A stretch of 64,000 bases of DNA, taken from assembly GCA_006386115.1 (NCBI GenBank), contig VFIW01000031.1:248001-312000 (forward strand). Direction: 5' to 3'. The translations under genes and the position numbers were made by a program. The DNA is from Globisporangium splendens. Lineage: Eukaryota; Oomycota; Peronosporomycetes; Pythiales; Pythiaceae. A model generated the notes under the pieces. That model saw only the letters and a program-made list of their open reading frames with translations. It was not told where the DNA came from and searched no databases. Positions 1 through 64,000 of the stretch are shown in pieces (the stretch's first letter is position 1; each line of letters starts with the position of its first letter).

Positions 1-64
1 CATGACGGCAAGCACAAAAAGAACGGAGCAGGAAAAGCAATGCTGGTGTGAACAGTGCATAAGC

Positions 65-373
65 CTAACCGCCATCATACATTTTGCCATTTTTGATGAC
101 CATTTCCCAGCCAGCTGCAACTTGTGACCGATCTCCACGACCGATCCGCCCCAGAAGCTGCTTGCACCACTCTCTTGCTCCGACGTCGTGCCGTCGTACA
201 CCGGGAAGGTATTCGATAGATCGTCTGTGTTCGGTGAGACTGTACAGCAGTGTGCGCGAGATGAGGACGCTTTGTTTGTGATTGATGTCCACAGGCGGAT
301 GTAACAGGCACCGATTGGCAAAAATTGGATACACCTTGCACCGAACTAGAACGTTGTGTTCCATCTCCCCCAT
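65..373 (-). CDS. Hypothetical 102-aa ORF
   Basis: An ATG-started ORF of 102 codons on the minus strand. Its composition is not low-complexity (segments such as SIEYLPGVRRHDVGAREW), which is why it is listed. No domain, signal peptide or membrane segment is seen, and no family is recognised. It could be one exon of a gene reaching beyond the left edge, a transposon remnant, or a chance ORF. Confidence 0.25.
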   Translation of the reverse strand: MGEMEHNVLVRCKVYPIFANRCLLHPPVDINHKQSVLISRTLLYSLTEHRRSIEYLPGVRRHDVGAREWCKQLLGRIGRGDRSQVAAGWEMVIKNGKMYDGG

Positions 374-1081
374 CCAAATTGTGCCAGAAAGACCCTGCGC
401 GTCTTAGCGTTCCGCACCTGTCTGTCTGTCTGTCAAATCGTCAAGAACTACTGTAGAGAGATGGAGGAACGATAATAGCCTAGAGCTCAGTCTTGAGCAG
501 ATCTCGGATGAGCATCTTCGTGTTGGCCAACCTGCCACATGGCACTATCCTTTCTTCCTTCCGTGTCTAAGTTTCATCAACATAATGGGATACGATTCAA
601 CGAATGCTTAGCGCAGTGCACGATGCTTAGTGCGAGATTGCACCACATCCATTCGTGCGTGTGTGTGTGCAGATGTACCTTTTGCAAATGCAAAAGAGAC
701 GATAGCACCTTGGCGGCAAACTGGAAGACGCCATGAACTCGAAGTGCACTGCGCGACCAAATTGAGGCTTTGGCGCAAATGGAAAAATAGTCTTCAACAA
801 GGGATCCACTCGACTGATCCTCATTCTCTCGACAGTCAAATCCAAAGCGCCAATCTTCAGCTCTGATCAGATCTCCGCCCAATTTCTGTACTAATCAACT
901 TCAAGTATTCCACAGAGCTCAGCAAAAGCACCAAAATGCTAACCGGTTATTTTTTGCTGTTTAGAAATGATGATGACCATCACTCAGCGAGAATACCACC
1001 ACTCAGGACACACTGCTCCACAACACCAGCAAGTCTATCTGACATGACGCAACTCTATCAAAAAGCTCATTTCTTCGGCAA
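374..1081. other. Intergenic, nothing recognised
   Basis: Only short overlapping ORFs, several starting at TTG or GTG. A short GT run lies near 655-672. This lies beyond the 3' end of the minus-strand HSF gene. No gene or RNA is supported. Confidence 0.5.
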
Positions 1082-3376
1082 TTACTGCCGTCGAATCCTT
1101 GTAGAAGCATATCCGTCATCGCATCGATCGCTCTCATAAGAGGTCCATCGCGCATTGTCTCTGGCTCCATTTGTCAACACCAAACTGAGTCCAGTTGCAC
1201 CAGAGCGTGCTCGCTTCCTGCCTCCAACACGCAATGTCACGTTCATTGGAGCTTGGAAGGACGGTAGAAACGTCAAGTCTGCCGTTGCTTCTGTCACGAC
1301 CCTAGTTGAGAGATGGCTTGCCACAGTGTCAGAAAGCCGTGGACCTGTCTGGCGCATTGATATTGGTCCTTGTTCCTTTTCTCGTGTCTCTTCAGCACAT
1401 AGAGTGTGATGAGCATTGCCATCCTGACACCACTTTGATGGACCATCGACTTCTTGACAGACTCCGAATCTATGCTGCTGTACTGGTTGTGCATCTGCCG
1501 TGTCGTGATGGCTGTCATCAGGGATGCGTTCTTGAGTTGACGCAGTGGCAAGACTTGAACGAGCTGAACAAGACGAGCCTGCTCTACAGCCTGGACACAA
1601 TGAGAGTCTCATTGAATCATCGTACACGATGTTGTACGCCTTTTGTATATCGTCAGCACGGAACAGCTCATGGGAATACGCTTCGGAGGTCTTGTGGCCA
1701 CCAGATCCTTCATGCAGAACGTCGATCACTTCTTTAAACCCATGCGCGCGAAGATAGTGGCGGAACGTACACATATTGCTGACTTGGTACTTGGTTCGCA
1801 GGGTTTGCTCAAAGGCACTCGAGTCATGGATCATATATGACGAGCCACTTTCGTTCCAATTGATGATGGACGCGTCTTCGTTCAGCAGCATGAAAAGCAA
1901 TAGTCGCACCAAGTCACTGGGACCTTTCTGTGTCGGCAATGAGATGTTCGATATTTCGCGAGGACTTTCCTCCCGAAGGCTGTTGTTCAACCAGAAGCTG
2001 GTATCTATACCCGTCGGTGGTGTTGCAGCTGGACTACGCGATATTGCTTGCTCCAGTATTGGAGACTGAGGGTGCGTCATTTGTTGCCTCGAGAGTGTGG
2101 CATTCTTGAGAGGACTTGTCGTGCTCTCTTTCGTATTCCGCGAGATCGGTGGGAACTGGAAAATCAAACTCGGATTGAAATTGATCCTCTTGATGTACTC
2201 GGGATGGTCTCGCACGAAAAATGGGTGCCGGTACGTTACTTGGACAGGAGCAAGCGGTCCCATGTCATGAGGTTCCCGTTCTTCACCATTCATGCTGGAC
2301 TGCGCTGAGGTGCATTCTTGCACTGTAAAGTGATGCGCTTGCAGATTTCGCCGAAGCGCGCACAAACTGCCCAGACGGTATCGATTGTCAATAATGTGCT
2401 GGAACTTCGGCATGTCAAAGACCGTAAACGACTTCCCATTGTCGGTCCAACTCACAATAGACGCGTCTTCGGTCTCCAGAATCGAAAACAGTTTCCCCAA
2501 GAAACTCGAGTTATGCAATGTGCATGGTCCAAACTGCCTCGGAAAGGGATCTTGCATTGGAGAAGCATCATCGCCAACACAGTGTTCCTCAGACGTGAGA
2601 TGATCGCCAGATGACACCGCTGTCGAGAGTGGGAGGTTCTTGAGGATATTCGCCATTGTCAGATACCCACCTTGCTGGAAATCACGCCTTGTGCCTGGAG
2701 CATTGGAGGAAGCTGTCTCGATCGTAGATCGGCTTTTGACAGACTTGTGGGACTCTGCATTGTACCCATGATGATCAAGCGCTCTGGAATTCTGAGTAGA
2801 TGGTACCTCTCTTGCCTTCAGCGAGTCACCTTTTCTCTCGATCCGTAGCATCAATGGAGCGCAGTCAACGCTCCGATCCTTGAGAGAATCTGATACGGGG
2901 GCTGCGTTGTATTTGCCAGCTCCTCCACTCATTTCGGAGGTCGTGACAGGCAGCATGTACCTCCGCAGCAACGCACACTTTGTCCCTGTGTCACTCGGGT
3001 ACCGCTTGCATTCCTGGCATCGAACTTTCACATGTGGATCGAACGGGATTCTCTCCAGATACTCGGGATGACCCTTTACGAATAGCCGATGGTAATACGT
3101 CTCTGGAGCTGGAGTTGCTGTGTAATCGACTCTGGATTCAACGTCGCCAGTTGCAGTCGAGTCGATCTCAACAAAACCGTGTGCATACAGGTTCTGGCGG
3201 AACGTGCACAGACTGCTCAGATGGTACTTGCTCTTGATCAGTTTCTGGAACAGCGCCGTGTTGAAAATCGAGAACGAGCGTCCAGCGGCATCCCAACTCA
3301 CGATCGCCGGGTCCTCCTTCACGAGGATCAGGTACACTTTGCGCAGGAAGCGCGTGTCGCTCGCGGGAACGCCCAT
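1082..3376 (-). CDS. Protein with three HSF-type DNA-binding domains (764 aa)
   Basis: Uninterrupted 764-codon ORF from ATG. Three heat-shock-factor-like winged-helix domains are visible at about residues 7-112, 290-402 and 486-592. Each has the order F-L-K-like helix, xIVSW or xIINW, a short F/H motif, then (C/L)xFRxxLxAHxF, the HSF recognition-helix region. The first domain ends in a PETYYHxxFVKGHPEYLExIPFDP block repeated in shortened form in the second, followed by CxxC..C cysteines. The tail carries LPSFQAPMNVTLRVGGRKR, a basic motif shared with the neighbouring gene and possibly a nuclear localisation signal. Expected role: nuclear DNA binding, target unknown. Classical HSFs have one such domain plus a coiled coil; no coiled coil is evident here. 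The first 63 codons are almost identical to those of the gene starting at 6797. Confidence 0.85.
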   Translation of the reverse strand: MGVPASDTRFLRKVYLILVKEDPAIVSWDAAGRSFSIFNTALFQKLIKSKYHLSSLCTFRQNLYAHGFVEIDSTATGDVESRVDYTATPAPETYYHRLFVKGHPEYLERIPFDPHVKVRCQECKRYPSDTGTKCALLRRYMLPVTTSEMSGGAGKYNAAPVSDSLKDRSVDCAPLMLRIERKGDSLKAREVPSTQNSRALDHHGYNAESHKSVKSRSTIETASSNAPGTRRDFQQGGYLTMANILKNLPLSTAVSSGDHLTSEEHCVGDDASPMQDPFPRQFGPCTLHNSSFLGKLFSILETEDASIVSWTDNGKSFTVFDMPKFQHIIDNRYRLGSLCALRRNLQAHHFTVQECTSAQSSMNGEEREPHDMGPLAPVQVTYRHPFFVRDHPEYIKRINFNPSLIFQFPPISRNTKESTTSPLKNATLSRQQMTHPQSPILEQAISRSPAATPPTGIDTSFWLNNSLREESPREISNISLPTQKGPSDLVRLLLFMLLNEDASIINWNESGSSYMIHDSSAFEQTLRTKYQVSNMCTFRHYLRAHGFKEVIDVLHEGSGGHKTSEAYSHELFRADDIQKAYNIVYDDSMRLSLCPGCRAGSSCSARSSLATASTQERIPDDSHHDTADAQPVQQHRFGVCQEVDGPSKWCQDGNAHHTLCAEETREKEQGPISMRQTGPRLSDTVASHLSTRVVTEATADLTFLPSFQAPMNVTLRVGGRKRARSGATGLSLVLTNGARDNARWTSYESDRCDDGYASTRIRRQ
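3188..3376 (-). repeat. Near-identical HSF-domain block, copy 1
   Basis: These 189 bases, the 5' end of the HSF gene, match 6609-6797 with only two differences near the start codon, at a constant offset of 3421. Immediately 3' of the block the two genes diverge strongly, so the similarity stops abruptly inside the first DNA-binding domain. Confidence 0.9.
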
Positions 3377-3932
3377 GCTAGTTGCGTTATGTTATGCTTG
3401 GTCAGCGTGTGGTGCGGTCAGACAGTGATGGAATGGAGGGTGGGGGCTGTTTGCAACGCGTGGGGAGGACCATCGATGTGGAGCCTCAGTCTTTCATGAT
3501 GACGACATGTGGGTCGAAAGTGATGGTCTGGTGTGCATGAGTGATGGTCTTCCGATCAACTGACCCCTTCATAATGGGTGCAATCCGTTGAACAGATCTT
3601 TAGTGGGAATATAGAGGGAAAGTGACAACACAGCACCATAGTTTAACACTGTCGTCCATCTATTGACAAGGACACTGATGGTCTTGGATGACGTCATGGC
3701 TGACGCTTTCCGTAATCAGAACGTCTGGAGTGATCTCCTGGATGAGATGGTGTGCAAATGGGTCCACACATCATCTGAAATGACACCTCACCAAGCTTCA
3801 AAGGAAGACTCGATTGCTCATCGCACCAAGTCGCCTGCCTTCTGTCTATCCTACCCATACACTTTACTGTCACCTTTCAATTATAGTGCAAGTTCTATTT
3901 GTTGCATCCGGTGGCAACTCCTGTGGTCACTT
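3377..3932. other. Intergenic between two HSF genes
   Basis: Upstream of HSF gene 1 and downstream of HSF gene 2, both on the minus strand. It must hold the promoter of gene 1 and the terminator of gene 2. No clear core element was identified. Confidence 0.5.
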
Positions 3933-6797
3933 CTACCTCGGAGCACTCGCCAGCATGAGAAGCGAGAGTCCGTCTTCCTCGGATCCAGTCGACGATGACT
4001 TTCCGTTTCCTGGGGACGAGCTTGGCGCATACACACCACGAGGTGACGACGCGCGGCTAGGTGCTTTGTCCTTCCTGCTGCCAGCAAAATCGTCATTGGA
4101 GCTTGCTCTGCCGTTGGATGTGTGAACCGGGACTGGAGTGTACGAGCTGCGTTGACTGGACATACTCGGCAATTTTGTAATCGGCTGAAGGTAAACATTG
4201 GACTGTTTCGGGGCTGCAGGGTTGTGGTGTCCGTCAGACGAATGGTCAGCATGCGTCCAACCCGCCACTGGCTTTTCAGAGAACGCCCGATGTTGAGAAG
4301 GAGTAATCTCAACGGTTCTCTCCGTCGCCGCCGAGGTCCGAATTGCTTGGTGGCTTCGCTCCCCAGATCCACTCCACTCTGAAATCAGGGGGTTAGCGGT
4401 ATTACGATCTGCTGTTCTCGATTGGGGACTGAGTCGCATCCGCTTTTGCTGTTCCGATTGCTGCTCAAAACCAAAGATCCCCGAACTCTGCTTTCCTCGC
4501 TTCCTGCCGCCAATTCTAAGCGTCACGCTCATCGGAGCTTGAAAGGATGGCAACACAGTGAGACCTGTTGTTGTTTTTGTCGCGAGTCTTGTTGAGAGTT
4601 GAGTTGTCTGGGTGGTAGATGATAAAGTCTGGCTACGAGTAAACCCTGCGATCAAAGAACTTGGACTCGATGTTGATGTCGTTGATCTGTGCGTTGACCA
4701 GTTTTTCTCCACAGTCCGTTCATTTCCAATTCGAGAAAACTCGCCTGCCGAGTGCTCACGATTTGTTGGCGCTGACGGCTGTTCCTTGAGTAAGTGACTT
4801 GGAAATTGACCAGCTCTCTCAGAAGTCGTGGAACTGTAGTTACTTGAGAATTGATCCGTCAAAACTGCACGCGGATATTGAACAGGATGAATCGTGCGCG
4901 GACGGGAAGTGATAAAGCTATTTTGCGGAGCTGATGCCACTTGTAAGGTCTCCGAAGCTGTTGAAGGCTGACTCACTCGCACACTGCTGCTTGGGGGTAA
5001 GGATTGCCTTGAAGTTGACACCTTAAGATCACTGGGTCGGTTTTTCGTAGTCGAAGCTTGAGCTTTCGAAGACTGCTTCCATGTAGTCGTCGGGTCTTGC
5101 GATTCTCTGTTGACAGTCCGTCTTGTAGCTGAGCACCGGGAGCCTTGTTCGCAGTCTTGGCACAAGATGAGCTTAACACTGTCGTCGAAAGTGACACGAT
5201 CTAGTTTGTCGAGATGCCCGACCATGAAATCGTCGTGACGATAGGTTTCAGTACCCTTCCTGCCTTCCTCATCTCTGCGCTGATTTTCAGCTACCTCCTT
5301 GAACCCATGCGCACGCAGGAAATGTCGAAATGTGCACAAATTTGGCAGTTGATACTTCGGCAAAGTGGCTTGTTCAAACATTGTAGTATCATGAATGGAA
5401 AATGACGCACCGTCATCGTTCCAGCTGATAACTGAAGGATTCTCGTTTGTCAGGATGTTCCACAATACGTGGACGAATCCAACGTCGCTCGTTCTTTTTG
5501 GCTTCAACGGTTTCAACATCGACGTCTGCGCAGCGGCAAATGGGTACTTGGAACAAGTAGACTCGTGGGTTTGATGTTTTGGATCTGGACGCTGGACTTG
5601 AGGCATTGGAAACTGTGGCACATGTCTTCGTTGTCGCTCTTGTTGAACTGAACTCTCAGGACTAGTGAGTGACACAGAAATCGAGGTTACCCGCTTGCCA
5701 GAAATCCCAACGCCACTCGACGCACTGGATCTTGTATTAGGATTCAAAATTTGGACAGGAAGCGAAGGCTGGTTCTTGTGCAACGTTTGCATTGGAGGAA
5801 CAGCTAGCTTCACTTGAAGATTTCCTGGGTTGGGAGACGAGTGTCGCTGAACGTCTTGGCTCGGAGTGTTTGATCCAGAAACATTCTGCGCGTTCTGTGG
5901 AGCCAGGTTTGGTTTGATCATGATCACTCTAGTGCTCGTTTTCGGGGCAAGTGGCACTGGATTGTAGTTCTTCGGGAAAGACGACTGTGAAGGCGACAAA
6001 GGCGTCTCTCGCGTAGCAGCAGCATTTTCCACCACTGGAGCTGGTCGGAATTTACTTGCAAGGCTCGCTTGCTGTTCTTTCGTAGCTTGCGTCTCGCTTG
6101 TCTCTTTGCTGCGCACAAACGGCAGCCGCACCGTCAATGAATCTGCATTGGGTGGCGGTGTGCTTTGGGGACCAGGTACACCTCCAACACGAACCATCAA
6201 CGATGGCTGCTGTCCGGTCCTGCCAGCACTGGCTCCCTGGAAGCTGAGCGAATCATTCTTTATCCGAAATACTGTTGTTTGCTGCTCATGTCCGCTGCCA
6301 GTGTCAGTACCTGTACTTGTTGTAGGTGCATTCTCAACTACCAGCGGTGGGAGGCACGGCGCCGTGGCGATCGCGCGTCGGAACGAACACTTGGTGCCGG
6401 CTTCGTTCGGTTGCCGTTTGCATTCCTGGCATCGGAATTTCAGACTCGGGTCGAACGGGATCTTTTCTAAATACTCGGGGTGGCCCTTGACAAAGTACTC
6501 GTGGTAGTACGTCTCCGGCACCATCGGCACCACCGCAGCAGAGGCTCCATCGTCGCTCTTGGGTACACTCGGCGGTGGCTGCTCGATCTCAATGAAGCCA
6601 TGCGCCTGCAGGTTCTGGCGGAACGTGCACAGACTGCTCAGATGGTACTTGCTCTTGATCAGTTTCTGGAACAGCGCCGTGTTGAAAATCGAGAACGAGC
6701 GTCCAGCGGCATCCCAACTCACGATCGCCGGGTCCTCCTTCACGAGGATCAGGTACACTTTGCGCAGGAAGCGCGTGTCGCTCGCAGGCACGCCCAT
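3933..6797 (-). CDS. Protein with two HSF-type DNA-binding domains (954 aa)
   Basis: Uninterrupted 954-codon ORF from ATG, a paralogue of the gene at 1082-3376 in tandem. HSF-like domains sit at about residues 7-118 and 437-541. Each is followed by a CxxC-type cysteine cluster (RCQECKRQP and LCQDCEQGSRC). The long linker and the C-terminal half are Ser/Thr/Pro/Gln-rich and probably disordered, as expected of an activation region. The motif LPSFQAPMSVTLRIGGRKR is shared with the neighbour. Compared with the neighbour the middle HSF domain is missing. Likely a nuclear transcription factor; target genes unknown. Oomycetes carry enlarged HSF families, which fits the context. Confidence 0.85.
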   Translation of the reverse strand: MGVPASDTRFLRKVYLILVKEDPAIVSWDAAGRSFSIFNTALFQKLIKSKYHLSSLCTFRQNLQAHGFIEIEQPPPSVPKSDDGASAAVVPMVPETYYHEYFVKGHPEYLEKIPFDPSLKFRCQECKRQPNEAGTKCSFRRAIATAPCLPPLVVENAPTTSTGTDTGSGHEQQTTVFRIKNDSLSFQGASAGRTGQQPSLMVRVGGVPGPQSTPPPNADSLTVRLPFVRSKETSETQATKEQQASLASKFRPAPVVENAAATRETPLSPSQSSFPKNYNPVPLAPKTSTRVIMIKPNLAPQNAQNVSGSNTPSQDVQRHSSPNPGNLQVKLAVPPMQTLHKNQPSLPVQILNPNTRSSASSGVGISGKRVTSISVSLTSPESSVQQERQRRHVPQFPMPQVQRPDPKHQTHESTCSKYPFAAAQTSMLKPLKPKRTSDVGFVHVLWNILTNENPSVISWNDDGASFSIHDTTMFEQATLPKYQLPNLCTFRHFLRAHGFKEVAENQRRDEEGRKGTETYRHDDFMVGHLDKLDRVTFDDSVKLILCQDCEQGSRCSATRRTVNRESQDPTTTWKQSSKAQASTTKNRPSDLKVSTSRQSLPPSSSVRVSQPSTASETLQVASAPQNSFITSRPRTIHPVQYPRAVLTDQFSSNYSSTTSERAGQFPSHLLKEQPSAPTNREHSAGEFSRIGNERTVEKNWSTHRSTTSTSSPSSLIAGFTRSQTLSSTTQTTQLSTRLATKTTTGLTVLPSFQAPMSVTLRIGGRKRGKQSSGIFGFEQQSEQQKRMRLSPQSRTADRNTANPLISEWSGSGERSHQAIRTSAATERTVEITPSQHRAFSEKPVAGWTHADHSSDGHHNPAAPKQSNVYLQPITKLPSMSSQRSSYTPVPVHTSNGRASSNDDFAGSRKDKAPSRASSPRGVYAPSSSPGNGKSSSTGSEEDGLSLLMLASAPR
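6609..6797 (-). repeat. Near-identical HSF-domain block, copy 2
   Basis: Partner of 3188-3376, with two mismatches in 189 bases. The flanks on both sides are unlike those of copy 1. Confidence 0.9.
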
Positions 6798-8060
6798 GGG
6801 GACAGGACAGGGGAGATGGCTGGAGGGAGACTGTTAAATGGCAGTAGGACGCGCACACACAGAGCAGCACACGTGGCCGTCTAGCGCAGGTGGAGCGGAT
6901 CAAAATGCTGCGCACGATGTGGCCACAGAAGGACCTCACTCCACCGCCGTTCAAATGCAAGAGTGTTGGCGGGTGGGAGGACCGTTTCCAAAGAGCTTCT
7001 CGAATAGAAATCCCCTTCCTCTATATGACCTGTTATTTTTATATCTCGAATGTTTCTCAATCAATTCTGATTTCGATTTGTCTGTTAACAAAACTCTACG
7101 TTCTTATACTTGGTTAGATGACTGTTGTTGTAAAGAAGAGGTGAGGATGAGAAGGAGAGAGAGTGTTTGTCTCTTTTTGGTCGACTCACATCACCTGCAC
7201 AACATGTCGCACGCCAATCGAACATTTTGCTGCGAAAAAGGGAAAAAATTGCAAAGTCGCTTGCATGAATGGAAATTGCTAGGAATGGGGGTTGCTTCAA
7301 TCAGGGACTGTTGCAGACTACTTGTGTGCATATGACCCCTCATTTACGCGAGAAAGAAGAGCGAGGGGGTAAAGACCATCATTCTGCTCCTTCGCTAGAC
7401 CATCATTGACTCGCACAGTGGCATCGCTGATGTTCCAAACTGGTCCTGCAGCAAAAACACCACACTCAAAAATGCTCAGTCTTCTGAGTATCCATTACCC
7501 CAGCAATGGGGTCAGAGGGAGAAAAGAAAAGTGCAGGTGCATGCATATAAACTACCAGTAGTGCAGGGGGGAAATTTGCTCCAGACGCCGGCAGGTGAGT
7601 CTCTATTCTCACTTGCCAATCGTTCTTTCTGGTTCTGTTTCAAGCAGAGCCCTAACCGCGCATGTCCATACAGTGAGTGAGTGTACTCAGCAAGCCAGGT
7701 TATGGTGCAAAGACGACTCGGATCGCAAACGATTACGCTAGTGGGCAACCAAAATGTATACTGCCATCGAAGGTGGCATACGTTATTGCGGGTCGGACAC
7801 ATAATCTTTCCTTCTCGCATGCATGTTCACCACCATTCTGGCTGCTTCTTCGCATCTTCATGCCACTGTGTGAAGTCTCATTGTTGATTGACGGAATGAA
7901 GATGACGACCAGTCTTGACTGATTCTTCATTTCGTGCCACTGTTTTGTAAGTCCGCGTGTGAGTTGAAGCTGTTTCTCTTTGTACTACCTCTCTTAAATA
8001 CGAAGATCTCCTAGTGCGTTAACTCCGTCGATACTTCAAAATCTGCGTGCCCTCGGAGTG
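6798..8060. other. Intergenic between divergent genes
   Basis: Lies between the minus-strand HSF gene and the plus-strand coiled-coil gene, so it probably carries both promoters. ORFs here are short and overlapping. No RNA gene or repeat is recognised. Confidence 0.5.
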
Positions 8061-11000
8061 ATGGTCTCGAAGATGATCATTTTATCCAATCGAATGACTG
8101 GATGCATCGTAAACTCACCACTTCGGTTCCTTGCTGTGAGATTGGACGCTGCTGATGACGGCAACGGGAGGCGTAAGCGCGCGTGCGTCCCATTTTCGAT
8201 GAGTACTCACCGATCTTCGATCAAAATTTCATCAGATGAACGACACCTAAATGGAGACCAAAGGAGTGGTGGCGAATTGATTCATCGCATTCTCTGTGAC
8301 CTAATGCACCTAGAGCAACATGAGTGCAGCTACCTGACCAAACAGTCCTTTGCGGCGATCGCTCGGTGGAAGAAAAGAAAACATGCATCGAAGGAGACAC
8401 TGACCAAGTGACCATTTTCCGTGCCACTTCTGTCATGATTTGCTTTCTCCTCAGACTTCTTGGAATCAGACCGTAACCCTCCAATGGTTACACTCGAGTA
8501 ACCCCTCAATAATGCCCCCCCATTCGTCGTCTTCGTCTTCGTCAACATCGCATTTTCGGAAACACAAGGACAGCAGCTCAAAGCTCTGGTGATATCTAGA
8601 CTGGCATTTGATCTGGTGCTGCAGAAGCTTTTCGGAAACTCAAAGAGTCGGCAGATGCTTCTTGTTGCACAACAAAGACCATCGTCATCGCCCACTGCAA
8701 GCGCTCGGACTCCAATCTTAGTGTCTCCAACGCGACCATCGACAGTTGCGGCAATTCAGGCTAGAGACAAGCACTTGGTTGTATTGAGGCAGTTGCGGGA
8801 GACTGCACTGCACCAAAAGAAGCTACGTGTTGAACAGCAATGTGCTGAAGTAGAAACGGAAACTAGTGACGAGGGATCAGATGGTGCAATAGGAGTGAAT
8901 GACAACAAGCTGGATAATAGTCGGCAAGGTGCAGACGAAGGCGTACAAGTCAAGGCAAGGCAGCTCGGGAGAACGATTCGAAATTATCCGTCGTTCGAGA
9001 GTCCGTCAAGAGATACGACCGGCGCTACAGGAGCAGGGCATATGTTCCGTCTGAAATGGGCTCAACCCATAGCTTTTCAAATGGAATCCATTGACGACTC
9101 AGTGTACAAGGAGTGGGCACCGTCGTTCCCAGATACGTCAGCGATGGTCGATTTCCTGTCGTCGTCGTCATTATCATCGACCCGCCTGCTTTTTGAGGAA
9201 AAGAACGTTTTGCTGAAAGAGAATCTGCGATCCGTGTGTTGCCAGCACCCGTTTCTTGACGGCTCGTACGTGACTCGTGGGTACAGTCAAGCAGAACGAG
9301 GTGGCGGAACGCCTTCTGATGACATGTTTACCAGCGATCATCCATCACCACTTGCGAGTACTCACGGCACTCGCGACTCGACTTTTGGCGGAGACATTTC
9401 GAGTTCGACTGCCGCGGCACAGCACGATGCCAGCGGTGCTGATAACATGACACTCGCCCAGTTTAGCGAAGCAAGGAGAAAGACAAATGGCCGAGGATCG
9501 AGTAGGCGACACCTCAATTCGTCGTCGAGTATGCAGCATCTGTTGTCTTCGTCTACGCCTACTTCACCCATCAACAGTGCAACAGCGATGAATCTAGGTC
9601 AAGTTGCATTCTCGAGGTCAAGTTTTGTGGCAGAATCAAGTTTCCTCATGGATCGCAAGGGAAACCAGAAGCAAATGGAGATCCTGTCACCAAATGCAGA
9701 AGGGGATAATGAAGAGGATAGTAGTGATGACAGCGATTTTGAAGGAGCATTTCGGTCTCCAGAGACACAACGTGAGCATGGTCGGAATCAAGACACGGCA
9801 AAGAAATCATTGTGAAGAGATATCTTGAAGCATCAATTCCGTGTGCGGGTTTGTCCAGCCATGCAAAGGGTTTCCAGGCAGACAAAAATACGTCGCAGCT
9901 CCAGGGTTTATCAGGTCCAAATGGAATAAACACTGGGATGCACAACAGCCATGTGCCTGTGCCGTTGCGCATTGATCTGCAGCGCAGAATGGAGGTGGTG
10001 CTTGGAGCGCTCAAGATGAGGCCGAAAGCGAAGTTGGATCTCGTACTCAAGTACACACATGTAGATTACTACGATCGCTTCCAAATGGCTGTTGTCCTTT
10101 GGGAACAAGCTCTGCAAAGCGAGAAGTCGCGATGGCGAGCTTGCGGAGATTAGATTTGAATTGGTTGTGAGCGACCCTCGACGTCACTTTCGATCGCTTT
10201 CCACGCATCGACTGAAAGAGCAAAAGGAACGCGATGCATTGTTTTGCCAGCTCAACTATACATCCGATACATGCCGTGAAGCACTGACGGAGTTAGAGAA
10301 GCAGTGCGGAGACAAGGTGTATTACGAGGACCGGTTGTACGTTGACAAGATGAAAAAGGACTACACAGAGCTGCTTTTCGAGGTTGAGCAGGAGCGACTG
10401 CGGCTGATATACAATGGCGTGCACCCATCCCTGTCGTCAGACGATACCAACGATGAACGCGAACCGAGCTCCCACCGCCCATTTACAGCGCATGACCAAT
10501 CTGCAGCGTTGCCAGCAACTTCAACGCGACGGAAAAGTTATAACCCGAGTGTATCTGGTGGATCAGCGCCACAAATGTTGACTGTCAACAACAACGACGC
10601 AGATAGGAATGCTCACGATGAAGCATTCTTTCTATCGGGGCTGCCACATCTCCCGGTGCACGCCACCGACTATCGAATCCTCAAGAGTCCATTTTCGTAT
10701 CAATTGGCGAGCAAAAGCATCTAGAGGAACAAATAGCAGCGCAAGAGAAGCAGCGACAAGATGGTCTTCGCGTCGCTGAGGAAGAACAAGAGCACAGAAG
10801 GAAGAGCTCGCACGGAGCGAATCATCGAATGGCGATGCAAGTGAAGCTTCACCGGCAGATTGAGCTCGATGAGCTAACACAACGTCTTCAAACGCAACAG
10901 AGTAAGGAAGTTTCAAGATCTGGAACTCGGAAAAGCAGCAGTGCTCAAGAGTGTAGTATCAAACAGCAACATGAGCTTCGTTCGGCGACGACAACGGCGG

Positions 11001-11089
11001 CAAGAGAAAAGGAGAAATCTGCGGCGGCGTCCGATCTCGCCTTGTTGCAGCACGCTCTTCATCATTTTGTTCATCGACCAAAAGATTAG
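8061..11089 (+). CDS. Coiled-coil protein spread over several frames
   Basis: Coding-looking blocks in the same direction: 8061-8411, 8600-9771 (Ser-rich, acidic), about 9812-10120, about 10115-10710 and about 10690-11089. The first junction can be bridged by an intron of about 8408-8599, and the second by an intron of about 9772-9914 (GTGAGC donor, CAG acceptor). The last two junctions, near 10120 and 10690, look like single-base frame changes because reading sense continues across them: ..QALQSEKS then RDGELAEIRFELVVSDP, and ..ILKS then GEQKHLEEQIAAQEKQ. The second half is Glu/Lys/Gln-rich and predicted coiled coil. The motif FELVVSDPRRHF followed by a charged helix recalls CCDC87-type flagellar proteins, but this is only a resemblance. 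The start is unproven. It could be a pseudogene, or the assembly may carry indels. Confidence 0.45.
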
Positions 11090-11826
11090 CCAAATGCTGC
11101 GAATAATCGCAGCGTTCCAAATGCTCGAGACAAATACCTCGTCGATGTTGCTGGAGGTGTTGTGTGTGTGTTTGTGTGCTAAACGCACGTGAAGAACGAT
11201 CAGGGTCGGTGACATGCTGACCTTTTGATGTGAAACTTGTCCTCAATCGTCTTGCACGGGATCCTGAAAGGTTCCACTGCAAATGTTTCATGCAATAAGG
11301 AAGTTTCGCCAAGCAACACTGGGGGCATTTGAATATCGAATACAGTGAATGCCAAGACGAGTTTACTGGAAAACTCCAGTGGTCACATGCCAACATTTAT
11401 GGAATCATTTGATTCTAGCGCAGCAAAACAATTTTGCGACTTGTCTCCATGGAGGGCGAACGTCTTCACAGAATGAGTTTGGACAGCTGCTCGCCGACAA
11501 ACTGTCGACTGCACACACTAACAACGCCAGTATCGTATCACCGTAGAGCAAACCATTTCACTGCAGCAGACCATTTTGAGTGTTGAGGAACATAAGCTGG
11601 AGAAATTCTTCTGATAACAATGACATTTGCAAAGTCTCTGCTGCGGCCCATGTGTGTGACACCCCTTGGCTCGTTTCTCTCCACCACTCAGATCTCTTCG
11701 TTAGTGGATAACTGAGACGGCCCACATGCACTTTGATGACACGCAAGGTACACTCTCGCCTCGCAGCATTCAGTTCCATTTCCGATTTCGCCGCCGCCAG
11801 AGAGGAAGGAGAAGACAAGAGGCGCG
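11090..11826. other. Intergenic upstream of histone deacetylase
   Basis: No ORF with convincing composition. Contains the promoter region of the plus-strand deacetylase gene. Nothing else recognised. Confidence 0.5.
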
Positions 11827-13821
11827 ATGCCCAAGACACGCGTCTCCTACTTCTACCACCGTACGTGGCTGCATGTGCGCATTGCTGGCAAGTATAAGGA
11901 GACTGAGGGTACCTTGTTGTGGTGAATGATCTCGGTTGTTCAGCGGACGAGGGGCATTTCTACTATGGGCCAGGTCACCCCATGAAGCCGCACCGACTGA
12001 AACTGACGCACCACTTGGTCGTCAACTACAATCTGTACCGCAAAATGGACATTTTTGTACGTGTGCATCCTGCGGGGACACGGAGTACAGCATAACATGC
12101 GCTTATGTCATTTGTGTGTGTGTGCTTCGCTGTGGCGCTGTAGGAGCCGCATTGGGCATCTGCAGAGGAAATGAAAGCCTTCCACGCTGCCGAGTACATT
12201 GATTTCCTGCAGCGCGTGAACCCCGACAACCAGTTCCAATTGCGCGCCGACGTCGAAAAATGTGCGTTTGACTTGAATCTGATGCGAAACCATGCGCGTT
12301 GTGTGGGGTCGGGCTCTGACGCATGCTGTTTTACGTGGATGCAGTCGGAATGGGCGAGGAAACGGATAACCCGGTGTTCGATGGCCTCTTCAACTTTTGC
12401 CAAATCTCGGCCGGTGGTAGCATTGGTACGCATGGACATCGGAAGAACCACTGTGTGATATTTTGGCTTTTGACGATTAACAGGACCACTTTTGACTCCT
12501 TTTCGCTGTTTCAGATGCGGCAACGCGCTTGAACCACGGGCTCTGTGATATTGCGATCAACTGGGCTGGCGGTCTGCACCACGCCAAGAAGTCCGAAGGC
12601 TCGGGTTTTTGCTACGTGAACGACATCGTGCTCGGGATCCTGGAGCTGCTCAAGTACCACCCGCGCGTGTTGTACATCGACATTGACGCGCACCACGGCG
12701 ACGGCGTGGAAGAAGCGTTCTACGTCACGGACCGCGTCATGACGGTCTCGTTCCACAAGTACGGCGACTCATTCTTCCCAGGCACAGGGGACATCTCGGT
12801 GCGAATGGCGGTCTCTTGGTAGTGAAACCACGTCTTGAGCTGTATAATGACTCAAACCCCCTGCTGTTTCGCCTACTATCTTCACAGGATACTGGAGCGA
12901 GGACGGGCAAGCATTATGCCGTGAACTTCCCGCTGTTTAGCGGTATCAACGACGAAAGCTACACGAGCGTGTTCAAGCCAGTGATCCAGAACGTGATGGA
13001 CACTTTTCGTCCAGCAGCCGTCGTGCTGCAATGCGGTGCAGATTCAGTGGTTGGAGACCTACTGGGGCCATTCAATGTCACCACGAAAGGTGCGGTTGTG
13101 GCTACCGGTAGCGCTATTGCATCCCGAACGAAGCTAACCTTCCATTGTTCGAATAGGTCGTGGAGAGTGTGTCCGTTTCGTGAAAAGCTTTGGACTCCCG
13201 ACGCTCGTGCTCGGTGGTGGTGGGTATACGATCCGCAACGTCTCGCGAGCGTGGACCCACGAGACGTCGGTGCTCCTGGACGAAGAAGTGTCGAACAACA
13301 TCCCTTACAACGATTACTTTGAGTACTACGCGCCAACGTTCCAGCTGCACCTCGAGCCAGACCCGACGCTCAAGAATGCCAACTCGAGAGAATACCTCGA
13401 GGCGACAGTGTATGTACCTGGACGATTACCATCAACGTACTCAAGGTGTCTAAAGTATATTCTTGACATATATCATACCGCTAGGATGGAGATTTGTGAG
13501 AATCTGCGCACGCTCACTGGTGCGCCAAGCGTTCAAATGAGCGAAATGCCACCAAGCGCCATGATCCGTGAGGCAGACGAAGACGCGATGGATCCAGATT
13601 CGCGGCCAGCAAGCGACGGCAAACGACAGCACGACACAGAGTTTTATGCAGACGACAAGGTAACTTCCACCGAGTGTACTTGTATGCGCTGATTGTGCAG
13701 GCGCTGATTGATTTTATGTGAAACGCTGCATGGTTTGCTGTGATAGGACCAACGGGGCAGCGAAGATGGTGCGGACGACGAAGCTGCGGCATCCACGGCA
13801 ATCCCAATGGACGTCGATTAA
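11827..13821 (+). CDS. Class I histone deacetylase, HDAC3/Rpd3-like (444 aa, 9 exons)
   Basis: Zn-dependent nuclear lysine deacetylase. Exons: 11827-11860, 11944-12056, 12144-12261, 12345-12425, 12515-12798, 12888-13089, 13157-13409, 13485-13659 and 13747-13821. All eight introns (67-89 bases) begin GT, end AG and keep frame, giving 444 aa. The start [15 protein letters not shown] aligns with the HDAC3 N-terminus. Catalytic features are intact: tandem His at 137-138 (GGLHHAKK), zinc ligands Asp173 and His175 ([10 protein letters not shown]) and Asp262 (QCGADS), and the transition-state Tyr301 (GGGGYTIRN). Odd: residues that bind inositol tetraphosphate in human HDAC3 are partly changed (His17 to Tyr18, Arg265 to Leu268), while Gly22, Lys26 and Arg304 are kept. 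The C-terminal tail (about 375-444) is acidic and ends MDVD. Class is sure; the HDAC3 rather than HDAC1/2 subtype is likely. Confidence 0.93.
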
Positions 13822-15441
13822 GCAGTGAAGAGCGCGCTCAGTCTGTCAGCTCCATCAACCGCATCTCGCTCTATGCAGTCTATCAAATATGTAAACGTGC
13901 TTGGAATCGTGGTTACACTCCAAGCAATCGTTCTCCAGGCAGGAAGGAATACCACAAGTTTCTTTCGGTGAATTTCGTGGGTGGTGGTGGCAGTGCCACA
14001 GGATGCTGCTGCACAACAGGGACTTCTCGCAATGCGTGCGTCCGAGAACCAAGCGCTTTCCCAAAGCGTGCGCCATCCAATCATGATCGACAAATCTTGA
14101 AACGACACAAAATGTGTCGAACATGATGGACAATCGAGCACATCACCGGATTGACAGTTTACCAGAATAGAGAGATCTGAAGCTTCTTTTAGGCACTTCA
14201 GTTCATTCTAGGAAGACACTTTGAATACTGAACTGTCTAGTAATAAAGTTGACCCAAGCATCAAATTTTGATGCTAGGACCAAGTGTCCTGCATTTTGCA
14301 TTCTGCTCACGAAATGGACCGAGTATTGTGCGTCGAGTCTAATGGTCCTTGCTCTGTGCATGCGATGCGATTGCCTATTGCGCGTGTTCGTTTCAGCCGA
14401 CTGGACATGGAAATCCCAATCCCAAGAAGCCGGAGATATGGCTCCACGCGCAGGATGCACGCGCCTCGATCCAATCAACGAGGCTCTGCCAACTCCTCGT
14501 CTTCTTCGTGGCACGCGCGCGTCCAATGGACTCAAAAGCGTATCAACACAGGAAAGATGACACCACGCTGCAGATGAACAAAGCGCGGCCACCGAAGAGC
14601 TTCGTACAGTACACGAATGCGCGCCGAGGTCCACGACATCTTCTCACAGGCGCACGGAACGTCATGCTTCATTTTGGTGTGTCCACAGTGGTCCCGTCAT
14701 TTTTAATTTTGCTGTTCGATGTGGGCATGAATGCATGGATGCTGACGGAGATGGCGTCGTTTTGCTTGGTGCATGCGTCAGGAATGATTGCTCAAAACTC
14801 GTCCACTCGCTGGCCCTCATGCATGCGCGGCTGTGCCGCCAGCGCCTGCGTACGCATGCATTCAGCGCGCCACTGTGACGAAGTTGGTAGACACGTGACA
14901 GACCATGCAGCGTCAAATACACTCACCTGTACACAGCGAATGACTCGCCCGCGATCAGATGATCAAGATGCTGCTTCGTCATTCGACATGCAGCACCGCA
15001 TTCGCCAGAAACCAGAAATAAAAGAAACGGAGCATGCCCATGCGCCGCGCAATAGACCAGGAACGCGACCGACACCATGCAGCCATCCTACCAACATTCT
15101 TCTACTCAAGAGCTTCAGTGCTTCAAAGACACGAACGCGTTTCTTTTCTGCATGGGGAAAAGTCTCATACCGCGCTTCTTTCTCTCGTCTCCGTCCTATC
15201 CAGACAGCAGTAAAAAGCGTCAAAATATGCACACAAAATACACACACCCGAATACACGCACGCACGCTTGCTGCGTCCATGGCGTGCGTCCAGCAGAGCA
15301 TGCGCGTGTCCGATGGTACTGTGGTCGGCAGATCAGTCAACAATTGCATTTCCGCCCACATCCGAAACGCGACGCCCGCCAAAATCGCCAATATCCCCGC
15401 CGCAAATTCAACCGCGCGCCTGGCCACCAAACGCGCGCCTT

Positions 15442-15750
15442 GATTGGCTCAGCGCCACACTCACGGCGCGTGCCGCTCCGTCGGCTCACCAGATTCCTGC
15501 CCGCAGGCCACGCGCCTCCGCTTTGACTAATCGCGTCCCGCGCTCGTCATTCGCATCCTCCGCGATGTCTTAACAGCGCGTGCTGTCGTGAGCCGCCTTC
15601 AAGGCACGCTCTCGTCCATTTCGGCGGTTCCTGTCGTGCCTTCCTTTTCATGCGCCTGTGTTGATGCATGAGCGTGCGACCTGGGCATTCCAGCGGTCAA
15701 GAGCCACGCGCTTTGGCTCGAATCGGCGACGGCGCGACCGCTGATTGGCT
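15442..15750 (-). promoter_or_regulatory. Pair of CCAAT boxes, minus orientation
   Basis: GATTGGCT at 15442-15449 and 15743-15750, i.e. AGCCAATC on the minus strand. The orientation would suit a leftward gene in 14.2-15.4 kb. CCAAT boxes bind NF-Y in eukaryotes; function here is inferred. Confidence 0.3.
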
Positions 15751-16668
15751 AAATCCTCGCCATCACGATGACGTATTTGACCATTTTCGATCCAGAAAGC
15801 GATGTGATGATGTGAATGAATGTGCAAGATGCGATGCGGATATGGATCGGAGTTTGAAGCAAAAAGTGAAGTCAGCGATTCCGTCGATCCAGCAGACGAT
15901 GTCGCACCAATGAGACGAAACAATGATGAGATCGAATAATAAAGGCATTGTTGCCAAGAAGAGGTCAGCGATCTATTAAAATTGGAAGGTGATGCCATTC
16001 TTGAATAGGAAATAATCGAATCCTTTTAAAATAAATCATAAATCATGCCATCGTATTTAGAAGGGTAAGATTATTAGAAAGAGACAAAAATTGTACCTGC
16101 AACAGAAGAACAATCGACATCCTGTGAAGCCTTGATGATAAAGGATGCCGGCTCTCTTTCGTTTGACCTCCAACTGGATAGTTTTGTGGCTGCTTCAACA
16201 TGCAAGCGAAGGCGTTGAAGAGGCGGCCGCAATCACCCTCAACATCAATTTATAAAGGACACTGACAGCTGTGTTGCCTTGGATCCACCAAAATGCACGG
16301 AGACGAATTGCTGCAAGAGAAAACATGCTAGAGGAGACACTATTGAGAATCTGTCCGACCTTTTGTCCGATTCCTCGTTCTCTTGGGAACTGTGACGACC
16401 AAGGTGTGCATTTTTGTGCGGCTTCTCCACACCTGCAACAGAAAACCTATCGCCTAGTAGACAGCGCACAGCAATCGCGCACTCCCGTATGCTGCTGCTC
16501 ATCTTCCTTCCTCCCGTCTCTGCTTTCTTCTCGCTCAGTCCGAACGAAATGCGCGTGCCTCAGCGACCTGGACCGTCGGGATCGCCACGCGCCGTTGCTT
16601 CCTTTTTTTCAAGAGTGTGTGTCCAACTGGCAGGTCCACGCGCAAGGCACGCGTTCCGGCACTAAATT

Positions 16669-16718
16669 AGCCAATCATAAGCTATGAAGGCACGCGTTTA
16701 TGACACCATCAGCCAATC
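16669..16718 (+). promoter_or_regulatory. Pair of CCAAT boxes upstream of zinc-repeat gene
   Basis: AGCCAATC at 16669-16676 and again at 16711-16718, 42 bases apart, about 200 bases before the ATG at 16914. Identical 8-mers on the plus strand. Likely promoter elements of the downstream gene. Confidence 0.4.
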
Positions 16719-16913
16719 AGGTGTCGCCAGCGTCGTGGTGTTACGGTGGTGAGCTCTGTTTTTCGACAAACAGTCTCGGTTGCGTGCATGAATGATGTCG
16801 GTCCGACACGCGCCTCCCTTGCATCTCTATGCGATGGGTGCTCTTTGTGCCTGCGATACTACCGCCGCATGTGCGCACCTCTGACTGAACGACGAGAGTG
16901 CGCACTATCCAAA

Positions 16914-17798
16914 ATGACCACTAAGGCACAGATCGCGTTCCTCCTCAACCCCGCTCCTGCGAGCAGCAGCAAGCGCCACAGCCACGGCTTCCACCCGTAT
17001 GCGCGCGCGCCGACGTCGCCCGTGGCCTCGACGGTGATGGCGACGACGCGCGACGTGTGCAGCCCCATCGCGTCCGGCACCTTCTTCTCGTCGCCGCTTA
17101 TGCTGCTCGGCGCCTGCATCGCGCCACTCGAAAAGGTGAGCGTGACGGCGGCGACGAAGTCCACACACCCGAAGATCGCGCCGCTCCTGGCCATGAGCGC
17201 CAGCGACGAGAGCAGCGCCTCGTGCTCCAGTGGCACGAGCGACAACGAAGTCGAAGACATTGAAGAAGAAGAAGAGGAAGCCGCTAACTCGGAGAGTCAC
17301 GACGATGACGACGACGAGACGGAGACGAGCAGCACGAAGGCTGGCGCCGCATCTGCTTCTGGAAAAGTGCGCAAGGCGCGCACGCCGCCATGCCAGGTGG
17401 ACGGCTGCAAGAACATCGCGGTGTCGCGCGGCTGCTGCGTGCGCCACGGCGGCGGCTCGCGCTGCACAGTCTCGGGCTGCAAGAACCGCGCCAAGCTGTA
17501 CAAACGGTGCTTCCAGCACGGCGGCTTCAAGACGTGCTCCGCCGACGGGTGCACACGCAAGGCGAAGCGGTACGGCCACTGCTGGTCGCACGGCGGCGGC
17601 CGCATCTGTGAGATCCCGGACTGCTCCAAGGTGTCGACGCAGGGTGGTCTCTGTTGGGCCCACGGCGGCGGTAACCGCTGCCGCCTCGAGGGTTGCAGCC
17701 GCCGCTCGTACCAGAAGTACGGCTACTACTGCATCGATCACGCGTCCTTGCACACCACCGAGGGCACACAAGACACAGCAACGAGTGCCCAAGTATAA
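16914..17798 (+). CDS. Tandem Cys/His zinc-repeat protein, WRKY19-like type (294 aa)
   Basis: The C-terminal half has five tandem repeats of about 23-25 residues with the pattern C-x4-C-x8/9-C-x2/3-H, usually followed by GGG: residues about 160-182, 184-206, 208-230, 232-254 and 256-276 (for example CKNIAVSRGCCVRHGGG). Such repeats occur in oomycete and plant proteins often labelled WRKY19-like although no WRKY heptapeptide is present here. They are probably zinc-binding, with DNA or protein binding inferred. An acidic stretch of about residues 110-140 (EEEEEEE and DDDDD) precedes the repeats, and the N-terminus is Ser/Ala/Pro-rich. The start was chosen at AAAATGACC (16914); the same frame is open upstream to 16746 but only from a GTG. 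Convergent with the next gene, whose stop is 243 bases away. Confidence 0.8.
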   Translation: MTTKAQIAFLLNPAPASSSKRHSHGFHPYARAPTSPVASTVMATTRDVCSPIASGTFFSSPLMLLGACIAPLEKVSVTAATKSTHPKIAPLLAMSASDESSASCSSGTSDNEVEDIEEEEEEAANSESHDDDDDETETSSTKAGAASASGKVRKARTPPCQVDGCKNIAVSRGCCVRHGGGSRCTVSGCKNRAKLYKRCFQHGGFKTCSADGCTRKAKRYGHCWSHGGGRICEIPDCSKVSTQGGLCWAHGGGNRCRLEGCSRRSYQKYGYYCIDHASLHTTEGTQDTATSAQV

Positions 17799-18041
17799 AG
17801 TGTGCACTTCAAGTATGTGTGGATGCGTGACCTTATTTAAAAGAGCCTCCTCTTCAATGGAAGGATGCCTGCTTCGATGTGATAATATACTGCTTGTTTG
17901 CCAACAGAAATGCACCACCAATTAGTCCTCAGAGCTGCAGCAATTGTCCTTTTGAAGTGGACACTGACAAATAGTAGATCGGCTCGTGTACGGTGCAATC
18001 CATTTTGGATCCTATTCCTTGCTGATCATGCAGCTCCTCAA

Positions 18042-20459
18042 TCACGTAGCTCCCTGCACTTGCTGTTGCAGCTGAGGTTGAAGTTGAGATGGCTGCTGAT
18101 ACGGACACGTGCCTTTGTTGTGACCCTCGGCGCGATGGCACTTGTGGCACTTGTAGATACCGCGCTTGCGGTCCTGGAGTGGCCGCGTGCGCACGCGTCG
18201 CTTCTTCTGCTTACTGGCTGGCCGTTCTCGTCCATCTACTGGAGCATTCGCATTCACGTGGCCGTCCTCGTTGCCATGGCCACTGCGTGTTGATGACATC
18301 GCTGTTGATGCCTTGGGAACGAGCCGAGCGGGACGAAGACTCGGGTCGCGCACGATCGATTCCTCGAGCGGGAGCTCCAAGTATCGGCCTTTAAACGACG
18401 AGATGTAGTTGCGCACCAGGTAGCACTCGTCAAAGAACTCGTAGCACTGACTCGGGTGGATCTGGTTCGGAGGATGCAGACCATTGTGAGAAGACGGCTG
18501 GAACGGCAGCACTTTGTGGAGCGCCGCGAGCATGTGGCGGCACGGGATGCCCCACTGCATGCGGAACGCGCACGTGCACGTGCGGTGCTGTAAATCAACG
18601 CGACGCTGTCGGATCTGCGGCTCGTTCGCGTTCCACACAAACGCCAGGTGCGGCGTGCTCATCACGACGTTGTACATGTGCACGCGCGTGAGCTCGTCCT
18701 GCATCATGCGCTCGGCTTCGGGCGTCACAACACGGTGTGCGCGCTCCCAGGTCACGGCGCGCTCGTGGCGCTGGAACGTACCGTTCATGAGTATGAGCGT
18801 CATGGCCTTGAAGAACTCGTACGGCGACTGGCTGTGCGGCGCAAGCCCCATGTTCTGGCCGTGGTCCACCTGCGCCAGCAACGTCGTGTGCCAGCCGTAG
18901 AGCTTGCGCAGCGTCACGTACGGGAACAATGCCCAGTGCTTCGGGTCCAGTTGCTTCGCATACTGCGCGGCCGCAGCGTTCACCTGACTCAGTTGATGCA
19001 GCGCCATAAAGTACTCGTTCTCGGTTTCGGCCAGCTGCGCCTGCCACACGAGCGGCTCCTGCTGGTCGGACAATGCGATCGCGTCATTCTGCGCCAACGC
19101 GTCCACCAAATGCTGCATGCAGTGCATCACATGCGGGATCTGCAGCGCCACGCACGACGCCGAGACCGCATACCTGCCATTCGTGTACAATGGAAATCGC
19201 CGCAGCGGGAACCCGTGCGCAATCATCTTGTCGAGGAACCACGTCCAGTGCTCCTGGGTCTCCTCAGGCACAAGCGCGATCGCGTGGATAATTGGATTCA
19301 GGTTCCCGTCGCGACCAACAAGCAGCAGTTCCGTGCCGTTGTACGCGTTTGGATGCTGCATTTCGACGCTGTCAATGCCGAGCACGGACTGATCGTTCCA
19401 GACACCCGTCGGATCCATCGCGAGCACAGCACGCAAGAAGCAGCCCTCATCATCACGCTCCACAGTGCTCATCACGTGCGGATTCAGCGCACTCATCTGC
19501 GCCAAGTACGACGGCAGGCACTGTGTCGTCGTCTGGTCCTGAGTCAACGATGATGCTGCTGCGTTGCCTGGATTACTTGCGTTGTTAAATTCGCCATTTT
19601 GCTGCTGAAGCTGCTCGCTTTTGGTCAGTTCGTCGAGTAAATCCGTCTTTGCCTTGTAGACCATGCTCTTGCTGCACACGAGCTTTTCCTGTGCTTTGAG
19701 CCGCTCGACGAGCACGGCAGAGGACACGCGCGCATCATTCTGCACGGCCGATTGCAGCAGCATGCTGTTCTTCAGTTGCCGCGCCGTAGGCTTGGCCGTG
19801 CTGCTGCACTGAGCATCGTGATGAAGTGTCCCGGACGTGACGTACCAGTACCTTCCACGCCTTCCACCGTTCTCCTCTGTGCTATTCGCTTGCCGCTGCT
19901 CTTTCCCGTTGCTGTCCTCCGCTGGCCGCATGCGTTTCCTTGGTCGCGAGCACACGGCGTTGATAAGCCACGAGCACGGCGTCTCACTCGAGCACACAAA
20001 CTTCTTGTAGCTGCCGCCACTCGTGGCTACAAGCGCGCGCGTGCCGTGCTGCAGCGCCAGGTCCTGGATGAACGCCGTGAGCTCCTTGCCGTGATACCAC
20101 TTCATCGCCTTGAGCGCGCGCCACTGCGCGTCTACTTGCGACGTTGGCGGCGTCTGCCTATGCGTCTCTGATGCTGATGTCGATGGCACAGTTGCCGTGC
20201 TCGCGGATAGTATTGGCGATAGGGATACTGCTGAAGGCGGACTCGTCATTGCGCCAGGTGCATGAATCACGCCATTGCCATTGGCAGCTACAGGAAGACC
20301 AGACGGTGGCGCGTGCACAATGGGGATGATGGGCTCGTGCGCAATGGAAGTGCTGTGGCTCAGGTGGTGGATCGCCTGCGGCGGGTACATCAGCGCATGC
20401 GCTGCTGCATGTTGCTGTTGCTGTTGTGCGCGCATGTCGGACGTCGCCTTTGCCGCCAT
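18042..20459 (-). CDS. MULE-transposase-derived protein with SWIM and zinc knuckle (805 aa)
   Basis: Uninterrupted ORF; the start was placed at the ATG with AAAATGGCG context, since the 24 in-frame codons upstream begin only with TTG. Order of parts: Gln/Ala/Pro-rich N-terminus (1-110); FAR1/WRKY-GCM1-like Zn-binding region (about 112-225, CSSETPCSW...HHDAQC); MULE transposase core (about 330-455, first Asp in LGIDSVEM at 363); SWIM finger CxC...CxH (628-642); basic stretch KQKKRR; CCHC-like knuckle (about 771-785); Gln-rich tail. The position usually held by the second catalytic Asp (SDR motif) reads YTNGR, so cut-and-paste activity is unlikely. No terminal inverted repeats were noticed around the gene. 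Probable domesticated transposase acting as a nuclear DNA-binding regulator, by analogy with FAR1/FHY3; its function here is not known. Confidence 0.75.
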   Translation of the reverse strand: MAAKATSDMRAQQQQQHAAAHALMYPPQAIHHLSHSTSIAHEPIIPIVHAPPSGLPVAANGNGVIHAPGAMTSPPSAVSLSPILSASTATVPSTSASETHRQTPPTSQVDAQWRALKAMKWYHGKELTAFIQDLALQHGTRALVATSGGSYKKFVCSSETPCSWLINAVCSRPRKRMRPAEDSNGKEQRQANSTEENGGRRGRYWYVTSGTLHHDAQCSSTAKPTARQLKNSMLLQSAVQNDARVSSAVLVERLKAQEKLVCSKSMVYKAKTDLLDELTKSEQLQQQNGEFNNASNPGNAAASSLTQDQTTTQCLPSYLAQMSALNPHVMSTVERDDEGCFLRAVLAMDPTGVWNDQSVLGIDSVEMQHPNAYNGTELLLVGRDGNLNPIIHAIALVPEETQEHWTWFLDKMIAHGFPLRRFPLYTNGRYAVSASCVALQIPHVMHCMQHLVDALAQNDAIALSDQQEPLVWQAQLAETENEYFMALHQLSQVNAAAAQYAKQLDPKHWALFPYVTLRKLYGWHTTLLAQVDHGQNMGLAPHSQSPYEFFKAMTLILMNGTFQRHERAVTWERAHRVVTPEAERMMQDELTRVHMYNVVMSTPHLAFVWNANEPQIRQRRVDLQHRTCTCAFRMQWGIPCRHMLAALHKVLPFQPSSHNGLHPPNQIHPSQCYEFFDECYLVRNYISSFKGRYLELPLEESIVRDPSLRPARLVPKASTAMSSTRSGHGNEDGHVNANAPVDGRERPASKQKKRRVRTRPLQDRKRGIYKCHKCHRAEGHNKGTCPYQQPSQLQPQLQQQVQGAT

Positions 20460-21456
20460 TTTCCACTTGGCGACGACGCAATAGAATAGAGGGAAATGGA
20501 AACACAAGGGCGACGGCTCTCCATTTTTCAAAATCCGCTGCAGGAAAAGCGTAATCGGATTTTCAAAAACGGTAATAAAACCTCGGCATGAGTGCGATCA
20601 TAACCTTGATCCAGAGGGTGCAAAATAACGCTGTCAATACTCTTTGACTTTCACACAATCGTTACAACAACACAGCAAATCTGAGAAAAGTTGCAAAGAG
20701 CAACATCAACTGAAAAGAAAATTGCAGCAAGTTATTCAATCAATGACTGCCAAGAAGCACAAGAAAATCAACGTTGCGGCGGTGTTTTTTGCGCAGTCGC
20801 AGTTAGATCAGCGGAGGGAGACGCATTGCTCTGGTTATCTGCTACCAGCCGAGTCCTAGCTGTGCTCAAGTTGAGTGTCACGCATCATTTCGCGATAATA
20901 TTAGAGAATTTGTTTGAGATTTGTTGCTTCTTTCTGGCTGTTCAGTTGCTGGAATGCATGGGCAACTTCAGAGCAACATACTCGATTAAAGTTGCTGTTA
21001 GAACTGTAAGGTTGCTGTAAATTCCGTTGCATTGTTCTAATTGAAGTCGCAGCATCGAGTGTCGTAAAATAAAGAACTTGGATTGGAGACTCGTGCAGTG
21101 TGCACTCGTCTGGTTGTCCTGTGACCACATGCAAAGGACAATGCGGAATGCCGTTCCAGTTGTCTTTATGAGAATGCGCTGTAATACACAGCAAGTCTGG
21201 GTGGACGACGCAGGGTAACTGACCGATATATGTAAGTGGAAGATGAATGGCTCTAAGCAGGTGGTGCGTATGGAGTTTGCCACACAACAACTACAGCAGT
21301 TCGTGGGATGCAAACCGAGGTCGTCCAAGCTGGTTATAATTCACTGCTGCATATATTTGCTTTCTTTTTCTCTCTTTCATTCGCTCCGCTCTTGCATATC
21401 CGAAAAGCACGTTTACATTTACACAACGATGACGCATTCGCTTGCTTTATTGAACT
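20460..21456. other. Intergenic, nothing recognised
   Basis: Promoter side of the MULE-derived gene and 3' side of the secreted-protein gene at 21457. AT-richer than the flanking coding DNA. Only short ORFs. Confidence 0.5.
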
Positions 21457-21810
21457 TTACGCTTCGTCGTCGCTTTGCGAGTCGTCGCTGTCGCTCGTGC
21501 TGTCGTCGCTGTAGTCGCTGCTGTCGCTGTTGCTGTCGTCGCTCTCGCTGCTGTCATCGGACGAGTCCGAGTCCGAGCCGGAGGACGGCAGCTCGCACAC
21601 GCCGTAGGTCTCGTTCTTGCGCACGCAGACGCCGCCGTCGCGGCACGGGTACATCGCCGGGTCGATGCTCGCGTTGTACGCGCACTGCTGGCCCATGGGC
21701 GTGATGTACAGGCGCGACGGACTCTTGTGAACGCGCAGCTCGATGTGCGCCTCCTTCGCGTAGCCGACGGCGGCGACCAGCGCGAGCGCGAGAACGGTGA
21801 ACGCCTTCAT
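21457..21810 (-). CDS. Small secreted Cys-rich protein with acidic Ser/Asp tail (117 aa)
   Basis: Signal peptide at residues 1-18 (MKAFTVLALALVAAVGYA). The mature part has a core with four cysteines (43, 56, 62, 72) and the sequence LYITPMGQQCAYN. Residues 78-117 are almost only Ser and Asp (SDSDSSDD-type runs), strongly acidic and possibly calcium-binding or phosphorylated; this is inference. Two disulphides are expected. The core is about 70% identical by eye to the 76-aa product of the gene at 22409-22639, which lacks the tail. Probably extracellular. Function unknown; it lacks an RxLR motif. The TCG-rich repeat coding the tail is prone to length change. Confidence 0.8.
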   Translation of the reverse strand: MKAFTVLALALVAAVGYAKEAHIELRVHKSPSRLYITPMGQQCAYNASIDPAMYPCRDGGVCVRKNETYGVCELPSSGSDSDSSDDSSESDDSNSDSSDYSDDSTSDSDDSQSDDEA

Positions 21811-22408
21811 TCTGAGGTGGGGGGGCTTCTGCTGGTGGTGGCTTCAATTAGGAAATGCGCCTGTGAGGGTACGATGCGGAGGTGGGTTCGATCTGCTAGC
21901 ACTGAGATGATTCATGAGATGCAACAAATGGCAATAGAAGGTGAGGTAATGCGAAAGAAGGGATAAAAGGTGGGTTCAGTGGACTCGTTTCTTTATTGTG
22001 TAACGAGAGACAGACCGTGTTTTGTGAATGTATGGTGCGAGAGTGAACCTCACAACAAAATGTGTGAGAAAAGTCAGTGACGGTCATTTACTTTTTTTAA
22101 CTGACGATGGATTTTGAAAACACGGTGTGTTGATGATGAAATTGAACCTTGTTTTGGAACTGATTTATTCAATCTGAGAGGATCAGCAACAATCGGACTC
22201 TGGCAACGCGTACCCTGTGAATGTCAACGCACAAATCTGATGCAAACACTGCACAATCGTATAAATGACGGACAATCCTGCTGCACCTCTCGCAAGACAC
22301 CACAACAACACCTCTCGAGTTTTCACCTTGGATCAAAGTGCAAAAAAGTGGTGGGTTCATTACGGCTTACTCTAACACTGCTACATTGTTCACGTGCGTA
22401 TCCGCTGC

Positions 22409-22639
22409 TCATGGCTTTTCGCAGACACCGTAAGTCGCGTTCTTGCGCTTGCACACGCCACCGTCGCGGCACGGGTACTCGGCTGGGTCGATCTTTGGAT
22501 CGTATGCGCACTGCTGTCCCATGGGGGTGATGTACAGCTTCGAATTCGAGTGCACGCGCAGCTGGATGTGCGTCGATTCGCTGGCGCCAGAGACGACGGC
22601 GGCGAGCAGCGCGAACGCGAGGACAGCAAAGCTCTTCAT
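22409..22639 (-). CDS. Small secreted Cys-rich protein, tail-less paralogue (76 aa)
   Basis: Signal peptide of about 1-18 (MKSFAVLAFALLAAVVSG), then a four-cysteine core (Cys 44, 57, 63, 73) with LYITPMGQQCAYD and YPCRDGGVCKRKN. The ORF stops at GVCEKP, just where the acidic tail begins in the paralogue at 21457-21810. Same strand and same upstream sequence style, so a tandem duplicate. Secreted and disulphide-stabilised; function unknown. The family was not recognised. Confidence 0.8.
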   Translation of the reverse strand: MKSFAVLAFALLAAVVSGASESTHIQLRVHSNSKLYITPMGQQCAYDPKIDPAEYPCRDGGVCKRKNATYGVCEKP

Positions 22640-23360
22640 TCTTGGATCTTGTGGAGGGTGCTGGTCTTGGTCTGGGTGCGTGCTTGGAACTCAATTAAGA
22701 AATGCGCCTCAGCAGCCACAAAGCGGAGCTCATGCTGTGCCCTTCGAGTTGAGGTGTGCAAGAGATGATTTGAGAAGGGTGTGAGGAAATTACAAAAGAG
22801 GTTCATCTGCAAGGTACGTGCATAGAAAGCGGTGTAGCAGAGGATGTTGTATGCTGCTTTAACGGGACGAATGAGAGAAACTGAACCGTGTTTTGCACAA
22901 TACGAGGGAGATGGGATCCCGAACTTGTCGCAACAGAGTGAGCAAGAGGAGTCAGAACGGTCATTTATTTCTTTTAACTGACCGATCAGTCCCAAAACGC
23001 GGTCTGTTTGGACCCGGAGAGCACCTCATTTTGCTACTGATTTATCAATTATGCAAGGCTCGCAACATCATGCACACCAACAACAAATGTCCTGTGAGTT
23101 TCAATCGGAAGAGCCTTAATCAATGCTCTATAACATGATAAACGACTGATAAATTACGACCCACGAACAAAATTCGTCGGTGACACCTTAATTCCATTCT
23201 GACTCGAATTAAAAAGGGCTCTCGACACCCAAAAGAAGGAAAAATGCAAATGATAAAAATGGGTTCATGACTTACTTACTACAATGGGGGAGGCTATATG
23301 TTCGTGTGAGCTTGCGTGTGTGTGGTGGATATCTACATGATGCTTGCTCTTTCAACCGCG
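22640..23360. other. 5' flank of secreted-protein gene and intergenic DNA
   Basis: Holds the duplicated upstream region of the gene at 22409. The remainder, 23110-23360, has no recognisable feature. Confidence 0.5.
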
Positions 23361-24017
23361 TCAACTCAGACTGATGGCGATCACGGCCGCCACGGCCGCG
23401 AGCCCGCCGGCCGTCAGCGTGTCCTCCTTCGCCTCGCGGCGTAAGGACTGCAGGTACTGGTTCTCCTTGCGCTGCACGAACGTCATCTTGCACGGCTTGG
23501 GCGCCTTGCGGATGAATGCGTTCAGCTCCTCCATGGACAGGTACCGAACTGTGTACCCATCGACGTACCGGAGTTCAAAGGACGAGTCGACGCCAGCATT
23601 CTTGAGCGACCCAGCGCACGATTTCACGTACAGCGGAGGTGGTGGCGGCGCAAACTCGAACGGGATGCCGTGGCTGATGCTGTGCGCGAGCTTGAGACTC
23701 GCCATCTTCTCGTCAAAGTTGGCCTCGTTGATCTCCTCGCCACGCGCGCGCACGAGCACGTCGCCGGGACGCACGTCAGCGCGCGTGGTCTTGGTCACGA
23801 TCACGCGGCGCGACGTCTCCTCGATGCCGAACGTGACGCCGAGCGCCGCGTCGCCCCAGTGGATCGTCTGCGGAGTCGAGCGCACCGCTGACGCCTTCAT
23901 GCGCACGAGCTCCAACCCGATGCTCTCGCCGTCCCACGCGTACTGCACGATGAGGTCGTCGCTGCCGTCCGTGGCCACGAAGCTGTGGCACTGCGAGCGG
24001 TCCTCTCGGGTCGCCAT
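23361..24017 (-). CDS. PDZ-like domain protein with C-terminal membrane anchor (218 aa)
   Basis: Start placed at the ATG giving MATREDRSQCHSF (24017). The frame is open further upstream for 140 codons, but that part is His/Pro/Thr-rich and reads like 5' flank. Residues about 20-110 resemble a PDZ fold (GVTFGIEETSRRVIVTKTT, then RPGDVLVRARGEEI). A Pro run (PPPPPLY) links it to a second region with NAFIRKAPKPCKMTF, also PDZ-like in its last strand. The final 16 residues (AGGLAAVAAVIAISLS) are hydrophobic, which suggests a tail-anchored protein. Partner and pathway unknown. Divergent from the mitochondrial RF1 gene, with 650 bases between starts. Confidence 0.65.
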   Translation of the reverse strand: MATREDRSQCHSFVATDGSDDLIVQYAWDGESIGLELVRMKASAVRSTPQTIHWGDAALGVTFGIEETSRRVIVTKTTRADVRPGDVLVRARGEEINEANFDEKMASLKLAHSISHGIPFEFAPPPPPLYVKSCAGSLKNAGVDSSFELRYVDGYTVRYLSMEELNAFIRKAPKPCKMTFVQRKENQYLQSLRREAKEDTLTAGGLAAVAAVIAISLS

Positions 24018-24666
24018 CTTCGCTGCGTTGTGGGTCTTGCGGTGCTGGAATTTACGAATGTGCGTGTACGCGGCGCACTGTGGACGCGCGTGTGCTGGAG
24101 TTTGTGGAGAGATCCGGACGCGCGTGTGCGTAGAGCGATGTAATGGCGGCGCTGGTGTATTTCGTGAATGAGTTTGTCGCCTGTCGATCTGTCTATTTGC
24201 GTCTTTGTGGAGAGGATGATAAAGACAGGACCAAATATGCGGATATACGTATAGTTGAGATTGCAGACATGCGACAGAAGGCGCGTATACTGGACTTGTC
24301 ATGGAGACAGCCAGATTAAAATGAATTTCTGGTGCAGTGTCGTTATACGGACAGATGTACAGAGAGTGTTGATACTGTACGGCAGTATCCGGAAGAGCGA
24401 ACCCAAAGTAGGGTACTTCCTGGGAAATCTCATGCACTCAGCGTTTTGGGCACATTCAAGTTTACAGTACGACGTAAATTGTATTGGATAAAATAGTGTG
24501 GAATTGAATCAACTATCGTATTTAATCAATGCTGTAATAGAAGGATTTGTCTATCGTTAATTTCAGTAATATGTGGGTTTATTTCTGTCTTCTAAAGCCG
24601 TTACGAACCAATTGTACCACCAGCAACAGCAATTGGTCACTGGAGCGAACTCACAAAAAAGGCAAA
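24018..24666. promoter_or_regulatory. Shared divergent promoter region
   Basis: 650 bases between the minus-strand PDZ-like gene and the plus-strand RF1 gene; must hold both promoters. No individual core element is claimed. Confidence 0.4.
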
Positions 24667-26155
24667 ATGCACTGGTTGCGTCGGAATCGCGGCGCGCTGC
24701 GCGCATTGACGCAGCCACGCACGACGAGAACGCGGCTCCAAGCTCCAGATCCGTTAGCTGAAACACTTCTTCGTCATGCTCCTGCACTGTCCTATGCGAT
24801 GCTGTCGCCGTGGTGGTCGACGCAGTCGCGTACGTTCGCGATGCACGCGTCGATCCTGAGCCAAATGGATTTGTTGGCGAACCGCTACGACGAACTGTCA
24901 AACGAACTCTCTAAGTGCGTGCATGCAATGCATGCTTGTGCATATGGCGGTTGCGTGTAGATTCACTGTGTGTCTTGTTTGTAGCAATGATGGGAGCTTC
25001 TCGGCGGAGAAAATCACCAAGTTGTCGATCGAAATGGCGGACCTCGAGCCCAAAGTGCTCGCCGTCAAGGAGCTGCGCGCCAAGCAGGCGGCTGTCAAGG
25101 AACTCGACGAAGTGCGTATGCATGGATCATTACTTGCGTATGCGTATTTCACATTGCTAAGCTGGTTATATGTGTAGATGATCGCAGAGCAGGCGGGGGA
25201 AACCGACCCGGACGCGATTGAGCTGCGCGTCATGGCAGAAGATGAGCGCCGTGAGTTGTTGGCCGAGATTGAGGAACTCGAAGGCACCGTCACGGTAAGT
25301 GCCGTGCGCAGTAACGACGTGCTAATGGGTTGTGCTTTATACATCATATGCATTTGTGTAAATGTGATGTCTGCGTAGCGTTTGATGCTGCCGCGCGATG
25401 CGGACGACGACAAGAGTTCGATGCTCGAGATCCGCGCGGGCACAGGCGGCGACGAGGCGTGTCTGTTTGCGAACGACATTCTGAAAATGTACCAGAAGGT
25501 GGCGCTCGCCAAGGGCTGGAACTTTGAGATCCTGAGCATCACGGAGACGGATCTGGGCGGCTGCAAGGAGTGCGTGTGCTCGATCACTGGCCGCGGCGCG
25601 TACGGCCGCATGAAGTTCGAGAGTGGCGTGCACCGCGTGCAGCGCGTGCCCGTGAACGATGTGCGCGTGCACACGAGCGCGATCTCGGTCGTCGTGTTGC
25701 CCGAGGTCGAGGCCATCGAGATGGAGATCGACCCGAAGGACCTGCGCATCGACGTGTACCGCGCGAGTGGTGCTGGTGGGCAGCACGTCAACACGACCGA
25801 GAGTGCCGTGCGCATCACGCATTTGCCCACGGGCATCGTGGCTGCCGTGCAGGACGAGCGCTCGCAGCACCAGAACAAGGCCAAGGCGATGAAGATCTTG
25901 TCGGCGCGCGTGTACGACGGCATCCGGCGCCAACGCGACGCCGCGCGCCACGATTTGCGCGCGTCGCAGATCGGCTCAGGCGATCGCTCCGAGCGCATTC
26001 GGACCTACAACTTCCCGCAGAGCCGCATCTCGGACCACCGCGTCAACGTCACGGTCTTCGGCATCGAGCGCATGCTCAACGGCGAGCACTTGGACGAGAT
26101 CGTGGACGCGCTCGTCGTCCAGGAGCAGAACACGCTGCTCCAGCAACTAGAGTAA
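24667..26155 (+). CDS. Mitochondrial class I peptide chain release factor, RF1 type (422 aa, 4 exons)
   Basis: Exons 24667-24914, 24985-25111, 25178-25294 and 25379-26155; the three introns (66-84 bases) are GT-AG and keep frame. The product has an Arg-rich, acid-poor N-terminus ([14 protein letters not shown]..) expected of a mitochondrial presequence, a coiled N-terminal domain, and the catalytic GGQ at residues 297-299 ([14 protein letters not shown]), which triggers hydrolysis of peptidyl-tRNA. The flanks of the codon-reading loop are RF1-like ([15 protein letters not shown] and HTSA..VLPE). The loop itself reads VNDVRV instead of the usual PxT-containing stretch and is two residues shorter than in bacterial RF1, so stop-codon recognition may differ. 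The C-terminal basic helix ([13 protein letters not shown]) is present. The family is sure. The reading of UAA/UAG by this copy is uncertain. Confidence 0.92.
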
Positions 26156-26444
26156 CCCCGTGCAACCCATGCATCACGCAATACATGCAATTTGTAACGA
26201 AACAAACAACCATGGGTGTGCTTTTATACAGGACGCGTCAGAGCAAACCATACAGCAAGAAAAGTAACCCATTTGACCATTATGAACAACTTTTTTGTGT
26301 GTGCGCATGTCTGCACATTGCGCGTCGCATTACCAACAAGTCTTGCATTCAACTTTCAAATAAATAGACTACTACCGCATCCATCATCATCATTATGTAC
26401 CTGCCTGCTGCTGCTACCGGCACCTTCTGGCCATATACGCACAT

Positions 26445-27176
26445 TTATGCACTCTGCGGCAGCTCACCAACACGCACGTCCTGCAATGTGGCGAACGAGA
26501 ACCTCCGGTCGTCCTTCTTGCTCGGCTTCTTCTTGAGCTTGAAGCTCGAGCCGCGGCCGACAGCGGATACGTCGCCACTGCTGCGGCGGTTGTCGAGCAG
26601 CGGCATCTTCTGGTACGACGTGAGCGCGGCGTACGGGTTCTTGCGACGCTCGTCCGCGTACTGCGCACCGATCTCGAAGAACGTCGTGAGCAACTCCAAC
26701 AAAGTACAGCGCTGCAAAAAGCACCGCTCAAGCTGCAGCCGATTGCACAGGTTGAGCCGCAGCATGAGCTTGACGAAAAACACGTCGAGCTCGTTCGCGC
26801 GCTCCTCGAGCTTGCTCTTGGTGTGCAGCAGGTGCTTCTTGGGGAACTTGTCGTGCTCAAAGCCCTGCAGGAAGTGGCATCTCTCCGTACACGTCTTCCC
26901 GTTCGCGACCACCAACTCACACAGCCGCGTCCAGAACTCGCGGATCTCGCTGTAGCGCTTGATCGCATGCCACACCATGCGGCCGCACGTCACCTTGAGC
27001 ACGTAGAGCCACGTGCCGTCGGGCGCCACGCGCAGCTCCGCGATGCTCACGTGCAGCGTCGTCAGGTCCGACACGTCCAGGCGCACACTCGCGGCTCCAG
27101 CGTCGCATGAGAGCCGCTTGGAGCTGCGCAGCGCGTCGATGTCGATCACAGGCTCCGGGTCGTACATGTTCGGCAT
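26445..27176 (-). CDS. PX-domain phosphoinositide-binding protein (243 aa)
   Basis: Single ORF from ATG. A PX domain spans about residues 42-160: LYVLKVTCGRMVWHAIKRYSEIREFWTRL holds the R-Y-S motif whose Arg binds PI3P in this family. It is followed by a FPKKHLLHTKSKLEERANELDVF segment equivalent to the PxxP-containing membrane loop and helix, and a C-terminal helix with LELLTTFF. The tail (about 195-243) is Ser/Lys-rich (FKLKKKPSKKDDRRFSF) and could be phosphorylated. Likely a cytosolic or endosomal sorting protein, sorting-nexin-like but without a visible BAR domain. Convergent with the RF1 gene. Confidence 0.85.
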   Translation of the reverse strand: MPNMYDPEPVIDIDALRSSKRLSCDAGAASVRLDVSDLTTLHVSIAELRVAPDGTWLYVLKVTCGRMVWHAIKRYSEIREFWTRLCELVVANGKTCTERCHFLQGFEHDKFPKKHLLHTKSKLEERANELDVFFVKLMLRLNLCNRLQLERCFLQRCTLLELLTTFFEIGAQYADERRKNPYAALTSYQKMPLLDNRRSSGDVSAVGRGSSFKLKKKPSKKDDRRFSFATLQDVRVGELPQSA

Positions 27177-29241
27177 GTTTGTGTACGTTCGAGTTGTCGA
27201 ACTTGCAGATGTTGACTTGCTAAACCTGTTTGTTTGTGTATGTTGAGCTATCAGACTTGCTTGTGTGTTTGCAAGTGGTTACAGGTGTGGCTGATTGTGG
27301 AACGTGTGAGGGAAGTGCCCGTACCAGTGCAAATCGGAAAGTGAAGTGTCGGCGGCCATGGGTTGCTTTGTTTTCCTTCTGTCCGTCATATGAGCAGCCC
27401 AGATGGCTGTCATACTGTAGTGAAAAAAGGAGTGATGGTTTGATTTTTGTGCCCTGTTTTGCTCGTTCTTTTCGAAAAAACAAAAAATCTAAGAGGGACC
27501 TTTGAAAACCGAAGCGACACAAAAAAAAGAAAGCCGTTGCTGTCGCTGGTTCGTGGAAATTGAGATGTACAAAAATATGATTGGCTGAAAAGAAAAAGAT
27601 CTTGTCTCTCTATGCACACATTCGCTCTCGTTACGTGGATGGTGCAGGTGGTGGTGCAACTTGAACTGGTGGGTGCACACAGGGATAGGGGTGTCGACTC
27701 AGAAACAAGCAGCTCTACTGTACCCTGGCGTTGGCTGCATAACCAACTTCAGTCAGTGACAGCGCAGGAGTGGCAACACACAATTGCTGTCGCAGATTGT
27801 TGATGTGCCGACTTATTTGTCTGTTTGTATGTGTTGTTGTTGAACATTCTCGGCAATAAATTCTTGCGGTTGACGCACAACAAATGCACGATGGCAAGTT
27901 GAGCCTTCACATACACACACACATACATGTTTGCATGCTTGTTTGCTTTGTCGAACGGCTGGGTGGTTACATGCGTTTGCAGATCACGACATGTGGATAA
28001 CCGTGCGCTGCTTTACGAGACAGATGCGTGTATTACGCGAGCTGCGGCTGTGCAGATATGTTGAGTCATAAAAAGCCTACAGTATGTGCACACAGCGCGA
28101 GCTCGGCGCAGTCACGCGTTTGACACGTTCATATCACATTCGCAGCCTGATTTGGTCTTCTTTTCCGTGTCTCAAATTCGGCAAAATGGCACTATATTAT
28201 CGAGTGCAGTGGATATTCCTCCATAATAACGGCTTCAGTCCCACGGTTGTCTGTGCGCGACAATGACTAGATAAAAACGAGATGTGTCATTGATTCCTCG
28301 CACTGCTGCTGCTGCTGGAGCCATTTCATATCTCGCACAATGCCCATTCTCGCAGTGCAGGCGTATTCATTTTCGCGACGAGGCAAGATCTTGCTAGCCT
28401 ACGCGAAACAGAATGCCCCACAATCACGCGTACTGTATGCATGCATGGCTCGCAGTGTGTGGATCTCCTTTTCAGACCCTTCTGCACACAAACAGACTCA
28501 AAATTTGGCTGCACATCCCGCAGATACCCCCCTCCCATTAAGCAGACACATGTTGCTCAGAATTACGTGTGTCATATCCAAACATACAGGTTGTTGAACA
28601 TTTCAATTAGTCATATAGGCTATACTGAATGAGTATGATTTACAAAGGGGATCAATTGTCAGAATAATCAAAGTCAATCTTTGTGGAGGCAATTGCATTC
28701 GTGGCTCCAGAGTCTGTTCGCACAGAGGGCGCTCATTAATCAGCAGCTGGGTGGGTACAGCGCTTGCAGACAGGAAAATATGTAAAATGTGGAAGAGAGA
28801 GAGAGAGATGTTCATAAATGCACACTCGCATCCCATTGTTGTTGATATGCAGAGAGCGTTCTATAATACTGGATGGAGAACCTTCGAGCACCTCGCACTG
28901 TCCACATCTTCTTTTTTCCGGTTCTTCCTCCTGTCGATCTGGTCGAAAAAGAAAACTCCACACACGACGCCTTGGAGATTGAATACACATTTCATATCCA
29001 AGGTGCCCTGCATCCAGACATGGATACGCTAGCGATGTGCACCAACCAACCCAGAAGAAGCATATCAGCAACAAAAGAAAGATTTGGATCCCTGAGCCAC
29101 GCACTTGACTCGCACCGTGAGTTATGAATAAGCAAATGCAGCCACAGGATTCATCCATTCCTGTGCATTTATCCACCTCACGAATCAAGAATGTCGCGTG
29201 TCCTTTATTCGTTCATTCACTTGTACGGCCGTTTGTGCTGC
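27177..29241. other. 2-kb region without a convincing gene
   Basis: AT-richer, with short ORFs only. A GA microsatellite lies at about 28795-28808 and CA-rich runs near 27908-27926. The 5' end of the PX gene lies at its left border and the 3' end of the sepiapterin reductase gene at its right. No RNA gene was recognised. Confidence 0.5.
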
Positions 29242-30488
29242 TTATTGCAAAGCGACGTCGTAATAGTCGACATGGGCGCCGCTCTCGAATTCGCCACTCA
29301 GCATCAGCTTCACACCAACTTTCGACGACGTCGCCAGCGGAATCAGCTTCCCCTGTCCATATCCATAAGTAAAGCAGTCAGCTCCTGTGCACCTCTCTAT
29401 ATATTCGCATACAAATCATTAAAGACACGTACATTGGCCTTCATGTCGCCGTACTTCTCGACGTACGCGGGGTCCACGCCGGAAGACTCGCGGATGGTCT
29501 GCTGCATGTCGCCGTCCATGGGACCGGGCGAGTACTGCAGCACGCGGACGTGCGGGCACGGCGCCTGCTCCTTGGCGACCACCTTGTGGTGCATCTCGCG
29601 CGCGGCTTTGCCCAGACAGTACAACCCGAACGTCGCTGAGGGCTGGATGCCAAAGAGCGACGTGATGTTGACAATCACCGACAAAGTTGGAGGCTGCGCG
29701 GCTTCAGCGGGCTTCTGTAGCTCTTCGCGCGACGCGCCAAATTCCTCGAGAAACCTATACCCCGATTTTACGAATTAGTTTAATCCATAAGCACAGCTAT
29801 TTGTGCATAGAATATAGATACCGTTTGTTGAACCAGAGCACCGAGTGCACGTTGAAGTGCCAGTACTGGTCGAGCATCTCGTGGCTGCTCCACTCCTGCG
29901 TGAGCCCCAAGTGACCCAACGAGCCTGCGTTGTGCACGACATACACACGCGCGTAGCTCTCCGCTTTGAACTATTTCGACACACCACAATAGACCTGTTA
30001 GGAGACGCTGGCATGCTTTGCATAAAGACATAGTAGCTTTGTGCCTGGGCCAAAAGGGAGTCGATCTTTGGCGTGTAGTCGTCCTTGTTACCGAGATTCA
30101 CCGGCAGAATGAACGTGCGCAACGCACTGGAAGGCTATTCCATGCAAACAAAAGCACATAGTAAGTGAAATAAATAGCCCTGTACCTATATATGCACATG
30201 CGTATGCATAACGTACATGCGTGCGCTTCCATGCGTTCTGCACCAGGCGCTCGGTCTCCTTCAAGTCGGCTTCACTGCGCGCCAACAAATGCTAACGACA
30301 TCGCACCAAATCAACAGCGTTTAGCGCACATAAGGAACATATTATAAGCACTGTATGCACGCACATATATATAGAGAGAGACGCACGATGTCCAGGTCGT
30401 CGTCAGCACTGATCTGCTGCGCGAAATCCACGGCGACGCAGCGGCCGAAGCCCCGCGACGCGCCAGTCACCAGCACCCCCACAACCAT
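29242..30488 (-). CDS. Sepiapterin reductase, SDR family (287 aa, 6 exons)
   Basis: NADPH-dependent short-chain dehydrogenase that makes tetrahydrobiopterin from 6-pyruvoyl-tetrahydropterin or sepiapterin. Exons in transcript order: 30387-30488, 30217-30291, 30030-30134, 29822-29970, 29433-29754 and 29242-29352, 287 aa in all. The nucleotide-binding motif TGASRGFG is at residues 8-15, NAGSLG at 108-113, and the catalytic Tyr189-x3-Lys193 in YCLGKAAREM. The family-specific C-terminus SGAHVDYYD carries the substrate-binding Asp. SPGPMDGDMQQ matches the known enzyme closely. The donor after exon 3 (GTCTTT) is weak, so that boundary is the least certain. Cytosolic; supplies biopterin cofactor, for example for aromatic amino-acid hydroxylases. 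Confidence 0.92.
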
Positions 30489-31215
30489 TTTCCTACTTCA
30501 AATATGAGAGGAGAGGAGACCAAGAGTGTGTGGATACTATACATGTATCCGGATCCCCTAATGACACGATGCTCAACGGAGTGACAGTGAAACTGAGTAT
30601 GCAGGATAAAGAGGTACCGTTCAAGTATCGGTATTTGAGTGTTCTAATTTCACGTGACCCACACTAAACAAAAAAATACTTTGACTGCTGGGAAGTCAGC
30701 AGGAATGTAGCCACTTGACTTCAACATCGGAGAACAGCAGAGACCATCAAGGATTTGCATGTCTTCGCAGAACTCCGTGGAGGTGCCTTTGCTTGTTTCG
30801 CATCCTTGGAGTGCGTCTACCAATGTAGTGGTTCCACAGTGAAGCTGGCGAGTTTCCAGGCATCCCTCACTTGCATTTGCTGTTGCTGATTCAGAAGTGA
30901 CCAATGCTCTCTCACCGGTAGTCTTTGCTCCACCAGAGCACCTTCCATTAGATCTCTCTCTCTACAAGGGCCTCCTTGCACCTCGTCCTAGAGGCCGATC
31001 GCCCGAGGACCGATGCAGTAAGCAAGCTTTGAAAGCTAGCCCACCCACTACAATTAAGTTTAACTTTTCAGACATGGTGTATGGCGGAATGATGCACGCA
31101 CACATCTCCCAACTCATTCGAAAATTGGACGAAACTCTTCACTCTCACACATTTATTACTCGCACGACTGACTGCACTAGGTAAACGCATTGATTAGCTC
31201 GACTCACTACACAAC
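30489..31215. other. Intergenic with possible unassigned coding fragments
   Basis: An open minus-strand stretch at about 30650-30950 (no ATG) reads CLETRQLHCGTTTLVDALQ and may be an exon or remnant. A plus-strand ORF over 30897-31184 begins only with GTG. Neither is recognised. Confidence 0.35.
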
Positions 31216-31379
31216 ACACTCACGGTATTAACCGAGTCTGGATCGCTGATACCCATCGCCACGGACTTTAGATCGTAGCACGTGCCTTGGGTTGATACTT
31301 TGTTTTTCAGGAAGGTATCGCGCCGTACGCGGGCCGCGATGGATGGGTTCTTAAAGGATATGATGCACGGGTCGAGCAT
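31216..31379 (-). other. Possible extra exon overlapping the START gene 1 stop
   Basis: Minus-strand frame starting MLDPCIISFKNPSIAARV and ending ..DPDSVNT directly before a consensus GTGAGT donor at about 31215. Composition looks coding. It overlaps the last codons of START-FYVE gene 1 in another frame. It could be an exon of an unrecognised gene or an alternative 3' end. Unsupported by homology. Confidence 0.25.
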
Positions 31380-33011
31380 CCTCGGTTGACGCTGTCGTCG
31401 TGACCTCAGAGCCGCGTTCGCTCGCCACTTTGGTGTATTCCAGGGAACTTTTGGTTGCTTGAGACGGGCTTCCAGTCGGATTTACATTAGACGGCTCGCT
31501 GGCCGTGCGCGGGATGCGAATCAGCTTATCTGACCGCACGGACGACGTAGTGGAGAGCGTCGAGGCTGCGCGCTGCGTTCGCTGAGGTTGAGGCGTCTGT
31601 CGCCCTGCAGACGTCGCTTTCCGCTGCGGCAGTAAAGTGGCGCTCGCGAGGTCCCACGCAGGCATCTCCTTGGCTTCCAGAACGCACACGAGACAAAACT
31701 TGAGCGATTTGTGGATCACGGCCTCCGTTGTGACGTCCACCGCGAACTTTTTCACGACATTGCATCGATTGCACACGATCTGAAAGTCAAAATAGTTCGC
31801 AGCAACAACAGGAACAGCGAATGGTTAGAAATGAGACTCGGATCCCGGGTTCTATGGGTATACGCACAACAATAGGCGTCACGACGTACCTTTCGACAGA
31901 TATGGCACGCGGAGCCCGAGGTTGAGAGGATCCCAAACTTGTTGAACGACCGCCGACAGGACCCGCACTGACCAAAGTTGCTTCCTTCGGAATCGGCGGC
32001 GTTGCTTGGATCGTTGAGCCGCTGTTGGTGCTTGCCCATGAGCCACTTGAGCTTCTTGATGTACGCGTAGTCGACGACGCTGACGGCGGCGATAAGCGAT
32101 TCCGCGGCGAGCAGCACAGACACGCGCTCGATCATCTCACCCTGTGGGTCCGAGAAGCCGCGGCAAAAGAGGTCCACCGTCGTCTCGGTATTGGGTCGAA
32201 TCAGGAAGCAGAACGACAGGTTCGCGCGCATGATGTCGAATTTTGTGAGTTCAGGGATGCGAGAGACCGCGACCGAGTGCATGAGCAGGTAGCCCACTGG
32301 ATCGCCTCTCGAGTCCTTCGTGATGCCCGTGGCTTCCAAAATCAGGAAATCGCGGCGCTTGACGAACGAGTGGAGCACCGCTGGATGCTCCTTGATGAAC
32401 CACTTGACGCCGAGAAAGCGGAAGGGCTCCGTGGGCGTCGGTCCGAGCACTTTGGCCAAGATCCGCGCGTCGTCGAAGTGTTCGTTGACATGCGTACTGC
32501 GCCACCGCCATAACTCGTCGGTATCCGCAAAGCAGCCGTACATCGTGTCCTCCAACGTGCCGTTCAGCGTACCAGAGAGTGCAAGCAGTGGCACCTGCGG
32601 GCGCTTGAGCGTCTCGACGTAGCTCTCGACGTTCTCCGCCTGGGTCCGCATTGTCGGCGCGCACAGCGAGTGGCCGGATGACGCAGACGATTCAATCTGT
32701 GCCGATGTTGTATTTGTCGGCAAGCCGTCACTCTCGAGCTCCGTTGCCTGTGAACCGTTCGACACTGTGCGCGACTTCCTCTGCTGCATCTGCATCGCGA
32801 CGGTGCGGCGCTGCTTGTACACGTGGACACCCTCTTTCGAGCGCACGGGCTTCCAGTCGCTACGCGGGAACGTCTTGCCGGTCGCGAGGAAGCGCTCGTT
32901 GCACGCGAGCGTCTCGTCCAGCACCTTGTTGGCCTCGTCGATCAGCGCCTTCTGCTCGTCCGTCGAGAGCACCAGCTCCGGGAACGCGTTCGCAGGCAGC
33001 GTGAACTTCAT
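31351..33011 (-). CDS. START-domain protein with FYVE-like zinc finger, gene 1 (516 aa, 2 exons)
   Basis: Exon 1 33011-31890, intron 31889-31780 (110 bases, GTACGT...TTTCAG), exon 2 31779-31351, in frame. The N-terminal helix (DEQKALIDEANKVLDETLACNERFL) and SDWKPVRSKEGVHVYKQRR precede a START-like lipid-binding domain (about 130-330). A zinc finger follows with CxxC pairs at 348/351 and 369/372, then VCNRC and CLVC in exon 2. The basic RRHHC core of true FYVE fingers is absent, so PI3P binding is doubtful. The Ser/Thr-rich tail of about 100 residues is unique among the four copies here. The intron splits the zinc finger; the other three copies have none at this point. Probably membrane-lipid binding. 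Confidence 0.85.
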
Positions 33012-33746
33012 CGGTGGATATGGAGAATGCGGTGGACAGCGACGACAGCGGCACGGGCGTAAATGATGTGTTGTCTGCCGCGCTCACGCACACACAGGCA
33101 GACAGAGAAAGAGAGAGAAGACACTGCGGACAGATGGCGTCCATACCCATAGAGAGCGGGAGGGAGCGGAGCTGCTCAGTGCGGCATTGCTATGGTCCAC
33201 AGACGCATGATGGACCTGGCGTTGTGCGTGGGAATACACGTTTGATCTTTTCCAAATCGATAACCTGACGTGCACGATTGTAAATTGCATCCTCGAGTAT
33301 TTACCATAGCGATGAGTATTAGGGATATACATACATGATTGACATTGGTGTATGAGATTTATAGAGGCTTTGTGGCTGGTATTGAAGGCACTGTGAACAT
33401 GGATATGTGCAGGAATCAGAATGCGTTTACTAACGAAGGGGTACACTGAAGAGTGGACGTTGGAAAAGGCGAGCCAGCGTGCGATTACAGCAACTACTTG
33501 GCGTTTGTGTGCTCGAGACAAGATGCATAGAAAGGGCAGTCCACAATTGCACCAGAAGCTACCAACATCTCTTCAAGCAGCGTATACTGAATGGAACAGG
33601 GTTGCTGGGAACGATCATTAGCATAGGGGAAAGTGAGGAAACTATTATAAAAAGGTTTTGAACCAGACATGATGTTGCTCATTCCGCCCTTTCCTTCCCA
33701 ACCTAGGTGCACGCTGACTCAACGGCGTCACGCATCAGCTGGACGC
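33012..33746. other. Left flank of palindrome 1
   Basis: 5' flank of START gene 1, then unassigned sequence up to the palindrome border. GCTCATTCC at about 33677-33685, followed by a pyrimidine run, resembles part of the oomycete initiator consensus on the plus strand, but no gene follows it intact. Confidence 0.4.
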
Positions 33747-34141
33747 AGCGTTTGTGGAGACCAAGGTGGAGACTTTCGTGGCGCAACGGGAATGATGGCT
33801 CCCAGTCCGTCCTTCGTGTCTATTCAGTAAGAGCGCCGTCGCGTGGGTCAAGGTCAGCAGTCTTTTCCTACGATCGCCGTCCTTCCTGGACCCAAAGCAT
33901 CCGATGCACTTTATAATCGCTCCTGGTTCCCTGATCTCCCGCCTTGAACCAGCCGCGACCGGCGTTTGTGGCGAGTACACAAACGCAAGCGAAAACACGT
34001 GATTGTGCGGATTGCATCTGATTTTCCGAATGTGAGGCGCATGTGTGGGCGGCGTCATCTAATCCCGATTCACTCGAGCTGACTTTCTGCCACGTGTGAA
34101 GAGTGGCTGAACCGTTTTGTATATACAACACGCTGTTTTAC

Positions 34142-34374
34142 TTTCAATTAGCACACAGCAATAGGAGCATGCAGCCGACATATTCGCCGTGCAGGACCAA
34201 GCTCCAAGTATGTGCAGCAGAAGCCCCCGAAGAATCTGGCAATTGGCCATTAGGCATAACAGGAGGTGGCCGAGTAAAGTGATCAACCAGTTTGATGACC
34301 GTGGGACCGTGCTTGATCAGGACGCCACCCTCCTCCCGAACTGTGCGCAGCTCGACGTCGAGACGACTTGGCAC
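34142..34374 (-). other. Arm ORF without ATG, also at 39329-39561
   Basis: A 76-codon frame (RLDVELRTVREEGGVLIKHG..) present in both arms of palindrome 1 and opened only by GTG. It may be a fragment of a gene cut by the rearrangement. Not recognised. Confidence 0.25.
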
Positions 34375-35142
34375 GCAATTGGATTTTTATTCGCAAAAGT
34401 TGCACCCGAGCGGCCGTGACAACGCGCCTGCAGTTGCAGCGACGCCCGCTGCCATGATCACGTTCTAAATTCTCAGGTCCAATTTATGCGGCAGAGATCA
34501 TGGAAAGGTCCTCCACCACCGCAAGCAGCTCCGTTGTGTCCTCTTGACCCCCTCACGACTGCTGCACCGGACCAAGTAAACTCATTCTATTTTACCAACT
34601 ACTCGAGCAATTGTGATGCACAGGTTTGAGTCGTAAGCAAAGCATTTTGGTCCCCATCCACTTCACATTGCGAAGGTCTGAAGTCAGCACAGAGTCAGAC
34701 CAGCGCTTGAAGTAGGTTTATAGAATGCCCTGATGCTTCCCACCATAGACCACTGCACATCCCGGTGCTCGCAATGGTTCACCGACACAAGGTCACGCAG
34801 CTTTCACGACCTGTAGCGACTACAGTAGAAGGTACCATTCACGCCATCTACGTGGAGTTACTACACTGGTGCCTGGAAGAAGGCTTCGTCTTTTCACTTG
34901 CATTCACGCAGTGAGTCAGTAGTCTACTTTCATGAGACCGCAAAGGGCGGTGACTCATTTGGAAGATGAGCTCCTATTGATACAGTTGATTGATCGGAGT
35001 GCAATTCATCAACGAGAAAAGTTTCGAGAGCAAATCCCAATGACATCCAATTATTCAGCGCATGTCCTACAACTACGACACGACCGTACACACACACACA
35101 CAAAACAAGATCAAAACAATCATGACAAATATTTGGCGCCGT

Positions 35143-35871
35143 CTAGTACCCTGGTCCCGTCTCAACGACGTCCGTCGTCGCAGCCGTCGCCACGGTTGCG
35201 TTGGCAGCGTCCACTACAGTGGACACCGCGGTAGCAGCGGCACTGGCGGGGTCAACATTGCTCTTGCTTCCATTGGCAGGAGGAGCGCTGCCACCCGATT
35301 CAATACCAGCCTTCTTGAGGTCGATCTTGTAGAACTGGGCGTGGGGAGAGTAGCCCAGCTCCTTGATCTCGTCCTTGATGATCTGGACGCGCTCGGGACT
35401 GATAGGCGCGTCGTCCGAGACTGACGCCACGGACGAAGCAGCCGTGATCGGCGTTGGAGCACTCCCGCTGGCGCTGTCCAGCTTGTCGAGATCCACGCCC
35501 GCCATCTTGGCGTATGGCGAGTACCCCATCGCTTTCTTTTCGTTCTGCATGATCTTGATGCGAGCAGGACTGATCTCCTTGCCATACGAAGAGATCACTG
35601 GTGCAGCAGCTACCGGTGCTGGAGCTACTACTGGAGCAGTAGCTGTCGAGGCATCCACCTTATCGAGGTCCACTCCGGCGAGCTTGGCGTATGGCGAGTA
35701 CCCCATGACCTTCTTCTCATTCTGCATGATCTTGATGCGAGCAGGACTGATCGTCGCTGGTCCTTTGGAGGTGTACGTCATTTCCTCGGCGTGCACGCTA
35801 GGCGTGTCTTGGAAGCACGTGATCGTCGCGATGGCGACGGCGGCGTACACGATGGTGGTCTTGAGCTGCAT
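35143..35871 (-). CDS. Secreted three-repeat protein, copy 1 (242 aa)
   Basis: Signal peptide at residues 1 to about 28 (hydrophobic VYAAVAIATITCF, cleavage near SVHA/EE). The mature protein holds three repeats of 33 residues at 41-73, 100-132 and 157-189. The pattern is ISPARIKIMQNEKK-x-MGYSPYA, then AGVDLDK; the third repeat is the most divergent (ISPERVQIIKDEIKELGYSPHA). Ala/Pro/Ser/Thr-rich linkers join them, and the tail is Ala/Val/Thr-rich. No cysteine in the mature part, no RxLR, no membrane segment. Extracellular, function unknown; repeats of this kind could bind a polymer or cell-wall ligand, but that is a guess. Four near-identical copies lie within 12 kb. Copies 1 and 2 share Thr140, Ile142, Lys187, Glu191 and Val219; copy 1 alone has Ala13. 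Confidence 0.85.
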   Translation of the reverse strand: MQLKTTIVYAAVAIATITCFQDTPSVHAEEMTYTSKGPATISPARIKIMQNEKKVMGYSPYAKLAGVDLDKVDASTATAPVVAPAPVAAAPVISSYGKEISPARIKIMQNEKKAMGYSPYAKMAGVDLDKLDSASGSAPTPITAASSVASVSDDAPISPERVQIIKDEIKELGYSPHAQFYKIDLKKAGIESGGSAPPANGSKSNVDPASAAATAVSTVVDAANATVATAATTDVVETGPGY

Positions 35872-36139
35872 GCTGAGAGAGAGAAGTGGTAGAAGACGTT
35901 GGAGGGGAAGCTTGGAGCCTGAGGCGAAGTGTCAGCGCTTGGCGAGGTCGAGAAGTTGCTGTTGGTGAGAAGACGGCAAATTGAATTGTGGTGTGAGCGG
36001 TTGTCGCGAAACGAAACAAGACCTTTTGAGTTTCTCGACGTCTCGGACCAAGTTTCACCTGAAGAGTTCACTCGCAGCGAATGATGACCAAAGTCAAGTT
36101 CGGTGAACACGTCCGCTGAGCCGCTCAGTGTTGTTGGTC

Positions 36140-37563
36140 ATGACACTGCAACTCACATGGCATGAGCAGTAAGCGATGGCCATCCGATCCATATGCTTCC
36201 TGATGAAGACTTGCCAAATAGTTTATTTTGAGTGGGACTGTGATGGTCGTGGTGTGCTAGTAACGTGGAAGAAGGCTGAGTGGGGTGAGTAGCCAGCCTC
36301 TATTAATACTTGACCCTTTCTCGAAGTAAACTGTTTGTGGCCGACTGAGCCCAAAATCTGTAGCCGCCACGAATGGTATTATAGTTGTAGTGAAGCTGCG
36401 CTGGCAATCAATATCACTAGAATGGAGACAATGATTATCACGCGTGCGAATTAACAGTCCATTGTGGCAGTTCTCCACAAACTCGATCCAGGCATTCACT
36501 GAATGGAGAGTCGTCTCAAATCTGTGTACAGCTGATGATTATTGATGCGTGCTGTAATGTCACGATCTATGCAAACACACGTACGCCGTCCATTGAGCCA
36601 CGAACTCCCAGAAACGTTGAGGCTCTTGTAAGATCGAGGCGATACCTCAACCAACGTGGTCATTCTCGTGGACCAGACTATCTAATTGCCGCATCATAGT
36701 GTAACCTAGTCATGGACGCTCCCCTACAGCGGGCTCGGTGACCAAACTCATTCGAGGACCACTATGACTGCAGGAGTCGACTTAGCCGCAAACAATTTTC
36801 TCGGGAGAGGGTCGAGTGGAAGCTGAAACTCCACCCCAGCATACAGACGCGCTACATTCTGTGTGGTCATGGACCATGACCAGACCCACACGATGATCGC
36901 CATCACGACAAGATATCATGATCACACACCCTAGACAAAGGCGTTTATAATCCGAAAGCCAAACTGGTGTGGAACTACTTTTATGCGCTATGGGCGAAGA
37001 TCGGAATCACTCCTGGTCACGACCCCGCAATCTGGATCTTCAGTCTGGATCTACCAGATACTCCAAGGCATGCATGGACCACGATCAAGAGACACATTAT
37101 CGGGCACAAGTTCTCCAATGAACATCTCCAAGATCATCTCTATCCCGTCGCACACATGCTGTGGCGATATATGAGCGCGTCGCTCATACAGACCATTTGG
37201 TGTGCGCATCTGCGACGCATGGATTCGGATCCAATCGAATCGACTGCTGAGATGGCGATCACGATGACCAGATTAGAGGCAGGAATGTGAAACCTCACAC
37301 GACTCGCTGAAGCGCAAGCTGGAGATTCTGACGGTCACACGGTTGCAGCAGTTCTCAAGGGCTATGTCGCCTGCTTTCTCAGCCAAACCGACGCCATCCC
37401 CTTGACTCCAAGTGATACTCGCGGCGTTTACCTGTTTTTCGAGGTGGATCACGCGGCAATCCAGGACCAGGAGGACTGGATCCATTATCGTGCGTGTCCA
37501 CAAGGACTCGCACACAGCCAGTTTAATTTGGGCCGCGAGCATGGCGTATAGCAGGAAGGACAC
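36140..37563 (+). repeat. Palindrome 1 spacer (1424 bases)
   Basis: Unique centre of palindrome 1, repeated as 44824-46250 in palindrome 2. The left 0.8 kb has no gene; the region at about 36340-36760 resembles 43205-43640. The right 0.6 kb is a LINE fragment. Confidence 0.9.
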
Positions 37564-37573
37564 GACCAACAAC
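36951..37573 (+). mobile_element. LINE ORF2 fragment in palindrome 1 centre
   Basis: Sense-strand piece encoding WNYFYALWAKIGITPGHDPA and LEAGM, matching the connection/RNase H part of the LINE at 57.4-59.2 kb. Truncated at both ends; an in-frame stop after LEAGM and small indels around the FDGGSRGNPGPGG motif mark it as dead. The last ten bases (GACCAACAAC) lie inside the right arm and are mirrored at the inner end of the left arm. Confidence 0.85.
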
Positions 37574-39956
37574 ACTGAGCGGCTCAGCGGACGTGTTCAC
37601 CGAACTTGACTTTGGTCATCATTCGCTGCGAGTGAACTCTTCAGGTGAAACTTGGTCCGAGACGTCGAGAAACTCAAAAGGTCTTGTTTCGTTTCGCGAC
37701 AACCGCTCACACCACAATTCAATTTGCCGTCTTCTCACCAACAGCAACTTCTCGACCTCGCCAAGCGCTGACACTTCGCCTCAGGCTCCAAGCTTCCCCT
37801 CCAACGTCTTCTACCACTTCTCTCTCTCAGCATGCAGCTCAAGACCACCATCGTGTACGCCGCCGTCGTCATCGCGACGATCACGTGCTTCCAAGACACG
37901 CCTAGCGTGCACGCCGAGGAAATGACGTACACCTCCAAAGGACCAGCGACGATCAGTCCTGCTCGCATCAAGATCATGCAGAATGAGAAGAAGGTCATGG
38001 GGTACTCGCCATACGCCAAGCTCGCCGGAGTGGACCTCGATAAGGTGGATGCCTCGACAGCTACTGCTCCAGTAGTAGCTCCAGCACCGGTAGCTGCTGC
38101 ACCAGTGATCTCTTCGTATGGCAAGGAGATCAGTCCTGCTCGCATCAAGATCATGCAGAACGAAAAGAAAGCGATGGGGTACTCGCCATACGCCAAGATG
38201 GCGGGCGTGGATCTCGACAAGCTGGACAGCGCCAGCGGGAGTGCTCCAACGCCGATCACGGCTGCTTCGTCCGTGGCGTCAGTCTCGGACGACGCGCCTA
38301 TCAGTCCCGAGCGCGTCCAGATCATCAAGGACGAGATCAAGGAGCTGGGCTACTCTCCCCACGCCCAGTTCTACAAGATCGACCTCAAGAAGGCTGGTAT
38401 TGAATCGGGTGGCAGCGCTCCTCCTGCCAATGGAAGCAAGAGCAATGTTGACCCCGCCAGTGCCGCTGCTACCGCGGTGTCCACTGTAGTGGACGCTGCC
38501 AACGCAACCGTGGCGACGGCTGCGACGACGGACGTCGTTGAGACGGGACCAGGGTACTAGACGGCGCCAAATATTTGTCATGATTGTTTTGATCTTGTTT
38601 TGTGTGTGTGTGTGTACGGTCGTGTCGTAGTTGTAGGACATGCGCTGAATAATTGGATGTCATTGGGATTTGCTCTCGAAACTTTTCTCGTTGATGAATT
38701 GCACTCCGATCAATCAACTGTATCAATAGGAGCTCATCTTCCAAATGAGTCACCGCCCTTTGCGGTCTCATGAAAGTAGACTACTGACTCACTGCGTGAA
38801 TGCAAGTGAAAAGACGAAGCCTTCTTCCAGGCACCAGTGTAGTAACTCCACGTAGATGGCGTGAATGGTACCTTCTACTGTAGTCGCTACAGGTCGTGAA
38901 AGCTGCGTGACCTTGTGTCGGTGAACCATTGCGAGCACCGGGATGTGCAGTGGTCTATGGTGGGAAGCATCAGGGCATTCTATAAACCTACTTCAAGCGC
39001 TGGTCTGACTCTGTGCTGACTTCAGACCTTCGCAATGTGAAGTGGATGGGGACCAAAATGCTTTGCTTACGACTCAAACCTGTGCATCACAATTGCTCGA
39101 GTAGTTGGTAAAATAGAATGAGTTTACTTGGTCCGGTGCAGCAGTCGTGAGGGGGTCAAGAGGACACAACGGAGCTGCTTGCGGTGGTGGAGGACCTTTC
39201 CATGATCTCTGCCGCATAAATTGGACCTGAGAATTTAGAACGTGATCATGGCAGCGGGCGTCGCTGCAACTGCAGGCGCGTTGTCACGGCCGCTCGGGTG
39301 CAACTTTTGCGAATAAAAATCCAATTGCGTGCCAAGTCGTCTCGACGTCGAGCTGCGCACAGTTCGGGAGGAGGGTGGCGTCCTGATCAAGCACGGTCCC
39401 ACGGTCATCAAACTGGTTGATCACTTTACTCGGCCACCTCCTGTTATGCCTAATGGCCAATTGCCAGATTCTTCGGGGGCTTCTGCTGCACATACTTGGA
39501 GCTTGGTCCTGCACGGCGAATATGTCGGCTGCATGCTCCTATTGCTGTGTGCTAATTGAAAGTAAAACAGCGTGTTGTATATACAAAACGGTTCAGCCAC
39601 TCTTCACACGTGGCAGAAAGTCAGCTCGAGTGAATCGGGATTAGATGACGCCGCCCACACATGCGCCTCACATTCGGAAAATCAGATGCAATCCGCACAA
39701 TCACGTGTTTTCGCTTGCGTTTGTGTACTCGCCACAAACGCCGGTCGCGGCTGGTTCAAGGCGGGAGATCAGGGAACCAGGAGCGATTATAAAGTGCATC
39801 GGATGCTTTGGGTCCAGGAAGGACGGCGATCGTAGGAAAAGACTGCTGACCTTGACCCACGCGACGGCGCTCTTACCGAATAGACACGAAGGACGGACTG
39901 GGAGCCATCATTCCCGTTGCGCCACGAAAGTCTCCACCTTGGTCTCCACAAACGCT
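37564..39956 (-). repeat. Palindrome 1, right arm (2393 bases)
   Basis: Mirror of 33747-36139. It ends at 39956 exactly where palindrome 2 begins; one unmatched base (A, 39957) separates them. Confidence 0.93.
37832..38560 (+). CDS. Secreted three-repeat protein, copy 2 (242 aa)
   Basis: Mirror copy of the gene at 35143-35871, with the same signal peptide and three 33-residue repeats. Differs from copy 1 at residue 13 (Val). The gene points away from the spacer, so copies 1 and 2 are divergent and their 5' regions face each other across 1.96 kb. The 5' flank within the arm is the same for all four copies, so all may be transcribed from the same promoter sequence. Confidence 0.85.
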   Translation: MQLKTTIVYAAVVIATITCFQDTPSVHAEEMTYTSKGPATISPARIKIMQNEKKVMGYSPYAKLAGVDLDKVDASTATAPVVAPAPVAAAPVISSYGKEISPARIKIMQNEKKAMGYSPYAKMAGVDLDKLDSASGSAPTPITAASSVASVSDDAPISPERVQIIKDEIKELGYSPHAQFYKIDLKKAGIESGGSAPPANGSKSNVDPASAAATAVSTVVDAANATVATAATTDVVETGPGY

Positions 39957-39957
39957 A
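39957..39957. other. Junction between palindromes 1 and 2
   Basis: Left sequence ..CAAACGCT and right sequence CTGCTGCC.. are joined by a single A. At the outer left border (33746/33747) the first continues into GCGTCCAG on the complement, and at the outer right border (51106/51107) the second is preceded by GGTGCTC on the complement. So this is one breakpoint shared by two duplications, with little or no microhomology. Confidence 0.8.
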
Positions 39958-40176
39958 CTGCTGCCGCTGCGCTCTTCTTCCGTTCTTCCTCCCATCCGAG
40001 CGCTCTCCTCCTAAATGCTGATAAAGCAGAGAAAGAAAAAAAAAAAAAAAGAGACAGCCGCGCATCGACCAAAATTTGCTTGCACCAACCACCTCAGCGT
40101 CTCCATTCCCACTTCTCAAAGCCACGCGCAGTGTGGTAATCAACGCAATTTTATATTCACCCATCAGGGAAACAGC

Positions 40177-41445
40177 ATGCCGAGCGATCCGCAGGATGCG
40201 ATGCGGCCGCTCGTGCTGACGCCCGAAGAGCAGCTCGCGATCGCCGAGGAGGCCGAGCGCGTGATCGCCGAGACGCTCGCGACCAACGAGCTGTTCATCG
40301 CCAGCGGCCGCAAGTTGCCCCGACACGAATGGAAGCGCCTCAAGAGCAAGGAGAGTCTCCACGTGTACCGCTCCCGCCGAACGGACCCGTCCGAGAGCGT
40401 CGACGGCGACGACGAAGAGGAGGAAGAAGAAGAAAGTTTCAGTAGCACCAGTAGTAGCAGCGCGCTCCCGGCGACAGGGTCAAACCCGTCGAATCCGAGT
40501 ATCAGCAGCAGTTCGACGTCCAGCGACAGGAGCGATTCCAATACCGTGCGATCCGTGATCGGCATCATGAAGCCCACCGATACGCCGCTCGTGATCGCGA
40601 CGGGCATCATCCCGGGCACGGTGGAGGACGCCGTGTTCGGCTCACAGGGCCACACAGAACAGCTCTGGCGGTTCCGCGATGTGCACACGAACGACCAGGA
40701 CGATGGCATGAAGATCCTGGCGACAATTCTGAACCCCACACCGGAAGATCCGCTCAAGTCGCTCTCGCTCAAGTGGGTCCTGAATAACATCAATCCGCTG
40801 TCCCGGGCGCGCGACGCAGTGTATATTGAAGCCACGGGCATGGCGCGGGATTCCCGGGGCGAACCCTTCGGGTACTATTTGGTGCATTCGCTCGACAAGA
40901 TCGCACGAATACCCGGGCTCGGTCACCTCAGCATCGTGCGCGCGCAAATCTCCACATGCTGCATCTGCCGACCAAACGACCAGTCGTCGTTCGAGTTCTT
41001 TTGCCGCGGATTCTCGGAACTCGGCGGGAACTTCTCGGCAACGCTGGGCAATGCCATGTACGCTCAGTACTTGCTCGGCGCCGTGCACGTCGTGGACTTC
41101 GCGTACATCAAGAAACTGCTCTGGCTCGTGCACAAGAAGCGGTCGTGCGGGGACGCCGCGTTGACGGCGTGTCTCTCTTCCGAACCCAACGACTGCGCCA
41201 TCTGTACGGCAAAGCTGTCGAAACTCGGCCACTTGCTGTATAAGGGAGTCTCCTGCGAAGCATGCCAGCTCGTGGTGTGCCGCAAGTGCAGCGTTGTCAA
41301 GAAGGTACCGATCGACGATCCGAGCAGTGGGCAAGTCGTACAAAAGACGCTCTCGTTCTGCGTGCCGTGCATGATCGAAGCCAAAGAAGCGCCGACAGAG
41401 GAAGTCGCCGTCGCGCTCATGGAGATCATGTCAATCTGGTGCTGA
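40177..41445 (+). CDS. START-domain protein with FYVE-like zinc finger, gene 2 (422 aa)
   Basis: Intronless, ATG at 40177. The N-terminal helix (TPEEQLAIAEEAERVIAETLATNELFI) and HEWKRLKSKESLHVYRSRR precede an acidic Ser stretch (DDEEEEEEESFSSTSSSS), a START-like domain (about 125-325) and a zinc finger of four CxxC pairs (CAIC, CEAC, CRKC, CVPC). The RRHHC core of canonical FYVE is missing (GVSCEACQLVVCRKC). Probably lipid or membrane binding; target unknown. Differs from its mirror copy, gene 3, at six residues (for example Asn/Ser in ILxPTPED, Ser/Pro in IMxIWC). The 5' region matches only the mirror copy, gene 3, up to 39958, then breaks at the junction, so the distal promoter may be lost. 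Confidence 0.88.
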   Translation: MPSDPQDAMRPLVLTPEEQLAIAEEAERVIAETLATNELFIASGRKLPRHEWKRLKSKESLHVYRSRRTDPSESVDGDDEEEEEEESFSSTSSSSALPATGSNPSNPSISSSSTSSDRSDSNTVRSVIGIMKPTDTPLVIATGIIPGTVEDAVFGSQGHTEQLWRFRDVHTNDQDDGMKILATILNPTPEDPLKSLSLKWVLNNINPLSRARDAVYIEATGMARDSRGEPFGYYLVHSLDKIARIPGLGHLSIVRAQISTCCICRPNDQSSFEFFCRGFSELGGNFSATLGNAMYAQYLLGAVHVVDFAYIKKLLWLVHKKRSCGDAALTACLSSEPNDCAICTAKLSKLGHLLYKGVSCEACQLVVCRKCSVVKKVPIDDPSSGQVVQKTLSFCVPCMIEAKEAPTEEVAVALMEIMSIWC

Positions 41446-41963
41446 CGCATGAGCGTTTCAAGCAGTCCATGTACGCTTGCCGCGACACGCGCATAGATGA
41501 TGCCTACTTTGCGTGCTTTGTAGCGTAGAATATGGATATCAATAGGTAGTATCCTTATTAATATTTTGCCGAAAATGAGCGTATAATAGCCCAAGACACT
41601 GATTCGGTCTTTGGGGTTCTGGATTTTGTTCAGGCGCTGGTCTCTCGATTGCGTGGTCGCCACGTCTCAGTAAAGATCAAGGCCACAGCGAGTCTCAGGT
41701 TCGTGTCCTCTTTGCACGCAATTGATGGATCCGAGAAATCCGTGACGTTGTGCGTTTCTCTTGTCCATCGTTGTCTGTTTACCAGGTACGTTCTCCTTGA
41801 ACACACAACTTGAACAGCAGTCCAACGACGGCAGCTCTTTTGCCCTCCGGGCGGTTGAGCCCCAGTGGTTCTTGCTCTCATTCTGCGTTTTCCGCTCAAC
41901 CAAGCAAGTGATCTTCTCCAGTTCCGGCGCATTCTCAAGTTCTTGTTGCATCCAATTCCGACC
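41446..41963. other. Spacer between START gene 2 and Gly/Tyr-rich gene
   Basis: 3' flank of START gene 2 and 5' flank of the secreted gene at 41964. The mirror copy is 49111-49619. No further gene seen. Confidence 0.5.
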
Positions 41964-42647
41964 ATGAAGACTGTCAAGTGCATCGGATTTGCGGCTGCTG
42001 CTCTCTTTGCCGTCATGTCGAGTGCCGAGGTTGCTGCCCAGAACACGACGCCAACATCGTCGTTGGTGGAAGCCACGGTTGTTGAGGAAAGTAGCCCAGC
42101 GTCCATTTCCACGACATCGGCTGCCTCGACGAGTGGCAAGACAGAAAGTGCCAACACGGTGTCGGTCACGTCTGACGACAACCAGGAAGGCTACGACTCG
42201 AGCGACTCCTACGACTACGGCAAGAAGGACAAGAAGCACGACAAGGGCGACTACAGTTATGGCAAGGGGAAGAAGAAGAAGTATGACTCGGACGACTATG
42301 ACTACAGCGAGGACTATGACTACGGCAAGAACTACGGCGGCAGCTATCGGTATAAGGATCACGGCAAGAAGTACGATGACTACAGTTCCTATGGCGTCTA
42401 CGACTACGACAACTATCGGCCTGGGTACGGATACTATGGCTATGGGAACCAATATGGCAATGGCTACGGCGCGTACGGTTATGGGAGCGACTACGGCAAC
42501 GACTATGACTATGGATACGGCGACGGCAATAAGAAGTATGGAGGTGACTATTACGGCAAGGGGTACAACGGCTACTACGACAACGGCTACAACGGATACG
42601 GTGGCTACGGCTACCCATATTCGTATGGCTACTACTACAATTACTGA
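41964..42647 (+). CDS. Secreted Gly/Tyr/Asp-rich protein, copy 1 (227 aa)
   Basis: Signal peptide at residues 1-24 (MKTVKCIGFAAAALFAVMSSAEVA). Next comes a Ser/Thr-rich region (27-75), then a Tyr/Lys/Asp region (YDSSDSYDYGKKDKKHDKGD) and a C-terminal half made of Y-G and Y-D repeats (GYGYYGYGNQYGNGYGAYGYGS). Such sequence is typical of structural or matrix proteins and can be cross-linked through Tyr; extracellular location is inferred from the signal peptide. Family not recognised. The antisense strand shows a long open frame that is only a by-product of the repeats. The mirror copy at 48427-49110 differs at a few charged residues (Asp to His, Gly to Asp near residue 78-85). Confidence 0.85.
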   Translation: MKTVKCIGFAAAALFAVMSSAEVAAQNTTPTSSLVEATVVEESSPASISTTSAASTSGKTESANTVSVTSDDNQEGYDSSDSYDYGKKDKKHDKGDYSYGKGKKKKYDSDDYDYSEDYDYGKNYGGSYRYKDHGKKYDDYSSYGVYDYDNYRPGYGYYGYGNQYGNGYGAYGYGSDYGNDYDYGYGDGNKKYGGDYYGKGYNGYYDNGYNGYGGYGYPYSYGYYYNY

Positions 42648-43700
42648 GCGTTGTGTGCGAGTGGTCATGTGGTTATCCCTTCGTAAATGTTGCTGAAAAT
42701 TAGCAGTGTAAGCAAATCAATGTAGCAAAAATAACGTGAAATCAACACAAAACTCGTATCGTATCATTCTTAAAGACCTTTGTCGCTTCTCAATACCAAC
42801 AACTCTCAAGCATGTGCCTAGTCTGCTCGTCCGTTTCAGCTTGAAGCATGAATCTTTATCATAATGCCCTTAAAGCCGTCAATACGTGCAGCGAAATGGC
42901 ATCTTGAAAGGTGGCCACATGATCCTTTAGGTTGAGGCGAACAGCTGGATGAGACCAACCTCAACTTCAGATGAGATGGCGAACACAGAAACAGCTGTTG
43001 GAGCTGGTAAACCACGCACAGAGCAGTGTGTGCAACGTTGCGCTGGCATATCGCGCCAACAGCTCTAGTCCACACGATCTTGCACTCTATGCTCGCCCTC
43101 AACTGCATTCGGCTACTGAACGTATAATATACAAGGGCACGATAATGGCAATGTGGCCATACGATGCCGAGCCCAGAGGGTCTGGTCAAGTGCGCCGGGT
43201 GGCGTCACAGCCTGGACTGTTCCTTTCCATAATGAAGCTACGTTGGCAATCAACACTGTTAACACATTCCAGGATGGACACGAAAAGCACCTGCTAGACT
43301 TGGCCGCGATACTTTAGGTATCAAACTCTCAGATGCTAGGCTATCGATCCTCCACAAACCCAATGCTGTAGTACAGTCGTGATGGAATGGAGAATCGTGT
43401 CAAGTGCCGCACAGTTGACGATTCCTTGACGTGCACTGCAATATTACACCCTTATCCATGGACGCGAATGTCACCATTGAAACACGAGACATTGAGGTCC
43501 TCGAATGATCGAGGCGTCGACTTCACCCGATGCGGTTAGTCTCGCAGACCAGACTGTTTGGACGTCGTGTCGTATTGCCGCCCGGTTATGGACTTGTCAC
43601 ACATTTGCACCCATGCAGTTATCCAGTTTGAACCCATGAGAGCTCAGCTCAATTTCATGTATCGTTGAAGTCATTTGGTTGAATGGAATCCCTTAACGGG
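42648..43700. other. Arm region without assigned gene, contains an old repeat
   Basis: A 108-codon plus-strand ORF (42971-43297) and overlapping antisense ORFs are present in both arms, with no recognised domain. The part at 43205-43640 is alignable by eye with 36390-36760 of the palindrome spacers: ATGAAGCTACGTTGGCAATC against GTGAAGCTGCGCTGGCAATC, then ACCAGACT and a GTTATGGAC/GTCATGGAC end. It is likely an old interspersed repeat. Confidence 0.45.
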
Positions 43701-43826
43701 AAAAATTTCGAGAGCAAATCCCAATGACATCCAATTATTCAGCGCATGTCCTACAACTACGACACGACCGTACACACACGCACACAAAACAAGATCAAAA
43801 CAATCATGACAAATATTTGGCGCCGT

Positions 43827-44555
43827 CTAGTACCCTGGTCCCGTCTCAACGACGTCCGTCGTCGCAGCCGTCGCCACGGTTGCGTTGGCAGCGTCCACTG
43901 CAGTGGACACCGCGGTAGCAGCGGCACTGGCGGGGTCAACATTGCTCTTGCTTCCATTGGCAGGAGGAGCGCTGCCGCCCGATCCAATACCAGCCTCCTT
44001 GAGGTCGATCTTGTAGAACTGGGCGTGGGGAGAGTAGCCCAGCTCCTTGATCTCGTCCTTGATGATCTGGACGCGCTCAGGACTGATAGGCGCGTCGTCC
44101 GAGACTGACGCCACGGACGAAGCAGCTGTGGTCGGCGCTGGAGCACTCCCGCTGGCGCTGTCCAGCTTGTCGAGATCCACGCCCGCCATCTTGGCGTATG
44201 GCGAGTACCCCATCGCTTTCTTTTCGTTCTGCATGATCTTGATGCGAGCAGGACTGATCTCCTTGCCATACGAAGAGATCACTGGTGCAGCAGCTACCGG
44301 TGCTGGAGCTACTACTGGAGCAGTAGCTGTCGAGGCATCCACCTTATCGAGGTCCACTCCGGCGAGCTTGGCGTATGGCGAGTACCCCATGACCTTCTTC
44401 TCATTCTGCATGATCTTGATGCGAGCAGGACTGATCGTCGCTGGTCCTTTGGAGGTGTACGTCATTTCCTCGGCGTGCACGCTAGGCGTGTCTTGGAAGC
44501 ACGTGATCGTCGCGATGACGACGGCGGCGTACACGATGGTGGTCTTGAGCTGCAT
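43827..44555 (-). CDS. Secreted three-repeat protein, copy 3 (242 aa)
   Basis: Same architecture as copy 1: signal peptide and three 33-residue ISPARIKIMQNEKK repeats. Copies 3 and 4 have identical protein sequence and share Ala140, Thr142, Glu187, Gly191 and Ala219, which separates them from copies 1 and 2. Minus strand, divergent from copy 4. Confidence 0.85.
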   Translation of the reverse strand: MQLKTTIVYAAVVIATITCFQDTPSVHAEEMTYTSKGPATISPARIKIMQNEKKVMGYSPYAKLAGVDLDKVDASTATAPVVAPAPVAAAPVISSYGKEISPARIKIMQNEKKAMGYSPYAKMAGVDLDKLDSASGSAPAPTTAASSVASVSDDAPISPERVQIIKDEIKELGYSPHAQFYKIDLKEAGIGSGGSAPPANGSKSNVDPASAAATAVSTAVDAANATVATAATTDVVETGPGY

Positions 44556-44823
44556 GCTGAGAGAGAGAAGTGGTAGAAGACGTTGGAGGGGAAGCTTGGA
44601 GCCTGAGGCGAAGTGTCAGCGCTTGGCGAGGTCGAGAAGTTGCTGTTGGTGAGAAGACGGCAAATTGAATTGTGGTGTGAGCGGTTGTCGCGAAACGAAA
44701 CAAGACCTTTTGAGTTTCTCGACGTCTCGGACCAAGTTTCACCTGAAGAGTTCACTCGCAGCGAATGATGACCAAAGTCAAGTTCGGTGAACACGTCCGC
44801 TGAGCCGCTCAGTGTTGTTGGTC

Positions 44824-46250
44824 ATGACACTGCAACTCACATGGCATGAGCAGTAAGCGATGGCCATCCGATCCATATGCTTCCTGATGAAGACTTGCCA
44901 AATAGTTTATTTTGAGTGGGACTGTGATGGTCGTGGTGTGCTAGTAACGTGGAAGAAGGCTGAGTGGGGTGAGTAGCCAGCCTCTATTAATACTTGACCC
45001 TTTCTCGAAGTAAACTGTTTGTGGCCGACTGAGCCCAAAATCTGTAGCCGCCACGAATGGTATTATAGTTGTAGTGAAGCTGCGCTGGCAATCAATATCA
45101 CTAGAATGGAGACAATGATTATCACGCGTGCGAATTAACAGTCCATTGTGGCAGTTCTCCACAAACTCGATCCAGGCATTCACTGAATGGAGAGTCGTCT
45201 CAAATCTGTGTACAGCTGATGATTATTGATGCGTGCTGTAATGTCACGATCTATGCAAACACACGTACGCCGTCCATTGAGCCACGAACTCCCAGAAACG
45301 TTGAGGCTCTTGTAAGATCGAGGCGATACCTCAACCAACGTGGTCATTCTCGTGGACCAGACTATCTAATTGCCGCATCATAGTGTAACCTAGTCATGGA
45401 CGCTCCCCTACAGCGGGCTCGGTGACCAAACTCATTCGAGGACCACTATGACTGCAGGAGTCGACTTAGCCGCAAACAATTTTCTCGGGAGAGGGTCGAG
45501 TGGAAGCTGAAACTCCACCCCAGCATACAGACGCGCTACATTCTGTGTGGTCATGGACCATGACCAGACCCACACGATGATCGCCATCACGACAAGATAT
45601 CATGATCACACACCCTAGACAAAGGCGTTTATAATCCGAAAGCCAAACTGGTGTGGAACTACTTTTATGCGCTATGGGCGAAGATCGGAATCACTCCTGG
45701 TCACGACCCCGCAATCTGGATCTTCAGTCTGGATCTACCAGATACTCCAAGGCATGCATGGACCACGATCAAGAGACACATTATCGGACACAAGTTCTCC
45801 AATGAACATCTCCAAGATCATCTCTATCCCGTCGCACACATGCTGTGGCGATATATGAGCGCGTCGCTCATACAGCCATTTGGTGTGCGCATCTGCGACG
45901 CATGGATTCGGATCCAATCGAATCGACTGCTGAGATGGCGATCACGATGACCAGATTAGAGGCAGGAATGTGAAACCTCACACGACTCGCTGAAGCGCAA
46001 GCTGGAGATTCTGACGGTCACACGGTTGCAGCAGTTCTCAAGGGCTATGTCGACTGCTTTCTCAGCCAAACCGACGCCATCCCCTTGACTCCAAGTGATA
46101 CTCGCGGCGTTTACCTGTTGTTTTCGATGGTGGATCACGCGGCAATCCAGGACCAGGAGGGACTGGATCCATTATCGTGCGTGTCCACAAGGACTCGCAC
46201 ACAGCCAGTTTAATTTGGGCCGCGAGCATGGCGTATAGCAGGAAGGACAC
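44824..46250 (+). repeat. Palindrome 2 spacer (1427 bases)
   Basis: Second copy of the palindrome 1 spacer, same orientation, with a few small indels (for example near 45876 and 46119). Confidence 0.9.
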
Positions 46251-46260
46251 GACCAACAAC
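45635..46260 (+). mobile_element. LINE ORF2 fragment in palindrome 2 centre
   Basis: Same truncated piece as 36951-37573, with the same two ends, so it was present before the core was duplicated. A base pair missing near 45876 shifts the frame after SASLIQ. Confidence 0.85.
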
Positions 46261-46518
46261 ACTGAGCGGCTCAGCGGACGTGTTCACCGAACTTGACTTT
46301 GGTCATCATTCGCTGCGAGTGAACTCTTCAGGTGAAACTTGGTCCGAGACGTCGAGAAACTCAAAAGGTCTTGTTTCGTTTCGCGACAACCGCTCACACC
46401 ACAATTCAATTTGCCGTCTTCTCACCAACAGCAACTTCTCGACCTCGCCAAGCGCTGACACTTCGCCTCAGGCTCCAAGCTTCCCCTCCAACGTCTTCTA
46501 CCACTTCTCTCTCTCAGC

Positions 46519-47247
46519 ATGCAGCTCAAGACCACCATCGTGTACGCCGCCGTCGTCATCGCGACGATCACGTGCTTCCAAGACACGCCTAGCGTGCACG
46601 CCGAGGAAATGACGTACACCTCCAAAGGACCAGCGACGATCAGTCCTGCTCGCATCAAGATCATGCAGAATGAGAAGAAGGTCATGGGGTACTCGCCATA
46701 CGCCAAGCTCGCCGGAGTGGACCTCGATAAGGTGGATGCCTCGACAGCTACTGCTCCAGTAGTAGCTCCAGCACCGGTAGCTGCTGCACCAGTGATCTCT
46801 TCGTATGGCAAGGAGATCAGTCCTGCTCGCATCAAGATCATGCAGAACGAAAAGAAAGCGATGGGGTACTCGCCATACGCCAAGATGGCGGGCGTGGATC
46901 TCGACAAGCTGGACAGCGCCAGCGGGAGTGCTCCAGCGCCGACCACAGCTGCTTCGTCCGTGGCGTCAGTCTCGGACGACGCGCCTATCAGTCCTGAGCG
47001 CGTCCAGATCATCAAGGACGAGATCAAGGAGCTGGGCTACTCTCCCCACGCCCAGTTCTACAAGATCGACCTCAAGGAGGCTGGTATTGGATCGGGCGGC
47101 AGCGCTCCTCCTGCCAATGGAAGCAAGAGCAATGTTGACCCCGCCAGTGCCGCTGCTACCGCGGTGTCCACTGCAGTGGACGCTGCCAACGCAACCGTGG
47201 CGACGGCTGCGACGACGGACGTCGTTGAGACGGGACCAGGGTACTAG
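46519..47247 (+). CDS. Secreted three-repeat protein, copy 4 (242 aa)
   Basis: Mirror of copy 3 with identical protein sequence: signal peptide, repeats at 41-73, 100-132 and 157-189, Ala-rich tail ending ETGPGY. See copy 1 for the domain description. Plus strand, pointing away from the spacer. Confidence 0.85.
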   Translation: MQLKTTIVYAAVVIATITCFQDTPSVHAEEMTYTSKGPATISPARIKIMQNEKKVMGYSPYAKLAGVDLDKVDASTATAPVVAPAPVAAAPVISSYGKEISPARIKIMQNEKKAMGYSPYAKMAGVDLDKLDSASGSAPAPTTAASSVASVSDDAPISPERVQIIKDEIKELGYSPHAQFYKIDLKEAGIGSGGSAPPANGSKSNVDPASAAATAVSTAVDAANATVATAATTDVVETGPGY

Positions 47248-48426
47248 ACGGCGCCAAATATTTGTCATGATTGTTTTGATCTTGTTTTGTGTGCGTGTGT
47301 GTACGGTCGTGTCGTAGTTGTAGGACATGCGCTGAATAATTGGATGTCATTGGGATTTGCTCTCGAAATTTTTCCCGTTAAGGGATTCCATTCAACCAAA
47401 TGACTTCAACGATACATGAAATTGAGCTGAGCTCTCATGGGTTCAAACTGGATAACTGCATGGGTGCAAATGTGTGACAAGTCCATAACCGGGCGGCAAT
47501 ACGACACGACGTCCAAACAGTCTGGTCTGCGAGACTAACCGCATCGGGTGAAGTCGACGCCTCGATCATTCGAGGACCTCAATGTCTCGTGTTTCAATGG
47601 TGACATTCGCGTCCATGGATAAGGGTGTAATATTGCAGTGCACGTCAAGGAATCGTCAACTGTGCGGCACTTGACACGATTCTCCATTCCATCACGACTG
47701 TACTACAGCATTGGGTTTGTGGAGGATCGATAGCCTAGCATCTGAGAGTTTGATACCTAAAGTATCGCGGCCAAGTCTAGCAGGTGCTTTTCGTGTCCAT
47801 CCTGGAATGTGTTAACAGTGTTGATTGCCAACGTAGCTTCATTATGGAAAGGAACAGTCCAGGCTGTGACGCCACCCGGCGCACTTGACCAGACCCTCTG
47901 GGCTCGGCATCGTATGGCCACATTGCCATTATCGTGCCCTTGTATATTATACGTTCAGTAGCCGAATGCAGTTGAGGGCGAGCATAGAGTGCAAGATCGT
48001 GTGGACTAGAGCTGTTGGCGCGATATGCCAGCGCAACGTTGCACACACTGCTCTGTGCGTGGTTTACCAGCTCCAACAGCTGTTTCTGTGTTCGCCATCT
48101 CATCTGAAGTTGAGGTTGGTCTCATCCAGCTGTTCGCCTCAACCTAAAGGATCATGTGGCCACCTTTCAAGATGCCATTTCGCTGCACGTATTGACGGCT
48201 TTAAGGGCATTATGATAAAGATTCATGCTTCAAGCTGAAACGGACGAGCAGACTAGGCACATGCTTGAGAGTTGTTGGTATTGAGAAGCGACAAAGGTCT
48301 TTAAGAATGATACGATACGAGTTTTGTGTTGATTTCACGTTATTTTTGCTACATTGATTTGCTTACACTGCTAATTTTCAGCAACATTTACGAAGGGATA
48401 ACCACATGACCACTCGCACACAACGC

Positions 48427-49110
48427 TCAGTAATTGTAGTAGTAGCCATACGAATATGGGTAGCCGTAGCCACCGTATCCGTTGTAGCCGTTGTCGTAGT
48501 AGCCGTTGTACCCCTTGCCGTAATAGTCACCTCCATACTTCTTATTGCCGTCGCCGTATCCATAGTCATAGTCGTTGCCGTAGTCGCTCCCATAACCGTA
48601 CGCGCCGTAGCCATTGCCATATTGGTTCCCATAGCCATAGTATCCGTACCCAGGCCGATAGTTGTCGTAGTCGTAGACGCCATAGGAACTGTAGTCATCG
48701 TACTTCTTGCCGTGATCCTTATACCGATAGCTGCCGCCGTAGTTCTTGCCGTAGTCATAGTCCTCGCTGTAGTCATAGTCGTCCGAGTCATACTTCTTCT
48801 TCTTCCCCTTGCCATAACTGTAGTCGTCCTTGTCGTGCTTCTTGTGCTTCTTACCGTAGTCGTAGGAGTCACTCGAGTCGTAGCCTTCCTGGTTGTCGTC
48901 AGACGTGACCGACACCGTGTTGGCACTTTCTGTCTTGCCACTCGTCGAGGCAGCCGATGTCGTGGAAATGGACGCTGGGCTACTTTCCTCAACAACCGTG
49001 GCTTCCACCAACGACGATGTTGGCGTCGTGTTCTGGGCAGCAACCTCGGCACTCGACATGACGGCAAAGAGAGCAGCAGCCGCAAATCCGATGCACTTGA
49101 CAGTCTTCAT
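48427..49110 (-). CDS. Secreted Gly/Tyr/Asp-rich protein, copy 2 (227 aa)
   Basis: Mirror of 41964-42647 with the same signal peptide and Y-G repeats. Here the Lys-rich patch reads KKHKKHDKDD where copy 1 has KKDKKHDKGD. Tail to tail with secreted gene copy 4, about 1.2 kb apart. Confidence 0.85.
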   Translation of the reverse strand: MKTVKCIGFAAAALFAVMSSAEVAAQNTTPTSSLVEATVVEESSPASISTTSAASTSGKTESANTVSVTSDDNQEGYDSSDSYDYGKKHKKHDKDDYSYGKGKKKKYDSDDYDYSEDYDYGKNYGGSYRYKDHGKKYDDYSSYGVYDYDNYRPGYGYYGYGNQYGNGYGAYGYGSDYGNDYDYGYGDGNKKYGGDYYGKGYNGYYDNGYNGYGGYGYPYSYGYYYNY

Positions 49111-49619
49111 GGTCGGAATTGGATGCAACAAGAACTTGAGAATGCGCCGGAACTGGAGAAGATCACTTGCTTGGTTGAGCGGAAAACGCAGAATGAGAGC
49201 AAGAACCACTGGGGCTCAACCGCCCGGAGGGCAAAAGAGCTGCCGTCGTTGGACTGCTGTTCAAGTTGTGTGTTCAAGGAGAACGTACCTGGTAAACAGA
49301 CAACGATGGACAAGAGAAACGCACAACGTCACGGATTTCTCGGATCCATCAATTGCGTGCAAAGAGAACACGAACCTGAGACTTGCTGTTGCCTTGATCT
49401 TTACTGAGACGTGGTGACCACGCAATCGAGAGACCAGCGCCTGAACAAAATCCAGAACCCCAAAGACCGAATCAGTGTCTTGGGCTATTATACGCTCATT
49501 TTCAGCAAAATATTAATAAGGATACTACCTATCGATATCCATATTCTACGCTGCAAAGTAGGCATCATCTATGCGCGTGTCGCGGCAGGCGTGCATGGAC
49601 TGCTCGAAGCGTTCATGCG

Positions 49620-50888
49620 TCAGCACCAGATTGGCATGATCTCCATGAGCGCGACGGCGACTTTCTCTGTCGGCGCTTCTTTGGCTTCGATCATGCACGG
49701 CACGCAGAACGAGAGCGTCTTTTGTACGACTTGCCCACTGCTCGGATCGTCGATCGGTACCTTCTTGACGACGCTGCACTTGCGGCACACCACGAGCTGG
49801 CATGCTTCGCAGGAGACTCCCTTATACAGCAAGTGGCCGAGTTTCGACAGCTTTGCCGTGCAGATGGCGCAGTCGTTGGGTTCGGAAGAGAGACACGCCG
49901 TCAACGCGGCGTCCCCGCACGGCCGCTTCTTGTGCACGAGCCAGAGTAGTTTCTTGATGTACGCAAAGTCCACGACATGCACGGCGCCGAGCAAGTACTG
50001 AGCGTACATGGCATTGCCCAGCGTTGCCGAGAAGTTCCCGCCGAGTTCCGAGAATCCGCGGCAAAAGAACTCGAACGACGACTGGTCGTTTGGTCGGCAG
50101 ATGCAGCATGTGGAGACTTGCGCGCGCACGATGCTGAGGTGACCGAGCCCGGGTATTCGTGCGATCTTGTCGAGCGAATGCACCAAATAGTACCCGAAGG
50201 GTTCACCCCGGGCATCCCGCGCCATGCCTGTGGCTTCAATATACACTGCGTCGCGCGCCCGGGACAGCGGGTTGATGTTATTCAGGACCCACTTGAGCGA
50301 GAGCGACTTGAGCGGATCTTCCGGTGTGGGGCTCAGAATTGTCGCCAGGATCTTCATGCCATCGTCCTGGTCGTTCGTGTGCACATCGCGGAACCGCCAG
50401 AGCTGCTCTGTGTGGCCCTGTGAGCCGAACACGGCGTCCTCCACCGTGCCCGGGATGATGCCCGTCGCGATCACGAGCGGCGTATCGGTGGGCTTCATGA
50501 TGCCGATCACGGATCGCACGGTATTGGAATCGCTCCTGTCGCTGGACGTCGAACTGCTGCTGATACTCGGATTCGACGGGTTTGACCCTGTCGCCGGGAG
50601 CGCGCTGCTACTACTGGTGCTACTGAAACTTTCTTCTTCTTCCTCCTCTTCGTCGTCGCCGTCGACGCTCTCGGACGGGTCCGTTCGGCGGGAGCGGTAC
50701 ACGTGGAGACTCTCCTTGCTCTTGAGGCGCTTCCATTCGTGTCGGGGCAACTTGCGGCCGCTGGCGATGAACAGCTCGTTGGTCGCGAGCGTCTCGGCGA
50801 TCACGCGCTCGGCCTCCTCGGCGATCGCGAGCTGCTCTTCGGGCGTCAGCACGAGCGGCCGCATCGCATCCTGCGGATCGCTCGGCAT
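49620..50888 (-). CDS. START-domain protein with FYVE-like zinc finger, gene 3 (422 aa)
   Basis: Mirror of gene 2 and the copy with the intact natural 5' flank. ATG at 50888; the frame is open upstream but only through Ser/Lys-rich flank. START-like domain at about 125-325, zinc finger with CAIC, CEAC, CRKC and CVPC pairs. Replacements against gene 2 include Ser for Asn in ILSPTPED, Ala in MARDARG, Val in VRAQVST, Pro in KKRPCGD, Lys in APTEKVAV and Pro in IMPIWC. All motifs are intact in both, so both may be functional. Confidence 0.88.
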   Translation of the reverse strand: MPSDPQDAMRPLVLTPEEQLAIAEEAERVIAETLATNELFIASGRKLPRHEWKRLKSKESLHVYRSRRTDPSESVDGDDEEEEEEESFSSTSSSSALPATGSNPSNPSISSSSTSSDRSDSNTVRSVIGIMKPTDTPLVIATGIIPGTVEDAVFGSQGHTEQLWRFRDVHTNDQDDGMKILATILSPTPEDPLKSLSLKWVLNNINPLSRARDAVYIEATGMARDARGEPFGYYLVHSLDKIARIPGLGHLSIVRAQVSTCCICRPNDQSSFEFFCRGFSELGGNFSATLGNAMYAQYLLGAVHVVDFAYIKKLLWLVHKKRPCGDAALTACLSSEPNDCAICTAKLSKLGHLLYKGVSCEACQLVVCRKCSVVKKVPIDDPSSGQVVQKTLSFCVPCMIEAKEAPTEKVAVALMEIMPIWC

Positions 50889-51106
50889 GCTGTTTCCCTG
50901 ATGGGTGAATATAAAATTGCGTTGATTACCACACTGCGCGTGGCTTTGAGAAGTGGGAATGGAGACGCTGAGGTGGTTGGTGCAAGCAAATTTTGGTCGA
51001 TGCGCGGCTGTCTCTTTTTTTTTTTTTTCTTTCTCTGCTTTATCAGCATTTAGGAGGAGAGCGCTCGGATGGGAGGAAGAACGGAAGAAGAGCGCAGCGG
51101 CAGCAG

Positions 51107-53012
51107 GAGCACCTCGAAGACGAGAAGAGAGAGAGAGAGAGAGAGGTACCGAAGGAGACTGTCCTTTCCACAGTTGTGATGGAAAGATAGCAAGATCATT
51201 TCTGTGGAGGCACGATTGTGGTATCAATATCGAAAATATTGGTACCAAAAGCAAGATACTGTAATTGTTGATACTGTTGGTGGAGACAACTTTTCTCGAG
51301 CATACAGGACGAACGTGTTCAGTCGCCAAGTTGAAGTTGGGAAGACAATTAATTGCATCTTTATGTTCGTGCAATATATGAACATAATTTTGGAAGATCT
51401 TCGACTGGGCAAAGGGAAAATACTCGGGATCCGTCAGGCTGGAGAACACGAAAGAAGCTTGGCAGCTTTCTCGAAGTGGCGATCATCTCCTCACAAACAC
51501 ACTTCTGCCCTTTTCTAGAGCACGAGCATCTGCAATACTTTTGCCGTCCGTGCCAATTTCTGCATGTGTCTGGAAGAGCTTTTGGAGGTGGGTACACTTG
51601 AGGAGGATAAGAATGGGGCTGCGCTTCCAACTCTTTCCGCCACATGAAAAGCTGAAAGCCAAGTGCGTTATGCACATCGACAAAGCGCAGGCCAATGGGG
51701 GCACTGTGTTGCGCTCGTCCTAAAAAAGACACAGGAGCAGCGTCATCTTGAACCAGATTGTGCAACCTCACGTTGCAGTGGGTTCAGTAGAGCGTTCTCC
51801 TTCTCTGCTGGATCTCCGGTTTGGCCACATGAAATGGACAGGACAGTAAGGTCGTTGCGATACTTGAAGGGAGAGGCGATGCCGTCATAGTTGTTTTCGA
51901 GAAGATTAAGCACTGGAGATGACGGCATCCTTGAGTTGTTGACGTGCTGCTCATCATGGATCCCGTTGATGTTGTCCTTCTACTTTCTGTAGACTCTTGC
52001 CTGTACGTCCCGAGATTGCTGACAAAATTTGTCGGGTCTTTGAGAAAAAGAAGCCATTGATCGAGGGAGGCGGCATTACCGATTGCTAAAGAGCCAAATC
52101 GAAGTCGGCTGGGGAACGGAGAAGAAGCTTCTCGTTGCGATCCTGTGCACAGACACGCTACGGATTTGCTGTGGTATCCAGCTGGCTGATGAGGAGAAGG
52201 TGGGTGGCTGTGCTAACGTGTCTTGCCATACTTTGGTCCCGTGTGGCACAGTTCGACGATTGTGCACCCTTGAGGCTGAGAAATGTTAATTGCGTAGGCT
52301 CGTGCCTGGGGTGAGACGCGAGAAATTAACCGTGGTACACTCGTTGTCCCTGGTCCTATGCCAGCCAACACTACTCAGCAGACGCACCGTTGGTCGTTAA
52401 ATTGCCGCGTAGTTAAAAAGAAACGCGCTTACGTTGGACTACGGTTTGCTAATTTCCCGTAGAGTCGCACAATCTCGATTGCTGATATACAATTCTCGAA
52501 ACTGCGGCAGACAAGCAAGCCTTTCCATTAGGCTGATAGCGTATCCTTATCTCCTCATCTACAATCAGCCCAGGATCGTGTCGCATGGTGTCTCGTTTGG
52601 CTGCTCAGGTCCAGACCGGCATGGAGGCAGGCAAGTAGCCTATTTCGGAACAACAGAACAAGCCGTAGTGACGTGCTGTCGCAGCTGAAATTGAGTCGAG
52701 TCGACTGTAGAGACCACCTGGAAGACACGATGCGAACGAGATCCGCGCGGGAGAGGATTCACAAGCTAACACCGAAAGATGCCTCAACGTCACGTGGATC
52801 GGGTGGAAGTTGGTACCTGCCTGACACTCCAAACAGGGAAAGTATCACCAGATACAGCAAGGTATCACCAGATGACACCAAAGATGCTGAAAGGTGTTAG
52901 CGTTTGATACTAACCTTTGACACTGCTTCTCTCCTGCTCCTTCACTAATCTCTACTTATCTAAACCGCAATCAAAATAACTCTTCACCTCCACGAGCTGA
53001 CGTCGAACAAAA
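51107..53012. other. Region between palindrome 2 and START gene 4
   Basis: Begins with the distal 5' flank of START gene 3, including a GA microsatellite (about 51126-51146). At 52850-52872 a 12-base word (GTATCACCAGAT) occurs twice in close succession. Apart from the ORF at 51361-51771 no gene is recognised. Confidence 0.45.
51361..51771 (-). CDS. Unrecognised Cys-rich ORF (136 aa)
   Basis: Minus-strand ORF with non-repetitive composition: DVHNALGFQLFMWRKELEAQ, then CRNW..KYCRCSCSRKGQKCVCEE, a cluster of six Cys that could bind zinc. The adjacent minus frame at 51743-51928 (YNDGIASPFKYRNDLT-like reading) may belong to the same broken element. Looks like a transposon-derived fragment, but no family is assigned. 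Confidence 0.35.
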   Translation of the reverse strand: MRLHNLVQDDAAPVSFLGRAQHSAPIGLRFVDVHNALGFQLFMWRKELEAQPHSYPPQVYPPPKALPDTCRNWHGRQKYCRCSCSRKGQKCVCEEMIATSRKLPSFFRVLQPDGSRVFSLCPVEDLPKLCSYIART

Positions 53013-54281
53013 TTAGGGGTGCGGCGATTGCATCAACGCGAGCGCGACCTGGCGCACTGGAGCGTTCTTGGCTTCCAGCACGCAGAGCACGCAAAAGAAC
53101 AGCGCTTTGCGAATGGCTTCGGTGCTGCTCACGGTCATGGGGATCTTCTTCACAACGCTGCATTTGCCGCACACGACTCTCTGACACACCTCGCACACGG
53201 CTTTCGAACTCAGAAAACCCCCGAACTTGGACAGACTCGCTGCGCAGTTTTCGCAATTCTTGGCGTTCAAGGACGGACGTGCGGCAGCTCCACCGCCCGA
53301 GAATCGTTTCTCGTGCATAAGCCAGATCAGCTTCCTCACGTACGAGAGATCCACCACCTGGACGGACCCGAGCAGCATCTCAGCGTAGATGGCGTGTTCA
53401 ACTGCACTTAGGAAGTTCCCGCCAAGGTCGAAGAAACCGCGAGCAAACATCTCGATAGACGACTGGTTGTGAGGACGCGCGATGAAGCACGTCGAGACGC
53501 GCCCTCGCAAGATGTCTAAGTGACCGAAACCCGGTGTTCTCTTAATGCTGTTGATCGAGTGCATCAAGTAGTACGCCACTTGCTCGCCGTTCGAATCGGT
53601 TGTGATCCCAGTTCCTTCAAGGTAGACACAGTCTCGGGTTCTGGCAATCGGTCCGAGTTCTTTCATCGACCATTTGAGCGTGAGCGCATTAAACGGATCT
53701 TGCAGCGTCGGGACCGTGATGCTGGCTAAAACCTTCATGGCTAAGTACGGGTCCTGGAGGTAAGCGTCACGCAGACGCCATAGTCGCTCGGTGTGCGAAA
53801 GCGTGCCAAAGACAGCGTCCTCAAACTCGCCAGCCACGATCCCAGTCGCGACCATGAGCGGCGAGTCGGCCGGCTTCATGAGCTCGATCAGGGATTGGTC
53901 GCTTAACCCGGTGCCGCTGCTACTGGACACCGAACCGTTGCTGCTGGAATCATTGCGACCAGTGAGAAGCATCTCCGCCGTGCTATGCGGCGCATACACG
54001 CGGCTATTGAGGCTTGCACTTGAACTGTCGTGGCTGTTCTCGCCTCCGCTGCTCTCGCCAGTTAAATTGGTGCGTCTGGAGCGGTACACATGGATTTTCT
54101 CCCGTGTCTTGACGTGCTTCCACTCGCTTCGAGGCAGCTGGCGCTGGTTGGCGATGAACAGGTCGCTGGCGACGAGCGTCTCGTTGACCACGCGCTCGGC
54201 TTCTTCCACGAGCATGCGGTGCTCGTCGGCAGTCAAGTTGATCGGACGCACCGTGTCTTGGGGGGCGTTTACTCGCTTCAT
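53013..54281 (-). CDS. START-domain protein with FYVE-like zinc finger, gene 4 (422 aa)
   Basis: Intronless, ATG at 54281. Same layout and same length as genes 2 and 3: N-terminal helix (TADEHRMLVEEAERVVNETLVASDLFI), SEWKHVKTREKIHVYRSRR, Ser-rich linker, START-like domain, then a zinc finger with CENC, CEVC, CGKC and CVLC pairs. It also lacks the FYVE RRHHC core. Clearly diverged from genes 2 and 3, so an older duplicate. Probably lipid-binding at membranes; the 422-aa length and conserved ends suggest it is functional. Confidence 0.87.
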   Translation of the reverse strand: MKRVNAPQDTVRPINLTADEHRMLVEEAERVVNETLVASDLFIANQRQLPRSEWKHVKTREKIHVYRSRRTNLTGESSGGENSHDSSSASLNSRVYAPHSTAEMLLTGRNDSSSNGSVSSSSGTGLSDQSLIELMKPADSPLMVATGIVAGEFEDAVFGTLSHTERLWRLRDAYLQDPYLAMKVLASITVPTLQDPFNALTLKWSMKELGPIARTRDCVYLEGTGITTDSNGEQVAYYLMHSINSIKRTPGFGHLDILRGRVSTCFIARPHNQSSIEMFARGFFDLGGNFLSAVEHAIYAEMLLGSVQVVDLSYVRKLIWLMHEKRFSGGGAAARPSLNAKNCENCAASLSKFGGFLSSKAVCEVCQRVVCGKCSVVKKIPMTVSSTEAIRKALFFCVLCVLEAKNAPVRQVALALMQSPHP

Positions 54282-54976
54282 CGTTTTGCACTATGAGGGC
54301 AGTTTCCAGGTAGTTTGTCAGTCGAGCGTCGCCGCGTCGAGCGCGGCAACGAGAGTAATCGTGCGATTGTTTGCGGCGGGACGACGACGACGAGCGGTGC
54401 GGGAAGGCGGCTGATTTCGCGGAGTGCAGTGAGAAAAACGAAAGTCGTGGTCTCGAACCCATTTGCTGTCGGGTTTGTGATTGAGTCCGTTTCCAAGTGC
54501 ATTACCAAAGTGGACACAGTGCTGAAACGTGACGTGTCGGCACTGTGCATCGGATACTTTGGAGCGAGATCCAGTGCGTCTTGGAGGAACGGGCAGAATC
54601 GTATGTACTGTTTTAAGCAATACTACAGTTTGTGAGATATCTATTGTGAACCTCTGGTTTCTCCCTCTGTCAATGCAAAACCTCTGTATGAAGGTATATA
54701 TCATGCGCTCCACCAAGATGATCTACCCCTGCACCTGAATCAAATCCATGCTGCACGTTCCTCGACTGTCTACGCTCGGAAAGCTCGGATTTGCATCAAC
54801 GAAAGCGCGATATAAAGCGACGTGTGGATGAGTGTGAGTGCGGCGTTGTGTGGGGGTGCGTGGCCTTGTGACTTATTGTTCCTGGAGGAAACGTGCGTCT
54901 CACCCTATTCAGCTTCAACAGATTAGTGGCATGCTGCAGTTCAGTTTCGTTCGAAAGTGGGTGTATCTACGTTCGC
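54282..54976. other. 5' region of START gene 4
   Basis: About 0.7 kb without a recognised gene between START gene 4 and the orphan START-type 5' flank. Confidence 0.45.
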
Positions 54977-55240
54977 GTTGATTACCACGCGCACGTGGCT
55001 TTGATAAGTGAGGATGACGAGCTGCGATGGTTGATTTGTCGGAAAGCAATTTGTGGGAGGAGGAAGTGGCTATGTGTGTGTGTGTTTGTTTTTGTTCTTT
55101 TTTTCTCTGCATGATGAGCATTTCGCGCCGCAAAGTGGAGAGGAGGAGGAGAAGGAGGAGATCAGGAAGAAGAGGGGAAGAGCGCATGCAGAGGCAGGCA
55201 GCACCTCAAAGACGAGGAGCGAGATACAGTCCTCAGTGTC
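54977..55240 (-). repeat. Orphan START-gene 5' flank
   Basis: Matches the 5' flank of START gene 3 (about 50921-51160) in the same orientation: GCGTTGATTACCAC, then GTGGCTTTGA, ATGGTTG, a poly-T run, TCTCTGC..GAGCATTT, AAGAGCGCA and CAGCACCTC..AAGACGAG. No START coding sequence follows directly on its 3' side; START gene 4 begins 0.7 kb further. It may be a leftover of a deleted copy, or a distal promoter or 5' UTR exon of gene 4. Confidence 0.7.
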
Positions 55241-55765
55241 TTCCGTTTGGGGAGTTGATAAAAGCACCACCTTCTGACGACAAGTGCACCGCTCGTGCAG
55301 AAAAGAGCCTGTGTACCAGTATGAGTGGTGCGCAATATTATACATGTCTTGAGTATACGTATATTCGATTTGCAATGTCGTATTTCTTCAGACTGTGTTT
55401 AAAACCTTCTTCATTTCTATAACCTTGTGATCGAAATGAGGAAGTCTATTTTGGGTTTTATAAAGTTTTGCTGGATGCTCGGGAACCACACTAAAGCATA
55501 TATCATGCTCGACGAGAGGAGACTGCCTCATTCATATCATTGCCGTTTTGCAAAAGCCAACTCGGTCATTTTTGTTCAATCCTCCGACTCAAAATGCACG
55601 CCTCCTCCTCAAACTCAAGTAAGCTACCACCAAATTCCCGCCTCGTGTCAGCTAAGTTGGCTTTACGGAGCTCAGCTTCAACCACGCGTAGCGTAGTATC
55701 AAAGCAAACAACACAATCAACTTAGCCGCCAAATCTCCAGTCACGTTACTACAATTCGGGAGTAC
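55241..55765. other. Intergenic, nothing recognised
   Basis: Short ORFs only. The 3' part borders the transposase remnant and may contain more of its degraded sequence. Confidence 0.4.
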
Positions 55766-55975
55766 TTGCTGTCGTTTTCGGAGACCGTAAATGCAAAATC
55801 GGGGCTTAAGGAGCCACTCTTCCAGCAAGACAACGCATCAATTCACATGTCGAAATTGTCCAAGCGCGAATTCAAGGCATTGAAGGTGAAGCTACTAGAA
55901 TGGCCCGCAAAAGCCCCGATTGAAGTCCTATCGAAAACGTGTGGGGTGTCCTGGCGCGCGATGTTTGTGCCTCAG
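55766..55975 (+). pseudogene. Tc1/mariner-type transposase remnant
   Basis: Reads EPLFQQDNASIHMSKLSKREF, then VKLLEWPAKAP, followed by a shifted ..PIE.. ENVWGVL-like stretch (written here as IEVLSKTCGVSWRA, a frame disturbance). QQDNAxIH contains the second catalytic Asp, and LEWPAxAPDLNPIENVWG the third acidic residue, of DDE/D transposases of this superfamily. Only the C-terminal third is left, cut at about 55979 by the LINE fragment. Confidence 0.75.
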
Positions 55976-55979
55976 TCGT

Positions 55980-57335
55980 ACAGATTAGGCTTTCTGCTCA
56001 AACCGATCAATTCGAGTGAAATTAAACAGGCTGTGAAGAAATCCAAGAGAGGCAAAGCTCACGGTCCTGACGAACTCGGCAACGACTGGTACAGAGACCA
56101 CTGTGACGAGATTACCGGCTTATTCGAGCGACTTTTCAACTTGTGGATACCCGAATGCATTCTACCAAGTTCGTTCAGTGAAGCCCATATTCACTGCATA
56201 AAAAAGTCCGTCTCTGCTGCGTCGCCGCTGGACTACAGGCCAATCGCACTCCTCAACTCTGATTACAAAATATTCACACGAATATTTGCAACCAGATTAC
56301 GAACTGTGCTCCCTTGGCTTATCCATCTTTATCTTTATAAGGTGAGGTATATTTAGGTTCATCATGAGCGCGACGCTCATACATGCCATTTGGTGTGCGC
56401 ATCTGCGACGCATGGATTCGGATCCAATCAAATCGACTGCTGAGATGGCGATCATGATGACCAGATTAGAGGCAGGAATGCGAAACCTCGCACGACTCGC
56501 TGAAGCGCAAGCTGGAGGCTCGGACGGTCACACGGTTGCAGCAGTTCTCAAGGGCATATGTCGACTGTTTTCTCAGCCAAACCGACGCCATCCCCCTTGA
56601 CTCCAAGTGATACTCGCGGCGTTTACACTGTTGTTTTTCGATGGTGGATCACGCGGCAATCCAGGACCAGGAGGGCTGGATCCATTTCGTGCGTGGTCCA
56701 TAAGGACTCGCACACAGCCAGTTTAATTTGGCCGTGCGAGCATGGCGTATAGCAGGAAGGACACGACCAACAACTTTGCCGGTACGGGGGTCTCATACAC
56801 GGACTCCGAGAAGCCCAACGCAGTCACTTCGAACCGTTGTACGTGATTGGAGACAGTGCACTCATTATCTCCCAACAGCGAATGCATCGGTCCCCTCGAC
56901 AGCACCGATTGGCACGTTTATACCTGACAAGTCGACGACTCGCGGATTGCATCGACATCCAAGGATGGTACCATCACTACCGTGCCTTCAACAAGATGGC
57001 GGACTCAGCCGCCAACCTAGCCATGGACACCAGAACCTCAACGCAGGTTCACTTCCCAACTCCTCGAGCTGCTTTCAACAATCTCACTCAGGATCTTGAC
57101 AACGACGTCATGCATTGGCTTATGCGAAGTTCGGATGACCCAAGGTCATTGGACAACACAAGGCAGCCTCACATAGGACCAAGAGAACATGCCATCCTGG
57201 TCAGTGATTATTTAGCATTCAGAAGTGATCTATTGCAATCCGCGCTGTAGACACATTTACACTCCTAGATGAAATTCGCAATGAAGAGTAGTTAGGAGAA
57301 TGGATATTGTAGGTCACGAAGATGAACCTAAATAT
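55980..57335 (+). mobile_element. LINE copy, plus strand, 5'-truncated and internally deleted
   Basis: Starts inside ORF2 (RLGFLLKPINSSEIKQAVKK), runs through the first RT block to WLIH (56329), then jumps to the connection/RNase H part (56364 on) and to the 3' end. The stretch in between (most of RT and the Cys-His region) is missing and replaced by an inverted piece of the element's own 3' end. Near 56108 this copy has GGCTTATT where the minus-strand copy has GCCTATT, so it keeps a frame lost in the other copy. The RNase H region has several frameshifts. Not functional. Confidence 0.85.
56333..56363 (+). repeat. 31-base inverted repeat, left
   Basis: Perfect inverted match to 57321-57351 (31 of 31), enclosing 957 bases of LINE 3' sequence. 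The word corresponds to the LINE 3' terminus plus 16 bases. Confidence 0.9.
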
Positions 57336-57351
57336 ACCTCACCTTATAAAG
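57321..57351 (-). repeat. 31-base inverted repeat, right
   Basis: Partner of 56333-56363. Bases 57308-57335 also pair with 57352-57379, one mismatch, as the two LINE 3' ends face each other across a 16-base loop. Confidence 0.9.
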
Positions 57352-57436
57352 ATATTTAGGTTCATCGTCGTGACCTACAATATCCATTCTCCTACCTAAT
57401 CTTCATTACGAATTTCATACAGGAGTGTAAATGTGT

Positions 57437-59777
57437 CTACAGCGCGGATTGCACTAGATCACTTCTGACTGCTAAATAATCTTTGACCAGGATGGCATGT
57501 TCTCTTGGTCCTATGTGAGGCTGCCTTGTGTTGTCCAAAGACCTTGGGTCTTCCGAACTTCGCATAAGCCAATGCATGACGTCGTTGTCAAGATCCTGGG
57601 TGAGATTGTTGAAAGCAGCTCTTTGAGTTGGGAAATGAACCTGCGTTGAGGTTCTGGTGTCCATGGCTAGGTTGGCGGCTGAGTCCGCCATCTTGTTGAA
57701 GGCACGGTAGTGATGGTACAATCCTCGGATGTCGATGCAATCCGCGAGTCGTCGACTTGTCTGGTATAAACGTGCCAATCGGTGCTGTCGAGGGACCGAT
57801 GCATTCGCTGTTGGGAGGTAATGAGTGCACTGTCTCCAATCACGTACAACGGTTCGAAGTGACTGCGTTGGGCTTCTCTGAGTCCGTGTATGAGACCCCA
57901 GTACTCGGCAAAGTTGTTGGTCGTGTCCTTCCTGCTATACGCCATGCTCGCGGCCCAAATTAAACTGGCTGTGTGTGAGTCCTTATGGACACGCACGATA
58001 ATGGATCCAGTCCCTCCTGGTCCTGGATTGCCGCGTGATCCACCATCGAAAAACAACAGGTAAATGCCGCGAGTATCACTTGGAGTCAAGGGGATGGCGT
58101 CGGTTTGGCTGAGAAAGCAGTCGACATATGCCTTGAGAACTGCCGCAACCGTGTGACCGTCCGAGTCTCCAGCTTGCGTTTCAGCGAGTCGTGTGAGGTT
58201 TCGCATTCCTGCCTCTAATCTGGTCATCATGATCGCCATCTCAGCAGTCGATTCGATTGTATCCGAATCCATGCGTCGCAGATGCGCACACCAAATGGCT
58301 TGTATGAGCGTCGCGCTCATATATCGCCACAGCATGTGTGCGACGGGATAGAGATGATCTTGGAGATGTTCATTGGAAAACTTGTGTCCGATAATGTGTC
58401 TCTTGATCGTGGTCCATGCATGCCTTGGAGTATCTGGTAGATCCAGTCTGAAGATCCAGATTGCGGGGTCGTGACCAGGAGTGATTCCGATCTTCGCCCA
58501 TAGTGCATAGAAGTAGTTCCACACCAGTTTGGCTTTCGGACACTCCCAGAATAGATGTTGAACAGAAGATTGGACAACTTGGGAACATTCGGGATTCGAG
58601 CAGGACAGATCAGCTTTCTCATAGTTCCACATGGAGAGTCGGTTGGCTTTCAGCCGGAGAAGAGTCTGGGCTGTATAAGCAGTAATACCTGGGATGTTGT
58701 GTAATTCGCTCCACTGGATTAATTGCAGTCCACGCCACAGAGATCCTGCTGTTTGGACAGCTTTGTTGACTGCTGCATCTCGAGTATCTTTGCCAATTTG
58801 TGTCCTCGTTGCTGCAACTTGTTGCCGATAGAAAGATCTGGTGGTATTGTATCGTCCGTTGCCACCCCATAGTTGCACGATTCTTGTGAAACGTGGATGT
58901 GCATGGAACGACACCTTCTGCCCGTTCAAGCCTCTTGCTGCCATGATGTCACAGTCCATTGCGGAGTGAACTGTATGCGTAGCTTTGACTAGGGTCGTGT
59001 CGACGTGGGTCAGAGTTGCTTCACTGGTGTGCAGATGCCATTCATGGTTATAATGACGTTGTCCGTTGTACAACCGAAGCACATTTGTTTGCTGTGGTCG
59101 ATGCAGAAGCTGTGGGAAGTTGGATACCAACGTAGCACATAACCGCTCGAGCGCTCGAATAGACGGCCGGGAGAATCCGGAGATTCCACATGTCGGGATG
59201 AAGTTAAGCACTCCTGGTCTTATCCCTCCCATCGAAGTATGTCACCCAGTTGTGCTGTTCCAACTGATAATGATGTGTGAGCAAGCTTGTAAGGAGAGCC
59301 GTTAGAATCAAGAAGCCACCCATCTGCAGTCGAGGTCATGTATGGCAACCATTCTGCACAGAATGTCCCACGTAGCTTTCGTCCTTCAGCGATGATACCT
59401 GGAAGCCTGTCAGACATTTTAGAGCTGATGTCGATCTGGAACACATCGCCGTCCCATTGAGTCTGCACAATTGTCGACTTGAAGTGCTCGTAACACCAAC
59501 GTACATTATCACGTTCTCTGGGCTCATAGGGTCGAGAATGGAGCGACGTACATAATGCCGCGCCAGTTGTCCACATGTTATCACGAAGCTGGAGTGGCCG
59601 CCTTGGGATTGCATCGAGCGGCGTGATGTACGTCGAGGAAGCCCTTGTGTTGTGCAGCAAGATTTCCCCGATGACCTGATCGATGTGAGAGGTTGTGATT
59701 GCCCATTTGGAGACTGCTGTGGCACTCATCGTCATCAGCTCAGTTCTGATGTTGGGTACTGACAAGCCTCCATTCAT
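57437..59777 (-). pseudogene. LINE ORF2, connection, zinc finger and RNase H part
   Basis: Three frames. A Cys-His finger CSNPECSQ...HLFWECP lies at about 58560. RNase H: LFFDGGSRGNPGPGG (first Asp), TNNFAEYWGL (Glu), VIGDSALI (Asp), and after a frame change near 57740 FNKMADSAANLAMD (last Asp), so the full D-E-D-D set is present in sequence. The FDGGSRGNPGPGG wording resembles archaea-like RNase H domains described in oomycete and plant LINEs. Ends VRSDLVQSAL at 57437. Confidence 0.88.
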
Positions 59778-61396
59778 TTTTTTTGAGTTCGGCTTGTTCT
59801 TCCTTCATCCACGGTTTCGCAGGCTTACCATTCCTTGAGCCCCAGATAAATTGTTTCACTAGGTCGTGTAGCTGATTGACAATAGCCGTAGAGGGCCAGG
59901 AGTGCCTGGCCACATAAAGCACTTTGGGTATGATGACGGCACTGGCAATTGCTGCACGTTGGGCGACAGAGTGAGTTTTGAGACGCGCAAGTCGAAGTCT
60001 GACACGTAAGGCTTGGATGCACTTGGACCAGTTACTTGCAGTCGAAGGCGTTTGTCCGACTTGGATGCCGAGGTAGCGGCAATGTTCCTCACGTTGTAGC
60101 ACATGAATGTCACTGACTGACTCTTCGGTGGAGCTATATTCCTTGTTCAGCGGTAATACTGCAGATTTGTGCCGATTGACTCGAAGTCCAGAAGCTGCTC
60201 CATATTTGTCCAGGATTGCAAATACGGCGTTAATATCCTTGGGATCGCTAAGATAAATGGTCGTGTCGTCTGCGTATCCTCCAAGTCTGACTTCAGTTGC
60301 GCATCCTGCTGCCTGTAGTTCAACGCCGTGTATTTCGTCACTCGCTTCGATTTTCCGATAAAGAACCTCTAACGCCAAGATGAATAGAAGAGGGGCCAGC
60401 GGACATCCTTGACGAATTCCGGATGTTACGTTGTACTTTCTCGACAGGAAACCGTTGACAATGAACTTGTACGTGGTTTGAGAGTGTAACACTTTCACTA
60501 AGTGTACGAACTTCAATGGGAATCCAAGATGCTGGAGCGCTTGTGCCAGAAAGCTGCGATCGAGTGAATCATAGGCTTTAGCAAAATCAAGGAGCAACGC
60601 GATCGCTCTGGACATGGCGGGGTCGCTCGTGGCCCGCTGTTGTGCAGCCAATAACACATCGATCGTAGTCGGGATTGTTCGCCCTGGAACGAAACCAGCT
60701 TGCATGTGATGGATAAGCCAAGGGAGCACAGTTCGTAATCTGGTTGCAAATATTCGTGTGAATATTTTGTAATCAGAGTTGAGGAGTGCGATTGGCCTGT
60801 AGTCCAGCGGCGACGCAGCAGAGACGGACTTTTTTATGCAGTGAATATGGGCTTCACTGAACGAACTTGGTAGAACGCATTCGGGTATCCACAAGTTGAA
60901 AAGTCGCTCGAATAGGCGGTAATCTCGTCACAGTGGTCTCTGTACCAGTCGTTGCCGAGTTCGTCAGGACCGTGAGCTTTGCCTCTCTTGCATTTCTTCA
61001 CAGCCTGTTTAATTTCACTCGACTCGATCGGTTTGAGCAGGAAGCCTAATCTGTCCGACGGAGGAATAGCTGTTCCTGGATCAAGGATTTGATCGATGTC
61101 AGTTTGCAGAGTGGGTGCCTGTTGCATGACTGATTTCCATCCTTCTCCCATGTCATCAGCAAGTTCTCGTGAACGCATGGGTCCGTAAGTCGCTGTGCCA
61201 CCGAGTGTGAAGATAGTGTTGTCAAGGAACTTGGTCGAGATACGCTTGTAGAAGGATTTGCTCGTTTTTCGTTCATGATGCATGTGCTCCCGAAAAATGC
61301 GGTCCCGTTTTGAAGCCTGCCACTTCGATTTGCATTCTGCAATGGCACGACGAATACTCGTGGCGGTGGTAAGAAACTCTTGCGACAACTCCACGT
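59740..61396 (-). pseudogene. LINE ORF2, reverse transcriptase part
   Basis: Two frames joined at about 60915, where one base is missing relative to the plus-strand copy. RT blocks: GPDELGNDWY, DYRPIALLNSDYKIF, MQAGFVPGRTI, IALLLDFAKAYDSLDR (first catalytic Asp), SGIRQGCPLAPLLF, and YADDTTIYL (catalytic ADD). The thumb region follows, with HCRYLGIQVG. Disrupted again at an A8 run near 59768. Confidence 0.88.
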
Positions 61397-62821
61397 TTGA
61401 TCACCCACCGCTCCACCAGAGTGATCGAGCATCTGCGCTTCCGATTCTGAGAGGCATCGTTGCAACCTCTGGATTTTCTTCTTGTATCCTTGATTCAATC
61501 TGGCGAAGTACGATTTTTTAGCTTCAAGGTACCCGATCCTGAGCGCGATCTTGGCTTCATCCCACCAATTTGCTGTGGCCAGAGCATAATCACGAGGCGA
61601 AGAGTAACGTCCACGTAATTCATCAAGTTGATCATGAGCTTTTTCGAAGAAATCTTTTCCAATACTCGCCGAATGCGCCGCTGCATTCTTCGGAAGTGGA
61701 TAGACAACTCGAGGTTTCTTGCTTTGGATCACCTTGTCAGGAGCAGCTACTCGGATCGTGACTCCATTGTGATCGGAGAACGGACCAGCTACGCTTTGGT
61801 AGACGCTGCGAACCCAGTCGAGATGGTCATTGCTGCAGTACCACCGGTCGAGCCTACTGCTGGCACTGTCGCCTGAAGGCAGTGTATAGTAGTAGGTGTG
61901 ATGCTGTCGATGGAATGCTTTGACGTTTCGTGTGTCCGTGGCGCGAAGAGCATCATCCTCGAGGGTATCAAGATTCAATTTCTGGAGCAGTTTCTTCAAT
62001 TCCCTGGACTCGTGCACTTTGTTGTGGTTGTTGTGAGACCTGTCTGCCGTCTGGTTGAGAGTGCAATTAAAGTCTCCACCGCACAGAATGGGTCCATCAT
62101 GTGATGAGAGGAGACCTGATAGTGCTCTGTAGAAAGCTTCCCTTGCAAATACGGTAGAAGGAGCGTAGATGTTGAGAAGTAACACCGTTTCACCACGCAA
62201 CGTCACCGTAGCTGCCATCCAGTGCGCATTCCACTGATCCTGCTTATATGGAGCCAGTGTAGGTATGCACGAATAGGGATTCAACAAGATCGCCACTCCT
62301 CCTTTGCGCTCGGTGGAAGCTGACCAGAGAGAAAGTCTGGGATCCGACTCTTCTGATGGTTCCTGAAAACCCCAACTTCGACGAAATCTGGATTGCATTG
62401 ATGCCACTTCGGTCTCCAGGACGTGCGTTTCTTGGAGAAAGACAATGTCCAATGATCCCGAGTCATCAGTCTGTCGAAAATGTGAAAACCACGCGTTCAG
62501 ATTGGCGTCGGATTTGGAGAACCCCATCACATTCTGTGTGTGGAATCCAACAGTTAGCTCATGGCGAGCACTGACTGTCGCACTGCGCCTTCTGGGTCGG
62601 TGGTTGTCACGACGAGCTTGGGTTGTGGGTTGATATGGTCGCAACGGTAGTCCATCGCCGGAATACGTTGATGTGCCTTGTATTCCACGCTGTACTTCCG
62701 TCGGAGAGACAGTTGAGCCATCTCCCCCTGCTCGCACTGAACTGCCACCAAGTACAGTGCGAGTTGAGGCACCATGGGTGCCTTTAGTTCTGATTGTGCC
62801 GCTGTTGGACCTCCAGCTCAT
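61397..62821 (-). pseudogene. LINE ORF2, endonuclease part
   Basis: Apurinic-like EEP endonuclease that nicks target DNA. Visible motifs in order: TQNVMGF (catalytic Asn), LQETHV (metal-binding Glu), KGGVAILLN, NIYAPS, GGDFNCTL (Asp and Asn), SRLDRWYCS, and FSDHNGVTI (SDH). All expected catalytic residues are present. The frame shifts at about 61397, before the RT linker. Confidence 0.85.
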
Positions 62822-64000
62822 GCTGGTGCGCCAATAGCGACCATGACGTCGTCGTGCCCACAATCGCATCAATTGCTGATTGAAGAGAAGACGAACGCCA
62901 ATATTCTTCAGCTCGGGTTTCAGGCATAACGTGACCAACGGCTTCGTGCTTGGGGAACATGCTGGGCAGTAGAAGACTTATCACATTGAGAATTGCCCAT
63001 TTGTCTGGGTCAATGGGTCGCGAGACGGTCGCGGTCAATAGGCTATCATCTAGCTTTTCAAGTCTGTTCCACTGCTTGATGTTGTCAGTCATGGACCAAC
63101 GAGCGGAGCCTTGCGGACAGGCGTCAACAGCCGATGCCCATTTCTTACAAAAGGCTCGCACTTGCGCGCTAACTGCATCGTCAGCTGAGTGATGCCGGAT
63201 TAATGCGCGTTGAGCTTGACTGTTTATGCTGTGCCCAAAATCAAGAAGCTTTTTCACTGGGAACATGCGCAAGACCTCCAGTGGAAAAGGCAGTGCACAA
63301 ATGAGCGCACTTAGAGCATCCACGTGACTGGGAATCCATCCAGTCAATTTGGAGACGTCGCTTGGATCAACTGAAGGCAAGCTGAATCTTCGATTTTGTC
63401 GAGTCGCCGTGGTCCAGTCGTGCATGGCTTTGTTGTTTGCACGAAAATGCTGTCTTCGAAGGGCTTGTTCAGCAGCCGTCAATTGTTCGAGCTCCTCTTT
63501 CGATCCAACCAATCGTCCAACCAGAGACTTGCGTGCTTGCCCATCGTCCTGGACAGAGTGAGACGGTGAGGAAGGAGGCGTCTCAAATTCGCCGCTTTCT
63601 CTGTCGTTGGAAAAGGTTGACTCTTGACTGGCCTCGGATTGGCCTGGTGTCGTTGAAGCCGCTGCTTTTAAAACTGAGGACGCAAGTTCTGGGATCTTTC
63701 GTGCCCGTGGCCGATTTAACGTATGAGAGTGGGAGTCTGGTTCTCGCTCCGGTTCCTGGAATCGATGTTCATCATCCGTCGACCCTGTACCTAGTCCACT
63801 ACCCATCGCCGCATTGATTTCTGGCCCGGAACCAAAGACACTCGTTGGGTCTGCATCTCGAGATTCAGCAGAGTCAATGTGTCCAAACTCTTGGTCAGCG
63901 CTGCCTGGAGTTGGCTGGTTCATCGAGGGAGCACCGTTGCCTGCATCCTCTGTACCATTTTGACTGCGCATTTCCTGGTGAAAGGCTTTAGTCACCTCTG
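62784..64000 (-). CDS. LINE ORF1 protein, 5' end outside window
   Basis: At least 403 codons open to the window edge; the true start lies beyond 64000. The N-terminal part is Ser/Glu/Asp-rich (disordered). The C-terminal part is helical, with KLTGWIPSHVDALSALICALPFPLEVLRM, and ends EVQQRHNQN. No CCHC knuckle is seen in the visible part. A gag-like RNA-binding role is inferred from position before ORF2. It overlaps the presumed ORF2 start (62821) by 38 bases. Confidence 0.7.
   Translation of the reverse strand, partial: EVTKAFHQEMRSQNGTEDAGNGAPSMNQPTPGSADQEFGHIDSAESRDADPTSVFGSGPEINAAMGSGLGTGSTDDEHRFQEPEREPDSHSHTLNRPRARKIPELASSVLKAAASTTPGQSEASQESTFSNDRESGEFETPPSSPSHSVQDDGQARKSLVGRLVGSKEELEQLTAAEQALRRQHFRANNKAMHDWTTATRQNRRFSLPSVDPSDVSKLTGWIPSHVDALSALICALPFPLEVLRMFPVKKLLDFGHSINSQAQRALIRHHSADDAVSAQVRAFCKKWASAVDACPQGSARWSMTDNIKQWNRLEKLDDSLLTATVSRPIDPDKWAILNVISLLLPSMFPKHEAVGHVMPETRAEEYWRSSSLQSAIDAIVGTTTSWSLLAHQHELEVQQRHNQN

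What the first reader, a model, noticed from the sequence alone, without database searches (positions are those of the whole stretch)
33747..51106. Two abutting long palindromes that share one 3.7-kb core
Palindrome 1 (arms 2.4 kb) and palindrome 2 (arms 4.9 kb) have different outer arms but the same core (35016-38687 and 43701-47373), with spacers in the same orientation. Read as letters, the locus is L-B-A-S-A'-B'-C-A-S-A'-C'-R, where primes mark inverted copies. This is what strand switching between inverted copies A and A' plus one illegitimate join would give, as in inverted-triplication-type rearrangements. It gives four copies of one secreted-protein gene and two of START and Gly/Tyr-rich genes. 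Mirror coordinates are seen directly; the mechanism is inferred.
Basis: partly seen in the sequence, partly recalled or inferred. Interest (0 to 1): 0.9.

Follow-up and report, generated by a model that had tools for sequence, protein, structure and literature searches.

The report
Two neighbouring palindromes sharing one core
In a plant-pathogenic water mould, a small inverted gene pair was doubled together with its neighbours, so that two long DNA mirror images now stand side by side; the arrangement is unusual to look at, but ordinary duplication and inversion can explain it.

Summary
Palindrome 1 has arms 33747-36142 / 37561-39956 (99.9% identical). Palindrome 2 has arms 39954-44826 / 46248-51110 (99.1%). 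They share the core A-S-A' (99.2%, spacers in the same orientation). The window comes from Globisporangium splendens (oomycete; a PacBio plus Illumina hybrid assembly).

Reversing one interval between the first A' and the second A turns the locus into a plain 8.7-kb tandem duplication at 99.2% identity. Tandem duplication of B-A-S-A'-C' through one 3-bp (GCT) join, followed by inversion between the 1.1-kb repeats A and A', gives the same structure. One assembly cannot tell the routes apart. It is not an inverted triplication: no segment is tripled. The structural precedent is the human Y-chromosome P8 'palindrome birth', whose authors favoured a replicative origin.

The spacer is part single-copy DNA, part LINE fragment that meets A' at a 10-bp microhomology. 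Differences between copies are strongly clustered, as gene conversion would give, though hybrid assembly could also homogenise copies. The reads were not examined. I rate it a new member of a known kind, of moderate interest.

The parts
33747..35010 (+). B, outer arm of palindrome 1 (left copy)
   Evidence: 1 difference from B' in 1264 bp
35011..36142 (+). A, first copy; holds a 242-aa ORF at 35143-35871 (-)
36143..37560 (+). S1, spacer of palindrome 1 (1418 bp)
   Evidence: for 36143-36950 the own-genome search returned only S1 and S2
36951..37573 (+). LINE fragment in S1, truncated at both ends, reaching 13 bp into A'
37561..38692 (-). A', first inverted copy; 242-aa ORF at 37832-38560 (+)
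38693..39956 (-). B', inverted outer arm of palindrome 1
39954..39956 (.). illegitimate join B'/C with 3-bp microhomology GCT (then one mismatched base)
39954..43694 (+). C, outer arm of palindrome 2 (left copy); 422-aa FYVE/START-like ORF 40177-41445 (+) and Gly/Tyr-rich ORF 41967-42647 (+)
43695..44826 (+). A, second copy; 242-aa ORF 43827-44555 (-)
44827..46247 (+). S2, spacer of palindrome 2 (1421 bp), same orientation as S1
45635..46260 (+). LINE fragment in S2
46248..47379 (-). A', second inverted copy; 242-aa ORF 46519-47247 (+)
47380..51110 (-). C', outer arm of palindrome 2 (right copy); FYVE/START-like ORF 49620-50888 (-), Gly/Tyr-rich ORF 48427-49107 (-)
   Evidence: the paralogues flanking the locus (31752-33011 and 53013-54281) are also on the minus strand, so this is probably the ancestral orientation

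Best explanation
An ancestral locus L-B-A-S-A'-C'-R carried one small inverted gene pair, A and A'. The interval B-A-S-A'-C' (about 8.7 kb) was duplicated in tandem through one microhomology join (GCT) between the far end of C' and the near end of B. Homologous recombination between the first A' and the second A, which are inverted 1.1-kb repeats, then flipped the middle (A'-C'-B-A). This left two abutting palindromes that share one core. Gene conversion between arms and between cores has since kept parts of the copies identical. Shown: the present structure in the assembly, the single join, the reversibility to a plain tandem duplication in silico, the flank-linked outer-A differences and the clustering of differences. 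Inferred: the order and nature of the events, the ancestral order, and the action of gene conversion. The final inversion should be reversible, so the tandem form may exist in other nuclei or isolates.
For: Reversing 38641-43746, between paired points in A' and A chosen 3' of the genes, gives one direct repeat of 8691 aligned bp at 99.2% whose copies overlap by 3 bp. The one join without long homology has 3-bp microhomology. 11 of 11 P1/P2-separating sites in A are shared by both arms of each palindrome, as flank-linked ancestral A and A' predict. The arm-distinguishing letter at 36140/37563 recurs at 44824/46250, so the two cores descend from one core. The paralogues flanking the locus in the window lie on the minus strand like C'. 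Own-genome searches with 954 of the 1264 bp of B, with A plus the non-LINE part of S and with C returned high-identity matches only at this locus. Differences between P2 arms are clustered: 31 of 34 events in 40659-42247, and a 2577-bp gap that 0 of 100,000 random placements reached.
Against: No outgroup or allelic locus was available, so the ancestral order is inferred. The structure alone does not separate two steps from one replicative event; for the closest precedent (human P8 HG01377) the authors wrote that no simple rearrangement could explain it and listed MMBIR (PMC6790999). B/B' (1 difference in 1264) and the middle of C/C' (31 events in 1589 bp; Fisher p about 2e-7) differ strongly in divergence, which needs later homogenisation or different parental haplotypes. 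Farther out on the contig two paralogue matches at 235-240 kb lie on the plus strand, so strand is only a weak guide to ancestry.
Confidence: 0.55

Rival explanations
1. One replicative event. A fork copying L-B-A-S-A' switches from A' to A on the other strand, copies B', jumps by microhomology to the far end of C', copies C-A, switches back at A, and resumes S-A'-C'-R.
For: It gives the same final order with the same single join. Short microhomology at the join suits MMBIR/FoSTeS. [quoted passage not shown] At PLP1, 16 of 17 cases were DUP-TRP/INV-DUP with one junction in inverted repeats (PMC4352052 abstract and passages).
Against: It needs two inverted-repeat switches plus one join in one event, whereas one duplication and one reversible inversion suffice. 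No tripled segment is present.
Confidence: 0.25
2. Assembly or haplotype artefact: the orientation of the middle, or the duplication itself, was created by the hybrid assembler.
For: The assembly is MaSuRCA hybrid (PMC7163027, whole text), which can misplace or homogenise near-identical copies (my general knowledge). Reads were not examined. The almost identical inner 2.6 kb of the P2 arms could be homogenised by consensus. Few or no reads may span the whole 17.4 kb (0 expected if all reads had the mean length, about 54 if lengths were exponential).
Against: By the paper's figures PacBio data come to about 191x with a mean read of about 14.6 kb. A rough calculation with 500-base anchors expects about 97-117 reads across L to the join and 32-83 across the join to R, under fixed or exponential read lengths. 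The join links two sequences that share only 3 bp there, which an overlap assembler would hardly invent. P2 arm differences are 28 transitions to 4 transversions; the 422-aa gene copies differ by 9 synonymous and 6 non-synonymous changes with frames open; and the 6 amino-acid differences split 3:3 against the G. ultimum relative. That is evolved divergence, not read error. Spacers of 1.4 kb speak against simple missed-adapter hairpin reads.
Confidence: 0.12
3. Breakage and rejoining: sister-chromatid exchange between A and A' makes L-B-A-S-A'-B'-L' (dicentric) and R'-C-A-S-A'-C'-R (acentric); both break and are end-joined at B'/C.
For: It gives the same order with one end-joined junction; this was worked out on the letters only, by no call.
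Against: It needs two rare unstable intermediates to be repaired to each other without loss. Nothing seen requires it.
Confidence: 0.04

Closest known systems
Human Y-chromosome palindrome P8, variant HG01377 ('palindrome birth'; PMC6790999, section 9 and passages seen)
   Same: A pre-existing palindrome is duplicated so that a second palindrome with the same core and outer arms taken from the flank appears. Gene copies rise from 2 to 4, and there is one novel junction with short microhomology.
   Different: Human Y, 436.7-kb new palindrome; here 6.2 and 11.2 kb abutting directly in an oomycete. Their junction has 5 bp of microhomology, ours 3 bp. They list MMBIR; I prefer duplication plus inversion.
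DUP-TRP/INV-DUP rearrangements at PLP1 and MECP2 (PMC4352052, abstract and passages seen)
   Same: Inverted repeats direct one kind of junction; the other joins unique sequence.
   Different: The defining tripled inverted middle segment is absent here.
Human 22q11.2 LCRA repeat unit: 105-kb segment flanked by 25-kb inverted repeats (PMC13103302, abstract and passages seen)
   Same: A unit flanked by inverted repeats increases in copy number, its copies are found in either orientation, and inversions map to the inverted repeats.
   Different: Scale and organism. There population variation is documented; here only one assembly was seen.
Origin-dependent inverted-repeat amplification (ODIRA; PMC10766186, passages seen)
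   Same: Produces palindromic junctions and inverted copies; secondary rearrangements can widen the spacer to 1.1-34.9 kb, so it could have made the first A-S-A' pair.
   Different: Its product is an inverted triplication, with first junctions at 5-6 bp inverted repeats 40-80 bp apart. Here no segment is tripled.

Membership tests
Inverted triplication (DUP-TRP/INV-DUP) | a segment present three times with the middle copy inverted | tested here: not met
   B, S and C twice each, A four times (two ancestral), none three times
Inverted triplication (DUP-TRP/INV-DUP) | one junction inside inverted repeats, one with microhomology or end joining | tested here: inconclusive
   one microhomology join is present; inverted-repeat exchanges leave no visible mark, so one or two are possible
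Tandem duplication rearranged by inverted-repeat inversion | one inversion between inverted repeats restores a single direct tandem repeat | tested here: met
   8691 aligned bp, 99.2%
Tandem duplication rearranged by inverted-repeat inversion | the non-inverted tandem form, or the single-copy ancestor, exists in relatives | not testable with these tools
   The genome search holds no relatives of this genome; relatives were seen as proteins only
Palindrome kept by arm-to-arm gene conversion | long identical tracts beside diverged tracts between arms | tested here: met
   31 of 34 P2 events in 1.6 kb and a 2577-bp gap between successive events; caveat that hybrid assembly may homogenise, and that conversion itself was not observed
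ODIRA amplicon | tripled segment with palindromic junctions | tested here: not met
   no tripling. The 1.1-kb repeats with 1.4-kb spacers would need secondary rearrangement

The most novel reading that the evidence does not exclude
The four alternating A copies make this a standing switch. Recombination among A and A' keeps interconverting palindromic and tandem forms and flipping spacers in living nuclei, while conversion keeps four copies of a secreted-type gene alike, so that the palindrome pair acts as an amplification and homogenisation device for one gene.
Probability: 0.12. Interest if true: 0.55.

Novelty: new member of a known kind. Interest (0 to 1): 0.35.

Why it matters
It is a compact, base-level case of how a small inverted gene pair can grow into two palindromes. 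At 17.4 kb it is short enough for long reads to settle. In four searches of the held library (only listings seen, 20 of 32, 10 of 80, 10 of 176 and 10 of 38 papers) I saw no such report for an oomycete. It also shows that abutting palindromes with a shared core do not by themselves prove replication strand switching.

Tried and rejected
Rejected: chance similarity (kilobase arms). Missed-adapter PacBio hairpins (spacers of 1.4 kb; evolved differences). Inverted triplication (copy numbers). A mobile element as the cause of the palindromes: the LINE fragment in S lacks both LINE ends (4 of 28 LINE loci were printed for this comparison) and the arms hold host genes, so it looks like a passenger or filler; it meets A' at 10 exact bp (12 of 13) of microhomology. 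A second haplotype copy elsewhere in the assembly: none at high identity for the parts searched (954 bp of B; A and the non-LINE part of S; C). L and R were not searched.

Led nowhere: Rfam (0 matches at gathering scores). A protein search with the Gly/Tyr-rich gene (0 of 1856 candidates). No relative of this genome is held for the genome search, so the ancestral order could not be checked. Four paper searches for an oomycete precedent showed none in the rows listed.

Left unresolved: whether the 13 bp at the A/S and S/A' ends were copied from the LINE or were native microhomology; which of A and A' is the older copy. If the microhomology reading holds, A runs on into the single-copy part of S without a LINE break, which would make A the older; no outgroup DNA tests this.
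Full report
WHAT WAS CHECKED. A self-comparison of the window confirms both palindromes, the shared core and the common orientation of the spacers. Base-level alignment gives 3 differences between the 2.4-kb arms of palindrome 1. Between the 4.9-kb arms of palindrome 2 there are 34 events: 32 substitutions (28 transitions, 4 transversions) and 2 indels. Within A, 11 sites separate both P1 copies from both P2 copies; one further site is private to the first copy and one distinguishes left from right arms in both palindromes. The 961 leftmost bases of the spacer are identical in S1 and S2; the differences lie in the right part.

WHERE IT IS FROM. The window is part of contig C123 (437,699 bases) of a 53.3-Mb assembly of 195 contigs. 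Two proteins named FI667_g8093 and FI667_g8063 of Globisporangium splendens are listed with a contig of exactly that length. The published assembly (PMC7163027, whole text) is 53.3 Mb with 52.6% GC, a 1.7-Mb longest scaffold and 195 scaffolds over 10 kb, made from PacBio Sequel and Illumina data with MaSuRCA. The window has 52.5% GC. I take the identification as firm.

CONTENT. Each A holds one intact 242-aa ORF with a signal-like start (by eye). It has no Pfam hit (2 of 4 copies scanned), five weak relatives (38-41%) on contig C67, and one 79% identical relative from a JGI source, the only outside hit among 7991 scored candidates. C and C' hold a 422-aa gene, whose best outside relative is a 90% identical G. 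ultimum protein named FYVE-type, and a 226-aa Gly/Tyr-rich gene. Pfam did not call START, and called FYVE only below cut-off in the right-hand neighbouring paralogue. Paralogues flank the locus at 31752-33011 and 53013-54281, both on the minus strand. All duplicated genes have open frames. The 242-aa copies of P1 and P2 differ by 3 synonymous and 5 non-synonymous changes; against the JGI relative 3 of the 5 amino-acid changes look derived in P2 and 2 in P1.

THE SPACER. For bases 36143-36950 the own-genome search returned only S1 and S2. Bases 36951-37573 are a fragment of a LINE-type element with many copies: 40 scored of 444 candidates, 38 of them outside this locus. Copies in the window encode reverse transcriptase and RNase H. 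The fragment lacks both ends of the element and meets A' at CACGACCAACAAC in the LINE against CATGACCAACAAC on the other arm. 28 of 30 LINE occurrences found by a script in 28 loci had exactly the first form. So the original inverted pair was probably joined through about 10 bp of microhomology inside a LINE. Whether those bases were copied from the LINE or were native is unresolved.

HOW THE TWO PALINDROMES ARE RELATED. Written L-B-A-S-A'-B'-C-A-S-A'-C'-R, the locus becomes L-[B-A-S-A'-C'][B-A-S-A'-C']-R when the stretch between the first A' and second A is reversed. I did this in silico with cut points outside the genes and found one direct repeat of 8691 aligned bp at 99.2%, its copies overlapping by 3 bp. 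The only join with no long homology is B'/C, with GCT shared and one mismatched base beside it. One tandem duplication plus one inverted-repeat inversion therefore suffices. The structure cannot choose between them. I favour the two-step path because, from general knowledge, each step is common and the second is reversible.

SUPPORT FOR THE ANCESTOR. If B-A and A'-C' were ancestral blocks, outer-A differences should follow the flank: 11 of 11 do. The arm-specific letter at the inner end of A is the same in both palindromes, so the cores have one origin. C' shares its strand with the paralogues flanking the locus. Against this, two matches farther left on the contig are on the other strand, and no outgroup DNA was available.

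CONVERSION OR ARTEFACT. P2 differences are clustered: 31 of 34 lie in 40659-42247, and 0 of 100,000 random placements reached the observed 2577-bp gap. B/B' differs at 1 of 1264 bases against 31 events in 1589 bases of mid-C (Fisher p about 2e-7). Inner A shows 0 P1/P2-separating sites in 688 bases against 11 in the outer 444 (p about 3e-5). These stretches were chosen after seeing the data, so the p values are descriptive. Gene conversion is the natural reading. Different parental haplotypes, or consensus homogenisation by the hybrid assembler, are not excluded. The six amino-acid differences between the 422-aa copies split 3:3 against G. ultimum, and each copy differs from it at 38 of 419 residues. 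The duplication is thus probably younger than that species split, with independent change in both copies. From the published read totals I expect tens of reads across each half, but between 0 and about 54 across the whole 17.4 kb depending on the length distribution. I have not seen the reads.

A SECOND PALINDROME. Paralogues of the Gly/Tyr-rich gene on contig C162 also form an inverted pair: arms of 1074 bp at 99.5%, about 3.8 kb apart, the largest ORF between them having 807 aa. Of the sites found, both with a full-length gene of this family therefore hold it as close inverted duplicates. A third, weaker site on C30 was not examined. A genome-wide base rate was not obtained.

COMPARISON WITH THE KNOWN. 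The human Y palindrome P8 variant HG01377 is the nearest case: a palindrome duplicated with flank, copies rising from two to four, one junction with 5-bp microhomology. The 22q11.2 repeat unit shows multiplication and inversion of a segment flanked by inverted repeats (PMC13103302, abstract and passages). DUP-TRP/INV-DUP (PMC4352052, abstract and passages) and ODIRA (PMC10766186, passages) share ingredients but have a tripled segment, which is absent here. Searches for an oomycete report (only the listed rows seen) showed none.

VERDICT. Interest 0.35.

Noticed in passing
55766-62938: LINE copies, one of them tail to tail with an inverted piece, forming a third palindrome at 56364-58320 (95% self-match, almost no spacer); the pieces match the LINE fragment in S1 and S2.
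   Followed up: partly
L045 (G000:C162:1572001-1582000), 2612-3685 and 7446-8518: Another inverted pair: Gly/Tyr-rich paralogues in 1074-bp arms at 99.5%, about 3.8 kb apart; the largest ORF between them has 807 aa.
   Followed up: partly
1082-3376 and 3933-6797 (minus strand): Neighbouring genes with three and two HSF-type DNA-binding stretches; about their first 215 bp are 95.8% identical, as recent partial duplication or conversion would give.
   Followed up: partly
G000:C67:489559-523770: Five weak relatives (38-41%) of the 242-aa protein, all on the plus strand.
   Followed up: no
18042-20531 (minus strand): 829-aa ORF with a SWIM zinc finger just above the family cut-off, possibly derived from a transposase (that reading is recalled, not tested).
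   Followed up: no
16746-17798 (plus strand): 350-aa ORF with three WRKY19-type zinc-finger stretches.
   Followed up: no
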